From Burkholderiales bacterium (GTDB lineage Bacteria > Pseudomonadota > Gammaproteobacteria > Burkholderiales > Casimicrobiaceae): a DNA stretch of 64,000 bases. Both the position numbers and the translations under genes were made by a program. The stretch lies in the NCBI GenBank assembly GCA_020853025.1, contig JADYZP010000058.1:1-64000 (forward strand). The letters run 5' to 3'. The notes below the pieces were generated by a model that was given only the letters and a program-made list of their open reading frames with translations, was not told where the DNA came from and searched no databases. This document shows, piece by piece, positions 1 to 64,000 of this stretch (position 1 is the stretch's first letter; every line of letters begins with the position of its first letter).

Positions 1-72
1 GCGCTCATCCATCAACGGCGCAAGCGCTCGATAGCGCGATTTGATCTGGCGAAGCGCGGACGCATCCTGCAT
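1..72 (-). mobile_element. ISAzo13-type transposase, 5' fragment (runs off window)
   Basis: Only the first 24 codons of this minus-strand gene are inside the window. They read MQDASALRQIKSRYRALAPL followed by MDER. That resembles the N-terminus of ISAzo13-family (DDE) transposases, which begin with a short helix ending in an ALAPLMDER-like motif. The ATG at 72-70 has a GAGGA Shine-Dalgarno just upstream, so this start is convincing. The flanking stretch from about 73 to 120 is more AT-rich than anything nearby, as expected at an IS end. I could not define the terminal inverted repeat or target duplication. The family call rests on 24 residues, and whether the element is intact cannot be judged. 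Confidence 0.6.
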
Positions 73-248
73 ATCCTCATTAAAAGTCAACAATCGTAAA
101 TGGTCAAGTTATTTTCACGCGACGCCTAAGCGCGCGCCGTGCGCGAGTCCGGTAAGATCACGGATTGGCGCCGCGCCAGCCGTCTGCCGGCGACCCGAAG
201 TCCTGGATTTCCGGACGCTGTCCCCATCCTTCTTTCAATGGAGTCGCA

Positions 249-584
249 ATGAACGCAAAAGCACTCGCACTGTCCATAGCCGGGCTCGCCCTGTTCGCCT
301 CCGGCACCGCGAATGCGGTACTCGACAAAGCCAAGGCCGAGGCGATGATGAAAAAAGACGGCTGTGCCGCCTGTCACGGGGTCGACAAGAAGATCATCGG
401 ACCCTCCTATGTCGACGTCGCTGCCAAGTACAAGAACGACAAGAACGCCGTAGCAACGCTGTCGAAGAAGGTCAAGGAAGGTGGCAGCGGCGTCTGGGGT
501 CCGATTCCGATGCCGCCCAACACCGCGACGTCGCAGGCCGACATCACCGAGCTCGTCACCTGGATTCTTTCGCTGAAGAAGTAG
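249..584 (+). CDS. Small class I cytochrome c (c551/c552-like), periplasmic
   Basis: The 111-residue product starts at ATG 249, which has a GGAG site 8 bases upstream; an in-frame ATG at 165 would add 28 residues with no signal character. Residues 1-23 form a signal peptide ending in an AxA-type site (TANA). The haem-binding motif CAACH lies at residues 39-43, and Met88 in an IPMPPN segment is the likely sixth ligand, the layout of c8/c551-type electron carriers. It should shuttle electrons in the periplasm to a terminal oxidase or another haem enzyme; the partner cannot be told. It lies 31 bases upstream of gcvT and may be co-transcribed, but no functional link to glycine cleavage is known. 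Confidence 0.88.
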
Positions 585-615
585 TCGTCGCGCTGCGATT
601 TCGATAGAGAGCGAC

Positions 616-1725
616 TTGGGCAGGCATACGCCGCTCCACGCCGCGCATCGCGCCGCCGGTGCGCGCATGGTGGACTTCGGCGGCTGGGACATGCCGGTGA
701 ACTACGGCTCGCAGATCGACGAGCATCACGCGGTGCGTCGCGACGCCGGCATGTTCGACGTGTCGCACATGCGCGTCGTCGACCTCGAAGCGGACGCCGG
801 TGCCGGCGGGGTCCGCGATTTCCTTCGCTACGCGCTCGCCAACAATGTCGATAAGCTCCAAAGCCCCGGCCGCGCGCTCTATTCGTGCCTGCTTCGCACC
901 GACGGCGGCGTACTCGACGACGTGATCGTCTACTTCCTGAGCGAGGACCGGTTCCGCATCGTCGTCAACGCCGGTACCGCGGAAAAAGACATTGCATGGT
1001 TCGCGAAACTGCTCGCCGCCCGTGCGCCCGCCCTTCGCCTGCAACCGCGCGAAGAGCTGGCGATGATCGCCGTGCAGGGACCGAAGGCGCGCGAAAAGCT
1101 GCGGGCCGCGCTGCCCGGCAGCGAAACGGCAAGTTCAGGGCTGAAGCCGTTCTTCGGCGTGGCGGTTTCCACCGAGTTCGGTGAAACGTTCATCGCGCGC
1201 ACCGGGTACACCGGCGAGGACGGCTTCGAGGTCATGCTGCCGGCGCAGCACGCGCAAGCGCTTTGGCACGCACTCGCCGCGGCCGGTGCGACACCCTGCG
1301 GCCTCGGCGCGCGCGACACGTTGCGGCTCGAAGCGGGACTGAACCTCTACGGCCAGGACATGGACGAGACGGTGTCGCCGCTTGCGGCGGGCCTTGCATG
1401 GACCGTCGACCTCGAAAGTCCGCGCGATTTCGTCGGCAAAGCGGCGTTGCTGGCGCAGTCGCCTTCGCAACAGCAGCTTGGCCTCGTGCTGCAGGACGCG
1501 GGAGGCGTACTGCGCGCGCACCAGCGCGTGAATACGGCGCAGGGCGAAGGCGAAATCACCAGCGGCACCTTCAGCCCGACGCTTGGCAAGTCGATCGCAC
1601 TGGCGCGACTTCCGACCGGCGTGGCCGTCGGTGACACGGTGAGCGTGGCGGTACGTGACAAGGCGCTCGCCGCGCGCACCGTCAAGCCGCCGTTCGTTCG
1701 CAACGGGCGCGTGCTGGTGTCGTGA
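616..1725 (+). CDS. gcvT: Glycine cleavage system T protein (aminomethyltransferase)
   Basis: The 369-residue protein transfers the one-carbon unit from aminomethyl-lipoyl GcvH to tetrahydrofolate, releasing ammonia. The N-terminus ([15 protein letters not shown]) and the internal [10 protein letters not shown] motif are diagnostic of GcvT, and the length matches the family (about 360-370). No ATG lies at the right place. The most likely start is TTG 616, preceded by a GAGAG stretch and placing the first residues where GcvT proteins begin. It leads the gcvT-gcvH-gcvP-dadA run, with 64 bases to gcvH. No glycine riboswitch was recognised upstream. Confidence 0.95.
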
Positions 1726-1789
1726 GTCTCGAAACGCGCAGGTCGCGAAGTTCAGGTATCCGCACCAACCACCCCCCGGAGCCGACGCA

Positions 1790-2173
1790 ATGAATGTTCC
1801 CACCGATCTGAAGTATGCCGACAGCCACGAATGGATGCGCGCGGAGTCCGACGGCACGGTTACCATAGGCATCACCGATCACGCGCAGGAGGCGCTGGGC
1901 GACCTCGTGTTCATCGAGTTGCCCGCGGTCGGGCGTGTGCTGAAGGCTGGCGAAGCCTGCGCGATCGTCGAGTCGGTGAAAGCCGCCAGCGACGTCTATG
2001 CGCCGATGAGCGGTGAAGTGGTCGCCGTCAACGACGCGGCGAGCAGCGCGCCCGAATCGCTGAACGAGGATGCCTACGCCGCGTGGCTGTTTCGGCTGCG
2101 TCCGGCCGATCCTGGCGCACTGGCGACGATGCTCGACGCCGCGGCCTACGAAAAATTCGTCGGTGAGGCGTGA
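1790..2173 (+). CDS. gcvH: Glycine cleavage system H protein (lipoyl carrier)
   Basis: The 127-residue carrier shuttles the aminomethyl group from GcvP to GcvT on a swinging lipoyl arm. Lys64 in the VESVKAASD motif is the lipoylation site, matching Lys64/65 in characterised H proteins. The frame is open upstream to 1655, but ATG 1790 ([15 protein letters not shown]) is the family start. The stop codon overlaps the GTG start of gcvP in a GTGA arrangement, so translation is probably coupled. The lipoylation genes lipB and lipA, needed to activate this protein, lie about 9 kb downstream. Confidence 0.97.
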
Positions 2174-5115
2174 ACGCACAAGCGACTTCGCTGCTGGCGC
2201 AGCTCGAGGACGACGCGGGGTTCATCGCCCGCCACATCGGCACGACGCCGGACGAGCAGGCGGCGATGCTGCATGCGCTGGGTTTCGATTCGCGCGCCGC
2301 ACTGATTGATGCGGTCGTCCCCGCGGCGATCCGCGAGCATGCACCGCTGGCGCTGCCGGCGCCGGTTGCGGAAGCCGATGCGCTCGCCAGGCTGGCCGCG
2401 ATCGCAGGCGGCAACCGTGTGCTGACGTCGCACATCGGTCTCGGCTATTACGGCACGCACACACCCGGCGTCATCCTGCGCAACATCCTGGAAAATCCGG
2501 CGTGGTACACGGCGTATACGCCGTACCAGCCTGAGATCGCACAGGGGCGGCTGGAGGCGCTGGTCAATTTCCAGACCATGGTCTGCGACCTGACGGACAT
2601 GGCGATCGCCAACGCGTCGATGCTGGACGAGGCCACCGCGGCGGCCGAGGCGATGACGCTGGCGCTGCGCGTCGGCCGGAGCGAGCGCCGGCGGTTTTTC
2701 GTGGCCGACGACGTGTTCCCGCAGACCATCGACGTGCTGCGCACACGCGCGCATCCGCTCGGCATCACCGTGGTCGTCGGGCCGGCAGAGGAAGCTCATG
2801 CGTCGGAAGCCTTCGCCGCACTGCTCCAGTACCCGGGCGCCAATGGCGAGGTCCGCGACTACCGGACGCTGGCGGCGGCGCTGCACGAGCAGGGCACGAT
2901 GGTCATCGTCGCGGCGGACATACTCGCGCTGACGCTGCTGACGCCGCCGGGCGAATGGGGTGCCGACGCGGTCGTCGGATCCACGCAGCGCTTCGGCGTG
3001 CCGATGGGCTTTGGCGGGCCGCACGCCGGCTATCTGGCGACGCGCGACGAGCACAAGCGCTCGATGCCCGGACGGCTGGTCGGCGTCAGCATCGATGCGC
3101 ACGGCGACCCCGCGTACCGGCTGGCGTTGCAAACACGCGAGCAGCACATTCGCCGCGAGAAGGCGACTTCGAATATCTGCACGGCGCAGGTGTTGCTCGC
3201 CGTCATCGCCGCGATGTACGCCGTCTACCACGGTCCCGAAGGACTGACCCGGATCGCGCGGCGCGTCCGCCGCCTGACCGCGATCCTCAGAACCGGATTG
3301 GAGCGGCTGGGCTTCGATGTGCCGACACGCGTGCATTTCGACACGCTCTGCGTGCGCAGCGGCGAGGCGACGCTGGCCATCCACGAGCGCGCAATCGCCG
3401 AAGGTATCAACTTCCGGCGCACCGACGACACGACGATCGGAATCGCACTCGATGAGACGACCACGCAATCCGACGTCGAGCGGATCTGGCGGGTGTTCAA
3501 CGGCGCCGTGGCGCCGTTTGGCGTCGTCGATCTGGACGCCACGGCGGACGATGTATTGCCCGCCGGCCTGGCACGGGCTTCGACGTTTCTCAGCCATCCG
3601 GTCTTTCATCGGTATCGGACCGAGACGCAGATGCTGCGCTACCTGCGGCTGCTGGCCGACCGTGACTTGGCCCTCGACCGCGCGATGATCCCGCTGGGGT
3701 CGTGCACGATGAAGCTCAACGCGACGTCCGAGATGATTCCGGTGACCTGGCCCGAGTTCGGCGCGCTGCATCCTTTCGTACCCGCGGACCAGGCGGACGG
3801 CTACCACCGGCTGGTCGCCGAGTTGTGCGCAATGCTCTGTGCCGCGACCGGCTACGACGCGGTATCGCTGCAACCCAACGCAGGTTCGCAGGGCGAGTAC
3901 GCGGGATTGCTGATGATCCGTGCTTACCACCAAAGCCGCAGCCAGGCGCAGCGCGACGTGTGCCTGATCCCTGCGTCGGCGCACGGGACCAACCCGGCGT
4001 CGGCGCAGATGGCGGGCCTGCGTGTCGTCGTCGTCGCCTGCGACGACGACGGCAACGTCGACCTCGCCGACCTCGAGGCGAAGGCGAAGGCGCACCAGAG
4101 CGATCTGGCCGCGGTCATGGTCACCTATCCGTCGACGCATGGCGTATTCGAGGAAGGCATCAGGCGGATCTGCGAGATCGTGCACGCGCACGGCGGCCAG
4201 GTGTACGTCGATGGCGCGAACCTCAATGCGCTGGTCGGCCTTGCGGCACCCGGGCGCTTCGGCGCCGACGTGTCGCATTTGAACCTGCACAAGACCTTCT
4301 GCATTCCGCACGGCGGCGGCGGGCCCGGTATCGGACCGGTGGCGGTGAAGGCGCATCTTGCGCGGTTCCTGCCGGGGCACTTTGCCCTTGCCCCGACCTT
4401 CGTACCCGAGGGCGCGCTCGGGGAAGCGACGTCGTCGGCCGCACCGCGTGGCAGCGGACTCGGACCCGTCGCCGCCGCACCCTACGGCAGCGCGTCGATC
4501 CTGCCCATCTCCTGGATGTACGTGACGATGATGGGTGGCGAGGGGCTGCGTGCGGCGACCGAGAGCGCGATCCTGCACGCGAACTACATCGCGCGGAAGC
4601 TGGCGCCACACTATCCGGTGCTCTATTCGGGCCCAGGCGGACTGGTGGCGCACGAATGCATCCTCGACCTGCGGCCGCTCAAGGCGACCTCGGGAATCGA
4701 GGCGGAGGACGTCGCCAAACGCCTGATCGACTATGGCTTTCACGCGCCGACGATGAGCTTTCCGGTTCCCGGCACCTTGATGGTCGAGCCGACCGAATCC
4801 GAGTCGAAGGCCGAGCTCGATCGATTCATCGACGCCATGATCGCGATACGTCGGGAGATTCGCGCGGTCGAGACCGGCGAACTCGACCGCACCGACAATC
4901 CGCTGAAGCACGCGCCGCACACCGCCGCCGCCGTGTCGGCGGATGCGTGGACGCACCGCTACGCGCGCAGCATCGCAGCCTTTCCGGCTCCGGGGCAGAA
5001 GGAAGCGAAGTATTGGCCGCCGGTCGCGCGCGTGGACAACGTCCATGGCGACCGGCACCTCTTCTGCAGCTGCATTCCGATCGCCGACTACGCGCCCGAC
5101 GACAAGGTATCCTGA
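2170..5115 (+). CDS. gcvP: Glycine dehydrogenase (decarboxylating), P protein
   Basis: The 981-residue PLP enzyme decarboxylates glycine and loads the aminomethyl group onto lipoyl-GcvH. It is the fused single-chain form (E. coli GcvP is about 957), with two homologous halves. Lys708, in the [17 protein letters not shown] motif, is the expected PLP Schiff-base lysine. The start is GTG 2170, overlapping the gcvH stop by four bases, and it ends in a TGATG overlap with dadA. The tight couplings indicate one transcript for the P, H and T proteins. The L protein is not in this window. Confidence 0.97.
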
Positions 5116-6374
5116 TGCGGGTGCTGGTGCTGGGCGCCGGCGTCGTCGGCGTGACGGCGGCGTGGTATCTCGCGCAGGACGGACACGAGGTCAGCGTCGT
5201 CGACCGCAACGAAGGCGCGGCGCTGGAAACCTCGTTCGCCAACGGTGGACAGATCGCAGCTTCCTACGCCGAGCCCTGGGCCAATCCCGAGGCACCCGCG
5301 AAGGTCGTCAAGTGGCTGGGCAAGGACGACGCACCGCTTTTGTTCCGACTGCGCCTCGACCCCGTGCAATGGCGCTGGGGCTTGCAGTTCCTGCTCGAAT
5401 GCCTGCCGTCGCGCACGCGGCGCAACACGATCCAGTGCCTGAACCTGGCGCTCTATTCGCGCGATTGCCTGAAGGAGCTTCGCGCGCGGACCGGCATCGA
5501 GTACGACCATCTCGAACGCGGCATCCTGTCGTTCTACACCGATGCGAAGGAGTTCGAGCATGGTGTAGCGGCCGCGTCGCTGATGCGCGAGTTCGGCTGT
5601 GACCGCGACGTGAAATCCGCCGACGAATGCGTCGACATCGAGCCTGCGCTCGCCACTTGTCGCAAACTGCTCGCCGGCGGCATCTTCACCGCCAGCGACG
5701 AGTCGGGCGATGCGCAGCGCTTCACGCGCGAACTCGCGCGCATGGCGGAGTCGCGCGGCGTCGTCTTCCGCTGGAACATGACGGTCGAATCGCTGGCCGC
5801 CGACGGCGACTCGGTGACCGGCGTTGCTTGCGTCAACGGGCAGCACCGGAAGGAACTCATGAAGGCCGATGCCTACGTGATGGCGCTGGGCAGCTACAGC
5901 CCCTTCCTGCTGAAGCCGCTTCGCGTACCGTGCCTCATCTATCCGGCGAAGGGCTACTCGGCGACCATCGCCATCGCCGATCACCGCGGCGCGCCGACGG
6001 TGTCGCTGACCGATCTCGCGTGGAAGCTGGTCTTCACACGGTTGGGCGACAGGTTGCGCGTCGCCGGCACTGCGGAGATGTCTGGCTACAACCGCGACCT
6101 GAACCCTGTCCGCTGCGAGGCGCTGGCCAGACGGACGTTCGCGCTGTTTCCCGACGCGGGCGATCGCGACAGCGCCCAGTTCTGGACGGGCTTGCGCCCC
6201 GCCACGCCATCGAACGTGCCCTTGCTGGGCCGCACGCGCTACGCGAACCTGTTTCTGGACACCGGGCATGGCACGCTCGGTTGGACGATGGCCTGCGGTT
6301 CGGCGCGCGCGCTGGCCGACTTGATCGTCGGGCGCAAGCCTGAAGTGGATTTCGCGTTCACCGGGCGTGGGTGA
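5115..6374 (+). CDS. dadA: D-amino acid dehydrogenase, FAD-dependent
   Basis: The 419-residue flavoprotein oxidatively deaminates D-amino acids, classically D-alanine, passing electrons to the membrane. The N-terminal GAGVVG dinucleotide fold (residues 7-12), the ETSFANGGQI segment after it, and the C-terminal TGHGTLGWTMACGS segment are hallmarks of DadA. The length fits the family (about 415-435). It is translationally coupled to gcvP by a TGATG overlap, so it appears to be the last gene of the gcv run. The next genes downstream make and use D-alanine (carboxypeptidase and transaminase), giving a D-amino-acid theme. Confidence 0.9.
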   Translation: MRVLVLGAGVVGVTAAWYLAQDGHEVSVVDRNEGAALETSFANGGQIAASYAEPWANPEAPAKVVKWLGKDDAPLLFRLRLDPVQWRWGLQFLLECLPSRTRRNTIQCLNLALYSRDCLKELRARTGIEYDHLERGILSFYTDAKEFEHGVAAASLMREFGCDRDVKSADECVDIEPALATCRKLLAGGIFTASDESGDAQRFTRELARMAESRGVVFRWNMTVESLAADGDSVTGVACVNGQHRKELMKADAYVMALGSYSPFLLKPLRVPCLIYPAKGYSATIAIADHRGAPTVSLTDLAWKLVFTRLGDRLRVAGTAEMSGYNRDLNPVRCEALARRTFALFPDAGDRDSAQFWTGLRPATPSNVPLLGRTRYANLFLDTGHGTLGWTMACGSARALADLIVGRKPEVDFAFTGRG

Positions 6375-6426
6375 TATCTTGGGTTCGACCCGCGGCGCGC
6401 AATGCATGCCAAATGCAGCCCGGCCG

Positions 6427-6432
6427 TATAAT
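6427..6432 (+). promoter_or_regulatory. Possible -10 element upstream of dacA
   Basis: A perfect TATAAT lies 21 bases before the dacA ATG, in the 79-base gap after dadA. No good -35 hexamer is present at 16-18 bases spacing, so this is only a candidate. It would give a very short leader. Confidence 0.35.
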
Positions 6433-6453
6433 GATGCGTTTTCGCGCTCGGCC

Positions 6454-7626
6454 ATGCATCGCTTCGCGTTCGTACTCCCCTTCGGTGTGCTCCTGTCCGC
6501 CGCCGCGCTTGCCGCCGCGCTCTCCGTTGCGCCGCCGGTGGCGGCGACATCGATGGGAGTACCTGCCCCCGCAGTCGCGGCGGCATCGTGGCTGCTCGTC
6601 GATGTGACCAGCGGACAGACGCTGACTGCATCCAACGCCGACGAGCACCGCGACCCGGCGTCGCTGACCAAGCTTCTGACCGCGTACATCGTGTTCGGCG
6701 CACTGCGCGCCAAGACGATCGTGCCCTCGCAAATGGTGAACGTGTCCGAGCGCGCATGGCGTGCCGAGGGTTCGCGCATGTTCATCGAGCCGCGCCGCGC
6801 CGTGTCGGTCGACGAGCTGCTGCACGGATTGATCGTGCAATCCGGCAACGATGCGTCGATCGCGCTTGCCGAGCTGGTCAGCGGCAGCGAGGACGCCTTC
6901 GTCGTGACGATGAACGCGGAAGCGAAGCGTCTCGCAATGAACGAAAGCCACTTCACCAACGCGACCGGGCTAACCAATCCGCAGCACTATTCGACGGCCG
7001 CCGACCTCGCGAAACTTGCGACGGCGCTGATCCGCGATTTTCCCGAGTACTATCCGCTGTATTCGCAGAAGGAATTCCGCTACAACAACATCACGCAGCC
7101 GAACCGCAATCGCCTGCTGTGGACCGACCCGCACGTCGATGGCGTCAAGACCGGACACACCGAGGCAGCCGGCTGGTGTCTGATCGCGTCGGCGCTGCGT
7201 GGTGACCGCCGCGTGCTCGCCGTGGTGCTGGGCGCGAATTCCGACGCGGCGCGCGCGGCCGAGGCGCAAAAGCTCCTGAACTGGGGCTTCCAGGCCTTCG
7301 ACACCGTGCAGCTCTACCAGTCGGGCAAGCAGGTGACCACGCTGCGGGTCTGGAAGGGCGCCGTGCCTGAAGTGCCGGCCGGATTTCTCGCCGACCGCTA
7401 TCTGACGCTACCCAAGGGTAAGGCGGACCAACTGACGCTGACCATGCAGGCGCAGCAGCCGCTGATCGCGCCGATCGCGCGCGCGCAGCGCATCGGAACG
7501 GTCAAGGTCGCGCTCGGGGGCAAGCCGGTCGCCGAATTTCCGATGATCGCGCTGGAAGAGGTGCCACCTGCAAGCCTCGCCGGGCGCGCCTGGGACACCG
7601 TTCGCCTGTGGTTCCAGAAGGACTGA
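6454..7626 (+). CDS. dacA: D-alanyl-D-alanine carboxypeptidase (PBP5/6 family)
   Basis: The 390-residue secreted serine peptidase removes the terminal D-alanine from peptidoglycan pentapeptides and is probably held to the inner membrane by its C-terminal amphipathic helix. The active-site triad is complete: SLTK with Ser70 and Lys73, SGN from Ser130, and KTG from Lys232. The N-terminus from ATG 6454 (MHRFAFVLPFG) is a signal peptide; the open frame upstream to 6367 does not look like protein. The C-terminal part (about residues 275-390) fits the PBP5 beta-rich domain. The transaminase dat follows at 25 bases. Whether it corresponds to DacA or DacC of other bacteria cannot be decided. Confidence 0.92.
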   Translation: MHRFAFVLPFGVLLSAAALAAALSVAPPVAATSMGVPAPAVAAASWLLVDVTSGQTLTASNADEHRDPASLTKLLTAYIVFGALRAKTIVPSQMVNVSERAWRAEGSRMFIEPRRAVSVDELLHGLIVQSGNDASIALAELVSGSEDAFVVTMNAEAKRLAMNESHFTNATGLTNPQHYSTAADLAKLATALIRDFPEYYPLYSQKEFRYNNITQPNRNRLLWTDPHVDGVKTGHTEAAGWCLIASALRGDRRVLAVVLGANSDAARAAEAQKLLNWGFQAFDTVQLYQSGKQVTTLRVWKGAVPEVPAGFLADRYLTLPKGKADQLTLTMQAQQPLIAPIARAQRIGTVKVALGGKPVAEFPMIALEEVPPASLAGRAWDTVRLWFQKD

Positions 7627-7651
7627 CCATGGTATCGCCGGGAGAAAACGC

Positions 7652-8518
7652 ATGAATGACGCGGAACAGATCGTCTATCTCAACGGCCGCTACGTCGCGC
7701 TGGCCGACGCTCGGATCAACGTCCTCGACCGCGGATTCATCTACGGCGACGGCGTCTATGAGCTCGTGCCGGTCTATGGCCGGGAGCCGTTTCGACTGCC
7801 GCATCATCTGGCGCGGCTGCAACGCAGTGTGGAGGGTATCGGGCTTGCCAATCCGCATACCGATGCGCAGTGGGAGGCGATCATCCGTGCACTGGTCGCG
7901 CGCACGCCTTACGCCGACCAGGCTGTCTATTTCCAGATCACGCGCGGTGTAGCCAAGCGTGACCATGCGTTTCCAAAGGGGGTGGCGCCGACGGTGTTCA
8001 TGATGAGCAATCCGCTGCCCACGCCTACATCCGAGCAGGTCGAGCACGGCGTGGCCGTGGTGACGGCCGACGACAATCGATGGCTCCGCTGCGATCTGAA
8101 GACGATCTCGCTGCTCGGAAACGTCCTGATGCGACAGCTCGCCGCAGAGCGGGGGGCGATGGAAACCGTCATGTTCCGCAACGGCCACCTGACCGAAGCG
8201 TCGGCGTCGAACGTGCTGATCGTGAAGAATGGTGGGATCGTGGTGCCGCCGAAGGACAACCAGATCCTGCCTGGGATCACCTGTGACGCTGCAGTGGACT
8301 TCGCGCACGAGATCGGCATTCCGCTCGAAGTGCGTCCGGTGCCCAAGTTCGAGGCGCTCGCCGCCAACGAGATGTGGCTGTCGTCGTCGACCAAGGAGGT
8401 GCTCGCAGTCACGACCATCGACGGCAGGCCCTTCGCCGGCGGCAGGCCGGGCCCGGTGTTTCGAAAGCTCTGGGCGGCGTTCCAGCAAAGAAAACCGCGT
8501 GCTACGGCGCCGGCCTGA
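7652..8518 (+). CDS. dat: D-amino acid transaminase (class IV PLP aminotransferase)
   Basis: The 288-residue enzyme interconverts D-alanine plus 2-oxoglutarate with pyruvate plus D-glutamate. The opening YLNGRYVALADARINVLDRG and the FIYGDGVYE motif after it are typical of D-alanine transaminases. Lys150 in a DLKTISLLGNV context is the PLP lysine, and the TEASASNV motif binds the cofactor phosphate. A GGGAGA site precedes the ATG. It sits directly after the D,D-carboxypeptidase, the usual betaproteobacterial arrangement, and could recycle the released D-alanine. A branched-chain aminotransferase is the main alternative within class IV but fits the motifs less well. Confidence 0.88.
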   Translation: MNDAEQIVYLNGRYVALADARINVLDRGFIYGDGVYELVPVYGREPFRLPHHLARLQRSVEGIGLANPHTDAQWEAIIRALVARTPYADQAVYFQITRGVAKRDHAFPKGVAPTVFMMSNPLPTPTSEQVEHGVAVVTADDNRWLRCDLKTISLLGNVLMRQLAAERGAMETVMFRNGHLTEASASNVLIVKNGGIVVPPKDNQILPGITCDAAVDFAHEIGIPLEVRPVPKFEALAANEMWLSSSTKEVLAVTTIDGRPFAGGRPGPVFRKLWAAFQQRKPRATAPA

Positions 8519-8538
8519 GTTCGCCGCGCCGACCCGGA

Positions 8539-9048
8539 CTATTCGGGCAGCGCCACGGTCGTGCCGAACCGACCATGGTGGAACACCAGCCCGCGACCGG
8601 CGGCGCGCTCGCCGGTGACGGCTTCACCGACGAAGAGCACGTGGTCGCCCGCCACCTGCTGCGAATGGTGGCGGCATTCGAACCAGGCAACGCAACCGGC
8701 GATCAACGGCGCGTCGGCCCACCCCAGCCGGTAATCGACTCCGGCGAAGCGATCCTCGTGTGGGCGCGAGAAGCGGTGCGCGAGCGCGACTTGCTCGGCG
8801 GCCAACACATTGACCGTATACCGCTGCGCCGACTCGAGCGCGGAAAGACAGTCTGCATCGCGCGCGAGACTCCACAGGATGAGCGGTGGGTCGAGCGACA
8901 CCGAGTTGAAGGAGTTGGCGGTAAAGCCGACGAAGCGCCGTTCGCTCGCCCGCGCGCAGATGATCGTGACGCCGGTAGCGAACTGTGCCAGCGTGTCGCG
9001 GAACTGGCGCGCGTCGAAGGCTTGAGGCGCCGTTGCAGAAGCGGACAT
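8539..9048 (-). CDS. Flavin reductase-like FMN-binding protein
   Basis: This minus-strand gene encodes about 169 residues of a flavin reductase-like domain (HpaC/DIM6-NTAB superfamily): FRDTLAQFATGVTIICA near the N-terminus, then FTANSFNSVSLDPPLILW, which binds FMN. Such proteins usually reduce FMN or FAD with NAD(P)H for a partner monooxygenase; no partner gene lies nearby. ATG 9048 is preferred, though a TTG at 9069 would add seven residues. It is convergent with dat (20 bases) and divergent from the cfa-like gene, interrupting what is elsewhere a continuous dat-ybeD-lipBA block. Confidence 0.85.
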   Translation of the reverse strand: MSASATAPQAFDARQFRDTLAQFATGVTIICARASERRFVGFTANSFNSVSLDPPLILWSLARDADCLSALESAQRYTVNVLAAEQVALAHRFSRPHEDRFAGVDYRLGWADAPLIAGCVAWFECRHHSQQVAGDHVLFVGEAVTGERAAGRGLVFHHGRFGTTVALPE

Positions 9049-9264
9049 GGGGAGCGGACCACACCGCAACGCGGCGGCCCCGGTGATGACAGGGTGCGGC
9101 GATGGTAGGGGCGATACCCGGCACTGTCAAAGCGAACGCAGTGCGCTCTCCCGGGGCTCTCACTTTCTCTCTGCCCACCGGCGGCCAGACTTGCTACACT
9201 ACACTGTCGGGAACGGACGAGAGCCGTGCCGGAAGTGCAAAACTTCCGACGCAACCGCGAGCCC

Positions 9265-10470
9265 ATGACGCAAGCGTTACAGCGGATCATCACCCATCGC
9301 TACGGCGGACGCGATCTGCCGGTCACGTTGGTTCTGCCCGATGGGGCGCGCGTGCCGCTGTCGCAGGCGCCGGCGATCGAGATCGTCGCCCGCTCGTGGA
9401 GGGGACTGCGGGCGCTGGCGTCGCCAGCGCTGGGTTCGCTGGCACGCGCCTACGTGCATGGCGACATCGACTTCACAGGCAGCGCGCGCCGAGCGCTCGG
9501 CATCGCCGAGTCGATGGTCGGCGCGGTGTCGCATGGCCGCGAGCGCGCGCGCGCCCGATGGAAGCTGTTCGTGCACCAGAGCCGCAGCAACCGCCGCAAC
9601 ATCGCGCATCACTACGACGTCTCCAACGCGTTTTACCGTCTGTGGCTCGACTCGCGGATGGTGTATTCCTGCGCGTATTTTCGTCACGCCGACGATGCGC
9701 TGGACGCCGCGCAGCTGGCCAAGCTCGACCATATCTGTCGCAAGCTGCGCCTGGCGCCTGGAGAGCGTTTCCTCGACATCGGCTGCGGCTGGGGCGCGCT
9801 GCTGTTCCACGCGGCGGAGCGTTATGGGGTGGACGCGCACGGCATCACGCTGTCGCAGAACCAGTTCGACCACGTGACGCGCGAGATCGCAGCGCGCGGC
9901 CTGAGTGGCCGCGTACGCGTCGAGTTGCGCGACTACAACGACCTGCCCGAGGATGCGCAATTCGACAAGGTCGCGAGCGTGGGCATGTTCGAGCACGTCG
10001 GCGTGCGCAGGTTCGGGCGCTATTTCGGCAAGATCTACCGGATGCTGAAACCCGGCGGCATGGTGTTGAATCACGGGATCACGCACAACACGCTCGCGGC
10101 GGAAAGTCTGGGCAGCGGCATCGGCGAATTTGTCGACGACTACGTGTTTCCGGGCGGCGAACTCACCCATGTGTCGCGCGTCGTCGAGGGCATGGCCGGC
10201 GCGGGGCTGGAGCTCGTCGACGCCGAGGCACTGCGCGAGCACTACGCGAAGACGCTGTGGGCGTGGGTCGACCGGCTAGAAGCCAATGCCGACGAGGCAC
10301 GGCGCGATGTGGGCGAAGAGCGCTTCCGCGTCTGGCGCATCTACATGGCCGGGTCGGCGCACGCCTTTGATCGCGGCTGGCTGTCGCTGTGGCAGCTGCT
10401 GGCCGGCAAGGCGTTACCCGACGGTCGCCTGCCGCAGCCGCTGACGCGCGAGTACATGTACGGCGACTGA
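9265..10470 (+). CDS. cfa: Cyclopropane-fatty-acyl-phospholipid synthase family methyltransferase
   Basis: The protein of about 401 residues belongs to the Cfa/mycolic-acid methyltransferase family, which methylates double bonds of membrane phospholipid acyl chains using S-adenosylmethionine. The hallmark NIAHHYDVSNAFYRLWLD and the SAM-binding LDIGCGWGALL are clear. The MVYSCAYF motif and a C-terminal RVWRIYMAGSAHAF segment also match. ATG 9265 is chosen; GTG 9226 in the same frame is an alternative. Two overlapping TACACT boxes lie at 9195-9205, without a convincing -35. Other lipid-modifying family members with different acyl substrates cannot be excluded. Confidence 0.88.
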   Translation: MTQALQRIITHRYGGRDLPVTLVLPDGARVPLSQAPAIEIVARSWRGLRALASPALGSLARAYVHGDIDFTGSARRALGIAESMVGAVSHGRERARARWKLFVHQSRSNRRNIAHHYDVSNAFYRLWLDSRMVYSCAYFRHADDALDAAQLAKLDHICRKLRLAPGERFLDIGCGWGALLFHAAERYGVDAHGITLSQNQFDHVTREIAARGLSGRVRVELRDYNDLPEDAQFDKVASVGMFEHVGVRRFGRYFGKIYRMLKPGGMVLNHGITHNTLAAESLGSGIGEFVDDYVFPGGELTHVSRVVEGMAGAGLELVDAEALREHYAKTLWAWVDRLEANADEARRDVGEERFRVWRIYMAGSAHAFDRGWLSLWQLLAGKALPDGRLPQPLTREYMYGD

Positions 10471-10556
10471 CGTCGAGGCCGTGCGTGCCGGTTGCGCCAC
10501 GTCCGCCTCGCCCGCATATTGATCGGGTCTTGCCGTCCCGCTTTCCGGAATCCCGC

Positions 10557-10859
10557 ATGAGCAAACCCGAATCCACCATCGAAGCCCCGCATGGCGAGGA
10601 ACGCAAATCCGCGCTCACGTTTCCCTGCGTGTTTCCGATCAAGATCATGGGCCGCACGCGCGACGGCTTCGCGCAGGCGGTGTCCGACGTCGTGTGCAGA
10701 CACGCGGCCGACTTCGACCCGGCGGCGCTGGAAATGCGTACGTCGAAGGAAGGCAACTGGATGTCGGTGACCGCGACGGTCAACGCCAAGTCGCGCGAGC
10801 AGCTCGACGACCTCTATCGCGAACTGGTCGCGCATCCGATGGTGAAGATGGTGCTGTAG
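10557..10859 (+). CDS. ybeD: YbeD/DUF493 family protein
   Basis: This is a 100-residue ferredoxin-like-fold protein of the DUF493 family. The conserved core reads LTFPCVFPIKIMG, and the end is YRELVAHPMVKMVL. In proteobacteria the gene is typically found between the D,D-carboxypeptidase/dat genes and lipB, as here, and a regulatory role tied to lipoate metabolism has been suggested from that context. It begins 86 bases after the cfa-like gene and lies 108 bases upstream of lipB. The biochemical function is unknown. Confidence 0.9.
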   Translation: MSKPESTIEAPHGEERKSALTFPCVFPIKIMGRTRDGFAQAVSDVVCRHAADFDPAALEMRTSKEGNWMSVTATVNAKSREQLDDLYRELVAHPMVKMVL

Positions 10860-10967
10860 AGCCGGCCGCCGCTTCCGCACGCGCAGCACCTGCGGCGCGA
10901 CCTCATCATTGATTTTGGGGCACTTCTGCAGCAACATAACCGCATAGACGATGCCATCGAAGGCCAT

Positions 10968-11591
10968 GTGCTGTCGCTCGTCCGTTCGCTCGGGATCACC
11001 GACTACGAATCGACTTGGCGCGCGATGCAGGCGTTCACCGATGCGCGCGATATGGACACCGCCGACGAGATCTGGCTGACCGAGCATTCGTCGATCTACA
11101 CGCTGGGACTCGCTGGCCGGAGTACGCACCTCCTGCGCGACAACGGTGTCCCGACACTCAAGGTCGACCGCGGCGGCCAGGTCACGTATCACGGCCCCGG
11201 TCAGCTCGTCGCGTATACACTGGTCGACTTGAAACGCGCGCGCCTGGGTGTGCGCGACCTGGTCCGAAGGCTCGAAGCCGCGGTGATAGAATGGCTTGCG
11301 ACCCTCGGCGTGTCGGCGTACGGCAAGCCGGCGGCGCCCGGCGTGTACCTGATGATGGCGGGAGGCGAAGCGAAAATCGCAGCACTCGGACTCAAGGTGC
11401 GCAAAGGCTGCACGTATCACGGGCTCGCCGTCAACGTCGCGATGGACTTGGCGCCCTTCGCCGACATCGACCCCTGTGGTTTCCCTGGTCTCGCGGTCAC
11501 GCAACTCGCCGACCTGGGCGTCGTGCGCAGCGTCGATGCCGCAGGCCGCGAGCTGGCGCCGTTCCTCGCCGCGCACCTCGTCCGAACATGA
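10968..11591 (+). CDS. lipB: Octanoyltransferase (lipoate biosynthesis)
   Basis: The 207-residue enzyme moves octanoate from acyl carrier protein onto the target lysine of lipoyl domains, GcvH included. The [16 protein letters not shown] motif, Cys170 in DPCGFPG (acyl-thioester nucleophile) and the lysine of KIAALGLKV form the family active site. The likely start is GTG 10968; an ATG two bases earlier is out of frame. Its stop overlaps the lipA start in ATGA, so the two steps of lipoate synthesis are translationally coupled. Confidence 0.95.
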
Positions 11592-12556
11592 AAACCGACT
11601 CCCTGCCCCCTGCGCCACCCGCCAACGCGGCCGGGGTCAAGCAGAAGGGCCAGCACAAGACCGCGCGCATCCCGATCAAGGTGCTGGCCGCGGAGCCGCT
11701 CAAGAAGCCCGAGTGGATCCGCGTGCGCGCGTCGTCGTCGCCGCGCTTCAGCCAAATCAAGAGAATTCTCCGCGAGCACCACTTGCATACGGTGTGCGAG
11801 GAGGCTTCTTGCCCCAATATCGGCGAGTGCTTCGGCAAGGGCACCGCGACCTTCATGATCATGGGCGACTTGTGCACGCGGCGCTGCCCGTTCTGCGACG
11901 TCGGGCACGGCCGGCCGCTGCCGCTCGACGCCGACGAGCCGGTCAACCTGGCGCGGACCATCGCGGCGCTGAAGCTCGCCTACGTGGTCATCACCAGCGT
12001 CGACCGCGACGACCTGCGCGACGGCGGCGCCGCGCATTTCGCCGACTGCATCCGCGCGGTGCGCGAGCATTCGCCGCGAACGCAGATCGAGGTGCTGGTG
12101 CCCGATTTCCGCGGCCGCCTCGACCGCGCGCTGGCGATCCTCGAAGCGGCGCCACCGGACGTGATGAACCACAATCTCGAGACGGTGCCGCGGCTCTACC
12201 GCCAGGTGCGGCCAGGCTCCGACTATACGCATTCGCTGTCGCTGTTGCGCGAATTCAAGGCACGCGTTCCCGGCGTGCCGACCAAGTCCGGCCTGATGGT
12301 GGGCTTGGGCGAGACCGATAAAGAGATTGTCGCGACGATGCATGACCTGCGCGCGCACGGCGTCGACATGCTGACCCTCGGTCAATACCTGCAGCCTTCC
12401 GCCGGACACCTGCCGGTGCTGCGCTACGTGCATCCAGAGCGCTTCGCCGCGTTCGAGCGTGAAGCCTACGCGATGGGCTTCCGGCACGCTGCCGTCGGCG
12501 CACTCGTGCGCTCGTCGTACCACGCGGACCGGCAGGCGGAAGACGTGCTTCGTTGA
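11588..12556 (+). CDS. lipA: Lipoyl synthase (radical SAM)
   Basis: The 322-residue radical-SAM enzyme inserts two sulphurs into protein-bound octanoyl groups. The radical-SAM cluster ligands are Cys96, Cys100 and Cys103 in CTRRCPFC. The auxiliary cluster ligands lie in the [12 protein letters not shown] motif ahead of them, and the C-terminal VRSSYHAD supplies the conserved serine. Length agrees with E. coli LipA (321). ATG 11588 overlaps the lipB stop. It is the last plus-strand gene of the block and converges on mltA with a 17-base gap; no clear terminator separates them. Confidence 0.97.
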
Positions 12557-12573
12557 CGCGGGTACGCGTGCCG

Positions 12574-13794
12574 TCAGCCCTTCGGCAACGGCGCTCCCTT
12601 GGGCCACAGCAACCACATGCGGCCCTGTTGCTTCATCCTCCCCGCCTCGTGCCCGGCCGCCGGGCCGAAGCCCCAGAAAAAGTCGGCGCGCACGGCGCCG
12701 CGAATCGCGCCGCCGGTGTCCTGCGCCAGCGTGAGCCGTGTCAGCGGCTCGTCCGACAGCGGCATCGACGTCGCCAGGAACACCGGCGCGCCCAGCGGAA
12801 TCGAACGCGGGTCGACGGCGATCGTGCGGCCGGCCAGCAGCGGCACGCCGAGCGCACCCAAAGGGCCGTCGATTCGCGCATCGAGCGTACCGGCCGGCGG
12901 CGCCGGGATCTCGCGGAAGAAGACATAGCTCGGGTTCTGGTCGAGCAGTTCGCGCAGCTTCTCCGGGTTCGCCTGCGCCCAGGCGCGTATACCCTGCATC
13001 GATGTCCGTTCGAGCGGCAGCTCGTCGCGGTCGGCCAGCACGCGCCCGATAGAGCGATACGGGTGGCCGTTCTGGTCCGCGTAATTCAAACGCAGCACCG
13101 AGCCATCGGTGAGCTCGACGCGCCCGGAACCCTGGATTTCGAGAAAGAACGCCTCGATCGGATCGGCGACGTAGACGAGCACCTTGCCGGCAAGACGTTG
13201 CGGATTGTGCTCCAGCTCCGCTCGCGGCCAGTAGGGTACGACCTTTTTGCCCTCGACCCGGCCGCGGACGCGCTTGCCCTTCAATTCCGGATACAGTTGG
13301 GCGAGGTCGACGGTCAGCAGGTCGTCGGGTGGCGCGTAGATCGGAACCGGGAAGTGCGCGCTTCGTGCGCGTGAGCCGGCGAGCATTGGCTCGTAGTAGC
13401 CGGTCACGAGACCGGCATCGTTGCCATCGTCGGCGGCGACGCGGTATGGGCTAAAATGGCTTACGAAAAACGCGCGCACCGCATCGGAGTCGGTGCCGTC
13501 GATGCGTTCGCCGGCGGCGCAAGCGCCCTTCCACAGCGGTCGCGTCTTTGGGCTGGCGAGCAAAGCGCGGCAGCCGACGACGAAGGCCGGCCACGCTGCC
13601 GCTACCGGATCTGCGGCCCATCCGGGCAGGTCGGCCCAGGCGGCGGGCGTGAACTGTACGCGCGGCGACGGCGGGGGCGTTGGTGTGGGTACGGGAACCG
13701 GCGGGACGCTTTGGCATCCGGCGAGCAGTCCGGAAACGAGCAAGACGGCGGCGAGCTGCGTCGGTATCCGACGGCGACAAAGAGGCGTGACCAT
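12574..13794 (-). CDS. mltA: Membrane-bound lytic murein transglycosylase A
   Basis: The 406-residue outer-membrane lipoprotein cleaves peptidoglycan glycan strands to 1,6-anhydromuropeptides. A lipoprotein signal (LLVSGLLAGC) lies near the N-terminus when ATG 13794 is used; a longer frame to 13899 has no signal. A proline-rich linker follows. The conserved TGYYEP segment and the C-terminal DTGGAIRG...RADFFWG, with the catalytic aspartate, identify MltA. Its start codon lies inside a CCATGG palindrome also used by the divergent small membrane protein. Confidence 0.93.
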   Translation of the reverse strand: MVTPLCRRRIPTQLAAVLLVSGLLAGCQSVPPVPVPTPTPPPSPRVQFTPAAWADLPGWAADPVAAAWPAFVVGCRALLASPKTRPLWKGACAAGERIDGTDSDAVRAFFVSHFSPYRVAADDGNDAGLVTGYYEPMLAGSRARSAHFPVPIYAPPDDLLTVDLAQLYPELKGKRVRGRVEGKKVVPYWPRAELEHNPQRLAGKVLVYVADPIEAFFLEIQGSGRVELTDGSVLRLNYADQNGHPYRSIGRVLADRDELPLERTSMQGIRAWAQANPEKLRELLDQNPSYVFFREIPAPPAGTLDARIDGPLGALGVPLLAGRTIAVDPRSIPLGAPVFLATSMPLSDEPLTRLTLAQDTGGAIRGAVRADFFWGFGPAAGHEAGRMKQQGRMWLLWPKGAPLPKG

Positions 13795-13924
13795 GGGCTG
13801 GATCCTGCTCGAAGCGTTGGTGGCACTGGTGCTGGCGATCGCCATCGTCTGGTGGACAACCGGTGCGCGGCGCAAGCCACGCGCACCGGAGGCACGCAAG
13901 CCCGACCGGAACGAACGTCAGTGA
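13793..13924 (+). CDS. Small single-span membrane protein (43 aa), hypothetical
   Basis: ATG 13793 follows an AGAGG Shine-Dalgarno at about 8 bases and opens 43 codons. Residues 2-21 form one hydrophobic helix (WILLEALVALVLAIAIVWW) and the rest is a basic, proline/alanine-rich tail. By charge the tail should face the cytoplasm. The start overlaps the divergent mltA start, and the 3' end overlaps the 3' end of apaG by 7 bases. No family is recognised. The Shine-Dalgarno and helix make it believable, but a protein this short could be chance. Confidence 0.5.
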   Translation: MGWILLEALVALVLAIAIVWWTTGARRKPRAPEARKPDRNERQ

Positions 13925-14307
13925 AGCGTGCGGGGCACCGACAGCGTGAACGAGGCAATCGCCGCCTCGAAGCTGTGTCCGTCGTCGGCGCGCATCTGGA
14001 AACTGCCGCGCATGGTGCCCACCGGTGTCGGAATCGACGTACCGCTCGTATACTCGAAGTTCTCGCCGGGTTTCAGCAGCGGTTGCTGCCCCACCACGCC
14101 CAATCCTTTCACTTCCTGGACTTTGTGCTCGGCATCCGTGATGATCCAATGGCGGCTCACGAGCTGCGCCGAAACGTCGCCGGTGTTGGTGATCGTGATC
14201 GTATAGGAAAACGCGTACTCGCCCTTCGCCGGATCGGACCGATCGGCGAGGAACGTCGCCTTCGAAATTACCGTGACCTCGTATCGTTTGCCATCCGCCA
14301 TCGTCAT
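13918..14307 (-). CDS. apaG: ApaG domain protein (Co2+/Mg2+ efflux protein ApaG)
   Basis: The 129-residue ApaG protein has an immunoglobulin/fibronectin-like fold. The [20 protein letters not shown] segment and the [18 protein letters not shown] segment are both characteristic, and the length is typical (about 125). ApaG is linked genetically to divalent cation tolerance, but its molecular activity is unclear. It is divergent from rpe with 28 bases between starts, so the promoters must overlap. Confidence 0.95.
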
Positions 14308-14335
14308 CCACCCGCACTCAATCGATTATAGCCCG

Positions 14336-15019
14336 ATGCCCGATTCTTTTCGCATTGCTCCATCGATCCTCGCCGCCGACTGCGCGCGTCTGGGTGAAGA
14401 GGTGCGCGACGTCATTGCCGCCGGCGCCGACCTGATCCACTTCGACGTGATGGACAACCATTACGTTCCCAATCTGACGCTGGGGCCGCTGGTGTGCGCC
14501 GCGGTGAAGCCGCATTCGAGCGTTCCGATCGACGTCCACCTGATGGTGAAGCCGGTCGACAGGATCGTCCCGGACTTCGCGCGCGCCGGCGCCGCCAACA
14601 TCAGCTTCCATCCGGAAGCGACCGAACACGTCGACCGCACGATCGGTCTCATCCACGAGCAGGGTTGCACGGCCGGCCTGGTGTTCAATCCAGCCACACC
14701 GCTCGACTGGCTGATGCACGTCATCGACAAGCTCGACCTGGTGCTGATCATGTCCGTGAATCCGGGCTTCGGCGGCCAGGCCTTCATTCCGCACGCGCTC
14801 GAGAAACTGCGCGCGGCACGCAGGCTCGTCGATGCCGCGATGCAGCGTACCGGACGCCCTATCCGGCTCGAAGTCGACGGTGGCGTAAAGGCCGACAACA
14901 TCCGCGCGATCGCCCAAGCCGGCGCCGACACCTTCGTCGCCGGCAGTGCGATCTTCGACACCCCCGACTACAAGGCCACCATCGCCCGCATGCGCGCGGA
15001 GCTCGCCCAGGTTGGCTGA
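14336..15019 (+). CDS. rpe: Ribulose-phosphate 3-epimerase
   Basis: The 227-residue TIM-barrel enzyme interconverts ribulose 5-phosphate and xylulose 5-phosphate. Evidence: [16 protein letters not shown] at the N-terminus, the metal-site segment [25 protein letters not shown], and EVDGGVK near the C-terminus. ATG 14336 gives the family start, although the frame is open from 14273. It leads rpe-gph-trpE, a common order in which Rpe and phosphoglycolate phosphatase precede anthranilate synthase. Confidence 0.96.
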
Positions 15020-15707
15020 AGCGTTGTCCTTGCCGCTGTTCGACGTCGACGCGGTCGCGTTCGACCTCGACGGCACGCTGCTCGACACGATCCACGACCT
15101 GGCGGTCGCAGTAAACGGACTGCTCGCCGAACTGGGATTGGCGACGCTGCCGATGGCCATGATCCGCGACCTGGTCGGCAAAGGCATGCCCAACCTGGTG
15201 CGCCGGGCGCTGGCGCTTGCTGGCGCGCCGCCCTCGAGCGACGATCTGCTGGCGGCGCGCCTGATCCGCTACCAGGAGATTTATGGGGAGCTGCTCGGGC
15301 GCGAAACCGTGCTCTATCCAGGCGTGCGCGAAGGATTGGACCGCATGCGCGCGGCAGGCTTGAAACTCGCGGTCGTGACCAACAAGGCCACGCGCTTCGT
15401 TCGGCCGCATCTCGATCGCGCCGAAATCACCGGGTACTTCGACGCGATCGTTGGCGGCGACGACACCGTGCGCAAGAAGCCCGATGCGGCGCCTTTGCAT
15501 CTTGTCGCGCAACTGCTCGGCGTCGCGCCATCGCGGCTGCTGATGGTCGGCGACTCCGGCAACGACGTCGACGCCGCGCGCGCCGCCGGCTGCGCAGTGC
15601 TGGTTCTCTCCTATGGCTACAGCGAGGGCGTTCCGGTGCAAAACCTGGGCAGCGATGGTATAGTCGACTCGCTCACCGCCGTGGCCGACAGGGTGCGGCG
15701 TGCGTGA
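15012..15707 (+). CDS. gph: Phosphoglycolate phosphatase (HAD superfamily)
   Basis: A HAD phosphatase of about 231 residues that dephosphorylates 2-phosphoglycolate. Motif I is [10 protein letters not shown], motif II is VVTNKA, the motif III lysine is in RKKPDAAP and motif IV is [12 protein letters not shown]. No ATG is well placed: ATG 14946 would overlap rpe by 74 bases with a non-conserved leader. TTG 15012, overlapping the rpe stop, or the nearby in-frame TTG codons at 15024 and 15030, fit better. Its product, glycolate, can be turned into glycine, a loose link to the gcv genes upstream. Confidence 0.9.
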
Positions 15708-15723
15708 CAAATCCGTCCTCATC

Positions 15724-15813
15724 ATGAACTTCGACGTTTCCGACTCCGGCCTGCCCTCCGCGTTCGCGGACTGGCGGCGCAACGGCGAGTGGCGCTGGCG
15801 GCGCCCACTCTAG
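15724..15813 (+). CDS. Probable trp leader peptide (TrpL-like, 29 aa)
   Basis: Between gph and trpE an ATG at 15724 opens a 29-codon frame with three tryptophan codons, Trp17, Trp23 and Trp25, in its last 13 residues (WRRNGEWRWRRPL). Several Trp codons in a short frame ahead of trpE are the signature of a leader peptide whose ribosome stalls when tryptophan is scarce. An in-frame GTG at 15700, behind an AGGG, would make it 37 residues. The Shine-Dalgarno for ATG 15724 is weak, so which start is used is uncertain. It is not homologous in detail to the E. coli TrpL. Confidence 0.5.
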   Translation: MNFDVSDSGLPSAFADWRRNGEWRWRRPL

Positions 15814-15857
15814 AGCCTTTGCGTTGCCGCGTCGCGAGAAATCATCAAAGCGCGACG
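15791..15857 (+). promoter_or_regulatory. Candidate trp attenuation hairpins
   Basis: Two stem-loops lie over and after the Trp codons. One pairs GGCGC (15791-15795) with GCGCC (15801-15805). The other is a perfect 7-bp stem, CGTCGCG (15830-15836) with CGCGACG (15851-15857), around a 14-base loop. Neither is followed by a U-tract, so a classical rho-independent attenuator is not evident. Control by altered folding, or rho-dependent termination, between here and trpE remains possible. Confidence 0.35.
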
Positions 15858-15894
15858 TCCTGATCCAGCCGTTGTCGAAACACGAGGTCGAAGC

Positions 15895-17376
15895 ATGATC
15901 ACCGAAGCCGAATTCCGGGCACTGCACACCCAGGGATACAACCGCATTCCGCTGGTCCAGGAGTCCTTCGCGGACCTCGACACCCCGCTGTCGCTGTATC
16001 TCAAGCTTGCCAACGCACGCTATTCGTACCTGTTGGAGTCGGTCGTCGGCGGCGAGCGCTTCGGCCGCTACTCGTTCATAGGGCTGCCGGCCAAAGTGCG
16101 CCTGCGCGCGCGCGGCCGGCGCGTGGAGGTCGAGGACGATTCCGGCGTGCGCGAGTCCTTCGACGGCGATCCGCTGGCCTTCGTCGAGGCGTACCGGGCG
16201 CGCTTCCACGCGGCGCCGCTACCCGGGCTGCCACGCTTCTGCGGCGGTCTCGCCGGCATTTTCGGCTACGACGTCGTCCGCCACATCGAGACCCGGCTGG
16301 CCGGTATGGAGAAGCCCCCGACGGCGGGATTGGCCGACGTGCCGGATCTGCTGCTGCTGCTCACCGAAGAGCTGGCGGTCGTCGACAACCTCAAGGGCAG
16401 AATCTCGCTCATCGTCTACGCCGACCCGACGGCGCCCGGTGCCTACACGACCGCGCGATCGCGCCTGGCCGAACTGCGACTTAAGTTGCGCGAACCGGCG
16501 TCCATACCTTTCGACACGGGCGCGGTCGTGACGCGTGCCGAGAGCGAGTTCGGTGAGGCCGGCTACAAGGCGGCGGTTACGCGGGCAAAGGAGTACATCG
16601 CCGCCGGCGACATCATGCAGGTGGTCATCTCGCAGCGGATGGCGATGCCGTTCGCCGCGTCGCCGCTGTCGCTCTACCGCGCGCTGCGCTCGCTCAATCC
16701 GTCTCCGTACATGTTCTATTACGACTTTGGCGATTTTCACGTCGTCGGAGCGTCGCCGGAAATTCTCGTGCGCAAGGAGGGTGCGACGGTCACGCTGCGG
16801 CCGATCGCCGGGACGCGTCCACGCGGCGCGACGCGGGACGAGGACGAGGCGCTGGCACGCGAACTCGCAGCCGATCCCAAGGAGATCGCCGAGCACGTGA
16901 TGCTGCTCGACCTGGGCCGCAACGACGTCGGCCGCGTCGCGCAGACCGGCACCGTGCGCGTCGCCGACCGGATGGTCATCGAGCGCTACTCGCACGTCAT
17001 GCACATCGTTTCCAACGTCGAGGGCACGCTGCAACCGGGACTGACCAGCGTCGACGTGCTGCGCGCGGCGTTTCCGGCCGGCACCGTCAGCGGAGCGCCA
17101 AAGGTGCGCGCGATGCAGATCATCGACGAGCTGGAGCCGACGAAGCGCGGCATCTACTCGGGCGCGGCCGGCTACATCAGCTTCCAGGACGACATGGACA
17201 CGGCGATCGTGCTGCGCACCGCGGTGCTGAAGGACGGCGTGCTGTATGCGCAGGCGGGCGGTGGCATCGTCCACGATTCGTCGCCCGAGGGCGAATGGCA
17301 GGAGACACGCAACAAGTTGCGCGCCGTGCTTCGCGCCGCCGAGATGGTACAGCAGGGGTTGGACGAAGAACCCTAA
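15895..17376 (+). CDS. trpE: Anthranilate synthase component I
   Basis: The 493-residue enzyme makes anthranilate from chorismate, using ammonia delivered by TrpG. The C-terminal chorismate-binding domain carries the family motifs: [41 protein letters not shown] and YAQAGGGIV. The N-terminal domain includes [19 protein letters not shown], near the tryptophan-feedback site. A GAGG precedes ATG 15895. It is preceded by a probable leader peptide and followed by a 75-bp tandem repeat before trpG. Confidence 0.97.
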
Positions 17377-17390
17377 TCGTATGTGTATGA

Positions 17391-17615
17391 ACCCCCGCGC
17401 TCGCTTCGTTCGCTGCCCCCGGAGGGGGCGCTCAATGCGCTTCGGGCGGCCGGACGGGCATGGGGACCCCCACGCTCACTTCGCTCGCTGCCCCCGGAGG
17501 GGGCGCTCAATGCCCTTCGGTCGGCCGGGCGGGCATGGGGACCCCCACGCTCACTTCGTTCGCTGCCCCCGGAGGGGGCGCGCAATGCCCTTCGGGCGGC
17601 CGGACGGGCATTGAC
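17391..17615 (+). repeat. Three tandem copies of a 75-bp hairpin repeat between trpE and trpG
   Basis: Three near-identical 75-bp units start at 17391, 17466 and 17541. Each holds a GC-rich perfect hairpin, GCCCCC-GGA-GGGGGC (17415-17429, 17490-17504, 17565-17579), then a TTCGGxCGGCCGGxCGGGCA block. Because 75 is a multiple of three and no stop occurs, all three are open in frame with trpG and would read [20 protein letters not shown] plus GRAWG per unit. The array ends one base before the trpG ATG. Similar GC-hairpin intergenic repeats are common in Burkholderiales genomes. Possible roles are transcript processing, partial termination between trpE and trpG, or none. Confidence 0.9.
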
Positions 17616-17616
17616 C

Positions 17617-18186
17617 ATGCTGCTGATGATCGACAACTACGACAGCTTCACCTACAACCTGGTGCAGTACCTGGGCGAACTCGGCGCCGACGTCCGCGTG
17701 TACCGCAATGACGCGATCACCCTCGACGAAGTCGCGGCGCTGGCGCCCGCGCAGATCGTCGTCTCGCCGGGGCCGTGCACGCCCTCCGAGGCCGGTGTTT
17801 CCGTACCTCTGATCCAGCGCTTCGCCGGGCGAATTCCCATCCTCGGCGTCTGCCTTGGGCACCAAGCGATCGGCCAGGCCTTCGGTGGACGCATCGTCCG
17901 CGCACAGCGGGTGATGCACGGCAAGCTCTCCCCGGTCACGCACGACGGCCGCGGCGTATTCACCGGGCTCCCGTCAACGTTCGCCGTGACGCGGTACCAT
18001 TCGCTGGCCATCGAGCGCGATCGCGTGCCGCCCGAACTCGAGGTCACGGCGACCGCCGACGATGGTGAAATCATGGGTATCCGGCACCGCGACGTCGCGG
18101 TCGAAGGCGTACAGTTCCATCCGGAAGCGATCCTCTCCGAGCATGGCATGCGGCTGCTCGGTAATTTCCTGGAGGGCCGAAGATGA
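17617..18186 (+). CDS. trpG: Anthranilate synthase component II (glutamine amidotransferase)
   Basis: The 189-residue class I glutaminase supplies ammonia to TrpE. It starts [20 protein letters not shown], the family opening. Cys79 in [15 protein letters not shown] is the nucleophile, and the VQFHPEAI segment gives the His-Glu of the triad. The reading frame continues upstream through the 75-bp repeats to 17383, but the repeat-encoded sequence is not part of any TrpG family member, so ATG 17617 is chosen. The stop overlaps the next gene's start in ATGA. Confidence 0.96.
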
Positions 18187-18569
18187 AGTCCCTGTCGCGA
18201 ATCGTACTTGCGTGCACGCTGGCGTTGTCGGCGACCCTGGCCGTGGCGGGCGCATTCGAGGAGTGCAACCTCCGCGGCGATCAGGCCACGGTGTCACGCT
18301 GCCTCGTCGAGGCGGAAGACGCCGCACAGGCGGCGCTGGTCAAGGCAGAGGGTGACGCCGGCAAGCTGGCGCGCCAGGTCGACACTGCGACCGGTCGCCC
18401 CGTTGCCGCCGCGGCGCTCGCCCGGTCGATGCGCGCATTTTCGGACTACCGCAAGGCGCACTGCGATTTCGTCCGCGCGATGCTGGCGAGCGCGCCCGTT
18501 GCCGAACAGGGTCAACTGGGATGCATGGTCGACATGACGCGCCGCCGCGTGCGCGATTTGCAGAACTAG
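18183..18569 (+). CDS. LprI-like (DUF1311) small exported protein
   Basis: A 128-residue protein with a signal peptide (residues 1-22). The mature part has four cysteines: ECN, SRCL, AHCDF and GCMVD. The pattern CN...CL...YRKAHC...C...TRRRVRDL resembles the LprI/DUF1311 family, some members of which inhibit lysozyme. Its start overlaps the trpG stop and trpD follows after 16 bases, so it sits inside the trp operon. Nothing suggests a role in tryptophan synthesis. Family assignment is by cysteine spacing and the C-terminal motif only. Confidence 0.6.
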
Positions 18570-18585
18570 GTATTGGGAACGCTCC

Positions 18586-19626
18586 ATGTCCATCACCGTC
18601 CACGATGCGCTGCAGCGCACGATCGAGCACCGCGAGATCTTTCACGACGAAATGCTGTCGCTGATGCGGCAGATCATGAGCGGCGAGGTGTCGCCGGTGA
18701 TGATTGCCGCATTGACGGTCGGGATGCGGGTCAAGAAGGAAACCATTGGCGAGATCGCGGCCGCCGCGCAGGTGATGCGCGAGCTGTCCATCAAGGTCGA
18801 TGTCGCGGATCGCGAGCACCTGGTCGACATCGTCGGTACCGGTGGCGATGCATCGCACACTTTCAACATCTCGACCGCATCGATGTTCGTTGCGGCAGCC
18901 GCAGGCGCGCGGGTGGCGAAGCACGGCAATCGGTCGGTGTCGTCCAAATCGGGAAGCGCCGACGTGCTTGAGGCGCTCGGCGCCAACATCATGCTCACGC
19001 CTGCGCAGGTCGCCACCTGCATCGCGGAGACGGGTGTGGGCTTCATGTTCGCGCCCAGCCACCATTCGGCAATGAAGCACGCGGCGCCGGTGCGCCGTGA
19101 ACTCGGCATCCGGACGATCTTCAACATTCTCGGGCCACTGACCAATCCTGCAGGTGCGCCGAACCAGCTGATCGGCGTGTTTCATCCGGATCTGGTCGGC
19201 ATCCACGTGCGCGTACTGCAGCGGCTCGGCGCCGCGCACGTTCTCGTCGTCTACGGACGCGACGGTATGGACGAAGTGTCGCTCGGCGCCGCGACAATGG
19301 TCGGCGAACTGAAGGACGGCGAGATCCACGAGTACGAAATCCACCCCGAAGATTTCGGTTTGTCGATGAAGTCCAACCGCGGACTCAGGGTCGCGGGCGC
19401 CGCGGAATCGATGGAGATGGTGCTCGAGGCGCTCGCCGGCACCGAAGGCACGCCGCGCGAGATCGTGGTGCTGAACGCGGGCGCTGCGTTGTACGCAGCC
19501 GATCTGGCGGCGTCGATTGGCGAAGGCATCGCGCGCGCGCGCGAAGTTCTGGCGAGCGGCGCGGCAAGAAGGAAGCTCGACCACTTCGTGTCGACGACGC
19601 AGAAGCTGGCGACGGTCTCCGCCTGA
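18586..19626 (+). CDS. trpD: Anthranilate phosphoribosyltransferase
   Basis: The 346-residue enzyme joins anthranilate to PRPP. The PRPP-binding loop [17 protein letters not shown] and the [20 protein letters not shown] motif after it are complete, as is [15 protein letters not shown]. An ATG with a GGGAA site upstream starts the gene. It is 16 bases after the LprI-like gene and 12 bases before trpC. Confidence 0.97.
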
Positions 19627-19638
19627 GTACCGCGAGTC

Positions 19639-20457
19639 ATGTCCAGAAGCGACATCCTGGAAAAAATTGTCGCCACCAAGGCGCAGGAGGTCATCGCTGC
19701 GCAGGTCGCGCATCCGTTCGATGAGGTCGATGCCGAGGCCCGCGCCGCGGCGCCACCGCGCGGCTTCGAGCGCGCGCTGCGTTTGCGGATTGCCGCCGGG
19801 CGGGCGGCGGTCATCGCGGAAATCAAGAAGGCGAGTCCGAGCAAGGGCGTGATCCGCGAGAACTTCGACCCACCGGAAATTGCGGCGAGCTACGAGCGCG
19901 CCGGCGCGGCGTGCCTGTCGGTGCTGACCGACACGCCGTTCTTCCAGGGAGCGGCCGAGTATCTCGTGTCGGCACGCGCCGCTTGCGCATTGCCCGCGCT
20001 GCGCAAGGAATTCATCGTCGACGAGTACCAGGTCGCGCAGTCGCGCGCGCTGGGCGCGGACGCGATCCTGCTGATCGTTGCAGCGCTCGAGGATGCGCAG
20101 TTGGCGGCACTCGAGGCCTGCGCGCAGGCCTACGGCATGGACGTGCTGGTCGAGATCCACGACGCTGGCGAACTCGAGCGCGCACTGAAGCTGAAGACGC
20201 CGTTGCTCGGCATCAACAACCGCAACCTGCGCAATTTCAGCGTGACGCTCGACACCACGTTCAACCTGGCCCCGCGCGTGCCAGGCGACCGGCTGGTCGT
20301 CACCGAAAGCGGGATCGCGACGCCGCGCGACGTCGCGATGATGCGCGACCGCGGCGTGCACGCCTTCCTGGTCGGCGAGAGCTTCATGCGCGCGCCCGAT
20401 CCGGGTGCCGCGCTGACTGCGCTTTTCGGCGACCAGGCGGAAGCCGGCCCGCATTGA
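19639..20457 (+). CDS. trpC: Indole-3-glycerol-phosphate synthase
   Basis: The 272-residue TIM-barrel enzyme closes the indole ring from CdRP. Catalytic segments are [45 protein letters not shown] and VTESGI. The protein is the single-function form, with no fused TrpF domain. It is the last gene of the trp group here; trpF, trpB and trpA are not in the window, as is usual in betaproteobacteria. Confidence 0.97.
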
Positions 20458-20567
20458 TTGCTATGATGCGCTGCGGCGTGCGCGTGGTCCGACAAGGTCC
20501 GCTCGACGATTCCTTCGAAGCTTAGCAACCGGATCCCCGCCAACCAGGTTCGGCAAGGAAGCACAGC

Positions 20568-21659
20568 GTGTCGGCCATCGAAGTCGAGAACGTCAGCAAG
20601 CACTGGACGACCGCCGGTGACATCGTGCACGCGGTCGACGCCATCTCCTTCGCGCTCGTCGAAGGCACGCTCAACGTGCTGCTGGGACCGTCCGGCTGCG
20701 GCAAGTCGACGACGCTACGGCTGATCGCCGGACTGGAAATCGCCGATGGCGGCCGCATCGTCATTGGCGATCGCGATGTCACGCATCTGCCGCCGGCGAA
20801 GCGCAACATCGCGATGGTGTTCCAGAGCTGCGCGCTGTTTCCGCACCTGTCGGTGGCCGAGAATATCCTGTTCGGCCTGCGTGTCCGTCGCGCTACGGCC
20901 GCCGATTGCGAAAAGCGCCTGCAGCACGTTGCCGACCTGCTGGGCTTGTCGGAACTGCTGTCGCGCAAGCCTTCGCAACTATCTGGCGGGCAGCAGCAGC
21001 GCGTGGCGCTGGGTCGCGCAATCATCGACGAGGCTCCGGTGTGTCTGATGGACGAGCCGTTGTCGAACCTCGATGCGCAGCTTCGCGCCGGGATGAGGGC
21101 CGAGATCCGGTCGCTGCAGCGAACGCTCGGCATCACGATGGTGTACGCCACGCACGATCAGGTCGAGGCGATGTCGATGGCCGACCGCGTCATCCTGCTC
21201 AATCGCGGTCGCATCGAGCAGAACGGCACCCCGGCCGACCTCTACGAGACGCCCGCCAACGTCTTCGTCGCCCGCTTCATCGGCACACCGCCGATGAACC
21301 TGCTGAAGCTCGAAACCGACTCCGGCGGTGCGGTAATCGCGGGTACCGAAGGTCCCGCGGTGCTGCCGGCCGACTGCGCGGGCGGCATGCTGGGAGTGCG
21401 TCCCGAGCACATCGAGCTGGGATTCGAGCGCGGCGTGCGTGCCGTCGTCGAGGGTGTCGAGTACCTGGGCGGCGATTCGCTGCTGACATGTACGATCGGC
21501 GGCCAATCGCTGGCCGTGCGCGCGCCGGGGAGTGTGGGTCTTAGGCGCGGCGATCCGGCGTGGTTGTCATGGGCGGGCGGAGCCCAGCATTTTTTTGCGG
21601 CGGATGGCGTTCGGCACGAGCTGCACGCTCCTCACGCCGCCGCAACGCTGATGGCGTAA
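20568..21659 (+). CDS. ABC transporter ATP-binding protein, MalK/UgpC type
   Basis: The 363-residue ATPase has Walker A GPSGCGKST, the LSGGQQQRVALGRA signature, Walker B VCLMDEPLSNLD and a switch-histidine segment ATHDQVEAM. The C-terminal third (after about residue 235) is a TOBE-like domain with GVRPEHIELGF. This architecture belongs to carbohydrate or glycerol-3-phosphate importers (UgpC/MalK). The start is GTG 20568 with AAGGAAG at 8 bases. No permease or binding-protein gene is adjacent, so it is an orphan whose partners must lie elsewhere. Substrate unknown. Confidence 0.87.
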   Translation: MSAIEVENVSKHWTTAGDIVHAVDAISFALVEGTLNVLLGPSGCGKSTTLRLIAGLEIADGGRIVIGDRDVTHLPPAKRNIAMVFQSCALFPHLSVAENILFGLRVRRATAADCEKRLQHVADLLGLSELLSRKPSQLSGGQQQRVALGRAIIDEAPVCLMDEPLSNLDAQLRAGMRAEIRSLQRTLGITMVYATHDQVEAMSMADRVILLNRGRIEQNGTPADLYETPANVFVARFIGTPPMNLLKLETDSGGAVIAGTEGPAVLPADCAGGMLGVRPEHIELGFERGVRAVVEGVEYLGGDSLLTCTIGGQSLAVRAPGSVGLRRGDPAWLSWAGGAQHFFAADGVRHELHAPHAAATLMA

Positions 21660-21693
21660 TGAGGAAATACCGTCGATCGAAGAGGGGCGCATC

Positions 21694-21892
21694 ATGGGGA
21701 AACGTATCGTTCGCAGTTTTGTGGCTGCACTGGCCGCGGCGTGCTGCGGCGGTTGTGCGCGACCAGCTGCCCTACGCGAAAGCCGAGTTGTCGATGCACG
21801 ATAACCGGCGTGTCACCAAGGCGCTGAACGATGGCGTGCAGGCAGCGCTGACCGGCAGCAAGGTGCCGGGCACCGCGCTGATGGAATCGTAG
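21694..21892 (+). pseudogene. Possible frameshifted small exported/lipoprotein ORF
   Basis: ATG 21694 has a strong AGAGGGG site and begins a hydrophobic, cysteine-containing leader (MGKRIVRSFVAALAAACCGG), then stops at 21804 after 36 codons. From about 21755, a different frame reads on with protein-like composition (QLPYAKAELSMHDNRRVTKA, continuing to MES) and ends at 21892, two bases before the next gene. A single-base shift near 21750-21770 would fuse both into a roughly 66-residue exported protein. This may be a decayed gene, a sequencing error or coincidence. No family is recognised. Confidence 0.35.
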
Positions 21893-21894
21893 CG

Positions 21895-22752
21895 ATGAAA
21901 CTCATCACCTGGAACGTGCAATGGTGCCGCGGCGTCGACGGCCGGGTCGATCCGGCGCGCGTGGTCGCGGAGGCGAAGCGCCTCGCGGATTTCGACGTGC
22001 TGTGCCTGCAGGAGGTCGCCGACAATTTTCCGGACCCGCTGCTCGCCGGCAGCGCGGGTGAGGACCAGTTCGCCGTACTGGCTTCGCTGCTGCCCGGATA
22101 CACGGCAGTACCCGGTGTCGCGGTCGACCAGCAGGGCGACGGCAGCCGACGCCGGCGCTTCGGCAACATGATTCTCTCTCGGCTGCCGGTCAAGCAGGCG
22201 TTTCGCCACCTGCTGCCGTATCCCGCCGACCACGACGTGCCCAGCATGCCGCGCGTGGCGGTCGAAGCCGTGGTCGCAGCGCCGTTCGGCGACGTGCGCG
22301 TGATCACCAGCCACCTCGAGTATTACTCGCTCGCGAAACGTGCGGCGCAGGTCGACGCGCTGCGCGCGATCTACGCCGAAGGCCATCGCTACGCCAATAA
22401 CCCGCGAACCGCGGTCGTGGACGAAGGCCCCTACCGTGCGCTGGCACACCCGGCGGCGACGATCATCACCGGCGATTTCAACCTCGAATTCGATGATCCG
22501 CTGCACCAGCGCATGCTGGCGCCGTTTGCCGACGGCACGCCAAGGCTCGCCGACGCCTGGGAGTTGGCGCACCCTGGCGACGCGCACCCGCCGACCTTCC
22601 ACGTCCACGAAAAGCAGCGTCCGGGCGACCCCGAACTGCACTGCGACTTCGTCTTCGTCAACGAAGTGCTGTGGCCATCGCTGCGCTCGGTCGAGGTCGA
22701 CACTCACACGCAGGTGTCGGACCACCAGCCGGTGATCGTCGAGATCGGCTGA
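21895..22752 (+). CDS. Endonuclease/exonuclease/phosphatase family hydrolase
   Basis: The 285-residue EEP-fold protein shows the family's metal and catalytic motifs: ITWNVQW at the N-terminus, VLCLQEV, ITSHLEYYSLAKR, TGDFNLEF and a terminal SDHQPVIVEI. There is no signal peptide or membrane segment, so it is probably cytoplasmic. The superfamily includes nucleases and phospholipid or sugar phosphatases; the sequence does not decide between them. A role in DNA repair or lipid-head-group hydrolysis is equally open. Confidence 0.85.
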   Translation: MKLITWNVQWCRGVDGRVDPARVVAEAKRLADFDVLCLQEVADNFPDPLLAGSAGEDQFAVLASLLPGYTAVPGVAVDQQGDGSRRRRFGNMILSRLPVKQAFRHLLPYPADHDVPSMPRVAVEAVVAAPFGDVRVITSHLEYYSLAKRAAQVDALRAIYAEGHRYANNPRTAVVDEGPYRALAHPAATIITGDFNLEFDDPLHQRMLAPFADGTPRLADAWELAHPGDAHPPTFHVHEKQRPGDPELHCDFVFVNEVLWPSLRSVEVDTHTQVSDHQPVIVEIG

Positions 22753-22870
22753 CCCGGAGGCCGCCCGCGCGGCCGGTGGATTGCCGCCGATGCACGCAGG
22801 CCCCGTCCGAGGCGGCTACAATTGCAGGTTCGCCGCGCCATCGTCGCCGGCGATCACGCCGCCCGGCCCC

Positions 22871-23977
22871 TTGACCCCCGACGCCAACACGCTCCGCTTC
22901 ACCGGCGAACGCTTCCTTCCGGAGGTGCGCGGAGCCATCTGGTACGAGCACTGGCATCGCTACGCGGCCGTGGTGCCGCTGGCGGCCGGCAAGCGCGTCG
23001 TCGACGCCGCCTGTGGCGAGGGCTACGGCAGCTTTCTGCTCGGTGCGACGGCGGCGGCGGTGACCGGCGTCGATGTCTCCGCGGAAGCGATCGCGCACGC
23101 CAGCGCGCGCTATTCTCGCGCGAACCTCGACTTCGTCGTCGGGTCGGTCACCGCGCTGCCCCTGCCCGCGGCCAGCGTCGACCTCGTCGTGTCCTTCGAG
23201 ACGATCGAGCATCTGGCCGAGCAGCGGGAGATGCTCGCCGATTTCCGCCGCGTGCTTACCGCCGACGGCGTACTGGTCATTTCCTCGCCCAACCGACCCG
23301 TCTACAACGAAGCCGGAGCCATCGAGAACCATTATCACGTACGCGAGCTCGATCGCGCGGAGCTGGCGGCGCTGCTGGCATCCGGCTTTCCGCAACAGGC
23401 GTGGTACGCGCAGCGGATCGTTGCGCAATCGGCGCTCTGGTCCGAGGGTGCGCACGGTGCGGATGCGGTCTGCATGGCGCTCGTCGACGGACTTCCGGAA
23501 TCGGCACCCGAGCCGGCGCCGCCGATGTACTTCATCGTGGTCTGCGCCGCGGGCGGGATTGAACTGCCCGCGCTGCCCGCACTATCGCTGTTCGACGACG
23601 GCATGCTGTCGCTCACCCGCGAGCATGCGCGCGCGCTTGCGCGTGAGCGCGAACTCGCCTGGGACGAACTCGACTCGCGACAGGTCGCTGAGGACCGGCT
23701 GGCCGAGCTGGTGACCGCGGTCAATGCGCTGGCCAGCGAACGCGAGGCGGGAAGCGTCAAGTCGCGGCGCATCGAAGCGCTGGAAGCTGAACTCGCGCAA
23801 ACGCAACGCGGAGTCCGCGACGCGCTTGCCAGGGAAGCGGCGGCGCGCGCGCAGGCGGCCGATATGAGCGCGGCACTCGATGAAGCGCGCGCGCGGCTCG
23901 CGTATCGGGAATCGGCGCAGGGCTGGCTGCGCTTTCCGTTTGCGGCAGCCCGGCAGCGGATGGCGCAGAGGCGCTGA
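22871..23977 (+). CDS. SAM-dependent methyltransferase with C-terminal coiled coil (glycan cluster)
   Basis: About 368 residues from TTG 22871, chosen because it gives a TPDANTLRFTGERFLPE opening; the frame runs further upstream without conserved sequence. Residues about 30-180 are a class I methyltransferase with motif I VVDAACGEGYGSF and the acidic TGVDVSAEA. Residues about 255-345 are charged, alanine/glutamate-rich and predicted to be coiled coil. The stop overlaps the next glycosyltransferase (TGATG). Methyltransferases with coiled coils beside glycosyltransferases often cap polysaccharide chains and measure their length; that is inference here. Confidence 0.75.
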   Translation: MTPDANTLRFTGERFLPEVRGAIWYEHWHRYAAVVPLAAGKRVVDAACGEGYGSFLLGATAAAVTGVDVSAEAIAHASARYSRANLDFVVGSVTALPLPAASVDLVVSFETIEHLAEQREMLADFRRVLTADGVLVISSPNRPVYNEAGAIENHYHVRELDRAELAALLASGFPQQAWYAQRIVAQSALWSEGAHGADAVCMALVDGLPESAPEPAPPMYFIVVCAAGGIELPALPALSLFDDGMLSLTREHARALARERELAWDELDSRQVAEDRLAELVTAVNALASEREAGSVKSRRIEALEAELAQTQRGVRDALAREAAARAQAADMSAALDEARARLAYRESAQGWLRFPFAAARQRMAQRR

Positions 23978-25878
23978 TGGCAAACGTCGACGTCGTCATC
24001 CCCGTGCACGGCGCGCTCGCGTCGCTGCGCCGCTGCGTCGACAGCGTGTTCGCCGCGCGCTGCCGGACTCCGTTCGAAGTGGTGATCGTCGACGACGGCA
24101 ACGCAGACGCGGAGCTTGCGCAGTATCTCGCCGACCTGCAGCGACGGCATCGCGTTGCGCGGGTCACGCAGCCGGCGCGTCAGGGCTACGCGGCCGCGGT
24201 GAACCGCGCGCTCTCGCTGCATCGCGATCGCGATGTCGTCGTGCTGCAGTCCGATGCGGAAGTCGCCAACGACTGGCTCGATCGCCTGGTGCGGCACGCC
24301 GCGGCCCCCGATGTCGGCCTGGTCGGCTGCTTCACCGACAACGTGGGCGCGGCAACCTATCCGTTGCAAGGTCGGAGCAACCCGCTTCCCGCAGGGCACA
24401 CGGCGGCAACTCTCGATGCGCTTTTCGCACGCGCCAACGCCGGATGCAGCGCGAAGCTGCCTGCGCTGTCCGGGCCCTGCCTGTACCTGCGGCGCGAATG
24501 CCTGAACGTCGTCGGCGCCTTCGACGCAAACCCGCTGGGTAGCGACTACGGCGTCGAGATCGACTTCTGCCTGCGCGCCGGCAGCGCGGGCTTTCGCCAT
24601 CTGCTCGCCGGCGACGTATTCGTCGCGCACGAGGGAGGCATGTCGTTCGGAGCAACGGAGGCCGATGCGCTTGCGCAGCGCGCCAACGCCGCACTCGCGA
24701 AGCTCTACCCCGCGTACGTCGCGCAGCAGGAGGACTTGGCCAACCGGGCGCCCGGCCGGCCCTTCGCGCGGCGCGTCGACCTGTTGCGGCTCGCCGAATC
24801 GCAGCGGCGGCCGCTGGTGTTCGTCTCGCATCCCTGGGGCGGCGGCATCCGCCGCTACATGAACGACCTGGTCGAGCTCACCGAAGCGCACTGCAACGTG
24901 CTGTTTCTTGAGCCAGCGGTCGGCGACACGGTCAAGCTCTCGTGGCCGCGCGAAGACGAGAGCTTCGCACTGTATTTTTCGCTGCCGGCTGAACTTTCGG
25001 TGCTTGCGGAAACCCTGCGCACGATCGGTGTGGAGCGGCTGCACTTTCATCACGTCCACTTGCACCCGCGCGCCATCCTCGAGCTGCCGGCGCTGCTCGG
25101 CGTTGCCTATGACTACACGCTGCACGACTACCATCCGATCTGTCCGCAGTACCACCTGGTCACCGAAGACGGCCACTATTGCGGCGAGCCGGATGCCAAG
25201 GGCTGTGCGGCGTGCCTCGCCAGGCGGCCGGCGCAATGGGACCTCGACATTGGCGCCTGGCGCGGTGCCTTCGGTCGCTTGCTGCGCGGTGCGAGTCGCG
25301 TGATCGCACCGTCGCAGGACGTCGCGACACGAATGCAGCGCTATTTCCCCGATCTGGCGGTCGAAGTCTGGCCGCACCCCGAGGCGCTTCCGTTGCCGAC
25401 GCCGCGCATCACCCGGGTCGGCATCCTGGGCAACCTGTCCCCGGAAAAGGGACTGCAGGTGGTGGCCGCCTGCGCCGGCGACGCGCGTGCGCGCGGTTTG
25501 CCGCTGTCATTCCGTGTGCTCGGCTCGACGACCGAGCCGATCCCGCAGGCGCCGGACACACCGCTCACCATCTACGGCCAGTACGTCGACAGCGAGTTGC
25601 AGCAACTGATCGCCGCAGAGAAGCCCGACGTGCTGCTGTTTGCCGCGCAGGTGCCCGAAACCTACGCGTACACGTTGTCGGTCGCGCTGCAATCGGGACT
25701 GCCGATCGTGGCTTCCGCATTGGGGGCGCTTCCCGAGCGCCTCGCCGGCGTGCCGCACTCGACCACGGTGCCGTGGAACGCGCCACCCGCCGTATGGAAC
25801 GACGCGCTGCTGGCTGCTACGGATCCGACGCCGCGCGTATCCGATAGGGCGCCACCGCGAGCCCGAGTGATCGTGTGA
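23977..25878 (+). CDS. Two-domain glycosyltransferase (GT2 + GT4-like)
   Basis: The 633-residue protein has an N-terminal GT-A domain of the GT2 family: VDVVIPVHGAL, VVIVDDGN and VVLQSDAEV (residues about 3-95), and a YGVEIDFCLRAG segment near residue 190. From about residue 270 a second, GT-B-like domain follows (HPWGGGIRRYMND, then GILGNLSPEKGLQVVAA and a C-terminal SGLPIVASALGALPERL). It therefore may add two sugars in turn. It overlaps the genes on both sides, so the three genes form one translational unit. Substrates cannot be predicted. Confidence 0.85.
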   Translation: MANVDVVIPVHGALASLRRCVDSVFAARCRTPFEVVIVDDGNADAELAQYLADLQRRHRVARVTQPARQGYAAAVNRALSLHRDRDVVVLQSDAEVANDWLDRLVRHAAAPDVGLVGCFTDNVGAATYPLQGRSNPLPAGHTAATLDALFARANAGCSAKLPALSGPCLYLRRECLNVVGAFDANPLGSDYGVEIDFCLRAGSAGFRHLLAGDVFVAHEGGMSFGATEADALAQRANAALAKLYPAYVAQQEDLANRAPGRPFARRVDLLRLAESQRRPLVFVSHPWGGGIRRYMNDLVELTEAHCNVLFLEPAVGDTVKLSWPREDESFALYFSLPAELSVLAETLRTIGVERLHFHHVHLHPRAILELPALLGVAYDYTLHDYHPICPQYHLVTEDGHYCGEPDAKGCAACLARRPAQWDLDIGAWRGAFGRLLRGASRVIAPSQDVATRMQRYFPDLAVEVWPHPEALPLPTPRITRVGILGNLSPEKGLQVVAACAGDARARGLPLSFRVLGSTTEPIPQAPDTPLTIYGQYVDSELQQLIAAEKPDVLLFAAQVPETYAYTLSVALQSGLPIVASALGALPERLAGVPHSTTVPWNAPPAVWNDALLAATDPTPRVSDRAPPRARVIV

Positions 25879-28499
25879 TGGAACCGGCCGCCTACCGCAA
25901 GCGCTACCTCTCTTTGCTGCCCGCGTCGCCGCGTGTTCGGCGCCTCGACGACGCTCTGCCCGCACTCGACGAGCGGAACTTCTACCTGAAGGAGGGCGAG
26001 GTCGAGGTGGTGCCGCTGTCGCTGCCGCAGCTTTATGCCGCCGGCGTCGAATGCGGGCATACTGCCGCGCGCGTCGAGTTGAAGCACCAGATCGCGACGG
26101 TGTCCGCGCAGCTCGATCATTTTCGTGCGGTCCAGGAACGCGCCAAGGGCGACCGCGAGCACCTCGCCGGAGAACTGCTGGCGACACAGCGTGCGTTTCT
26201 TTCGTCGCAGATCGAGATCTCCGATATGCAGGGGAGCGCCGGCCGGATGCAAATGCACGCCACGCACCTGGAGTCGTCGCTGCAATCGGCACGCGACCGC
26301 ATCCACGCGCTGGAGAACTCGAGCATATGGCGGATGACCGCTCCGCTGCGCAATGCAAGACTGAGGTTCAAGGTCGCGCACGCACGCTTTCGTGCCTGGC
26401 AGTCAGGGTTGCGGCGCCTGCCGCAACTGTCGGCGATGGCGGTGTCGGTGTTGAAGAACGAGGGTCCGGGCGCACTGGTGCAGCGGGTGCGCGCGAAGGT
26501 CAATCCCGACGAGCGCTTCAAGCCCACATCGCTGACGCACTACCGGGTCGAGGCGACGATCGCGCCGCTGGCCTTCACCTCGGCGCCGATGCCACGCGTG
26601 TCGATCGTCATCCCTGTCTACGGCAAGCCGCTTCTCACCTACACGTGCCTGAAGAGCCTGCACGCGCACACGGCGCACGACGAAGTCGAGATCATCGTCG
26701 TCGACGACGCGTCGCCGGAGCCTGCGTCCGCGTCGCTGGCGATGGTCAGCGGCGTCCGCATCGAGCGTAACACCCAGAACAGGGGCTTCATCGCCAGCTG
26801 CAACCGCGGTGCCGAACTTGCGCGCGGCCAGACGATCGTTTTCCTGAACAACGACACCATCGTCACCTCCGGCTGGCTGGAGGCGTTGCTGCGCGTATTC
26901 GCCGAGTTTCCGGATGCGGGCATGGTCGGCGCCAGGCTCTTTTACCCGGATGGCCGACTGCAGGAGGCCGGCGGGATCGTGTGGCGCGATGGTTCGGCGT
27001 GGAACTGGGGGCGCGACGGCGATCCGGAACGGCCCGACTGCAACTACGTACGGCCGGTCGACTACTGTTCTGGCGCCTGTATCGCCATGCCCGCCGAGCT
27101 GTTCCACGAGCTGGGCGGCTTTGACACGCGCTACACGCCCGCCTACTACGAGGACGTCGACCTCGCCTTCGCCGTGCGCGCCGCCGGACATCGCGTCTAC
27201 TACCAGCCGGCGGCGACGGTCATCCATTTCGAAGGCCAGACGTCGGGCACCGACGAGGCGAGCGGCGCCAAGCGGCACCAGGTCGCCAATCGCGAGGTGT
27301 TCGCGGCCAAGTGGGCGGAGACGCTCGCCGGGCATCGCGCCAACGGGGTCGACGCCGAATTCGAGCGTGATCGCTGGGCGAAGCAGCGAGTGCTGGTGAT
27401 CGACGCCTGCATGCTGACACCCGATCACGATGCGGGTTCGGTGCGGATGCTGGCGATCCTCGAGATCCTGATTTCGTTGCGCTGCAAGGTCACGTTCGTC
27501 GCGGACAACCTGGAGTACCGGCAGCCCTACGTGGCGCAGTTGCAGCAGCGCGGCGTCGAGGTGCTGTTCCATCCGTATGCGCGGTCGATCGCCGACGTCC
27601 TGGCCAAACGCGGCGCGCAGTTCGACATGGTCATGATGTCGCGGCATTACATCGCCGTGAAGCATCTCGATGCCGTACGCGCCTTCGCGCCCAATGCGCT
27701 GATTGTCTTCGACACCGTCGATCTGCATTTCCTGCGCACCGAACGCCAGGCCGAGCTCGAAGGCAGTGCTCTCGCCCGCTCCGCGGCGAGCACCAAACGC
27801 GACGAGGAACTGTCGCTGATCCGCCGCTCCGATGTCACGCTGGTGGTATCGCCTTTCGAGAAGTCGCTGCTCGCGGAACTGGTGCCCGACGCGCGAGTGC
27901 TGGTGCTGTCGACGATACACGAAGTGCTGGCGCCCGGCCTGCCCTTTGCCGAGCGCGAAGGGCTGGTTTTCATCGGAGGCTTTCAGCACCCGCCCAACGC
28001 CGACGCCGTGCTCTGGTACGCGCAGGAGATCCTGCCCTACGTCCGCGTCGCGTTGCCCGGTGTCAAGACCTACATCGTCGGCAGCAAGGTGCCGACGCAT
28101 ATTCGCGAGCTGGCCGCGGAGGATTTCATCGTCACCGGCTACGTGCCCGACGTGACGCAGTACTTCACCGGCTGCCGCGTGTCGATTGCACCGCTGCGCT
28201 ACGGCGCAGGTGTCAAAGGCAAGATCAACCTCGCGATGAGCTACGGCCTGCCGGTGGTGGCGACCACGCCGTCGATCGAGGGTATGTATCTGGTCCCCGA
28301 GCAGGATGTGCTGGTGGCCGACGAGGCGAAGGCGTTCGCCGACGCGATCGTACGGCTGTACCACGACGAGGCGCTCTGGGAACGGCTGGCCGCCGGCGGG
28401 CGCGAGAATATCCGCACGCATTTTTCGCGCGACGTCGCGCGCAGCGCGATCACCCGCCTGATCGCCTTCACGCGCGGCGCCGAACAGCGCGTGGCCTGA
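25878..28499 (+). CDS. Large glycosyltransferase: coiled coil + GT2 + GT4
   Basis: About 873 residues. Residues about 60-150 are a coiled coil ([16 protein letters not shown] and following). Residues about 240-460 are a GT2 domain with [26 protein letters not shown] and [10 protein letters not shown]. Residues about 505-870 are a GT4-like domain: [37 protein letters not shown], then [16 protein letters not shown]. This architecture is known from rhamnan/O-antigen and other surface-glycan assembly loci. ATG 25878 overlaps the preceding stop; GTG 25875 is also possible. The 3' end overlaps convergent trmB by 32 bases. Confidence 0.85.
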
Positions 28500-29265
28500 C
28501 TTCGGCCGACGCCGGCCGCGCATTCAGCCCGGAATCCCAGCCCGGAATCGCGTTACGCACAAATACGAGGTCGAACACCTCGTGCCCCAGCCTGCGGCCG
28601 CGCGCTTCGAACTTGGTTTCCGGGCGCCACGTGGGGCGCGCGGCAAAGCCGTCTGTCGTGTTGGCCAGCAGGGGTTCCGCGGCAAAGGTCGCGAGCATCT
28701 GCTGCGCGTAGTCCTCCCAGTCGGTCGCCGCATGCAGGTAGCCGCCGGCAAGCAGGCGCGTCGCCAGTTGGTGGACGAAGGGCGCCTGCAGCAGGCGGCG
28801 CTTGTGATGTCGTTTCTTCGGCCACGGATCGGGAAAATACACGTGGATACCGGCCAGCGATGCGGTCGGTATTGCGTGAGTGACGACTTCCGTCGCGTCG
28901 TGGTGGATCACGCGCACGTTGGAAAGTGAATGCGCGGCAACGAGCTTCAGCAGCGCTCCGACGCCCGGGGCGTGCACTTCCAGTCCGAGGAAGTCGCGGT
29001 CCGGATGCGCGAGCGCAATCGCAGCAGTTGTCTCGCCCATGCCGAAGCCGATCTCGAGGACGACGCCGCTGCGACGGCCGAACACCTGTACCAGGTCGAG
29101 CGGTGCGCCGGTGTATTCGATACCGTAGCGCGGCAAGAGTTCGATCAGCGCGCGTTCCTGCGCAGGCGACAGGCGCCCCTGCCGCAGCACAAAGCTGCGC
29201 ACCGGACGCGGTGCGGGGTGCTCCGCGCGTTCGACTTCGACAGTCGAATCCGGGTGCGTGATCAC
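28468..29265 (-). CDS. trmB: tRNA (guanine-N7-)-methyltransferase
   Basis: About 265 residues from GTG 29265. TrmB forms m7G46 in tRNA variable loops. Motifs are [13 protein letters not shown] (SAM site), [14 protein letters not shown], and [18 protein letters not shown], the catalytic and tRNA-binding signature. The open frame upstream to 29445 belongs to the neighbouring gene. The start overlaps the stop of the exported protein gene by four bases (GTGA). A basic, arginine-rich C-terminal tail overlaps the 3' end of the glycosyltransferase gene. Confidence 0.95.
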
Positions 29266-29915
29266 TGCCGCTGCCAGTCGGCGGCGGAAAGCTTGCGTTC
29301 GACCGAACGCCGCGCTTCCTCTCCGGGCAGCGTGTAGCTGAGCGTCAGCGTATCGCCGTTCTTCCAGGTCGCCGTGACGTCGGACCACGCGGCCGGAGGC
29401 TTGAACCAGAGCTCGCGGCGCACGCCGTCGCGTGCGATGCGCCACACGCTGAGCTCGTTAGCGCATTGCCTGCTGCAGAAATCGGCCACGACCAGCCTTT
29501 GCCGATCCGGAGCCAGCACCGGCTCCGCCGGCAACGTCGTCAGATTGCCGGTCGCGCGCTGCAGCAGCGCGAAGCTGGTCGCCTCACCCGACGTGACGAG
29601 CAGCACCACGGCGTTGACGGGGCTCCAATAGTCCCAGAGCGCGTAGCCGCGCTCGTTGCCGATCGGGTGGGTGTCGACGAATTCACGCGTGCCGGACGGA
29701 TACAGTGACACCTTCAAGGTGTCGCCGTCGCGGACCGCGAGATTGGGCAGCGACTTCAACTGTTCGGCTTCGATTCGCCGCCCGCAATGCGCGGGGCCCT
29801 CGACGCCTACGCACAGTTCGAGCACACGCTCGGGCGTGGGGGCGGCCGACTGGGCGAGCGTTGCGGCAACGACGAGAAGGGTGCCTGCCACCAGCCGTGG
29901 CAACTGCGATGGCAT
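29262..29915 (-). CDS. Hypothetical exported protein (217 aa)
   Basis: ATG 29915 gives a signal peptide (residues 1 to about 24, ending LAQSA) and a mature part of about 190 residues with four cysteines ([18 protein letters not shown]). The mature domain looks beta-rich, with repeated short hydrophobic strands, such as [18 protein letters not shown] and [17 protein letters not shown]. No family is recognised. It lies 8 bases after thiG and overlaps trmB, so it is probably part of the thiS-thiG-trmB transcript, without an evident role in thiamine or tRNA modification. Confidence 0.75.
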
Positions 29916-29923
29916 GCGCGCCC

Positions 29924-30733
29924 TCAGGCGATCAGGCCCGACGTCGGCGAACTCGGGCTCGCCGCGTAGAGCTTGCGCGGCATGCGGCCGGCGAGGAACG
30001 CGTCGCGCCCGGCCTCCACCGCCAGCCTCATCGCACGCGCCATGCGCACCGGATCCTGCGCGAGCGCGATGGCGGTGTTCATCAGCACGCCCGCGCAGCC
30101 CAGCTCCATCGCGATCGCCGCGTCGGATGCGGTACCCACGCCGGCGTCGACGAGCACGGGCACCTTCGCCTGCTCGATGATCAGCTTCAGGTTCCACGGA
30201 TTCAAGATGCCCATGCCCGATCCGATCAGCGAAGCGAGCGGCATGATCGCCACGCAGCCGATCTGCTCGAGCTCACGCGCGATTATCGGGTCGTCCGACG
30301 TGTACACCATCACCTGGAAACCGTCGGCGACCAGGCGCTCGGCCGCCTTCAGCGTTTCGCGGACGTTGGGAAACAGCGTATTCGCGTCGCCCAGGACCTC
30401 GAGCTTGGTCAGCGCATGCCCGTCGAGCAGCTCGCGCGCGAGCGCCAGCGTGCGCACCGCGTCGTCGGCCGTGTAGCAGCCGGCGCTGTTCGGCAGGTAC
30501 GTGTACTGCGTCGGCGGCAGCGCATCGAGCAGCGACGGCGCGTTGGCATCCTGGCCGAGATTGGTACGCCGGATCGCCACCGTCACGATCTGCGCGCCGG
30601 AGGCGTCGACCGCCTCGCGCGTTTGCGCGAAGTCGCGGTACTTGCCGGTGCCGACCAGCAGGCGCGAAGTGTAGGCGTGCCCGGCGATGACCAGCGGATC
30701 GGCGAGCGCGGCGGATTCCAGAGGCGCGTTCAT
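29924..30733 (-). CDS. thiG: Thiazole synthase
   Basis: The 269-residue TIM-barrel enzyme builds the thiazole phosphate of thiamine from 1-deoxy-xylulose 5-phosphate, dehydroglycine and ThiS thiocarboxylate. Motifs: [51 protein letters not shown] and [18 protein letters not shown]; the lysine of KLEVLGD is the Schiff-base residue. It is 36 bases downstream of thiS on the same strand, as expected for partners. Other thi genes are absent from the window. Confidence 0.97.
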
Positions 30734-30769
30734 CGCGCCATTTTACGCCGGCCTCGCGGCGTTCGTGCG

Positions 30770-30973
30770 TCAGCCGCCGCCGACGGCGGCGACCACCTCC
30801 AGCCGGTCGCCGGCGGCCACCGCGGTGTCGCCGTAGCGGCTCTTCGGGACGATGCTCCCGTTGCGCTCGACCGCGATCCTCTTGCCCTCGAGATCGAGCG
30901 CGCGCACGACGTCGGCGACGGTCGCCGGCGGTGGGTCGATACGGTGTTCTGACCCGTTGACGATCAGTTCCAT
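30770..30973 (-). CDS. thiS: Sulfur carrier protein ThiS
   Basis: This 67-residue ubiquitin-like protein ends in the required Gly-Gly (VVAAVGGG), whose carboxylate is adenylated and thiocarboxylated to donate sulphur to ThiG. The start MELIVNGS and the internal IAVERNGSIVPKS are typical of the family. A TAGAAT box lies just upstream of the ATG but without a clear -35. It directly precedes thiG. Confidence 0.95.
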   Translation of the reverse strand: MELIVNGSEHRIDPPPATVADVVRALDLEGKRIAVERNGSIVPKSRYGDTAVAAGDRLEVVAAVGGG

Positions 30974-30998
30974 TCGGAGATTCTACCCCGCCGCCACG

Positions 30999-31199
30999 CT
31001 ATTGCCGGTAGCGGCGCATCGCCTCGTGCAGGAAGCGCATCTGTGCGTCGAGCCGCTCGCACATTGCGCACAGGCGCAGATGCCATCGCCGCGTCACGCG
31101 CTCTATGGGCGTCAGCGGCTTCTCCTGCATCCGGGACAGGAGGTGCGACACGTCCTTGCAGCAAACGAGATGGCCGAAGAGCTGCTTGACGGGATTCAT
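30999..31199 (-). CDS. zf-HC2-type small protein (anti-sigma-like), no sigma gene nearby
   Basis: A 66-residue protein with a cysteine near residue 13-14 (HLVCCKDVSHLLS), then WHLRLCAMCERLDAQMRFL. The C...HxxxCxxC pattern followed by an amphipathic helix matches zf-HC2 zinc-binding domains, as found at the start of ECF anti-sigma factors. Unlike true anti-sigma factors it has no membrane segment, and no ECF sigma gene is adjacent. Many betaproteobacteria carry such stand-alone small proteins. The start at ATG 31199 has no strong Shine-Dalgarno; ATG 31199 is kept because it includes the first cysteines. Confidence 0.65.
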   Translation of the reverse strand: MNPVKQLFGHLVCCKDVSHLLSRMQEKPLTPIERVTRRWHLRLCAMCERLDAQMRFLHEAMRRYRQ

Positions 31200-31281
31200 G
31201 GCGTCCGGAGCGATTTCACTGGCATCGACAGGCGCGTTAGAGCCGGCTGCGCGCCGCGATCCGCGGGCAAGCCCTTGTGAA

Positions 31282-31358
31282 TGGTGGCGAGCCAGGGACT
31301 CGAACCCCGGACCAAAGGATTATGATTCCTCTGCTCTAACCAGCTGAGCTAGCTCGCC
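31282..31358 (-). tRNA. tRNA-Met (anticodon CAT, elongator type)
   Basis: Reading the minus strand, a 7-bp acceptor stem GGCGAGC/GCTCGCC encloses a D-arm (GCTCAGCTGGTTAGAGC), an anticodon arm with loop ATCATAA (CAT at 31324-31322), a T-arm with GGTTCGAGTCC, an A discriminator and an encoded CCA. The 77-base length and perfect acceptor pairing without a C1-A72 mismatch indicate the elongator methionine tRNA rather than the initiator. An isoleucine tRNA with a lysidine-modified CAT cannot be excluded. Confidence 0.95.
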
Positions 31359-31565
31359 AAAGCTTTTAATTATCCCAAAGTCCTGGCGACGCGTCCATGA
31401 ACAGCCACCGCCAATGCCCTGTGATCGCGGAAGTATCATGATCCCCGCCGGCTGCTCCCTTCTTGCCGGCAAACTCCAGCAGCCCGCTCTCGAGAGCCTC
31501 GTTTCCTCGCCTGCACGAGGCTCCGTGCCAAGCGACACACAGATCAGCCGATTCTATTGTTGTCC

Positions 31566-31594
31566 TGGACATAAAATCCCATTGGCCGTATAAT
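31566..31594 (+). promoter_or_regulatory. Sigma-70-type promoter for the MerR/B12 regulator
   Basis: TGGACA (31566-31571) and a perfect TATAAT (31589-31594) are separated by exactly 17 bases, about 40 bases ahead of the regulator's ATG at 31636. This is the best sigma-70 promoter match in the window. The predicted transcript start is near 31601. Confidence 0.75.
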
Positions 31595-31635
31595 ACCGTA
31601 TTGCCTTCGAGCTCTCGGAAGTTCGTCCACGACAA

Positions 31636-32562
31636 ATGAGAAACGATACACAGGGGCTGCTGCTCAATATCAGCGCCGTCGAGAAAGACACCGGCTTGTC
31701 CAAGGACGTTCTGAGAATGTGGGAGCGTCGCTACGGCTTCCCCAGGCCAGGACGCGACGACAACGGCGAGCGCCAGTATTCGGCCACCGACGTCGGCAAG
31801 CTGCGCGCAATGAAAAGGCTGATGGATGTCGGCCTGCGTCCGGGCAAGATCATCGGGCTCACGCTCACCGAACTCAACGCGATCGCCGACGCGCGCACGC
31901 CGGCACGACCGAGTCCACTGGCGCTGGACATCGAGCACGACGTGCTGGCGATGCTGCGCTCGCACGACCTGCCCGGCCTGCAGCACACGCTTGCGAACCA
32001 GGTCATGCGCCAGGGCCTGCAGCGCTTCGTGCTCGATACCATCACCCCACTCAATCGTGCCGTAGGCGACGCGTGGATGCGCGGCGATCTGCAAGTCTTC
32101 GAGGAGCACCTGTATACAGAGCAGTTGCAGGTGGCGTTGCGCGCTGCGATCAATGCGTCTCCGCGCCAGTCCGGCACGCCGCGCATGCTGCTGACGACCC
32201 TTCCCGCCGAGCTGCATGGACTCGGGCTGCTGATGGTCGAGGCGATGCTGGTGCCCGAAGGCGTCCACTGCATATCGCTCGGACCGCAGACGCCGCTGGA
32301 GGACATCCGGCGTGCCGCCATTGCGCACCAAGTGCACATCGTCGCACTATCGTTCTCGGCCGCGTTTCCGGTGCGCCAGGCGGTCGATGGACTGGCGACA
32401 CTGCGCCGCGAATTGCCGGCACAGATGACGCTGTGGGCGGGCGGGGAGTTGACGCGCCGCGTGCGCAAGACCATGCCCGGCATCATGCTTATTCCGGATC
32501 TGGCCTGGACGGTCAATGCGCTGCACAGCTGGCGCACGCATCACGTGCCGCAACCGGTCTGA
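31636..32562 (+). CDS. MerR-family regulator with cobalamin-binding domain (CarH/LitR-like)
   Basis: The 308-residue protein has an N-terminal MerR winged helix (residues 12-75: SAVEKDTGLSKDVLRMWERR, YGFPRP, RQYSATDVGKL). A helical plus Rossmann B12-binding region follows. It shows the Wx9EH motif of light-sensing cobalamin regulators (Trp147, Glu157, His158). It also shows an ExHxxG segment (ELHGLG) whose His194 matches the lower cobalt ligand of CarH, spaced 36 residues after His158 versus 35 in Thermus CarH. The residue after the Trp is Met148, whereas CarH has the light-state histidine there. It should repress or activate nearby promoters in response to cobalamin and perhaps light. Confidence 0.82.
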   Translation: MRNDTQGLLLNISAVEKDTGLSKDVLRMWERRYGFPRPGRDDNGERQYSATDVGKLRAMKRLMDVGLRPGKIIGLTLTELNAIADARTPARPSPLALDIEHDVLAMLRSHDLPGLQHTLANQVMRQGLQRFVLDTITPLNRAVGDAWMRGDLQVFEEHLYTEQLQVALRAAINASPRQSGTPRMLLTTLPAELHGLGLLMVEAMLVPEGVHCISLGPQTPLEDIRRAAIAHQVHIVALSFSAAFPVRQAVDGLATLRRELPAQMTLWAGGELTRRVRKTMPGIMLIPDLAWTVNALHSWRTHHVPQPV

Positions 32563-32582
32563 CCCCACACGCTGCAACCGCC

Positions 32583-33092
32583 GTGGCCGGCGCGTGCGAA
32601 GGGTTCGAGTGGCCGCGACGCCTCGCTTGGCAGATCGGCATTTACCTCTTGCAGGTACAATCGGCGACCGATATCACGAACACCGAACCGGTGATCAGGA
32701 AGCTCTACGAACTCATTTCGCGCGACGAGGCACGCCACGGCGGCGCCTATCCGCGTTTCATGAAGCGGGTCGTCGAGCGTGGCAGCACCGAGGCCAAGCG
32801 GGCGTTCGCGAAAATCGGCGTGCTGATGGCCAGCACCGCACGCGCAGGCAAGCCGCTGCATCCGACCAACCTGCACGTCAACCGCAGGATGTTTCCGAAC
32901 GATACGGTGCAAAGCCGCGTTCCCGACCCCGCCCGGCTCCAGCACTGGCTCGACGAGCAGATCCGCTTCGACATCGATTGGGAGAAGCGCGTCATCGCGA
33001 TGATCCTCAGGAATCTTTCGCTGCTGTTCGGCGAGACCTTCGATTCGGTTCAGCAGCTCAACCGTTTTCGGAGGTCGCTGGTGCCCGCCTGA
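32583..33092 (+). pseudogene. Acyl-ACP desaturase/ferritin-like remnant, 5' truncated
   Basis: A frame of about 169 codons following the regulator carries LYELISRDEARHGGAY. The DEARH there resembles the second iron-ligand ExxH of the diiron acyl-ACP desaturase family, with a C-terminal half typical in length. The first iron-ligand motif and roughly the first 100-130 residues of the family are missing: the sequence upstream is the regulator's own coding region. There is no good start (GTG 32583 is a placeholder) and no Shine-Dalgarno. It probably is a remnant, or a shortened relative with another role. The family call is tentative. Confidence 0.45.
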
Positions 33093-33104
33093 AGTCGGGT
33101 TTGT

Positions 33105-34073
33105 ATGATGGCGGCCATGTGGACCGCCGTCATCCTCGGTACAGCGGTCGCCGTGCTGCTCGCTGCCTACGGCGCGTGTGCGGCTTTGGCGGTCGCACAC
33201 GGCGCCTCGCCCTGGCCCTTCGTCGTCGGCCTGCCGCTGGCGTACCTCGCATTTCCGCTGCTGTTCACGGCGCTGTGGGTGACGCTTGGATGGTGGCTGC
33301 GTGCACCACCGCCGACTGGCATCACGCTGACCTTGCGCCAGCAAATGCACCTGTTCGTCGGCGAATTCGCGAGTATCGCGTTGTCGGTACCGAAAATGAT
33401 CCTGTATCGAATGCTGATGCGCGATCCGCCGCCGGCACCCGCCGAGCTGCCAGTGCTGCTGCTGCACGGTGTCGGCTGCAACGCCGGCGTCTGGACGGGG
33501 CTGTCCGGCTATCTCGACTCGCGCGGACTGGGTCCCGTCTACGCGCTGTCCTACGGGCCGCCGCTGGCATCAATCGAGCATTTCGCCGATCTGGTTGCGT
33601 CGAAGATCGTGCAGATCCGCACCGCGACCGGCGCGCGGGACGTACTGCTGGTGGCGCACAGCATGGGCGGGCTGGTTGCCCGGGCGTACCTGCGCCGCTA
33701 CGGCGGAAGCCAGGTGCGACGACTGGTCACCATCGGCACGCCGCACCACGGCAGCATGCATGCCTGGCTGATGTTCGGGCAAGCGCTGGCGCAGATGCGT
33801 CCACACAGCGCGTTCCTGGAGCAACTGAATGTGGACAACCAGCGGGCGGCCGGCGTGCCGGTCGTCTCGCTGTGGTCGTGGCACGACTCGATGGTGACCC
33901 CGCAGACCTCGGCCCGGCTCGACTGGGCCGAGAATGTCGTGATCACCGGCGTCGCGCACAACGCGATGCTCAACGACGAGCGTGTCTATGCTCTGGTCGT
34001 GGATGAAATTCGTAAGGCGCGTGCCGAGAACGTCCGACGTGTCGACGCGCCCTGCGCGTCGACGGTCCAGTAG
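33105..34073 (+). CDS. Membrane-anchored alpha/beta hydrolase (lipase-like)
   Basis: The 322-residue protein begins with two hydrophobic helices (residues about 5-30 and 35-65), so it is anchored to the inner membrane. The hydrolase domain follows: the oxyanion segment VLLLHGVGCNAGVW, the nucleophile elbow AHSMGGLVAR with the catalytic serine, TIGTPHHGS, and a late ITGVAHNAML with the catalytic histidine. This is the layout of bacterial triacylglycerol lipases and related esterases. It lies between the cobalamin regulator and the fatty acyl-CoA reductase, matching a lipid role. The ATGs at 33105, 33108 and 33117 are all possible starts. Confidence 0.82.
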   Translation: MMAAMWTAVILGTAVAVLLAAYGACAALAVAHGASPWPFVVGLPLAYLAFPLLFTALWVTLGWWLRAPPPTGITLTLRQQMHLFVGEFASIALSVPKMILYRMLMRDPPPAPAELPVLLLHGVGCNAGVWTGLSGYLDSRGLGPVYALSYGPPLASIEHFADLVASKIVQIRTATGARDVLLVAHSMGGLVARAYLRRYGGSQVRRLVTIGTPHHGSMHAWLMFGQALAQMRPHSAFLEQLNVDNQRAAGVPVVSLWSWHDSMVTPQTSARLDWAENVVITGVAHNAMLNDERVYALVVDEIRKARAENVRRVDAPCASTVQ

Positions 34074-34079
34074 GGGTTC

Positions 34080-36071
34080 TTACCAGTGAATGCCCTGCGT
34101 AAGCTGGGCAAACGCGATCTGCTCGGGGCTGAGTTCCTGCTTGGCCGCAACCTCGCCCTTCTTGCCCTGCGCCGCGGCCGAATCGGGAAACATGTTGAAC
34201 GCGGTATTGAGCATGATCTGAGTCAGCCGCGGCGCCGCCGCATGACTGATCGCGGCGAAAATACCCAGCCGCGTGGCGATGCGCACGGGCTTGTCGACGA
34301 TCGCCTGCACGACCAGGTTCGCGGCCTCCTCCGGTGACAGGGTCGGCACGTTCTCGTACATCTTGGTCGGCGCGATCATCGGCGTGCGCACCAGCGGCAT
34401 GTTGATGGTCGTGAAGTTGATGTTCTTGTCCAGGAACTCGGAGGAGGCGCAGGCGGCGAAGGAGTCGAGTGCCGACTTCGACGCCACGTAGGCCGAGAAG
34501 CGCGGCGCGTTGGACAGCACGCCGATCGACGAAATGTTGATGATGTGGCCGCGCCGCTGCTCGATCATCTTCGGCAGGAAGCCCATGATCAGGCGCAGCG
34601 CGCCGAAATAGTTCAGCTGTATCGTCCGCTCGAAGTCGTGGAAGCGGTCGAAGGAATTGATGACGCCTCGGCGGATCGAGCGGCCGGCATTGTTGACGAG
34701 ATAGTGGCAGGTGCCGTGCTCCTTGAGCACGCGCGCGACCAGCGCGTCGCAGGAGGCGAGGTCGGACACGTCGGCCGTGTACATCCAGCACCGGCCGCCA
34801 GCCGCTTCGATCTCCTTCAGGGTCTCGACCAGCTTTTCCTCGCCGCGTGCGACCAGGATCACGCGGGCACCCGCGGCCGCTAGCGTGATCGCCGTCGCCT
34901 TGCCGATGCCCGACGAGGCGCCGGTGACGACGACCACGCGGTCACGAACCTTGCCGCCCAGGCTGCGATCGATGAAGAGATCGGGGTCGAGGTTGCGCTC
35001 CCAGTAGTCCCACAGCCTGGGCGCGTAGCTTTCGAGTTCGGGCACCGCGATGCCGGAGCCCTTCAGCGCCTTCACCGTCTCGCGATTGTCGTAGCGGGTC
35101 GGCCAGTTGATGAACTGGAACACGTCCTTCGGGATTCCCAGGTCGGTCAGCACCGCGCGGATCATGCGCTTGACCGGAGCGAGCGAGCCCAAGCCGTAGA
35201 GCAGCGGCGCCGGGATGAAACCGAACATCCGCGCATTGAGGCGCATCGTCATCTGCGGTGCGTGGCCGGCCCTGGCGAAAATGTTGAGCACTTCGCCGAT
35301 CCGCTGCGGCGCGGGATCGGTCAGGTGGAAGCACTTGCCGTCAAGGCCCTTCTTGTGCGCCAGGAAATCGAGCGCATCGGCGACGAAGTCGACCGGCACG
35401 ATGTTGATGCGCCCACCCTCGATACCCACCATCGGCATCCACGGCGGCATGAGGTTGCGCAGTCTCTGCAGAACCTTGAAGAAGTAGTAGGGCCCGTCGA
35501 TCTTGTCGATGTAGCCGGTTTTCGAGTCACCGACGACGAAGCCCGGGCGATAGATGCGCAGCGGCCGCTTGCACTCGCGGCGCACGACGGCCTCGGAATC
35601 ATGCTTGGTCTTGAAATACGGATGATCGAGGTCTTCAGCCTCGTCGAACATGTCTTCGCGGAACACCCCGTCGTAGAGGCCGGCCGCCGCGATCGAGCTC
35701 ACGTGGTGGAAGCAGCCGGCGTTAACGGCCTGGGCGAACTGCACGGCGTGGCGCGTACCTTCGACATTGGCGGTCTGCTGCTCTTCGGCGCTGGCCTTGA
35801 GGTCGTAGACCGCCGCGAGGTGAAACAGGTGGTCGACCTTGCCTTTGAGCTTCCTGATGTCGGCATCGGCGACACCGAGGTTCTTGCTGGCCAGGTCGCC
35901 GACGACAGCGATGACCTCCTTTTCGGTTGCACCCCACTCTTCACGCAGCGCGCCGAGCTTCTTGACCGAGCTTTTGCGCACCAGGACGTAGATCGGCCGG
36001 CCTCGTTTGAGCAGCTTGCGGACGAGGAAACGTCCGATGAATCCGGTCGCGCCGGTGACGAAGTAGGCCAT
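34080..36071 (-). CDS. Two-domain fatty acyl-CoA reductase (extended SDR + classical SDR)
   Basis: The 663-residue protein combines two Rossmann domains. Residues 1 to about 365 are an extended SDR/FAR domain: TGATGFIG (6-13) and the YxxxK pair Tyr152/Lys156 in PYFKTKH. Residues about 375-663 are a classical SDR: TGASSGIG (383-390), NNAG, and YVASK with Tyr528/Lys532. A protein of about 660 residues with this arrangement in Marinobacter reduces fatty acyl-CoA to fatty alcohol, and the C-terminal domain resembles Acr1 acyl-CoA reductases. ATG 36071 follows a strong AAGGAGG. Wax ester synthase, acyl-CoA-binding protein and phasins nearby support fatty-alcohol production. Substrate chain length is unknown. 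Confidence 0.8.
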   Translation of the reverse strand: MAYFVTGATGFIGRFLVRKLLKRGRPIYVLVRKSSVKKLGALREEWGATEKEVIAVVGDLASKNLGVADADIRKLKGKVDHLFHLAAVYDLKASAEEQQTANVEGTRHAVQFAQAVNAGCFHHVSSIAAAGLYDGVFREDMFDEAEDLDHPYFKTKHDSEAVVRRECKRPLRIYRPGFVVGDSKTGYIDKIDGPYYFFKVLQRLRNLMPPWMPMVGIEGGRINIVPVDFVADALDFLAHKKGLDGKCFHLTDPAPQRIGEVLNIFARAGHAPQMTMRLNARMFGFIPAPLLYGLGSLAPVKRMIRAVLTDLGIPKDVFQFINWPTRYDNRETVKALKGSGIAVPELESYAPRLWDYWERNLDPDLFIDRSLGGKVRDRVVVVTGASSGIGKATAITLAAAGARVILVARGEEKLVETLKEIEAAGGRCWMYTADVSDLASCDALVARVLKEHGTCHYLVNNAGRSIRRGVINSFDRFHDFERTIQLNYFGALRLIMGFLPKMIEQRRGHIINISSIGVLSNAPRFSAYVASKSALDSFAACASSEFLDKNINFTTINMPLVRTPMIAPTKMYENVPTLSPEEAANLVVQAIVDKPVRIATRLGIFAAISHAAAPRLTQIMLNTAFNMFPDSAAAQGKKGEVAAKQELSPEQIAFAQLTQGIHW

Positions 36072-36333
36072 CGCATCCTCCTTGCATTGTCGACTGGGCG
36101 AAACGGGTCGCACCGCATTTCATGTGCGGAACGTGTCCGCCGTCGTTCTGAATTCTTGCCGCAACGGCGGGCCGCACCGCCGCGAAGCCGATGCGATTGT
36201 ACCCCTGCGTCCCGCGCGTCGACCGCGCGATCCGCGCGCCGTCCCGTTTAGTATGATTCCTCTAGCGCTGCCGTCTAGAATGAACGATGCAGCCGGATGA
36301 CTGCAATGCCGCCACGAATCGAAAGGGGATCCG

Positions 36334-36870
36334 ATGCTCAAGAAAGCGAAAGCCGGAAGGACCGCAAAGGCAGAGACCGGCGGGGCCGGCGATATGTCGC
36401 AGTCGGTGCTCGATTCGTCGCGGCACATCTGGCTCGCGGGATTGGGTGCGTTTTCGCGCGCGCAGGCCGAAGGTACGAAGGTGTTTGAATCGCTGATCAA
36501 GCAGGGCGAGGCCCTGGAGCGCAAAACACGGCAAGTCGCGACAGACACCGCGATCGCGGCGCGCGGTGCCGCCCACGCGAAGGTGAAGGAAGTGAAACAA
36601 GGTGTTGGCGGAACGTGGGACAAGCTGGAGCAGGTCTTCGAGGCGCGCGTCGCGCGCGCATTGTCGAAGCTGGGCGTGCATACGCAAAGCGACGTCGAAA
36701 GGCTCACCGAACGCGTCGACGCGTTGGCCGAGGCGGTGAATCAGCTCATCAAGGCGACCGGGGTCAAGCCGAGGTCTGCGGCGAAGGCGACAACCGCTGC
36801 CGCCAAAGCGGCCAAACCGGCGAAAAAGGTAGCGCGCCGCACGCGTCGCGCAACAGGCAAGGCCGGGTGA
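36334..36870 (+). CDS. Phasin family granule-associated protein
   Basis: A 178-residue protein of the PhaI/PhaF type. Residues about 22-150 form long amphipathic helices (SVLDSSRHIWLAGLGAFSRA and a coiled-coil VERLTERVDALAEAVNQL). The last 30 residues are a lysine/alanine/proline-rich tail (AKPAKKVARRTRRATGK), as in phasins that bind both granules and DNA. It carries an AAGGGG site ahead of ATG 36334. It is divergent from the acyl-CoA reductase and convergent with the acyl-CoA-binding protein, so it may coat wax-ester/TAG as well as PHA granules. Confidence 0.88.
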   Translation: MLKKAKAGRTAKAETGGAGDMSQSVLDSSRHIWLAGLGAFSRAQAEGTKVFESLIKQGEALERKTRQVATDTAIAARGAAHAKVKEVKQGVGGTWDKLEQVFEARVARALSKLGVHTQSDVERLTERVDALAEAVNQLIKATGVKPRSAAKATTAAAKAAKPAKKVARRTRRATGKAG

Positions 36871-36897
36871 ATCCCGGGCTGATGCCTACGCCGGAAG

Positions 36898-36915
36898 GTC
36901 CGCCACCGGGCGGAC
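36898..36915. terminator. Hairpin between convergent phasin and ACBP genes
   Basis: A perfect 7-bp stem GTCCGCC/GGCGGAC with a 4-base loop lies in the 52-base gap between the two convergent genes. No T-run follows on either strand, so termination would be weak or rho-assisted. Confidence 0.35.
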
Positions 36916-36922
36916 ATCATGC

Positions 36923-37201
36923 CTAGTCGCGATTCAGCTTTTCGACCTGCTTGATGTAGTTCGTCATCGCCTCGTTGGAACCCATGCCGCGTAGCTTCGC
37001 CCAGGCGTCGAACTTGGCGCCGCCGACGAAATCGAAGCCGCCGGGCCGGTCTCCGCTTACATCACCGTCAGTGGCCTGCTTGTAGTACGAATACAGTTTA
37101 AGCAGCGTCGCGTTGTCTGGTTTCTTTTTCGTCTTCTTGGCGGCGGCGGCGGCGGCCTTGAACTGGCCCGTGAGGTCGTCTTTTTTCGGTGCAGCGGTCA
37201 T
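36923..37201 (-). CDS. Acyl-CoA-binding protein (ACBP)
   Basis: The 92-residue protein is a full-length ACBP, a four-helix protein that binds long-chain acyl-CoA esters. Key features are LYSYYKQATDGDVSGDRPG and KFDAWAKLRGM, then SNEAMTNYIKQVEKL, closely matching the eukaryotic consensus (the YKQAT and KxDAW motifs contact the acyl-CoA). An N-terminal stretch rich in lysine and alanine precedes it. ATG 37201 follows AAGGAGG. ACBP is uncommon in bacteria. Between a fatty acyl-CoA reductase and a wax ester synthase it probably buffers their shared substrate pool. Confidence 0.93.
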   Translation of the reverse strand: MTAAPKKDDLTGQFKAAAAAAKKTKKKPDNATLLKLYSYYKQATDGDVSGDRPGGFDFVGGAKFDAWAKLRGMGSNEAMTNYIKQVEKLNRD

Positions 37202-37313
37202 GCGATCCTCCTTGAAGGAAATCCGGTTACGCGCGTTTCGTGCTACTTTAGCGCGAACGTAATCCGGCGCGCAACGAAGGCGCGCTCTCGTACCCGCCTC
37301 GTCCCAGTCGATC

Positions 37314-38774
37314 ATGGCCGCGACCCCTCGCCGCGAAAAAATGTCCGCCGTCGACACGGCGTGGCTGCGCATGGACCGGCCGCACAATCTGATGATGATT
37401 TGCGGCGTCCTGCTCTTCCGCAGGCGCGTTTCGCTCACCCGCCTGCGACGGGTGATCGCGCAACGGTTCCTGGTATTCAAGCGCTTCCGGCAGCGAGCGG
37501 TCGAGACCGCCGGAGCCACGTTCTGGCAGAGCGATGCGCACTTCGACATCGAGCGCCATGTCGTTCATACTGCTCTGCCCGGCCGCGCCGGTCACGACGA
37601 GCTGCAGGAACTGGTGTCGCGACTCGCCACGACGCCTCTCGATCCCGCACGGCCCATGTGGCAGTTTCACCTGGTCGACAATTTCGACGGCGGCAGTGCG
37701 CTGATTGCGCGCATTCACCATTCGTATGCCGACGGCATCGCGCTGGTGCGCGTCGTGCTGTCGATGACCGACGCAGGTCCGAATGGTCCGCCTGCGATGC
37801 CCTTCGCGCCGGCGCACCGGCGCGCCGAGCACGACGATGCGCTGTCGCACCTGCTGGCGCCGTTCTCGGGCGTCTTGAATACCGCGCGCAGGATCGGCGC
37901 GACCTTGGTCGAGAAGGGCGTCGAACTGTGGTCGGATCCATCGCGTGCCGTGGCGCTGGCGAGCCAGGGTTCGGCGCTTACCGCCGAGATCGCGAAACTG
38001 GCGTTGATGGCGCAGGATTCCCCGACACGATTCAAGGGCGCGCCCGGCATCGGCAAGCGCGTCGCATGGGCCGACCCACTGCCGCTTGACGAGGTCAAGG
38101 CTGTCGGACACGCGCTCGGCGCCTCGGTCAACGACGTACTGCTGTCGTGTGTCGCCGGCGCGCTGCGCGGTTACCTCGCCGACAAGGGCGACGCGACAGA
38201 CGCAGTGATGTTGCGCGCGCTCATTCCGGTCAATCTGCGTCCGGTCGAGAAGGCCTACCGGCTCGGCAACCAGTTCGGTCTCGTGTTTCTCGACCTGCCG
38301 ATCGGCATCGAAAATCCCGTCGAGCGGCTTTATGCAGTGCGCGCGAACATGAATGCGCTCAAGGGTTCGTATCAGCCGGTGCTGGCGCTGGGCCTGCTCG
38401 CGGCGATGGGCTCGGGCCCGAAAGCGCTGCAGGACGCCCTGCTGCAGGCGCTTGCGCGCAACGCATCGAGCGTGATGACCAATGTGCCGGGACCCCAGGA
38501 GCCGCTCTATCTTGCCGGTGCGCAGATCGAAAGCGTCATCGTCTGGGTGCCGCAATCCGGGGACATCGGCATGGGTGTTTCGATCATTTCATACAATGGC
38601 GCCGTTCAGTTCGGCCTTATCACCGACCGCGCGCTATGCCCCGATCCGGAACGTATCACCGCGCGCTTTCCCGCCGAATTCGAAAAGTTGCTGCTGGTGA
38701 CGCTGATGGCCACATGGCCGCGCGACGGGGAACTCGACCCGGCCGAAGCCGCGGAGGTCGCGCGAGCCAACTGA
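37314..38774 (+). CDS. Wax ester synthase / diacylglycerol acyltransferase (WS/DGAT)
   Basis: The 486-residue acyltransferase esterifies fatty alcohols or diacylglycerol with acyl-CoA. The catalytic HHSYADG (His135, His136, Asp140) is intact. Also present are PLDPARPMWQFHL (108-120), the C-terminal NVPGPQEPLYLAG motif, and IPVNLRPVEKAYRLGNQFG. All are features of the WS/DGAT family, whose members have about 450-490 residues. ATG 37314 has no good Shine-Dalgarno; ATG 37341 is an alternative. It is divergent from the acyl-CoA-binding protein gene. Whether the product is mainly wax ester or triacylglycerol cannot be read from the sequence. Confidence 0.93.
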   Translation: MAATPRREKMSAVDTAWLRMDRPHNLMMICGVLLFRRRVSLTRLRRVIAQRFLVFKRFRQRAVETAGATFWQSDAHFDIERHVVHTALPGRAGHDELQELVSRLATTPLDPARPMWQFHLVDNFDGGSALIARIHHSYADGIALVRVVLSMTDAGPNGPPAMPFAPAHRRAEHDDALSHLLAPFSGVLNTARRIGATLVEKGVELWSDPSRAVALASQGSALTAEIAKLALMAQDSPTRFKGAPGIGKRVAWADPLPLDEVKAVGHALGASVNDVLLSCVAGALRGYLADKGDATDAVMLRALIPVNLRPVEKAYRLGNQFGLVFLDLPIGIENPVERLYAVRANMNALKGSYQPVLALGLLAAMGSGPKALQDALLQALARNASSVMTNVPGPQEPLYLAGAQIESVIVWVPQSGDIGMGVSIISYNGAVQFGLITDRALCPDPERITARFPAEFEKLLLVTLMATWPRDGELDPAEAAEVARAN

Positions 38775-38775
38775 A

Positions 38776-38811
38776 GGAATCCGTTTCTCCGGTGCGAGGC
38801 GCCCGGATTCC
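38776..38811. terminator. Inverted repeat between convergent WS/DGAT and solute-binding protein genes
   Basis: A perfect 8-bp repeat GGAATCCG (38776-38783) and CGGATTCC (38804-38811) with a 20-base spacer fills the 61-base gap between the two convergent genes. There is no T-tract, so this is only a candidate bidirectional terminator. Confidence 0.3.
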
Positions 38812-38835
38812 GCAAGGCGCCGGCACGATCCGCGC

Positions 38836-39822
38836 TTACGGCCACGCCGGATACGTATTCGGCGCCTGGAACGCTTCCTTCAGGTACTGATTGAGTGGAA
38901 CCGTCAGCTCGCGGTTGTTGAACCACTTGGCGTAAATGCGACGGATCTCGCCGGACTGGAACAAATCGACAAGCGCGCGATTGACGATCCTCTCGAACTG
39001 GGGCTCGTTCCTGCGAAACATGATCGCATAGGGCTCGACCGACAGGTACTTGCCGACGACGGCGAAATCGTCCGGCTTGCTCGACTTCGAGATAAGTCCG
39101 TAGAGCAGTACGTCGTCCATCAGGAACGCCACCGCACCACCGTCCGCGACGGTCTTGAACGATTCGCCGTGGTCCTTCGACAGCACGATGTCGACCTTCA
39201 GTATGCGCTCGTCGTTCATTGCTCGAAGGAGCTTCTCGCTTGTCGTGCCCTGGGTCACGACGACACGTTTGCCGCGCAGATCCTCGAGCGAATTCACATT
39301 GGAGGACTTCCTGGCCAGCATCTTGATGCCGGCCACGAACGTCGTGTACGCGAAGGCAACCTGCTTTTGCCGGTCGCGCGTGTTGGTGGTGGACCCGCAT
39401 TCGAGGTCGATCTTGCCGTCGAGCAGCACCGAAATACGGTCGGAGGAGGTGACCGGAACGAATCGGATGTCGAGCCGCGACAGCTTGAGTTCACCCTTGA
39501 TCGCGTCGGCGACACGCAGGCACAGGTCCACCGAATACCCTTGCGGCTGCTTGTTTGCATCGAGGAAGGAGAACGGCACGCTCGACTCCCGCACGCCAAG
39601 CAGGAGGACGCCGGAATCACGGATGCGTCGCAGCGTGTCGATTTGCGCGGCCGGTTTTTGGGCTGCAACAGGTGTACTGGCCGATTTCGCCGGTGCCGCC
39701 CCGACCTGCGCCAGTGCCGGCGCGGTGACAATGGCGATGACGAAGCATGCGGCGGCAATCCCGGGCAAGCGCGCGCGGTCACCTCGCGTTGTCGCGTTCG
39801 AAAAAACGCTGCCCTTGCGCAC
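38836..39822 (-). CDS. Periplasmic amino-acid-type solute-binding protein (orphan)
   Basis: The 328-residue protein has a long signal peptide (cleavage probably after TAPALA, about residue 38) and a family-3 binding domain: GVRESSVPFSFLDANKQPQG, CLRVADAIK, and DLECGSTTNTRDRQK, a segment typical of glutamate/aspartate binders. GTG 39822 starts it, three bases after the TPR gene stop. There is no permease or ATPase next to it, so it either serves a distant transporter or acts as a sensor. Its placement in a lipid island is odd. Confidence 0.82.
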   Translation of the reverse strand: MRKGSVFSNATTRGDRARLPGIAAACFVIAIVTAPALAQVGAAPAKSASTPVAAQKPAAQIDTLRRIRDSGVLLLGVRESSVPFSFLDANKQPQGYSVDLCLRVADAIKGELKLSRLDIRFVPVTSSDRISVLLDGKIDLECGSTTNTRDRQKQVAFAYTTFVAGIKMLARKSSNVNSLEDLRGKRVVVTQGTTSEKLLRAMNDERILKVDIVLSKDHGESFKTVADGGAVAFLMDDVLLYGLISKSSKPDDFAVVGKYLSVEPYAIMFRRNEPQFERIVNRALVDLFQSGEIRRIYAKWFNNRELTVPLNQYLKEAFQAPNTYPAWP

Positions 39823-39825
39823 GGC

Positions 39826-40602
39826 CTATTCGAGCTCCGACTTCGCCAACTCGACATCGAGACGCTCCATGGCGTCGTGCGGTTTCAGCGACGCCGCTTT
39901 TTCGTACAACCGGCTCGCTTCGTCGATCTTGGCGTCACCGTAGAGCAGCAGGAGTCCGTTGCCGTATTCGATGTGCGTGATCGGGGACTCCGGAAACAGC
40001 TTCAACGCCTTCTGGTAGTACTCGACGGCGGACTCCTTTTTCGCGCCGTAGGTCAAGCCGGCGACGATGCCGCCGACCTTGCCGATGACCTCGGCCTGGT
40101 AGGAGCCATAGGCCGTATGCGCGTCCGCATGCCTGGCGTCCAGCTTCATCGCGGCCAACAGCGCCTCCTTGATCTTGCCGCCGAATCCCTGCGCGAGCGC
40201 CTTCGCCACGGAAATTTCCTGCCCGTAGCGCCCGAGCGCGTAGGCGTACAGGTAATGCGCATTGGCGTCCTTCGGAGCTGCGCGCCGCCGTTCATCAGCC
40301 ATGGCCACCGCCTCTTCCAGCAGCGCGAGCTTGGTCTTCTCGGCCTTCTCGAGGTGGCTCGCGTACACGGTCTGTGCCTTCACCGCCGCATTGACGCCGG
40401 CCCTTCCCGCCTCGATTCCCATCTCGACCGCCTGCGCAAATTCGCCGGCATGAAAGTGACGCCAGGCATCGATCACGGGCTTATCCGTGGGAAACGGCTC
40501 GCGGTCGCCCTTGTGCAGGCGTGCCCAGCACTTCTTCAGCGATGCCGCATCGTACGTGTAGGCCTTGTCGGGGTGCGGGAACTTCACCCATTTCTTCGCC
40601 AT
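39826..40602 (-). CDS. TPR-like repeat protein, hypothetical
   Basis: A 258-residue cytoplasmic protein without a signal peptide. It opens MAKKWVKFPHPDKAYTYDAA and is otherwise alpha-helical. Repeated TPR-like helix pairs run through residues about 95-250 (NAHYLYAYALGRYGQEIS, HADAHTAYGSYQAEVIG, SAVEYYQKALKLFPES, EASRLYEKAASLKPHD). It probably is a protein-interaction scaffold. It begins 24 bases after the TetR gene and 3 bases before the binding-protein gene on the minus strand, so these three are likely co-transcribed. Function unknown. Confidence 0.75.
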   Translation of the reverse strand: MAKKWVKFPHPDKAYTYDAASLKKCWARLHKGDREPFPTDKPVIDAWRHFHAGEFAQAVEMGIEAGRAGVNAAVKAQTVYASHLEKAEKTKLALLEEAVAMADERRRAAPKDANAHYLYAYALGRYGQEISVAKALAQGFGGKIKEALLAAMKLDARHADAHTAYGSYQAEVIGKVGGIVAGLTYGAKKESAVEYYQKALKLFPESPITHIEYGNGLLLLYGDAKIDEASRLYEKAASLKPHDAMERLDVELAKSELE

Positions 40603-40626
40603 GCTCTTCCCTTTGCAAATGCTGCG

Positions 40627-41283
40627 TCAGAGATAGTCCTCGCCCAGCCGCTCGATCAGCGCGCGGCCCTCGCCGACGAGGTAGGGCGCGATCAGGGCGA
40701 GCACATGATAGGCGGCATGGTCGAGGTTGGTTTCGCGGCTGCCGCTCTTGGTCGTGCCGTGCATGCCGATGATGCGCTGCCAGGACATCCAGTAGGTCGA
40801 CACCAGCGTCACGTTGGCCGCTAGTGCGCCGATCTCGCGCTCGCCGGCGGCCATCTGCCCGCTGCGCACGAGACTGCGGCACCACTCTAGCACGGTGCGC
40901 TCGCCGCGGCGGAGGAGGTCGGCGAAGCGCAGCGCGAGCTTGCGATTGCGCGAAGTGATCTGGTCGAGATCGCGGTACAGGAACCGATAGTCGTGCATTT
41001 TTTCGAACAGCAAATGCAGCAGAAACCACAGGTCCTCGACGCCGGGCGGCCGGCTGCCGGGCAACTCGAGCAACGGCAGAACGGCGGACTCGTAGGCGGC
41101 ATAGAGCTCACCGATGATGTCGTCCTTGTTGCGGAAATGGTAGTAGAGATTACCCGGACTGATGTTCATCTCGTCGGCGATATCCGCCGTCGTGATATTC
41201 GGCGCACCGAAGCCGTTGAACAGAGCGAGGCCGGTCTCGAGTATGCGCGCGCGCGTGCGGCGAGGCGCCTTAGGTTGCGCCAT
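40627..41283 (-). CDS. TetR/AcrR family transcriptional regulator
   Basis: About 218 residues from ATG 41283, which has GGGAG at 6 bases; ATG 41295 has none. The N-terminal TetR domain reads RARILETGLALFNGFG...TTADIADEMNISPGNLYYHF, a complete helix-turn-helix. The C-terminal ligand domain is not recognisable beyond helices. It lies between the patatin-like lipase and the TPR gene, in the granule region. In other bacteria TetR-type PhaD regulators control PHA genes, so a role here in sensing acyl groups is plausible but unproven. Confidence 0.87.
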   Translation of the reverse strand: MAQPKAPRRTRARILETGLALFNGFGAPNITTADIADEMNISPGNLYYHFRNKDDIIGELYAAYESAVLPLLELPGSRPPGVEDLWFLLHLLFEKMHDYRFLYRDLDQITSRNRKLALRFADLLRRGERTVLEWCRSLVRSGQMAAGEREIGALAANVTLVSTYWMSWQRIIGMHGTTKSGSRETNLDHAAYHVLALIAPYLVGEGRALIERLGEDYL

Positions 41284-41349
41284 TTGGACTCCCATCCATG
41301 GCGCTGTGCCGTGAGGGCATCGGCATCGCGGCCTCGCTCGGGCGCGGAT

Positions 41350-42651
41350 TCAGCGCGCGGACGTCACCGCGCGCTCGAGCTGGTCGAGGGTATGTCGCAA
41401 CTCCCGCTTTGTCTGCCGGACATTCGCGCGCGCGACGTCCGGTCGCAGCGGGCGTGCGTCGGTGAGCGCCATACCGATGACACGATCAGAATCGTTGAGC
41501 CGATCGTGGCGTATCGTAATGCCGTGTCGGCGCAATAGCGGCGCCATCGCGCCGGCGCGGGTGATCAGGTTCTGACGCGTCTTGGCAAATGCGATCGCAC
41601 ACAACCGCCTGCGCTGCGAATAGCTGAAAATGTTCGCGAAGAACATGTCGGCATCCTCACGGTCCGGCTCGAACAGCAGGATGCTGGCGTCGGGGTACTG
41701 GCGTGCGTACTTTTCCATGCCTACCTTCATCCGCGAGTGGATGATCGCGCGGAAGGTCTGGCCGAGCACCAGCGGCAGTCCGCCTTGGCTCAGACGGTCT
41801 TTGCGCCGATGCCCGCGCCGCAATGCCGAACTGGCGTCAAAGGGAACCAGCGGATTCACGCAAAGAAGCAAACGCACACCCTCGTCGAGAGCGACTGACG
41901 CATGCAGCGTCTTGTTGAGCGCACCGTCGACGTAGAAATCGCCGTCGATCGCGACCGGGGGGAAGAGCCCCGGCAATGCAGACGAGGCTTCGATCGCTCG
42001 CGAAATCGGAACATGCGCCTGGTGATGCGGCCCGAAGGTGACCGGAGCACCCGTGTCGAGATTGGTCGCCACCAGGAACAGCTTGCGCGGCAACTTGCGA
42101 AAATCGTTGGTGCGTCCCGGCGCCGCAAACAGCCTGGCGAGAAAATCGTCGATCGCGCCATTGTCGAATACGCCGGTCGGGATCGCCTTGGCCAGCGTCG
42201 CGAAGGACTCGATCACGCCGCGATGAAACGGATCGCGCAGGTATTGCATCGTGGCCCGCATGACGAGCGCCGGAAGCGCAACCAGGCAACGGCCGAACTC
42301 GGCGAACGCGGGCCTCAGAAAAATCTCCGGCTTCATCGCGGCGTCTGCACCGTCTTCGATGAACAGTCGGTACATCTGCGCCGGCGAGATGCCGTTGGCG
42401 AGCGCCGCGGCTACGAAGCCACCGGAAGAAACACCGACGTAGACGTCGAGCGCATTGAGATCGAGACCGTCGAGCGAATCGGCGAGCGCCAGCAGTGCGC
42501 CGACTTCGTAGATGCCGCCCAACGGGCCACCGCCGGCGAGCGCCAGACCGATTTCCGACGGCCTATGCACAGCCCGCCGGCCGCCCGGCAACCGCGTGCG
42601 CCCGCGCTTGCGGGTTCTCGTTCCGCGACCGGAGGCAGTTTCGTCCGGCAT
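41350..42651 (-). CDS. Patatin-like phospholipase/lipase
   Basis: About 433 residues from ATG 42651 (an AGGAGA is 3-4 bases upstream). The patatin fold is shown by the glycine-rich oxyanion loop LALAGGGPLGGIYEVGALLAL, the nucleophile GVSSGG with Ser75, and the catalytic aspartate in YVDGAL. An arginine-rich N-terminus of about 30 residues precedes it. No signal peptide or membrane segment is seen. Members hydrolyse phospholipids or act on granules: some PHA depolymerases and lipid-droplet lipases are patatin-like. With two phasins and WS/DGAT close by, a role in mobilising stored lipid is plausible. Confidence 0.85.
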   Translation of the reverse strand: MPDETASGRGTRTRKRGRTRLPGGRRAVHRPSEIGLALAGGGPLGGIYEVGALLALADSLDGLDLNALDVYVGVSSGGFVAAALANGISPAQMYRLFIEDGADAAMKPEIFLRPAFAEFGRCLVALPALVMRATMQYLRDPFHRGVIESFATLAKAIPTGVFDNGAIDDFLARLFAAPGRTNDFRKLPRKLFLVATNLDTGAPVTFGPHHQAHVPISRAIEASSALPGLFPPVAIDGDFYVDGALNKTLHASVALDEGVRLLLCVNPLVPFDASSALRRGHRRKDRLSQGGLPLVLGQTFRAIIHSRMKVGMEKYARQYPDASILLFEPDREDADMFFANIFSYSQRRRLCAIAFAKTRQNLITRAGAMAPLLRRHGITIRHDRLNDSDRVIGMALTDARPLRPDVARANVRQTKRELRHTLDQLERAVTSAR

Positions 42652-42711
42652 GTCTCTCCTCATCGTTTGCAGGACCACCGGATGCTCGCTGATGCGGCGG
42701 GAGGTTCCCTT

Positions 42712-42741
42712 GCGAAGGGGGCGCCCAAGCGTCCCCTTCGC
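42712..42741. terminator. Strong hairpin downstream of the second phasin
   Basis: A perfect 9-bp stem GCGAAGGGG/CCCCTTCGC with a 12-base loop lies between the end of the phasin gene (42761) and the start of the patatin gene (42651), both on the minus strand. No T-run follows, so it may be a partial terminator or an mRNA-processing or stability element separating the highly expressed phasin from the lipase. Confidence 0.4.
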
Positions 42742-42760
42742 GTGCAATGGTAGCGGAGAA

Positions 42761-43249
42761 CTACTTCTTCGTGGCGGCCTTCACCTTGCGAGCACCGCGC
42801 TTGACGGGTTTCGCGCCGCGCGCTTTCGTGCCGCGCTTGGCCTGACCCACACGCTTCTTCGCTGCCGTTTTCGCCTTGGTTGCCGGCACCGGCTTCAGCA
42901 TCGCCGGCAAGGTCACCTTCGGCAACGACTTGGGAAGATTGGTCTGGACCAGCGTGACCGCGGTGTCGGCAGCCTGCCTGACGGTGGAAGACACCGTGCT
43001 GCGCGCCTGCTTCCACAGCGAATTGGCCTTCGTGAACGAATCCTCGAGCGTGTGGCCGACCATGCGGATCGTACGCGATTCGACGGCAGTTCCTTCCTTG
43101 ACCAGCGTGCGGAACATGCTGCTGCCTTCGGCTTGCGCCCATTCGCGCGAGACCACCGCCGCGCCCAGACTGGCGAGCCATACCTGTCGCGACGCATTGA
43201 ACACCGCGTCGCCGATCGGTGTGCTGCGGGTTTGCATCGAGTTAAGCAT
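42761..43249 (-). CDS. Second phasin family protein with basic AKP-rich tail
   Basis: About 162 residues from ATG 43249, which follows AGGAG. The phasin core includes DAVFNASRQVWLASLGAAVV and a helical central part. The C-terminal 50 residues are a lysine/alanine/arginine/proline-rich tail (KAKTAAKKRVGQAKRGTKAR and onward) of the PhaF/histone H1-like type. Such phasins coat granules and attach them to DNA for segregation. Together with the phasin at 36334 it gives the island two granule coats. Confidence 0.85.
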   Translation of the reverse strand: MLNSMQTRSTPIGDAVFNASRQVWLASLGAAVVSREWAQAEGSSMFRTLVKEGTAVESRTIRMVGHTLEDSFTKANSLWKQARSTVSSTVRQAADTAVTLVQTNLPKSLPKVTLPAMLKPVPATKAKTAAKKRVGQAKRGTKARGAKPVKRGARKVKAATKK

Positions 43250-43428
43250 TATCGTTTCTCCTGTACGTGGCGCGCGGACGATTGCCGTGCCTTCACCGTT
43301 CAATTTACGCATATCGCCTAGAGCATTCACACTAAAGGGCGCGGTGCTTCAGCCGCCGGAGGCCAGGACGTTCGCGAGGCACGTCGCAAGCGCGCTTTCA
43401 CCCTATGGCGACGCACTCGACAATACAA

Positions 43429-43482
43429 TCTAGCAGGTCGAACGACCGGCGGCGGCACGGCGCAATGCGATGACCTGCTAGA
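43429..43482. repeat. 11-bp perfect inverted repeat between divergent granule genes
   Basis: TCTAGCAGGTC (43429-43439) and GACCTGCTAGA (43472-43482) form a perfect inverted repeat with a 32-base spacer. It lies in the 268-base gap between the divergent second phasin and the FFLEELY-motif gene, about 35 bases upstream of the latter. A TACAAT box (43424-43429) overlaps the left arm. It may be a regulator-binding dyad (two half-sites three helical turns apart) or an RNA hairpin in one leader. Confidence 0.6.
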
Positions 43483-43517
43483 CTCGTTGCTCCGAACGTT
43501 GCCCCGTCAATTCGCCG

Positions 43518-44276
43518 ATGGCAGATCAGGATCCGGCCCCGAGCGCGCGCAGCGCGCTGGTGCGTGAACTCCAGCGTGTGCAACGTCTGCACGAGGAGCG
43601 CAAGGTCAATCCGATACTTGTCGGCGCACTCGACCGCCTTGCGAACTGGCAGGCGCGGCGGCTGCGCATGACCTATGCGGATCTGGCGGCCGATCCGCGC
43701 TTCACCGCGGCTATAGAGTTCTTCCAGAACGATCTCTACGGCAGCGCGGATTTCAGCCGCCGCGATGCCGATCTGGCGCGTGTCGTTCCGGTGATGGTGA
43801 AGATGCTGCCCGAAAGCGTCATCCGGACTACCGCATCCGCGATGGAGCTCAACGGGTTGTCGCAGGAACTCGATCGCGTCCTGCTCGCGCGCTTGCCACG
43901 GGCCGACGGCTATTTCACCGTGGCCGAGTACTGCAAGGCGTATCGGCGGGCGGGAAACTTTCCGTTGCGCGGCCGTCAGATCAGGCTGATTGGGGAGATC
44001 GGGCAGGCACTCGATCGCTTTGTCGGGAAGCCGCTGGTGCGCACTGCGCTGGCGATGATGCGGCAGCCCGCGCGGCTGGCGGGGATGTCGGCGTTGCAGG
44101 ACTTCCTCGAGCGCGGCTTCGCCGCGTTCCGCGACATGGGCGGCGCCGAAGCGTTCCTGCGTACGATCGACGAGCGCGAAACGCAGATCATGGAGGCGAT
44201 CATCGGCGGCGCCATCGATCCCTTTCCCGATCCGCTGATGTTCCGACTGTCGCAGCCGGCGACCGAGCGGTTCTGA
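43518..44276 (+). CDS. FFLEELY-motif family protein
   Basis: A 252-residue cytoplasmic protein without signal or membrane segments. The segment RFTAAIEFFQNDLYGSADFS followed by RRDADLARVVPVM resembles the FFLEELY-motif family known from proteobacteria, whose function is not established. The rest is helical, and ends with DPFPDPLMFRLSQPATERF. Its position between a phasin and the PHA-granule-associated protein gene suggests a link with storage granules, but that is inference. Confidence 0.7.
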   Translation: MADQDPAPSARSALVRELQRVQRLHEERKVNPILVGALDRLANWQARRLRMTYADLAADPRFTAAIEFFQNDLYGSADFSRRDADLARVVPVMVKMLPESVIRTTASAMELNGLSQELDRVLLARLPRADGYFTVAEYCKAYRRAGNFPLRGRQIRLIGEIGQALDRFVGKPLVRTALAMMRQPARLAGMSALQDFLERGFAAFRDMGGAEAFLRTIDERETQIMEAIIGGAIDPFPDPLMFRLSQPATERF

Positions 44277-44328
44277 AAGCCCGGCCGTGGCGCCGATCCG
44301 CTGACCGCAGGCGCCGCGCCCTCCGCGT

Positions 44329-44610
44329 TCAGGCCTCGCCCAGTAGTCGGTCGAGCTGGGCGGTGATTTCTCTTTCGAGCGCCGGCTTCAGCGGCGTCAG
44401 CAGCCAGCCGAGACTGACGTCGAGCGCGATTCTGTCGCGGCCGACGAGCATGCGACCGGCAATGCCGGGGCGTTCGAAATCAACGTGGTCTCCGTCCCAT
44501 TCGTAGGCGAGTGCAAAGCGCTTGTTCAGGTCCTTGGCGATTTTCTCGGCAACCGACTTCGCCTTCCTGTGCGAAAGCACGTGCTTGCGCGCGATCGAGA
44601 TGGTGGCCAT
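44329..44610 (-). CDS. Polyhydroxyalkanoic acid system family protein (PHA_gran_rgn)
   Basis: A 93-residue protein that fits the PHA-granule-region family: MATISIARKHVLSHRKAKSV, then AEKIAKDLNKRFALAYEWDG and RIALDVSLGWLLTPLKPALE. The fold is probably a small alpha/beta domain. An AGGAGG site precedes the ATG. These proteins occur next to PHA granule genes, but the mechanism is unknown. It is convergent with the FFLEELY gene. Confidence 0.85.
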   Translation of the reverse strand: MATISIARKHVLSHRKAKSVAEKIAKDLNKRFALAYEWDGDHVDFERPGIAGRMLVGRDRIALDVSLGWLLTPLKPALEREITAQLDRLLGEA

Positions 44611-44829
44611 CGGGTCGTTCCTCCTCGGTCAAGTATAGCCAACCGCCGGCACGACATGCGTGCCGCCCGAGCGCGATCGTTGCCAGCAGCGAAGCGACCC
44701 CTGCGCTCCCGGCGCGACGATCAGCGGATCGAGATGCGCGACCGCGACGCCACGCTCGCTGCCCACGCACAAGGGCCGCATCGGTCCCTCGGGACGGCCC
44801 GGCGGTGCTGACATGAAGGATGTCGAAAT
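44611..44829. other. Non-coding gap upstream of the fatty-acid operon
   Basis: With the promoter region to 45007 this gap is about 400 bases. A minus-strand frame (44629-44895) is open but has no Shine-Dalgarno, no recognisable domain and biased composition. I see no RNA gene, terminator or repeat that I can support in this part. Confidence 0.5.
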
Positions 44830-44858
44830 TTGACAGGCATCAGAAACAAACATAAGAT
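44830..44858 (+). promoter_or_regulatory. Promoter of the TetR-fadE operon with overlapping dyad
   Basis: A perfect TTGACA (44830-44835) and TAAGAT (44853-44858) are 17 bases apart. A second TATAAT sits at 44870-44875 without a good -35. The near-palindrome TGTCGAAATTTGACA (44821-44835) overlaps the -35 and is a candidate operator for the TetR protein encoded just downstream. The leader to ATG 45008 is about 140 bases. Confidence 0.65.
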
Positions 44859-45007
44859 TCAAACGGTCGTATAATTCAATTGGCAGCGACTTCATGACTC
44901 ATGGCCGACCGACGCATCGACCGCGTCGGCCGTGACGACACGGTTTGCGCTTCGGGCGCGTTGGATTGCGCCCCGGCGACAGCGAAACCGATCGGAAGGA
45001 GGCGACG

Positions 45008-45811
45008 ATGGACAGGATGGACGCCGGGGTGCTGCGGCAACAGGACGCGCCGATTGCGTGCGCGACCAAGGCTCGCCTGCTCGACGCTGCCGAAGCGCTG
45101 TTCATGGAACATGGCTTCGAGGCGACCAGCCTGCGGGTGATCACGGCGGCAGCGGATGCCAATCTTGCTGCAGCCAATTATCACTTCGGCAGCAAGGAAG
45201 AGCTGTTCCAGGCGGTCCTGACGCGGCGGCTGGATCCGATGAATCGGGAGCGTGTGCAACTACTCGACAGGTTCGAGCGTGAGTCGGCACCGGAACCGCT
45301 GCGTTGCGAACGAATCCTTTCGGCGCTGTTCATCCCGGCGCTGCGGCTGGCGCGTGATCGCGAGCGCGGCGGCACCAATTTCCTGCGCCTGCTCGGTCGT
45401 GCGTACGCCGATCCGGCGCCGTTCATCCGTCGCTTCCTGTCGGATCAGTACGCGCTGATGATCGCTCGCTTCAAGACCGCGTTCGGGCGTGCGTTGCCGC
45501 AACTGCCGCGCAAGGAATTGTCGTGGCGGCTGCACTTCATTATGGGCGCGCTGTCGTACACGTTGGCAGGCACCGACGCGCTGAAAATAATCGCCGAGCT
45601 GAATCCGCTCGATACGAACAATGACGAGATCCTGTTGCGCCGTCTCGCCCCCTTTCTGTTGGCCGGATTGACCGCGCCGCTGCCCGACCTCTACGACGTT
45701 GCGCGAGACCTCGAGCTGGAAAGCGATGCGCACAGTCCTGCTGACCGGCATGACGCAAGACGCCACGCCGAACCTGGTGCGGCGGCGTCGAAAAAGGAGT
45801 ACCGACCATGA
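45008..45811 (+). CDS. TetR family regulator of the fatty-acid operon
   Basis: About 267 residues from ATG 45008, preceded by GGAAGGAGG; an earlier in-frame start at 44945 has no such site. The DNA-binding domain is ATKARLLDAAEALFMEHGF and then TSLRVITAAADANLAAANYHF. The C-terminal domain (residues about 80-230) is helical, with LRLLGRAYADP, and should bind an effector, probably an acyl-CoA, since the gene is the first in the fadE operon and its stop overlaps the fadE start (ATGA). It most likely represses its own operon. Confidence 0.9.
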   Translation: MDRMDAGVLRQQDAPIACATKARLLDAAEALFMEHGFEATSLRVITAAADANLAAANYHFGSKEELFQAVLTRRLDPMNRERVQLLDRFERESAPEPLRCERILSALFIPALRLARDRERGGTNFLRLLGRAYADPAPFIRRFLSDQYALMIARFKTAFGRALPQLPRKELSWRLHFIMGALSYTLAGTDALKIIAELNPLDTNNDEILLRRLAPFLLAGLTAPLPDLYDVARDLELESDAHSPADRHDARRHAEPGAAASKKEYRP

Positions 45812-48324
45812 CCACCGCCGTCTGGATCCTCGCCGCGCTGATCGGCTTTACCGCGCTGGCGTACATCAACGCCTCCGGCCGTGTCTGGGGTGCAGGGATT
45901 CTCCTCATGCTCGCCGCTTCGTGGGCGCTGACCGCGTTGCCGCTTGCGCTCAACGCGCTGCTGACCGTGATCTTCATCGTCCTCGCGATTCCGCTGGCGA
46001 TCCCAAGCTTGCGCCGCAAGCTGATCAGCGACGGCGTGCTCGGCGTGTATCGCAAGCTGATGCCGCCGATGTCGCAGACCGAAAGCGATGCGCTGGAGGC
46101 GGGCACCGTATGGTGGGACGGCGAACTGTTCACCGGGCGTCCCGCGTGGTCACGTTTGCTGGCGACGCCGGAACCTGCGCTGACCGCCGAGGAACAGCGT
46201 TTCCTGGACGAGGAAACGGAACAGTTGTGCGCGATGACCAGCGACTGGGAGACCACCAACGTCTACAAGGACCTGCCGCCCGAAGTCTGGCAGTTCGTCC
46301 GCGACAAGGGTTTCCTCGGCATGATCATTCCCAAGGAATACGGGGGGCTGGGCTTCTCCGCCTGGGCGCATTCGCAGGTCATCACCAAGCTGTCGACACG
46401 CTCGGGCACCGCCGCGGTCACCGTCATGGTCCCGAACTCGCTCGGGCCCGGCGAATTGCTGCTGCATTACGGCACCGACGAGCAGAGGCGGCGCTATCTT
46501 CCGCGCCTCGCAAAGGGACTCGAAATCCCGTGCTTCGCGCTGACCAACCCGCAGGCCGGCTCCGACGCCGCGTCGATTCCCGACTACGCGATCGTTGCCT
46601 GGGGCGAGCACGAAGGCAGGCGCGTGCTGGGGCTGTCGGTCACCTGGGACAAGCGCTACATCACGCTGGGTCCGGTCGCGACGCTGCTCGGGCTCGCCTT
46701 CCGCGTCCACGATCCGGACCATCTACTGGGCGAGACCGAGGATCTCGGCATCACCTGCGCGCTGATCCCGACGACGCACGCTGGCGTGATCATCGGCCGC
46801 CGCCACATGCCGTTGAACGCGGTGTTCCAGAACGGACCCAACTCGGGGCGGGACGTGTTCATACCGATGGATTGGGTCATCGGTGGGGCGCCGATGATCG
46901 GCCGCGGTTGGCGGATGTTGATGGAGTCCCTCGCGGCCGGCCGCGGCATCTCGCTGCCGTCGTCGAATACCGGCATGTCGATACTCGCGGTGCGGGCCGT
47001 CGGCGGTTACGCGCGCGTTCGTACGCAGTTCAGGACGGCGATCGGCAGGTTCGAAGGCGTCGAGGAGGCGCTGGCGCGCATGGGCGGCAATCTGTACATG
47101 ATGGACGCCACGCGGAGGCTGACCGTGGCGGCGGTCGACCTTGGCGAAAAGCCGGCGGTGGCCTCTGCGATCGCCAAGTACCACATCACCGAGCGCGCCC
47201 GGCAGACGATCAACGACGGCATGGACGTCATCGGCGGCAAGGGCATCTGCATGGGGCCTTCGAACTTCCTGGGCGGCGCGTACATGCAGCATCCGGTCGC
47301 GATCACCGTCGAAGGTGCGAACATCCTGACCCGCAGCCTGATCATCTTCGGTCAGGGCGCCATTCGCTGCCATCCGTTCGTGCTGCGCGAAATCGAAGCG
47401 ACGCGCCAAACGGACCGCAACGCGGCGTCGATCGCCTTCGACGATGCGTTGTTCGGGCATCTGCGCTTCACGCTCTCCAATCTGGCGCGGACGCTGGTCA
47501 CCGGGCTCACCGGATCGCACTTCGTGCGTGTTCGTGCCGCTGTCGCGCCCGAGACGCGCCGCTACTATCAGCAGTTGACGCGCTTTTCGGCGGCGCTCGC
47601 TCTGCTCGCCGACGTCTCGATGGGCACGCTGGGCGGCGCGCTGAAGCGCAAGGAATCGCTGTCCGCGCGGCTCGGCGACATCCTGTCGCTCCTGTACCTG
47701 TGCTCGGCGGCGTTGAAGCGCTTCGAAGCCGAAGGCAGGCAGGCTGCCGATGCGCCATTGCTGCACTGGGCGATCTGGGATGCGATGTTCAAGGCGCAGT
47801 CTGCGTTCGAGGGTGTCATCTCGAACTTCCCCAACCGGTTGCTGGCCTTTCTGCTGCGCCGGATGGTGTTCCCGCTCGGGCGCCCGTACACGGTGCCATC
47901 GGACGCGCTGGGCGCGCAGGTGGCGCAGCTGCTGATCGCGCCGTCCGCCACCCGCGACCGGCTGACCGCCGGGATGTTCATCGGCCGCGACGATGACGAT
48001 CCGGTCGGTCTTATCGAGCGCGCGCTGGTCGCCACGGTCGCCATCGAGCCCGTCGAGGCGAAACTCAAGGCCGCCACGCGCGAAGGGCGCCTCGATGGTC
48101 AGCTGCCACCGGGTACGGGGGTCGATGCGCTCGCGCAACGCGCTGTCGCGGCCGGAGTGATCGAACCGGACGAAGCGCAGGCGCTGATCATTCAACGCGA
48201 CCTTGCGGCGCGTGTCATCCGCGTCGACGATTTCGATCGCGATCTCGGCGCGTCGCTGCTTAAGCCGGCGATCGACGCGCTGCATACGCCGACCAAGCCC
48301 GCCCGCCGCCGCGCGGTGGCGTAA
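45808..48324 (+). CDS. fadE: Acyl-CoA dehydrogenase, FadE type
   Basis: The 838-residue enzyme catalyses the first, FAD-dependent oxidation of fatty acyl-CoA. As in E. coli FadE (814), the N-terminus has membrane-spanning hydrophobic stretches (residues about 5-70) before the SDGVLGVYRKLMPPMSQTE region. The dehydrogenase core shows KEYGGLGFSAWAHSQVI, ALTNPQAGSDA and VIGGKGI, and the C-terminal FadE-specific domain (DUF1974-like) is present. It is coupled to the TetR gene and followed after 5 bases by a thiolase. Confidence 0.95.
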   Translation: MTTAVWILAALIGFTALAYINASGRVWGAGILLMLAASWALTALPLALNALLTVIFIVLAIPLAIPSLRRKLISDGVLGVYRKLMPPMSQTESDALEAGTVWWDGELFTGRPAWSRLLATPEPALTAEEQRFLDEETEQLCAMTSDWETTNVYKDLPPEVWQFVRDKGFLGMIIPKEYGGLGFSAWAHSQVITKLSTRSGTAAVTVMVPNSLGPGELLLHYGTDEQRRRYLPRLAKGLEIPCFALTNPQAGSDAASIPDYAIVAWGEHEGRRVLGLSVTWDKRYITLGPVATLLGLAFRVHDPDHLLGETEDLGITCALIPTTHAGVIIGRRHMPLNAVFQNGPNSGRDVFIPMDWVIGGAPMIGRGWRMLMESLAAGRGISLPSSNTGMSILAVRAVGGYARVRTQFRTAIGRFEGVEEALARMGGNLYMMDATRRLTVAAVDLGEKPAVASAIAKYHITERARQTINDGMDVIGGKGICMGPSNFLGGAYMQHPVAITVEGANILTRSLIIFGQGAIRCHPFVLREIEATRQTDRNAASIAFDDALFGHLRFTLSNLARTLVTGLTGSHFVRVRAAVAPETRRYYQQLTRFSAALALLADVSMGTLGGALKRKESLSARLGDILSLLYLCSAALKRFEAEGRQAADAPLLHWAIWDAMFKAQSAFEGVISNFPNRLLAFLLRRMVFPLGRPYTVPSDALGAQVAQLLIAPSATRDRLTAGMFIGRDDDDPVGLIERALVATVAIEPVEAKLKAATREGRLDGQLPPGTGVDALAQRAVAAGVIEPDEAQALIIQRDLAARVIRVDDFDRDLGASLLKPAIDALHTPTKPARRRAVA

Positions 48325-48328
48325 CGCG

Positions 48329-49633
48329 ATGCGGCACGAACCCTCCGCGATGAACGATCCGGTATACATCGTCGACGGCTGCCGGACGCCATTCCTCAAG
48401 GCGCGCAACAAGCCGGGGCCATTTGCCGCATCCGATCTCGCCGCCGACGCCGGCCGTGCGCTGCTCATCCGTCAGCGCTTCGCGTCAACGGATTTCGACG
48501 AAGTGATCCTGGGCTGCGCCGCGCCGTCCGCCGACGAAGTCAACATCGGCCGCGTGGCCGCGCTGCGAATGGGCTGCGGCCAGAAGGTGCCCGCCTGGAC
48601 CGTGATGCGCAACTGCGCATCGGGCATGCAGTCGATTGATTCCGCGGTCAACAATATCCGCGCCGGTCGCTCCGAGCTGGTGCTGGCCGGCGGCGTCGAT
48701 GCGCTGTCGCGGGCGCCGCTCCTCTTCTCGGACGCGATGGTGTCCTGGCTGTCGCAATGGTACGCGGCGAAGAGCGCCGGGCAGCGTGCGGCGCTGCTCG
48801 CGAAGTTTCGGCCGGGGTTTTTCGCACCGGTGATTTCGTTGATGAAGGGCCTCACCGATCCGATCTGTGGGCTGCTGATGGGACAGACGGCGGAGAACCT
48901 GGCGTACCGCTTCGGCATCACGCGGCAGGAGATGGATGACTTCGCGGCGCGCAGCCATGCGCGGGTGCTCGCGGGGCAGGCGGCGGGGCACTACGCGGAC
49001 GAGGTGGTGGCATTGTTCGACCGCCGCGGCACACTCCACGCCGCCGACGATGGCGTACGCGCCGATTCGACAGCCGAGAACCTGGCCAAGCTGCGGCCCT
49101 TTTTCGACAAGAAGTACGGCAACATCACGGCCGGCAACAGCTCGCAGATCACCGACGGCGGCGCATGGGTGATCGTCGCGTCGCAGCGCGCGGTCGATGA
49201 ACATCGGCTGACGCCGATCGGCCGTATCGTCGATTCGCAATGGGCGGGTCTCGATCCGGCGCAGATGGGACTGGGCCCCGTCTACGCGGCCACTCCGATC
49301 CTGCAACGGCACGGTCTAGCACTGAACGACCTGGACGCCTGGGAAATCAACGAGGCCTTCGCCGCTCAGGTCCTGGCCTGCGAACGCGCTTGGGCCGACG
49401 ACGAGTTCTGCCGCACCGAACTCGGGCTGCCGGCGGCGCTGGGAACGATCGATCAGGCAAAGCTCAACGTGGACGGCGGTGCGATCGCGCTCGGCCATCC
49501 GGTGGGCGCGTCCGGCACGCGGATCGTGCTGCACGTATTGAACACGCTGCGCCGCACCGGCGGCAGGCTCGGCATGGCGGCGATCTGCGTCGGCGGCGGC
49601 CTGGGCGGCGCGATGCTCGTCGAGCGCGTCTAG
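48329..49633 (+). CDS. fadI: 3-ketoacyl-CoA thiolase (FadI-like)
   Basis: About 434 residues. This thiolase releases acetyl-CoA in the last step of beta-oxidation. The nucleophile Cys96 is in MRNCASGMQS, the catalytic His is in GHPVGASGTR, and the second Cys is in CVGGGLGGAML. The NEAFAAQ motif is also present. An insertion around residues 130-200 (LSQWYAAKSAGQRAALLAKF) is typical of FadI-type long-chain thiolases. ATG 48329 is used; ATG 48350 is also possible, and neither has a strong Shine-Dalgarno. It is followed 23 bases later by its hydratase/dehydrogenase partner. Confidence 0.92.
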   Translation: MRHEPSAMNDPVYIVDGCRTPFLKARNKPGPFAASDLAADAGRALLIRQRFASTDFDEVILGCAAPSADEVNIGRVAALRMGCGQKVPAWTVMRNCASGMQSIDSAVNNIRAGRSELVLAGGVDALSRAPLLFSDAMVSWLSQWYAAKSAGQRAALLAKFRPGFFAPVISLMKGLTDPICGLLMGQTAENLAYRFGITRQEMDDFAARSHARVLAGQAAGHYADEVVALFDRRGTLHAADDGVRADSTAENLAKLRPFFDKKYGNITAGNSSQITDGGAWVIVASQRAVDEHRLTPIGRIVDSQWAGLDPAQMGLGPVYAATPILQRHGLALNDLDAWEINEAFAAQVLACERAWADDEFCRTELGLPAALGTIDQAKLNVDGGAIALGHPVGASGTRIVLHVLNTLRRTGGRLGMAAICVGGGLGGAMLVERV

Positions 49634-49656
49634 CGCAACCGACCGGAGAAGCGATC

Positions 49657-51570
49657 ATGCAGCACTGGACCATTGCGCGCGAAGCCGACGGAATTGCCAC
49701 GCTGGTCATCGACCGCACTGACGCCAAGGCGAATACCTTGTCGGCAGCGGTACTCGACGAACTGAACGAAGCACTCGACGTCCTCGACCGCGAGCCGCCG
49801 AAGGGCCTCATCATCCGCTCCGGCAAGGCGAGCGGTTTCATCGCCGGCGCCGATATCGACGAGTTCGGCGAAGTCCGTGACGAGGCCGGAGCGATCGCCA
49901 TCGTTCGCCGTGGCTGGGACACCTTCGAGCGACTGGCGCAGGTCGGCTATCCGACGCTGGCGTTGATCCGCGGGTTTTGCTTAGGCGGCGGTCTCGAGCT
50001 GGCGCTGGCCTGTCGCTACCGGGTAGTCGTCGACGAGCCGGGCACGCGACTCGGGTTGCCGGAAGTGATGCTGGGTATCGTGCCCGGCTGGGGCGGCATC
50101 CGGCGCCTGCCTCGGCTCACCGGAGCGCCGGCGGCGCTCGACCTCCTGCTCACCGGCCGGACGATCGACGCGCGCCGGGCGAAGAAGCTGGGCATTGCCG
50201 ACGAGTGCGTGCCGGTGCGCATCATGGAAAACACGGCGCGCGGCGTATTGCGTGCGCTGCCCTCGCCGCGCAAGCTCGGGCTGCCGCTCGCGCTTTCGCT
50301 CAATCCGCTGGCGCGTCGGTACATTGCGGCGCAGGCGCAAAAGCAGGTCGCGAAACGGGCGCGGCGCGAGCACTATCCGGCCCCGTACGCGATCCTCGAA
50401 CTGTGGACCCGATACGACGGCAATGCGCTGGCAGCGCCGGCGTCGGACCCGGCGTCGATTCCATCGCTGCTCGCATCGCCGACCGCCGCCAACCTGATCC
50501 GGGTCTTCCGCTTGCAGGAACGCCTGAAGAGCCTCGGCAAGGAGGATGAACGCAAGGCGGCGCATGTGCATGTCGTCGGCGCCGGCACCATGGGCGGCGA
50601 TATCGCCGCCTGGTGCGCGCTGCGCGGGCTGACGGTGACGTTGCAGGACCAGGACGCAAAGCGATTGGCGCCGGCGATGCAGCGAGCGGGCAAGCTCTTC
50701 GCCGATCGCCTGCGCGATCCACGCCGCGTACGCGACGCGAACGACCGGCTGATTCCGGACGTCGCCGGCGACGGTGTCGCGCGCGCCGACGTCGTCATCG
50801 AGGCGATATTCGAAAACGTCGAGGCGAAGCGGACGCTGTTCGCGGCGCTTGAGCGCAAGGCGAAGCCCGACGCGATTCTGGCGAGCAACACGTCGAGCAT
50901 TCCACTCGAGGACATCGCCGGTGCACTGGCCGATCCGACGCGCCTCGTTGGCCTGCATTTCTTCAATCCGGTCGCACGGATGATGCTGGTGGAGGTCGTG
51001 GTCGGGGAGCGTACGCGCGAAACGCTGGTTCCGCGCGCCGCCGCATTCGTCCGCCAGATCGACAAGCTGCCGCTGCCGGTGAAAAGCGCGCCGGGCTTCC
51101 TCGTCAACCGCGTGCTGGCGCCGTACCTGATGGCGGCGATGCGGGCGGTGGACGAGGGAATCGCACCGGAGACCGTCGACGAGGCCGCACTGGCTTTCGG
51201 CATGCCGATGGGTCCGATCGAACTCGCCGACACGGTCGGACTCGACATCTGCGTCGAAGTGGGAAAGATGCTCGGCAGCGACGCGACACCGCCCCGGCGG
51301 TTGATGGAACTGGTCGCCGCCGGACATCTGGGCCGCAAGACCGGTCGCGGCTTCTACGCCTGGACCGACGGCAAGGCGGCCAAGGGTGCGGCCGGGTCGG
51401 TTCCTGCGGGGCTGGCGGAGCGCCTGATCGAGCCGCTGATCACCGAGGCGAAGGCGGCACTGGCACAATCGATCGTCGCCGACGCCGACCTGGTCGACGC
51501 CGGCGCGATCTTCGGCACCGGATTCGCACCGTTTCGTGGCGGTCCGCTGCACTATGCCGGCACGGCCTGA
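49657..51570 (+). CDS. fadJ: Bifunctional enoyl-CoA hydratase / 3-hydroxyacyl-CoA dehydrogenase (FadJ-like)
   Basis: About 637 residues. Residues 1 to about 280 are a crotonase domain (FIAGADIDEF oxyanion hole, LGGGLELALACRYRV, GLPEVMLGIVPGWGG). Residues about 305-490 are the NAD-binding domain (VHVVGAGTMGGDIAAWCA, LASNTSSIPLEDIA, GLHFFNPV). The C-terminal dehydrogenase domain ends with GRKTGRGFYAW. GGAGAAG precedes ATG 49657. Together with the thiolase upstream it makes a FadI-FadJ type complex. It is shorter than E. coli FadJ (714) mainly in the linkers. Confidence 0.93.
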   Translation: MQHWTIAREADGIATLVIDRTDAKANTLSAAVLDELNEALDVLDREPPKGLIIRSGKASGFIAGADIDEFGEVRDEAGAIAIVRRGWDTFERLAQVGYPTLALIRGFCLGGGLELALACRYRVVVDEPGTRLGLPEVMLGIVPGWGGIRRLPRLTGAPAALDLLLTGRTIDARRAKKLGIADECVPVRIMENTARGVLRALPSPRKLGLPLALSLNPLARRYIAAQAQKQVAKRARREHYPAPYAILELWTRYDGNALAAPASDPASIPSLLASPTAANLIRVFRLQERLKSLGKEDERKAAHVHVVGAGTMGGDIAAWCALRGLTVTLQDQDAKRLAPAMQRAGKLFADRLRDPRRVRDANDRLIPDVAGDGVARADVVIEAIFENVEAKRTLFAALERKAKPDAILASNTSSIPLEDIAGALADPTRLVGLHFFNPVARMMLVEVVVGERTRETLVPRAAAFVRQIDKLPLPVKSAPGFLVNRVLAPYLMAAMRAVDEGIAPETVDEAALAFGMPMGPIELADTVGLDICVEVGKMLGSDATPPRRLMELVAAGHLGRKTGRGFYAWTDGKAAKGAAGSVPAGLAERLIEPLITEAKAALAQSIVADADLVDAGAIFGTGFAPFRGGPLHYAGTA

Positions 51571-51746
51571 CCTTGTGCCGCATTCGCCCCGAAACACGCC
51601 AACTGGTGTAGGATTTTCATTGGGACGCACCGCCGCACCCAACGCTGCGCACCTTCTCTTCGGCAATCTCGGTTCGACCGCCCGGCGGGTACCCCGCCCG
51701 GATACTCGCGCCCCTGGCGCAATGACCTGCAGCAAGGAGGAGCGTC

Positions 51747-53426
51747 GTGGACAAGATCTGGCTCAAGAGTTATCCGAAGGGCGTTCCCGCGGAAATCGAC
51801 GTCAATGAATACGCATCGGTACGCGAGATATTCGAGGAAAGCGTCGGCAAGTACGGATCGCGACCCGCGTTCACCTGCATGGGCAAGTCGATCAGCTTCG
51901 CCGAACTCGACACGTTGTCCGCAGCATTCGCCGCGTGGCTGCAGAGTATCGGCTGCAAGAAGGGCACGCGTATCGCGCTGATGATGCCCAACATCCTGCA
52001 GTACCCGGTGTGCCTGTTCGGCACCTTGCGCGCCGGCTGCACGGTGGTCAACGTCAACCCTCTTTATACGGCACGCGAACTCGAACACCAGTTACGCGAC
52101 TCGGGCGCCGAGGTGTTGGTGTGCGTCGAGAATTTCGCGGGCACCGTGGAAGAGGTGATCGGCAAGTCCAAAGTTCGGCAGCTGATCGTGACGTCTATCG
52201 GCGAGTTGCTCGGCTTCAAGGGGCTGATCGTCGACTTCGTGCTGCGGCACGTGAAGAAGATGATTCCGAAGTTCTCGCTGCCGGGGGCAATTCACCTGTC
52301 CGATGCGCTCGCGGAAGGCCGCAAGCGCACGCTCGCGCGGGTGGAGGTCGGCCACGAAGACATCGCCTTTCTCCAGTACACCGGCGGTACCACGGGCGTG
52401 GCCAAGGGTGCGATGCTGATCAATCGCAACATCGTCGCCAACATGATCCAGGCGCGGGCGTGGATCCGCCCGTTCCTCGACGACAACCGCCGCGAGGTGA
52501 TCATCACGCCGCTGCCGCTCTATCACATCTTTTCGCTGACGGCCAATTGCCTGGTCTTCATGTCGCTGGGCGGCGAAAACGTCCTGATTCCCAATCCGCG
52601 CGATATTCCCGGATTCGTGAAGGAGATGGCGAAGTTCAAGTTCACGGCGATTACCGGCGTCAACACGCTGTTCAACGCGCTGGTGAACAACGCGGAGTTC
52701 GCCAAGCTCGACTTCTCGTCGCTGAAGATCGCGCTCGGTGGCGGCATGGCGGTGCAGGAAGCGGTCGCCGTCCGCTGGAAGGAGGTCACCGGGGTACCGT
52801 TGATCGAAGCCTATGGCCTGACCGAGACCTCGCCGGCGGCGACGATCAACCCGCTCGATCTGGCGGCGTACAACGGCTCGATCGGGCTGCCGATCTCGTC
52901 GACCGAGATCTTGCTGCGCGACGACAATGGAAAGGAAGTGCCGCTCGGCCAGTCCGGCGAGATCTGCATCCGTGGCCCGCAGGTAATGGCTGGGTACTGG
53001 CAGCGGCAGGACGAGACGGACAAGGTCATCGACCGCGACGGCTGGTTCACGTCGGGCGACATCGGCGTCATGGACGAGCGCGGATTCGTGAAGATCGTCG
53101 ACCGCAAGAAGGACATGATCCTGGTGTCGGGATTCAACGTCTACCCCAACGAGATCGAAGGCGTGGTCGTCACCCATCCGGGCGTGCTCGAGTGCGCCGC
53201 CGTCGGTGTGCCCGACAAGAAGTCGGGCGAGGCGGTCAAGCTTTATGTCGTGAAGAAAGATCCCGCGCTGACGTCCGACGACGTCCTCAAGCACTGCCGC
53301 GAACACCTGACCAACTACAAATGCCCGCGCGAAGTCGAGTTCAGGGCCGATCTGCCGAAGTCGAATGTCGGCAAGATCCTGCGTCGTGAATTGCGTGACG
53401 AAGCCAAGAAGCAGGCCGCTGCCTGA
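51747..53426 (+). CDS. fadD: Long-chain acyl-CoA synthetase
   Basis: The 559-residue enzyme activates fatty acids with ATP and CoA. The AMP-binding signature is [13 protein letters not shown], the LTETSPAA and [16 protein letters not shown] motifs follow, and [20 protein letters not shown] is the FACS signature. GTG 51747 has AAGGAGGAG upstream. The 176-base leader carries a GGCGGG-TAC-CCCGCC hairpin (51684-51698), and a separate promoter is possible there. It supplies acyl-CoA both to beta-oxidation and to the wax/TAG synthase. Confidence 0.95.
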
Positions 53427-53436
53427 CCGCATCGAA

Positions 53437-53826
53437 ATGACGATGTGCACGCTGCCGGACAAGGAGCCCATGCTGCGGGTGGTGCCGATGCCGCACGACA
53501 CCAACCAGCACGGCGACATCTTCGGCGGCTGGATCATGGCGCAGGTCGACGTCGCCGGCGGGGTGGTCGCCGCGCGGCATGCACGCGGCCGGGTCGCGAC
53601 GGTCGCCGTCAACTCCTTCACGTTCAAGGAGCCGGTGCTGGTCGGCGACCTGGTGAGTTTCTACGCCGAGATCCTGCGGATCGGAAAGACGTCGATTACC
53701 GTCGAAGTCGAGGTTTATGCGCAGCGCAACCCGAAAGATCGGGTTACGGTCCGTGTAACAGAGGCCTGCCTCACCTATGTTGCGGTCGACGCCGCCCGCC
53801 GCCCACGGGAAGTACACAGACCTTAG
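53437..53826 (+). CDS. Acyl-CoA thioesterase, YciA/BFIT-like hotdog protein
   Basis: About 129 residues from ATG 53437 (MTMCTLPDKEPML), eleven bases after fadD. The hotdog domain shows DTNQHGDIFGGWIMAQVDVA, with the catalytic Asp/His region, and SFTFKEPVLVGDLVSFYAEI. These proteins hydrolyse acyl-CoA to free acid and CoA, balancing FadD. The small size and motifs fit YciA-type acyl-CoA hydrolases. It is probably co-transcribed with fadD and with fadL downstream. Confidence 0.9.
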   Translation: MTMCTLPDKEPMLRVVPMPHDTNQHGDIFGGWIMAQVDVAGGVVAARHARGRVATVAVNSFTFKEPVLVGDLVSFYAEILRIGKTSITVEVEVYAQRNPKDRVTVRVTEACLTYVAVDAARRPREVHRP

Positions 53827-53988
53827 AAAACGACGCCCTTTTCGGCGACAAACCGTGCGGCCGAACCCCGCGCCGGTGTATAGTTTCATCGATACTTGGC
53901 CGGGATGGCTGCCACGCTGCGAAATGCGATAGAAGCGCGGCAGGGCACCCGATCGCAGCACACCACGAGCAACGAGGAGACAGCAGTC

Positions 53989-55395
53989 ATGCAAACGGGA
54001 TCATTTCGCAAGCACGCGGTAGCCCGCGCGGTCGGCGCACTGGTGCTGGCACTGGGCGCGACGCAGGCGCTGGGGACCGGCTTCCAGTTGAACGAGCAGA
54101 GCGGAAGCGGCTTGGGCAACGCGTTCGCGGCGGGTGCGGCTGCCACCGATGACGTCAGCGCGATGTGGTCGAATCCGGCGGCGCTGGCGCAGTTCCCGAA
54201 GACTCAAGGCGCCGCGGTGCTCAACATCATCACGCCGTCGATCAAGTTCCGTAACGAGGCGTCGCTGCCGGCGACCAACCAGCCGCTGGGAGGCGATGGC
54301 GGCGATGCCGGCGGCTTCAACTTCGTGCCGAACATGTACGTGTCGGTGCCGATCAACCAGCAGTGGACCTTCGGTCTCGGCATCAATGTTCCCTTCGGAC
54401 TGACGACCGAGTACGACGACGGCTGGCTCGGCCGCTATCAGTCGCTGAAGTCGGAGATCCAGACTATCAACATCAATCCGGCGATTGCGTGGAAAGTGAC
54501 ACCGCAGTTCGCCGTTGGCGTCGGCATCAACTATCAGCAGCTCAAGGCGACGCTGACCAACGACGTCAACTATTCGGCGGCGTTGCTGCAGGCCGCCGGC
54601 ACCGCCGGCATCCCGCCCGGCTCGCCGACGTTCAACGCCATCGCCGGGGCAACGCCCGGACTCGACTCGAAGGCGACAATTGACGGCAGCGACTGGGCGT
54701 GGGGCTGGAATATCGGCCTCGCGTGGGATGCGACGCCGCAGCTGCGTCTCGGCTTGAGCTACCGCTCGGAGATCAGTTACACCGTCAACGGCAACATCAA
54801 TTTCGAAAACCCGTCGCTGCCGCCCACACCTCCGCCGCTGACCGGAACGATCGCGGCACTCGCGGCCGGGGTCAACGGCCAGGCGTTGTACGGCCGCGGC
54901 GTCAGCTCGGACATCAAGCTGCCGGAGATAGCCAATATCTCGATGTTCTACCGAGTCAACAACCGCTGGGACGTGATGGCCGATGCGCAATACACCGGCT
55001 GGTCGAGCATCCCGGAACTGAAATTCATCTCGAGCTCGCCGCCTGCGCTGCCGGCGGTTCCTCTCAACTGGGACGACTCGTGGAAGTTCGCCGTCGGCGC
55101 CAACTACAAGGTCAGCGACCAGTGGAAGGCGCGATTCGGCGTTGCCTTCGACCAGACGCCGGTCACCAACGATCCGACGGTGCGGCTGCCGGACTCCGAT
55201 CGCTGGTGGCTCACCGTGGGCAGCGAGTACAAGTTGGACAAGCACTGGAAGTTCGACGGCGGTCTTGCCTATATTTTTGCGGACAGCCCGAGCTTCAACC
55301 AGAACCAGGGCAGCACGGCGGCCAACGGCCTGGTCAACGGTACTTACGACGCTTCGGTGTGGATCCTCGCGATGCAGGCGACCTACACGTTCTGA
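53989..55395 (+). CDS. fadL: Outer-membrane long-chain fatty acid transporter (FadL/OMPP1/TodX)
   Basis: The 468-residue outer-membrane protein starts at ATG 53989 behind GAGGAG. The signal peptide (residues about 1-29) ends ATQALG, and the mature N-terminus TGFQLNEQSGSGLGNAFA is the FadL hatch motif (the conserved NEQS/GNA). The rest is a beta-barrel with alternating hydrophobic strands and the terminal aromatic residue (ATYTF) needed for assembly. It imports hydrophobic substrates, presumably fatty acids. Relatives also carry alkanes or aromatics. A TATAGT at 53879-53884 may be a -10. Confidence 0.93.
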   Translation: MQTGSFRKHAVARAVGALVLALGATQALGTGFQLNEQSGSGLGNAFAAGAAATDDVSAMWSNPAALAQFPKTQGAAVLNIITPSIKFRNEASLPATNQPLGGDGGDAGGFNFVPNMYVSVPINQQWTFGLGINVPFGLTTEYDDGWLGRYQSLKSEIQTININPAIAWKVTPQFAVGVGINYQQLKATLTNDVNYSAALLQAAGTAGIPPGSPTFNAIAGATPGLDSKATIDGSDWAWGWNIGLAWDATPQLRLGLSYRSEISYTVNGNINFENPSLPPTPPPLTGTIAALAAGVNGQALYGRGVSSDIKLPEIANISMFYRVNNRWDVMADAQYTGWSSIPELKFISSSPPALPAVPLNWDDSWKFAVGANYKVSDQWKARFGVAFDQTPVTNDPTVRLPDSDRWWLTVGSEYKLDKHWKFDGGLAYIFADSPSFNQNQGSTAANGLVNGTYDASVWILAMQATYTF

Positions 55396-55446
55396 CGGGA
55401 AAGGGCGGGGCGCGTCGCTCTGCCCGAACGAAGGATCCGTACAGGG

Positions 55447-55478
55447 AAAACGGCCGGGATCGCCTCCCGGCCGTTTTT
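55447..55478 (+). terminator. Rho-independent terminator after fadL
   Basis: AAAACGGCCGGG (55447-55458), a 7-base loop and CCCGGCCGTTTT (55466-55477), with one more T, form a 12-bp stem including the A/T run. This is a textbook intrinsic terminator, 52 bases after the fadL stop, closing the fadE-to-fadL region. On the minus strand it would also work, but no minus-strand gene approaches. Confidence 0.93.
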
Positions 55479-55550
55479 CCTGCACGGGCGCGCGGCGATC
55501 CGCCGTTCCGGATGTCGGCGCAGTTCCAGGGAATGTGTTCTGGACGCGTT

Positions 55551-55559
55551 TGCTAAAAT
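55551..55559 (+). promoter_or_regulatory. Extended -10 promoter for the FadN-FadA operon
   Basis: TGC followed by TAAAAT (55554-55559) forms an extended -10. No strong -35 is visible, which fits the extended type. The leader to 55629 contains two short hairpins, GTGCG-TCA-CGCAC (about 55570-55582) and GCCCGCA-CCGT-TGCGGGC (55593-55610). Confidence 0.5.
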
Positions 55560-55628
55560 GAACCCTTCGGTGCGTCACGCACCCCTCTTCATGCCCGCAC
55601 CGTTGCGGGCTTCGCAGGTATCTTTTTC

Positions 55629-58034
55629 ATGCCCTCTTCCCGCCTGATCGTCCGCAAGGCTGCTGTCCTGGGCGCCGGTGTCATGGGTGCGCAAATCGCC
55701 GCGCACTTGGTCAACGCCGGCATCCCCACGCTTCTCTATGACCTTCCCGCGAAGGAAGGCGACGCCGACGGTCTCGTGCAGAAGGCGATTGCCGGTCTCG
55801 CGAAGCAGGAGCCGGCGCCGCTTTGCACCCGTGATCGCGCGGCCGCGATCGAGGCGTGCAATTACGGCGCTGATCTGCCGCGACTTGCCGAAGTCGATCT
55901 CGTGATCGAGGCGATCGCCGAGCGTCTCGACTGGAAGAAGGATCTGTACGAAAAGATCACGCCGCACCTGCCGCCAAATGCGGTGCTGGCATCGAACACG
56001 TCGGGGCTGTCGCTGGCCGCACTTTCCGCGGCGGTGCCCGAGCAGCTGCGCGCGCGCTTCTGCGGCATCCATTTTTTCAATCCGCCGCGCTACATGCATC
56101 TGGTCGAGCTGATCGCGGCGCCGCAGACCGACGCGGGGCTGCTCGATGCGCTGGAGGCGCTGCTGACGACGGCGCTCGGCAAGGGCGTGATCCGCGCGAA
56201 GGATACGCCGAACTTCATTGCCAACCGCATCGGCATCTTTTCCATGCTGGCGACGATGCACCATACACAGACCTACGGCCTCTCCTTCGATGTCGTCGAC
56301 GCGCTTACGGGTCCGGCGATCGGCCGCGCGAAGAGCGCGACGTACCGGACCGCGGACGTCGTCGGCCTCGACACGATGGCGCATGTCGTGAAGACGATGC
56401 ACGACACGTTGCCCGACGATCCGTGGCATGACCTCTTCGCCACACCGCCGGTGCTGGCTGCACTGGTCGGTCAGGGTGCGCTGGGCGCCAAGACCAAAGC
56501 GGGCTTCTTCCGCAAGCTGGGCGGCGACATCCAGGTACTCGACCCCGCGGCAGGCGACTACAAGACCGTCGCCGGCGAGGTGGCGCCCGAGGTGGCCGAA
56601 TTACTCAAGATCGGGTCGCCCGCCGAGAAGTTCGCGAAGCTGCGCGCCAGCGCGCATCCGCAGGCGCAGTTCCTGTGGGCGATCTTCCGCGATCTCTTCC
56701 ACTACAGCGCCTACCAGCTTGCGGAAATCGCCGACAACGCGCGCGACGTCGATCTGGCGATTCGCTGGGGCTTCGGTTGGCAGATGGGTCCTTTCGAGAC
56801 GTGGCAGGCCGCGGGGTGGGCTGACGTGGCGGCCTTCATTGCCGAGGACATCGCGGCCGGCCGCGCATTGGCCAAGGCGCCGTTGCCGACGTGGGTGAAG
56901 GGCCCCAAGGTGATCGCTGCGCGCGGCGTGCATGCGCAGGCAGGTGCTTATTCCGCGGTTCGCGACGAATTCGTACCGCGTTCAAGGCTGCCGGTCTACC
57001 GGCGGCAGCATTTTCCCGATCCGGTGCTGGGCGAGCGGCCGGCGAGCGGCGGCACGACGATCTTCGAAAGCGACGCGTTACGGTTCTGGCATCTGTCCGA
57101 CGACGTCGGCATCGTCTCCTTCAAGAGCAAGGCGAACACCATCGGTGACGACGTGCTCGATGGCCTGCTGCGCGCCCTCGACGAAGCCGAGCGCACGCTC
57201 GCCGGGCTCGTCATCTGGCAGACGCGCGAGCCGTTTTCGCTGGGTGCCAATCTGGCCGCGATCGCGCCGGCGATCGCTGCGAAGCAATGGGACGCCATCG
57301 ACGCCGTCGTCGCCAAGTTCCAGCACTCGGCGATGCGCCTGCGCTACAGCCTGATACCCACGGTATGCGCAGTACGCGGCATGGCGCTGGGCGGCTCCTG
57401 CGAATTCATCCTGCACGCCGATCGCGCGGTGGCGGCGCTCGAGTCATACATCGGGCTGGTCGAGGTCGGCGTCGGACTACTGCCCGCCGGAGGTGGCTGC
57501 AAGGAGTTTGTCGTGCGCGCGGCCAACGAAGTGCGACGGGGCGCCAACGGCAGCCAGATCGACCAGTTGCCGTTCATCCGCAGCTACTTCCAGACGATTG
57601 CGATGGCGACGGTCGCCAAGAGCGCGCTTGACGCGAAGGATCTCGGGTACCTGCGGCCGTCGGACGTGGTCGTGATGAACGCGCAGGAACTGCTGCACGT
57701 AGCGATCGGCGAGGCGCGCTCGCTCGCCGATGCCGGCTATCGGCCGCCGCTGCCGGCGCGCAATGTGCCCGTCGCGGGCAAGACCGGCTTCGCGACGCTG
57801 CAGATGCTGCTGGTCAACATGCGTGAAGGTGGCTTCATCAGCGCCTACGATTTCGAGGTGGGGAAACGCGTCGCACGCGTGCTGTGCGGTGGCGAGGTCG
57901 ACTCCGGCAGCCTGGTCGACGAGGCGTGGCTGCTCGATCTCGAGCGGCGCGAGTTCATGGAACTCCTGCGCCACGAAAACACACAGGCGCGCATCGCGCA
58001 TACGCTGAAGACCGGCAAGCCGCTGCGCAACTGA
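55629..58034 (+). CDS. fadN: FadN-like 3-hydroxyacyl-CoA dehydrogenase / enoyl-CoA hydratase
   Basis: The 801-residue protein has the dehydrogenase first, the reverse of FadB/FadJ. Residues about 8-300 carry AAVLGAGVMGAQIAAHLVNAG and LASNTSGLSL, then FFNPPRYMHLVELI. Residues about 470-700 are a crotonase-like domain (SLGANLAAI, AVRGMALGGSCEF, LVEVGVGLLPAGGGCKE). This order is that of the FadN (YusL) type, known from Bacillus and widespread in betaproteobacteria. It is followed by the thiolase FadA, 24 bases later, and acts as its partner. Confidence 0.92.
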   Translation: MPSSRLIVRKAAVLGAGVMGAQIAAHLVNAGIPTLLYDLPAKEGDADGLVQKAIAGLAKQEPAPLCTRDRAAAIEACNYGADLPRLAEVDLVIEAIAERLDWKKDLYEKITPHLPPNAVLASNTSGLSLAALSAAVPEQLRARFCGIHFFNPPRYMHLVELIAAPQTDAGLLDALEALLTTALGKGVIRAKDTPNFIANRIGIFSMLATMHHTQTYGLSFDVVDALTGPAIGRAKSATYRTADVVGLDTMAHVVKTMHDTLPDDPWHDLFATPPVLAALVGQGALGAKTKAGFFRKLGGDIQVLDPAAGDYKTVAGEVAPEVAELLKIGSPAEKFAKLRASAHPQAQFLWAIFRDLFHYSAYQLAEIADNARDVDLAIRWGFGWQMGPFETWQAAGWADVAAFIAEDIAAGRALAKAPLPTWVKGPKVIAARGVHAQAGAYSAVRDEFVPRSRLPVYRRQHFPDPVLGERPASGGTTIFESDALRFWHLSDDVGIVSFKSKANTIGDDVLDGLLRALDEAERTLAGLVIWQTREPFSLGANLAAIAPAIAAKQWDAIDAVVAKFQHSAMRLRYSLIPTVCAVRGMALGGSCEFILHADRAVAALESYIGLVEVGVGLLPAGGGCKEFVVRAANEVRRGANGSQIDQLPFIRSYFQTIAMATVAKSALDAKDLGYLRPSDVVVMNAQELLHVAIGEARSLADAGYRPPLPARNVPVAGKTGFATLQMLLVNMREGGFISAYDFEVGKRVARVLCGGEVDSGSLVDEAWLLDLERREFMELLRHENTQARIAHTLKTGKPLRN

Positions 58035-58058
58035 GAAAGTGAATCCAGGACCGAGGCC

Positions 58059-59255
58059 ATGACCAAACAGATGCAGGACGCGTACATCGTCGCCGCCACG
58101 CGCACGCCGGTCGGTCGTGCACCGCGCGGCGCATTCCGTTCGACGCGCCCCGACACGCTGCTGGCGCACGCATTGAAGAGCGTGCTCGCGCAGGTGCCCG
58201 CCATCGACGCGACGCGCATCGACGACGTGATCGTCGGCTGCGCGATGCCGGAGTACGAGCAGGGGATGAACGTTGCGCGCATCGGCGTGCTGCTGGCGGG
58301 ATTGCCCGACAGCGTGGCCGGCATGACGGTCAACCGCTTCTGTTCGTCCGGGCTGAACGCGGTATCGATCGCGGCCGATCGTATCCGTACCGGCGAGGCC
58401 GACATCATGATCGCGGCCGGCACCGAAAGCATGAGCATGATTCCGATGCTGGGGCGGCTCGCGATCAACGAAGCGGTGTTCGAACGCGACGAGAATATCG
58501 GTATCGCCTACGGGATGGGTCTGACCGCAGAAAGGGTCGCGGCGCAGTGGAAAGTGTCGCGCGAGGAGCAGGATGCCTTCGCGCTGGAATCGCACCGCAG
58601 GGCGCTCGCCGCGCAGGCGGCAGGGGAATTCGCGGCCGAGGTGAGCCCGGTCACCGTCGTCGGCGATGTGCCCGATCTTGCCACCGGAAAGATCGTTGGA
58701 CGCTCGAAGGTCGTCGAGCGCGACGAGGGTCCGCGTGCGGACACCAGCGCCGAGGGGCTCGCCAGGCTGCGGCCGGTGTTCGCGGCAAAGGGCTCGGTGA
58801 CCGCCGGCAACAGCTCGCAGATGTCCGACGGCGCGGGTGCTTCGATCCTGGTCTCGGAGAAGGTGCTGCGCGAGCTCGATCTTTTGCCACTGGCGCGCTG
58901 GGTCGGCTACGCGGTGGCCGGCGTCGCGCCGGAGATCATGGGTATCGGGCCGGTCGCGGCGATTCCCAAGGTGCTGCAGACGACGAGTGTGCACCTGCGC
59001 GACATCGGCTGGATCGAGTTGAACGAGGCCTTCGCAGCACAGGCGATCGCGGTCATGCGCGAGCTCGAGCTCGACCCGGCCCGCGTCAATCCTTTGGGTG
59101 GCGCCATTGCGCTCGGGCATCCGCTGGGGGCGACCGGCGCCATTCGCACGGCAACGATCGTCCACGGCATGCAGCGTCGCAGCCACAGGTACGGGATGGT
59201 TTCGATGTGCGTGGGAACGGGCATGGGTGCCGCCGGCATTTTCGAGGCGGCATAG
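58059..59255 (+). CDS. fadA: Acetyl-CoA acyltransferase (thiolase) FadA-like
   Basis: The 398-residue thiolase has the complete catalytic set: Cys95 in NRFCSSGLNA, His354 in GHPLGATGA and Cys384 in CVGTGMGAAG. The sequence NEAFAAQAIAVM is also typical. It completes the second beta-oxidation set with the FadN-like protein. The stop is followed after 40 bases by the chalcone-isomerase-like gene. Confidence 0.95.
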   Translation: MTKQMQDAYIVAATRTPVGRAPRGAFRSTRPDTLLAHALKSVLAQVPAIDATRIDDVIVGCAMPEYEQGMNVARIGVLLAGLPDSVAGMTVNRFCSSGLNAVSIAADRIRTGEADIMIAAGTESMSMIPMLGRLAINEAVFERDENIGIAYGMGLTAERVAAQWKVSREEQDAFALESHRRALAAQAAGEFAAEVSPVTVVGDVPDLATGKIVGRSKVVERDEGPRADTSAEGLARLRPVFAAKGSVTAGNSSQMSDGAGASILVSEKVLRELDLLPLARWVGYAVAGVAPEIMGIGPVAAIPKVLQTTSVHLRDIGWIELNEAFAAQAIAVMRELELDPARVNPLGGAIALGHPLGATGAIRTATIVHGMQRRSHRYGMVSMCVGTGMGAAGIFEAA

Positions 59256-59295
59256 TGGTCGTGGCGGTGCAGTCCAACATGACGATGGAGGCAAC

Positions 59296-59853
59296 ATGCG
59301 CAAATTGATGGCGGTACTCTTCGGCTTGCTGTTGGCGGCGGGAGTGCAGGCGATGGACGTCGGCGGCGTCAAGCTCGGCGACAAGGCGGCCGTAGGCGGC
59401 CAGGATCTCGTGCTCAACGGCGCCGGGGTGCGTACCAAGGTGTTCTTCAAGATCTACGTCGGCAGCCTGTACATACCGGCCAAGGCGACGACGCTGGCGG
59501 CGGTCCTCGACAAGGGGCCGCGGCGCATCCAGATGAACCTGCTGCGCAACCTGTCGGCGGACCAATTGGTCGATGCGCTGACCGACGGCATGAAGGACAA
59601 CAACTCCGCCGCCGAACTCGCCGCCGTCAAGGCGCAGACCGACCAACTGGTCTCGATAATGAAGGCTTTCAACGAGGTCAAGGAAAACGACGTCGTGACG
59701 CTCGACTTCGTCGACGGAGCGACCAAGATCGGGTTCAACGGTGCGGCGAAGGGGTCGATTCCGGGCGACGCGTTCAACAAGGCGCTGACGAAGATCTGGC
59801 TGGGCGACCATCCGGTCCAGGACGATCTCAAGAAGGCGATGCTCGGCGGCTGA
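59296..59853 (+). CDS. Chalcone isomerase-like exported protein
   Basis: A 185-residue protein from ATG 59296 behind GGAGG. A signal peptide (residues 1-19, ending VQA) precedes a chalcone-isomerase-fold domain: VGGQDLVLNGAGVRTKVFFK, IYVGSLYIP, KGSIPGDAFNKALTKIWLGD. Relatives in plants and bacteria bind fatty acids rather than isomerise chalcones. Its place directly after fadA and its export suggest a periplasmic fatty-acid-binding role. The stop overlaps the next start (TGATG), so the two are translationally coupled. Confidence 0.85.
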   Translation: MRKLMAVLFGLLLAAGVQAMDVGGVKLGDKAAVGGQDLVLNGAGVRTKVFFKIYVGSLYIPAKATTLAAVLDKGPRRIQMNLLRNLSADQLVDALTDGMKDNNSAAELAAVKAQTDQLVSIMKAFNEVKENDVVTLDFVDGATKIGFNGAAKGSIPGDAFNKALTKIWLGDHPVQDDLKKAMLGG

Positions 59854-60869
59854 TGCGCGACTTCTGGCCGTCCTGCGGCTATCGACTGCTGACTGTCGGC
59901 ACCGATGGACGACTGACGGTCACCGACGATTTCCTGCGCAGCTTTCTCACACGACCCGAGCTCGCTCCGATCGCCGAGTCCTGCGCTGCCGAGCTGGCGC
60001 TGCACGACTCGTTGCTCGCCATTCCGCGGCGCACTGTCGCCGACGCCGAACTCGCGGCGCTCGCCGATCCCGATGCGCGCGAGAACTACGGTATCTGGCT
60101 GCGCTTTCGTGAGCGCCTCATCGCGGCCAATTCGCTCGAAGCCGCCTACTCGGGGCTCTTCCGGGGAACCGGTGTCGACGTGCCGCCGTTGTTCGTCGAC
60201 CAGCTCACGCAGGTGCTGCTGAGGCATATTCTGGACGGCGAGGCATCGCCGATGGAGGCACGCGCCGCCGAAATGCTGTTTCGCCCGCAGCGGATCGCCA
60301 TGCAGGACGATGGCGCGGTGATGGCCGCCGATGAAACCACGGTGGAGCTCTTCGCCACCACCGGAGGCTTCGGTTCGCTGGGCGAATTGCTGGCGCAGAA
60401 CCGGACACCGTCGCGCGCCATCGATCTCGACGTGCTCGATGCGGAAAATGCGCAGCAGTACTGGGATCGCGACGAGCGGCACGATTTCTCGATCAGCCTG
60501 AATCGTGGCCGGCCGGCGCTCGACGCGTTGTCGCGGGTGCTGGAGAAATGGATCGCGCATTTTCTCGGCGTTGCGGTCACGATCCGGCACGAACGCGCGA
60601 TCGACGATGAGCACTGGGTCTGGCACGTCGGACTCGACGCCGAGGCCAGCAGCCTGTTGAACGATCTCTACAACGATGCCGAAATCGATGACACGCGGAT
60701 GGGGCGGCTCTTGTGCCTGTTCCGCCTGGACTTCAGCCATCCGACCGACATGCGTCCGGCGATCGCCGGCCGTCCGGTTTATCTAGCGATGGCGATGACC
60801 GGCGATAATCGACTGCGGCTCAAGCCGCAGAATCTGCTGCTCAACCTGCCGCTTGCGCGTGCGCAATGA
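59853..60869 (+). CDS. DUF6352-like protein, hypothetical
   Basis: A 338-residue cytoplasmic protein beginning MRDFWPSCGYRLLTVGTDGR, then TDDFLRSFLTRPELAPIAES. The N-terminal FWPSCGYRLL motif matches what I recall of the DUF6352 family, found in betaproteobacteria. Other segments include ENYGIWLRFRERLIAANSLE and LFRLDFSHPTDMRPAIAG. No catalytic motif is evident. It is coupled to the chalcone-isomerase-like gene. The family name is from recall and should be treated as tentative. Confidence 0.65.
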   Translation: MRDFWPSCGYRLLTVGTDGRLTVTDDFLRSFLTRPELAPIAESCAAELALHDSLLAIPRRTVADAELAALADPDARENYGIWLRFRERLIAANSLEAAYSGLFRGTGVDVPPLFVDQLTQVLLRHILDGEASPMEARAAEMLFRPQRIAMQDDGAVMAADETTVELFATTGGFGSLGELLAQNRTPSRAIDLDVLDAENAQQYWDRDERHDFSISLNRGRPALDALSRVLEKWIAHFLGVAVTIRHERAIDDEHWVWHVGLDAEASSLLNDLYNDAEIDDTRMGRLLCLFRLDFSHPTDMRPAIAGRPVYLAMAMTGDNRLRLKPQNLLLNLPLARAQ

Positions 60870-60885
60870 ACCGGGAATACCCGAG

Positions 60886-61449
60886 ATGCATCCACACCCC
60901 AGACCTTCGAGTTCGTCGCGCGCATTGGCGGCGCTCCTGATGCTGCTTGCCACGCTGGCGCAGGCGCAAACACCGCCTGCTGCAACCGTATCGGCGGCGC
61001 CGGCCGCGGACTTGAACTCGGTGACGACGCTCGCGTGGCTCGACGGATGCTGGGCGGGCAGTGTCAACCAGCGCGACTTCCGCGAGCAGTGGTCGCCACT
61101 GCGCGGCGGCGTTCTGCTTGGTGTGGGCTCGACCGTATTCCAGAACAAGCTGCAGAGCTACGAATTCCTGCGCATCGAGGTGAGGGGCGAGGGCGTCTAC
61201 TACGTCGCGGCCGAGTCCGGCCAATCCGAGGTCGCGTTCAAGCTCACGTCGATCACCACCGACGACAAGGACACGATTTTCACCTTCACCAATCCCGGCA
61301 ATGAGTTTCCGCAGCGCATTGTCTACCGACGCGCAACCGAGGGCTGGTTGTACGCGACCATCGACGGCAAGCTCCGCGGCGAAGACCGGCAGGTGATCTA
61401 TCCGATGCGGCGCATCGGCTGCGAATCTGGCGAAAAAATCCTCAGGTAG
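60886..61449 (+). CDS. DUF6265-like exported protein
   Basis: About 187 residues from ATG 60886. A signal peptide (residues 1-29, LMLLATLAQA) precedes a domain with LAWLDGCWAGSV, REQWSPLRGGVLLGVGST, YEFLRIEVRG and NEFPQRIVYRR. This is the pattern of the DUF6265 family, a calycin-like beta-barrel. It follows the DUF6352-like gene by 16 bases and ends the plus-strand run begun at 55629. It converges on rnhA with a 76-base gap. Function unknown. Confidence 0.75.
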   Translation: MHPHPRPSSSSRALAALLMLLATLAQAQTPPAATVSAAPAADLNSVTTLAWLDGCWAGSVNQRDFREQWSPLRGGVLLGVGSTVFQNKLQSYEFLRIEVRGEGVYYVAAESGQSEVAFKLTSITTDDKDTIFTFTNPGNEFPQRIVYRRATEGWLYATIDGKLRGEDRQVIYPMRRIGCESGEKILR

Positions 61450-61525
61450 CATGCCGCCGCCTGCATCGCCGGCACCCGGAAATATCGAACGCACGCTGCC
61501 TGGGACTGACCCCGCACAGTGCAGG

Positions 61526-61984
61526 TCAGGCGCCGCCGACGCGATGCATCTGCGGCGAGCGCGCGACCTCGACGCCGCGATTGGCGAGTTCGTCCGCACG
61601 CAGGTTACCCTCGTTGTCGGCGTGACCCTTGACCCAGTGCCAAGACACCTGGTGCCTGGCGGCGGCGGCTTCGAGCTGGCGCCACAGGTCGGCGTTCTTG
61701 ACCGGCTTCCGGTCGGCGGTCTTCCAGCCGTTGCGCCGCCAGCCGTGGATCCACGTCTGGATGCCGTTCTTCACGTACTGCGAGTCGGTGTAGATCGCAA
61801 CCGGGCAGCTTCGCGTCAGCGAGTCCAGCGCGCGGATGACCGCGGTCAGCTCCATTCGGTTGTTGGTCGTGTGCGGCTCGCCACCGAAGAGTTCCTTCCG
61901 TTGTTCGCCGGCGCACAAGAGCGCGCCCCAGCCGCCGGGTCCGGGGTTGCCCTTGCAGGCCCCGTCGGTATGAATCACGACCAT
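61526..61984 (-). CDS. rnhA: Ribonuclease HI
   Basis: A 152-residue enzyme that cuts RNA in RNA-DNA hybrids. The four metal-binding carboxylates are present: Asp7 (IHTDGAC), Glu45 (RMELTAV), Asp67 (YTDSQY) and Asp131 (RADELAN). His121 in KGHADN is the fifth active-site residue. ATG 61984 has AGGAGG at 7 bases; the frame continues to 62014 without support. It is 49 bases downstream of the methyltransferase gene on the same strand, the usual order. Confidence 0.96.
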
Positions 61985-62033
61985 GCGTGCCTCCTGCCTC
62001 GACGCTGTATTCACGCGCCCCTCGTAGCGGCGC

Positions 62034-62807
62034 TCATGGCGTCAGGTGCTCGGAGGTCGTCAGGCCTTCGCGAGCGCGCGCTGGTTCGTAGGCCCTCTTG
62101 CGCCGATCGCGGCGTTCCCAGGCGGGTGTCAGCACACGCATGCCGATGACGCGCTTGGTCGCGCGCAGGAAGTAGACGCCGCCGGCGATTGGCCACCAGC
62201 GATCGCCGGCCGCCTCGAAAAACCCGAAGCGATGCAGCCAAGTCGAGCTCGCGAAAGGCGGCGCGTAGCCGTCGAGGCGGCCGCCGACGACGTCGAAACC
62301 GAGTAGCGTCAGCCAATCCTTGAGCCGATAGAGCGCGATGAAATTGCCGTTCCACGGCGGTGTCTGCGCGCGCCCGAAATAGCGCTTGGCGCCATACAGC
62401 GAAAACGGATTGAAACCGGCGATCACGATCTGGCCTTCGGGCCGGATGACGCGATACGCCTCGCGCAGCATCAGGTGCGGATCATCGGTAAATTCGAGCG
62501 CGTGCGGCATCACGATCAGGTCGACGGCATTTTCCGCAAACGGCAGGCCATGCGGATCGGCGATGATGTCGGCGGGCGGATCGTAGTCGAGCGTCCAGCG
62601 GGACGGGATGCGGCTTTGCGCGAGGAACGGACACTCGGGCAGGCCGACCTGCAGCGCATGAAAGCCGAAGATATCGGCCACCGTCAGATCGAAGTAGGCC
62701 TGCTCGCGCGATTGCAGGTAACGCCCGAGGTCGGTTGCGAACCATTCAGCCAGAGGCGTTGATCCCGCAGTTGACACGCCGTCGACAGGTCCCGAAGATA
62801 CGTCCAT
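62034..62807 (-). CDS. SAM-dependent methyltransferase (rnhA/gloB-adjacent type)
   Basis: About 257 residues from ATG 62807. A class I methyltransferase: [19 protein letters not shown] and [20 protein letters not shown] are clear, while motif I is replaced by a less typical stretch. The family is conserved between rnhA and gloB in beta- and gammaproteobacteria; substrate unknown. The start shares the CCATGG with divergent gloB; ATG 62825 and TTG 62843 are upstream in-frame alternatives and would overlap gloB. Confidence 0.87.
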
Positions 62808-63582
62808 GGTTTCGATTATCCCCATCCCCGCATTCGCGGACAACTACATCTGGCTGCTGCGCGACCGGGCGAACGCCGTCGTCGTCGATCCCGGTGACGC
62901 CGCGCCGGTGCTGGATTATCTTGTGCGCGAAGACCTCGCGCTGACCGGCGTGCTCGCGACCCACCACCACAACGATCATGTCGGCGGCATTCCGGCGCTG
63001 CTCGAGCGCTACGCGGTGCCGGTGTTCGGCCCGGCGCGGGAGTCGATACCCGGACGCAGCCGGGCGATCGCCGCCGGCGACGTCGTCTGCCTGCCGGGGC
63101 TGCCGGTGACGCTCACCGGGATCGACATCCCGGGTCACACCGCCGGGCATATCGCGTTCTTCGGTGACGTCGACGGGCAGCCGAGCCTCTTCTGCGGCGA
63201 TACCTTGTTCGCGGCCGGCTGCGGGCGCCTGTTCGAGGGTACGCCGGGCGAGATGTGGAAATCGCTATCGACGCTCGCCGACCTGCCGGCGGCGACGCGC
63301 GTCTATTGCGGGCACGAATACACGCTGGCGAACCTGCGTTTCGCGCTTGCCGTCGAGCCAGACAACGCGACGCTGCGTGAACGCGCGCGCAGCGAGCAGG
63401 CAAAGCGCGACAGGGGCGAGCCCACGCTGCCGACGAGCATCGGACTGGAACTCGCGACCAATCCTTTTCTGCGCGTATCGCTGCCGAATGTGAAGGCGGC
63501 CGTGGAGCGGCATGCGGGCAGTTCCGTGGCCGACGATGTCGCCGTGTTTGCCGCATTGCGCGAATGGAAGAACCGGTTTTAG
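62806..63582 (+). CDS. gloB: Hydroxyacylglutathione hydrolase (glyoxalase II)
   Basis: The 258-residue metallo-beta-lactamase-fold enzyme hydrolyses S-lactoylglutathione to lactate and glutathione. The binuclear metal motif THHHNDH is at residues 52-58. Also present are IPGHTAGHI, FCGDTLFAAGCGRLFEG and the glutathione-binding YCGHEYTLANL. The start [16 protein letters not shown] matches the family. It is divergent from the methyltransferase and followed by mltD. Confidence 0.96.
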   Translation: MVSIIPIPAFADNYIWLLRDRANAVVVDPGDAAPVLDYLVREDLALTGVLATHHHNDHVGGIPALLERYAVPVFGPARESIPGRSRAIAAGDVVCLPGLPVTLTGIDIPGHTAGHIAFFGDVDGQPSLFCGDTLFAAGCGRLFEGTPGEMWKSLSTLADLPAATRVYCGHEYTLANLRFALAVEPDNATLRERARSEQAKRDRGEPTLPTSIGLELATNPFLRVSLPNVKAAVERHAGSSVADDVAVFAALREWKNRF

Positions 63583-63614
63583 CGTGATCTGCAACGCGCG
63601 CAGACAAGGTCAGG

Positions 63615-63643
63615 TTGACGCTCGCAGCGTCGCGGCCTACCAT
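63615..63643 (+). promoter_or_regulatory. Probable sigma-70 promoter for mltD
   Basis: TTGACG (63615-63620) and TACCAT (63638-63643) are separated by 17 bases, about 65 bases before the likely mltD start, between gloB and mltD. Confidence 0.5.
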
Positions 63644-63706
63644 CGTCGGGAATTTTTGACTCTGAGGCGCCGGTAGCAGACGACGCAACGCCATGGGATT
63701 CCCGAA

Positions 63707-64000
63707 TTGCACCTGCGCCAGTCCCTGATCGCCGTCGCGACGGTGCTGCTCGCCGCCTGCGCGACACCGGCACCGGAGCCGGCGGCGCCCGAGCCACCAC
63801 CACAGGTCGCCGCCGCGGCCCCCGAGCCGCCGCCCCCGCCTTCACCCCCCAAGGCGGCCGAACCCGAGATGTTTCCGGGCGACGCCGGCGCCGAACTCCT
63901 GCCTTTGCCACCGCCGGTGGGGGACCTGTGGGAGCGGATCGTCGTCGGCTACGCGATGCCGGAGCTGGAAGGGCCGCTGGTCGAGAAATGGGAGCAGTGG
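63707..64000 (+). CDS. mltD: Lytic transglycosylase MltD, N-terminal part (runs off window)
   Basis: From TTG 63707 the frame stays open to the window end (98 codons). It begins with a lipoprotein signal (HLRQSLIAVATVLLAAC), then a proline/alanine/glutamate-rich linker (residues about 20-60) and the sequence DLWERIVVGYAMPELEGPLV. That last segment is the conserved start of the MltD catalytic region. MltD proteins follow gloB in many proteobacteria, which supports the call. An ATG at 63693 is out of frame. The catalytic and LysM domains lie beyond the edge. Confidence 0.8.
   Translation, partial: MHLRQSLIAVATVLLAACATPAPEPAAPEPPPQVAAAAPEPPPPPSPPKAAEPEMFPGDAGAELLPLPPPVGDLWERIVVGYAMPELEGPLVEKWEQW

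What the first reader, a model, noticed from the sequence alone, without database searches (positions are those of the whole stretch)
34080..38774. Compact neutral-lipid cluster: FAR, phasin, ACBP and WS/DGAT
In under 5 kb lie a two-domain fatty acyl-CoA reductase, a granule phasin, a eukaryote-type acyl-CoA-binding protein and a wax ester synthase. Together they could make, deliver substrate to, and coat wax-ester or TAG bodies. A phasin and an ACBP built around wax synthesis is unusual and not a textbook arrangement.
Basis: partly seen in the sequence, partly recalled or inferred. Interest (0 to 1): 0.78.

Follow-up and report, generated by a model that had tools for sequence, protein, structure and literature searches.

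The report
Conserved wax-droplet gene neighbourhood
A group of bacterial genes that probably makes, feeds, coats and breaks down wax or fat droplets is shared by many distant bacteria, and its coat protein, usually labelled as a bioplastic-granule protein, follows the wax genes rather than the bioplastic genes.

Summary
The four genes are real and correctly placed: two-domain fatty acyl-CoA reductase (FAR), PF05597 phasin, ACBP and WS/DGAT. The host is an unnamed betaproteobacterium. The arrangement is no one-genome accident. It is the core of a larger conserved neighbourhood with a TetR regulator, a patatin-like lipase, a TPR protein, an FFLEELY protein and a PF09650 protein, found in betaproteobacteria (also Accumulibacter, Sulfuritalea, Chitinimonas) and Lysobacterales. 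In 150 genomes of the order, PF05597 occurs in exactly the 20 genomes with FAR or WS/DGAT, and in 0 of the 81 that have PHA synthase but neither. I therefore read this phasin as a coat of wax-ester or TAG bodies. Its Lys/Ala/Pro-rich tail, shared by about half of its relatives, suggests, untested, that it could tie droplets to DNA. The window's WS/DGAT falls in a subfamily apart from the canonical enzymes. The gene association is partly in print: Galvan et al. 2023 (PMC10351704) reported ACBP, FAR-like, PHA-system and phasin genes beside Burkholderiales-related WS/DGAT. I found the phasin's exclusive link to wax genes and the full gene set in none of my searches. No activity, lipid or localisation was tested, and Marinobacter wax loci lack the phasin.

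The parts
33105..34073 (+). alpha/beta hydrolase (lipase/esterase-like), next to FAR
   Evidence: PF00561/PF01674. An orthologue at >=38% identity lies in 6 of 80 FAR loci, all six betaproteobacterial by title; more at 30-38%. Membership is weaker than for the other parts.
34080..36071 (-). two-domain fatty acyl-CoA reductase (FAR), Maqu_2507 type
   Evidence: PF07993 + PF00106, NF005539 990.8 bits. 62-63% identical to the Marinobacter homologues L152, L156, L158, L164, L168. The glycine motifs and a YxxxK motif in each domain are invariant in alignment A2 of 11 sequences.
36072..36333 (.). shared upstream region of the divergent FAR and phasin genes
   Evidence: Short blocks conserved with L089 and L090. 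The sigma-70 scan found no site here and 1 in the whole 33000-43600 stretch, against 1.4 by chance.
36334..36870 (+). PF05597 phasin 1, with a Lys/Ala/Pro-rich C-terminal tail (net charge +13 over 43 residues)
36923..37201 (-). acyl-CoA-binding protein (ACBP), 92 aa
   Evidence: PF00887 91.7 bits. The alignment to solved ACBPs (2fdq, 2cb8) keeps YKQAT.GD...RPG..DF.G.AK.DAW.
37202..37340 (.). shared upstream region of the divergent ACBP and WS/DGAT genes
   Evidence: GCGCTAAAGTAGCACGA block shared by window, L089 and L090, not by L069
37314..38774 (+). WS/DGAT acyltransferase (start 37314 or 37341), HHSYADG motif, separate subfamily
   Evidence: TIGR02946 417.4 bits, PF03007, PF06974. Tree of 76 sequences.
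39826..40602 (-). TPR protein, conserved in the neighbourhood
   Evidence: weak TPR matches; orthologue in 31 of 80 FAR loci, 0 of 20 WS control loci
40627..41283 (-). TetR regulator (PF13972)
   Evidence: orthologue in 47 of 80 FAR loci, 0 of 20 WS control loci
41350..42570 (-). patatin-like lipase
   Evidence: PF01734; orthologue in 34 of 80 FAR loci, 0 of 20 WS control loci
42761..43249 (-). divergent second PF05597 phasin, Lys-rich tail
   Evidence: PF05597 45.5 bits, over the cut-off; TIGR01837 35.2, below its cut-off of 94.7. 9 of 80 FAR loci hold two phasins in the flank; orthologous to it at >=38% only in L090.
43518..44276 (+). FFLEELY motif protein, function unknown
   Evidence: NF047641 235.3 bits; 25 of 80 FAR loci, 0 of 20 WS control loci
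44329..44610 (-). PF09650 'polyhydroxyalkanoic acid system' protein
   Evidence: PF09650 86.8 bits; 9 of 80 FAR loci, 0 of 20 WS control loci

Best explanation
The locus is a neutral-lipid body module. FAR reduces long-chain acyl-CoA to fatty alcohol. ACBP holds and hands over acyl-CoA. WS/DGAT esterifies the alcohol (or diacylglycerol) with acyl-CoA to wax ester (or TAG). The PF05597 phasins coat the resulting bodies. The patatin-like and alpha/beta hydrolases release acyl groups again. The TetR protein probably times the switch in response to an acyl-CoA-type signal. Shown here: gene identities, intact catalytic motifs, conserved linkage, and co-occurrence of the phasin with the wax genes rather than with PHA synthase. 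Inferred: enzyme activities, wax against TAG, droplet coating, and the roles of the hydrolases, TetR, TPR and FFLEELY.
For: (1) Families and motifs. (2) Order sample of 150: FAR 19, WS/DGAT 19, PF05597 20 over cut-off, ACBP 39. PF05597 equals 'FAR or WS/DGAT' in 20 of 20. PhaC is present in 101, but 0 of the 81 PhaC genomes without FAR/WS have PF05597. (3) In five families (f3, f4, f6, f11, f49) the members visible in the tables include both kinds of genome, and the characters change together in all five. (4) Class sample of 248: 9 of 12 PF05597 genomes have WS/DGAT, 10 of 12 have WS/DGAT or full-length FAR, and 7 of 12 have no PhaC match over the cut-off. G358 has FAR and phasin side by side with no WS/DGAT and no PhaC over the cut-off. 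(5) 80 FAR loci: phasin 48, ACBP 55, WS/DGAT 18; TetR 47, patatin 34, TPR 31, against 0 of 20 WS control loci for each. (6) Of the 62 loci with no WS/DGAT nearby, 50 were searched genome-wide and 48 have one elsewhere.
Against: Of 12 oceanospirillal-type FAR loci 1 has a phasin nearby, and of 4 Marinicella loci 0, though Marinobacter is a known wax maker. So the phasin is not needed near the wax genes everywhere; whether those genomes carry one elsewhere was not searched. Two class-sample genomes of one family (G161, G313) carry PF05597 without WS/DGAT, FAR or PhaC. Six of 15 WS/DGAT genomes in the class sample lack PF05597 over its cut-off. All 20 phasin genomes of the order also have PhaC, so a PHA role there is not excluded gene by gene. 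PhaF of Pseudomonas (in PF05597 by recall) does coat PHA, and the review PMC5658603 places PhaP1 of Ralstonia eutropha, a PHA phasin of a Burkholderiales species, in PF05597 (legend seen; by recall it is PF09361, not checked). PF05597 also matched 2 of 14 control genomes, one over the cut-off. Around 20 WS/DGAT genes that lie apart from FAR there is no phasin or ACBP. Fisher tests ignore phylogeny. No operon: the genes face different ways.
Confidence: 0.77

Rival explanations
1. The phasin and the PF09650 protein serve PHA granules, and lie beside the wax genes only because storage genes cluster.
For: All 20 PF05597 genomes of the order have PhaC. The families are named for PHA. PhaF is a PHA phasin in Pseudomonas (PMC5658603, PMC3574117, passages), and the review puts a Ralstonia PHA phasin in PF05597.
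Against: 0 of 81 PhaC genomes without FAR/WS have PF05597. 7 of 12 class-sample PF05597 genomes have no PhaC over the cut-off. No listed PhaC lies within 100 kb of a PF05597 phasin in the order sample (read from the tables; the PhaC list was cut). By the same cut lists PF09361 phasins lie within 10 kb of a PhaC in at least 7 of the 20 genomes.
Confidence: 0.13
2. The locus mainly makes TAG or other esters rather than wax; FAR supplies alcohols for another use (signal, envelope lipid).
For: WS/DGAT enzymes are bifunctional as a family (recalled). G083 has the WS-ACBP-phasin part with no FAR found. G160 and G358 have FAR without PF03007.
Against: 18 of 19 FAR genomes in the order have WS/DGAT, and 48 of 50 FAR genomes with no WS/DGAT near FAR have one elsewhere.
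Confidence: 0.25
3. The neighbourhood is an inherited chromosomal order with no joint function.
For: Gene directions are mixed, so it is no operon. The nearest relatives share the order: WS-ACBP-phasin-FAR in L089 (5.6 kb contig), nearly the whole block in L090.
Against: Order and partners are reshuffled but the gene set is kept. ACBP lies within 20 bases of, or overlapping, the WS/DGAT frame in 6 of 6 betaproteobacterial loci where it was found, and within 1 kb of FAR in 30 of 32 Lysobacterales loci. FAR/WS and phasin come and go together in five families.
Confidence: 0.07

Closest known systems
Betaproteobacterial WS/DGAT scaffolds of Galvan et al. 2023 (PMC10351704; section 23 and passages seen)
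   Same: ACBP next to WS/DGAT, a Maqu_2507-like SDR (58.8 and 59.2% to Maqu_2507) and a 'polyhydroxyalkanoic acid system' protein on two scaffolds, a phasin on another; close to Burkholderiales.
   Different: That paper calls the phasin involved in PHA metabolism and reports no exclusive link to wax genes in what I saw. Its main text holds none of the words patatin, TetR, tetratricopeptide, FFLEE or PF05597. Its figures and supplements were not seen.
Marinobacter FAR (Maqu_2507) and WS/DGAT wax pathway
   Same: FAR 62-63% identical to Marinobacter homologues; same two-step chemistry (recalled, and PMC10351704).
   Different: No phasin, ACBP, TetR or patatin found beside FAR in five of five Marinobacter loci.
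Pseudomonas PhaF phasin, PHA granules
   Same: Same phasin family (PF05597 by recall); a basic, histone-like C-terminal domain with AAKP-like repeats that binds DNA and shares out granules (PMC5658603, passages).
   Different: PhaF belongs to a PHA synthase system; here the linked genes are FAR, WS/DGAT and ACBP.
Rhodococcus MLDS lipid-droplet protein (PMC5504291, abstract)
   Same: Possible work-alike: a droplet protein that also binds DNA.
   Different: No membership claimed or tested; other phylum.

Membership tests
WS/DGAT acyltransferases | TIGR02946/PF03007 over cut-off and HHxxxDG motif | tested here: met
   417.4 against 309.95 bits; HHSYADG; motif in 76 of 76 sequences
WS/DGAT acyltransferases | makes wax ester or TAG | not testable with these tools
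   no assay
Canonical WS/DGAT subfamily | falls in the canonical clade | tested here: not met
   separate clade in a midpoint-rooted FastTree, support values not examined; best solved match 6chj at E 3e-35 over residues 43-448
Maqu_2507-type FAR | two-domain architecture with cofactor and YxxxK motifs in both | tested here: met
Maqu_2507-type FAR | reduces acyl-CoA to alcohol | not testable with these tools
   no assay
ACBP | PF00887 and the conserved acyl-CoA-binding stretch | tested here: met
   which residues bind acyl-CoA is recalled, their conservation read
PF05597 phasin | profile match over cut-off | tested here: met
   139.6 against 28.8 bits
PHA granule system | PHA synthase in the locus | tested here: not met
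   the three PhaC matches of this genome lie on contigs C42, C4 and C40, the window on C58
PHA granule system | phasin distribution follows PHA synthase | tested here: not met
   0 of 81 PhaC genomes without FAR/WS have PF05597
DNA-tethering phasin (PhaF-like) | basic Ala/Pro-rich tail | tested here: met
   window phasin: net +13 over 43 residues. Of 88 phasin frames (some from overlapping stretches of one genome) 53 have tails of 25 or more residues; 46 of the 53 have net charge +8 or more and 42 of 53 are at least 70% K/R/A/P/T, against 15% and 0.8% of 2946 background C-termini
DNA-tethering phasin (PhaF-like) | binds DNA and positions granules | not testable with these tools
   no assay

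The most novel reading that the evidence does not exclude
PF05597 in Betaproteobacteria and Lysobacterales is primarily a wax-ester/TAG body phasin, misnamed after PHA. Through its histone-like tail it ties neutral-lipid bodies to the nucleoid, a counterpart of MLDS in Rhodococcus and of PhaF for PHA. FFLEELY, TPR and PF09650 proteins would be further, unrecognised droplet components under the same TetR regulator.
Probability: 0.35. Interest if true: 0.8.

Novelty: new variant of a known kind. Interest (0 to 1): 0.62.

Why it matters
PF05597 is annotated as a PHA granule protein. If in these lineages it marks wax/TAG bodies, the name misleads inferences about bioplastic storage, and the family becomes a marker for neutral-lipid storage in organisms such as Accumulibacter and Lysobacter relatives. 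The locus also names testable droplet-protein candidates (FFLEELY, TPR, PF09650, patatin) and a candidate regulator for proteobacterial lipid bodies. How such bodies are coated, and whether they are shared at division through DNA, becomes directly testable.

Tried and rejected
Rejected: 'single-genome accident'; a PHA-only role for the phasin; the idea that FAR loci without a nearby WS/DGAT lack the enzyme (48 of 50 have it; the two misses are L106 and L108, both Competibacter-type). The periplasmic binding protein 38836-39822 inside the block is not a conserved part (1 of 80 loci).

Led nowhere: promoter and terminator scan, at or below shuffle levels; a shared operator for the TetR, only short conserved blocks seen; a solved relative of the phasin, none below E 0.6; papers on bacterial ACBP evolution, the ten listed of 359 were off topic; structure models of the FFLEELY protein and of the phasin, machine busy each time.

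Caveats on counts: PF05597 sets use matches over the family's cut-off; left out are 1 weaker match in the order sample (G139) and 8 weaker genomes in the class sample (20 of 248 at E <= 0.001). In 'strong' PhaC in the class sample means best E below 1e-30 (51 genomes); 62 of 248 are over the family's cut-off, and the seven phasin genomes without strong PhaC are over neither. FAR searches scored only the best 8 (order) or 4 (class) candidates of each genome, so a FAR could be missed. The genome sets were typed from the tool tables; my PF09361 set came out as 99 where the tool counts 98 (97 over cut-off), so one search's PF09361 tables are off by one and are not used. Family members without any match in the tables are hidden, so the five-family contrast covers visible members only. 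One search covered 50 of the 62 FAR loci without a nearby WS/DGAT; 12, mostly on short contigs, were dropped by me. Background frames include spurious reading frames. One search requires 38% identity and 45% coverage, so it counts fewer phasins (41) and WS/DGATs (15) than the HMMs (48 and 18). Group labels were given by me from record titles. In the WS tree the canonical set was my choice.
Full report
Observation. FAR has the N-terminal NAD_binding_4 and C-terminal short-chain dehydrogenase domains of the enzyme studied in Marinobacter (Maqu_2507), and its catalytic motifs are invariant in an 11-sequence alignment. WS/DGAT keeps HHSYADG. ACBP aligns to solved ACBPs over nearly its whole length. 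The phasin is a PF05597 protein with a basic, Ala/Pro-rich tail. The host genome (G000, 3.65 Mb in 71 contigs) is unnamed; its closest named FAR relatives are Burkholderiales/Betaproteobacteria MAGs at 77-79% (records nearest to the window may be left out there). L089 and L090 keep the same WS-ACBP-phasin-FAR order.

The neighbourhood is larger. tblastn of the window's genes on a choice of the fetched loci shows one block, ACBP-WS-TPR-TetR-patatin-phasin-FAR-hydrolase, in L027, Sulfuritalea (L121), Rhodocyclales (L132) and Accumulibacter (L165). In Lysobacterales the set is TetR-ACBP-FAR-phasin-patatin, often with TPR and sometimes WS (L111, L114; similar in L103, titled a Chromatiales MAG). 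Among 80 FAR loci, orthologues lie in the flank for TetR 47, patatin 34, TPR 31, FFLEELY 25 and PF09650 9. In 20 control loci, stretches around WS/DGAT genes that lie apart from FAR in FAR-carrying genomes, all five counts are 0. By my HMMs the phasin is in 48 of 80, ACBP in 55 and WS/DGAT in 18. Many contigs are short: of 47 loci of 21 kb or more the counts are 31, 33 and 10. By group the phasin lies within 2 kb of FAR in 12 of 13 betaproteobacterial, 22 of 32 Lysobacterales and 10 of 14 other MAG loci, but in 1 of 12 oceanospirillal-type, 0 of 5 Competibacter-type and 0 of 4 Marinicella loci.

The phasin follows the wax genes. In 150 genomes of the order, FAR is found in 19, WS/DGAT in 19 and PF05597 over its cut-off in 20. 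The 20 are exactly the genomes with FAR or WS/DGAT; one has FAR only (G052, 84% complete), one WS/DGAT only (G083). PhaC is in 101 and the other phasin family PF09361 in 97 over cut-off. All 20 also have PhaC, but none of the 81 other PhaC genomes has PF05597. In five families both states occur among the visible members and the two characters switch together in each; in f6 the contrast lies within one genus label (g8). ACBP is broader: 39 of 150, and 19 of the 20.

Beyond the order. In 248 genomes of the class, 12 have PF05597 over cut-off. Nine have WS/DGAT, ten WS/DGAT or full-length FAR, and five a PhaC. Without the members of the order the link to WS/FAR stays (8 of 10, p 1e-9) and the link to PhaC is not significant (3 of 10, p 0.42). 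Against: G161 and G313 have the phasin with none of the three, and their phasins lack the basic tail; six of 15 WS/DGAT genomes have no PF05597 over cut-off; in the tool's control set PF05597 matched 2 of 14 genomes, one over the cut-off.

WS/DGAT. In a tree of 76 sequences the window's enzyme lies in a clade apart from the canonical WS/DGATs, with the Lysobacterales, Marinicella, Competibacter, Saccharospirillum and one Marinobacter enzyme (midpoint root, supports not examined). The canonical set was chosen by me from strong PF03007 matches, so the tree shows separation, not frequency. FAR genomes with no WS/DGAT near FAR still have one in 48 of 50 cases. Around 20 of these WS/DGAT genes no phasin or ACBP lies in the fetched 13.5-19.5 kb, so there the link of WS/DGAT to the rest is by genome, not by place.

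Tail. Of 88 phasin frames, 53 have a tail of at least 25 residues, 46 of these with net charge +8 or more. This recalls the histone-like, AAKP-repeat domain of PhaF, which binds DNA and shares out PHA granules (PMC5658603, passages; PMC3574117, passages), and the droplet-to-DNA link by MLDS in Rhodococcus (PMC5504291, abstract). It is a lead, not a test.

Literature. Galvan et al. 2023 (PMC10351704; section 23 and passages) report ACBP beside WS/DGAT, Maqu_2507-like reductases, a PHA-system protein and a phasin in betaproteobacterial scaffolds, and call the phasin involved in PHA metabolism. Searches for phasin with wax ester, lipid bodies, triacylglycerol, PF05597, Marinobacter/Alcanivorax, and patatin/TetR (of the hits of 54 and 73 only the first 15 were listed) showed no title or abstract start that assigns PF05597 to wax bodies; only open-licence papers are held. 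The Zoogloea genome paper PMC5648520 (passages) reports a phasin and PHA genes without a wax/TAG acyltransferase; the phasin's family is not given there. The phasin review PMC5658603 holds neither 'wax' nor 'triacylglycerol'; a legend of it places PhaP1 of Ralstonia eutropha in PF05597, which, if right, is a PHA phasin of this family in a Burkholderiales species and counts against an exclusive link.

Verdict. A real, conserved, partly published neutral-lipid locus. The new points are its fuller gene set, the link of PF05597 with wax genes rather than PHA synthase in this order, and the separate WS/DGAT subfamily.

Noticed in passing
window 45008-59255: A co-directed fatty-acid uptake and beta-oxidation run: TetR (PF17939), FadE-type dehydrogenase, thiolase, FadJ-type, acyl-CoA ligase, 4HBT thioesterase, FadL-type porin, second 3HCDH/ECH protein, thiolase. 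It lies next to the wax locus and may feed it acyl-CoA.
   Followed up: partly
window 32583-33092: Short ORF with weak FA_desaturase_2/AurF similarity (21.9 bits, just under the cut-off of 22.7) between a MerR-B12 regulator and the hydrolase; also next to the hydrolase in L090.
   Followed up: partly
L082 (G313), L083 (G161): PF05597 phasins in genomes without FAR, WS/DGAT or PhaC; their tails are neutral or slightly acidic rather than basic.
   Followed up: partly
L077 (G358:C30): FAR and phasin side by side in a 98%-complete genome with no PF03007 and no PhaC over the cut-off: what takes the fatty alcohol there is unknown.
   Followed up: no
L170, L174, L175, L182, L187: WS/DGAT lies in very long stop-free frames (684-1020 codons); a fused N-terminal domain is possible, or chance openness at high GC; not examined.
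   Followed up: no
G000:C4:69157-69384: A second ACBP-domain match in the host genome, in a 581-codon open frame.
   Followed up: no
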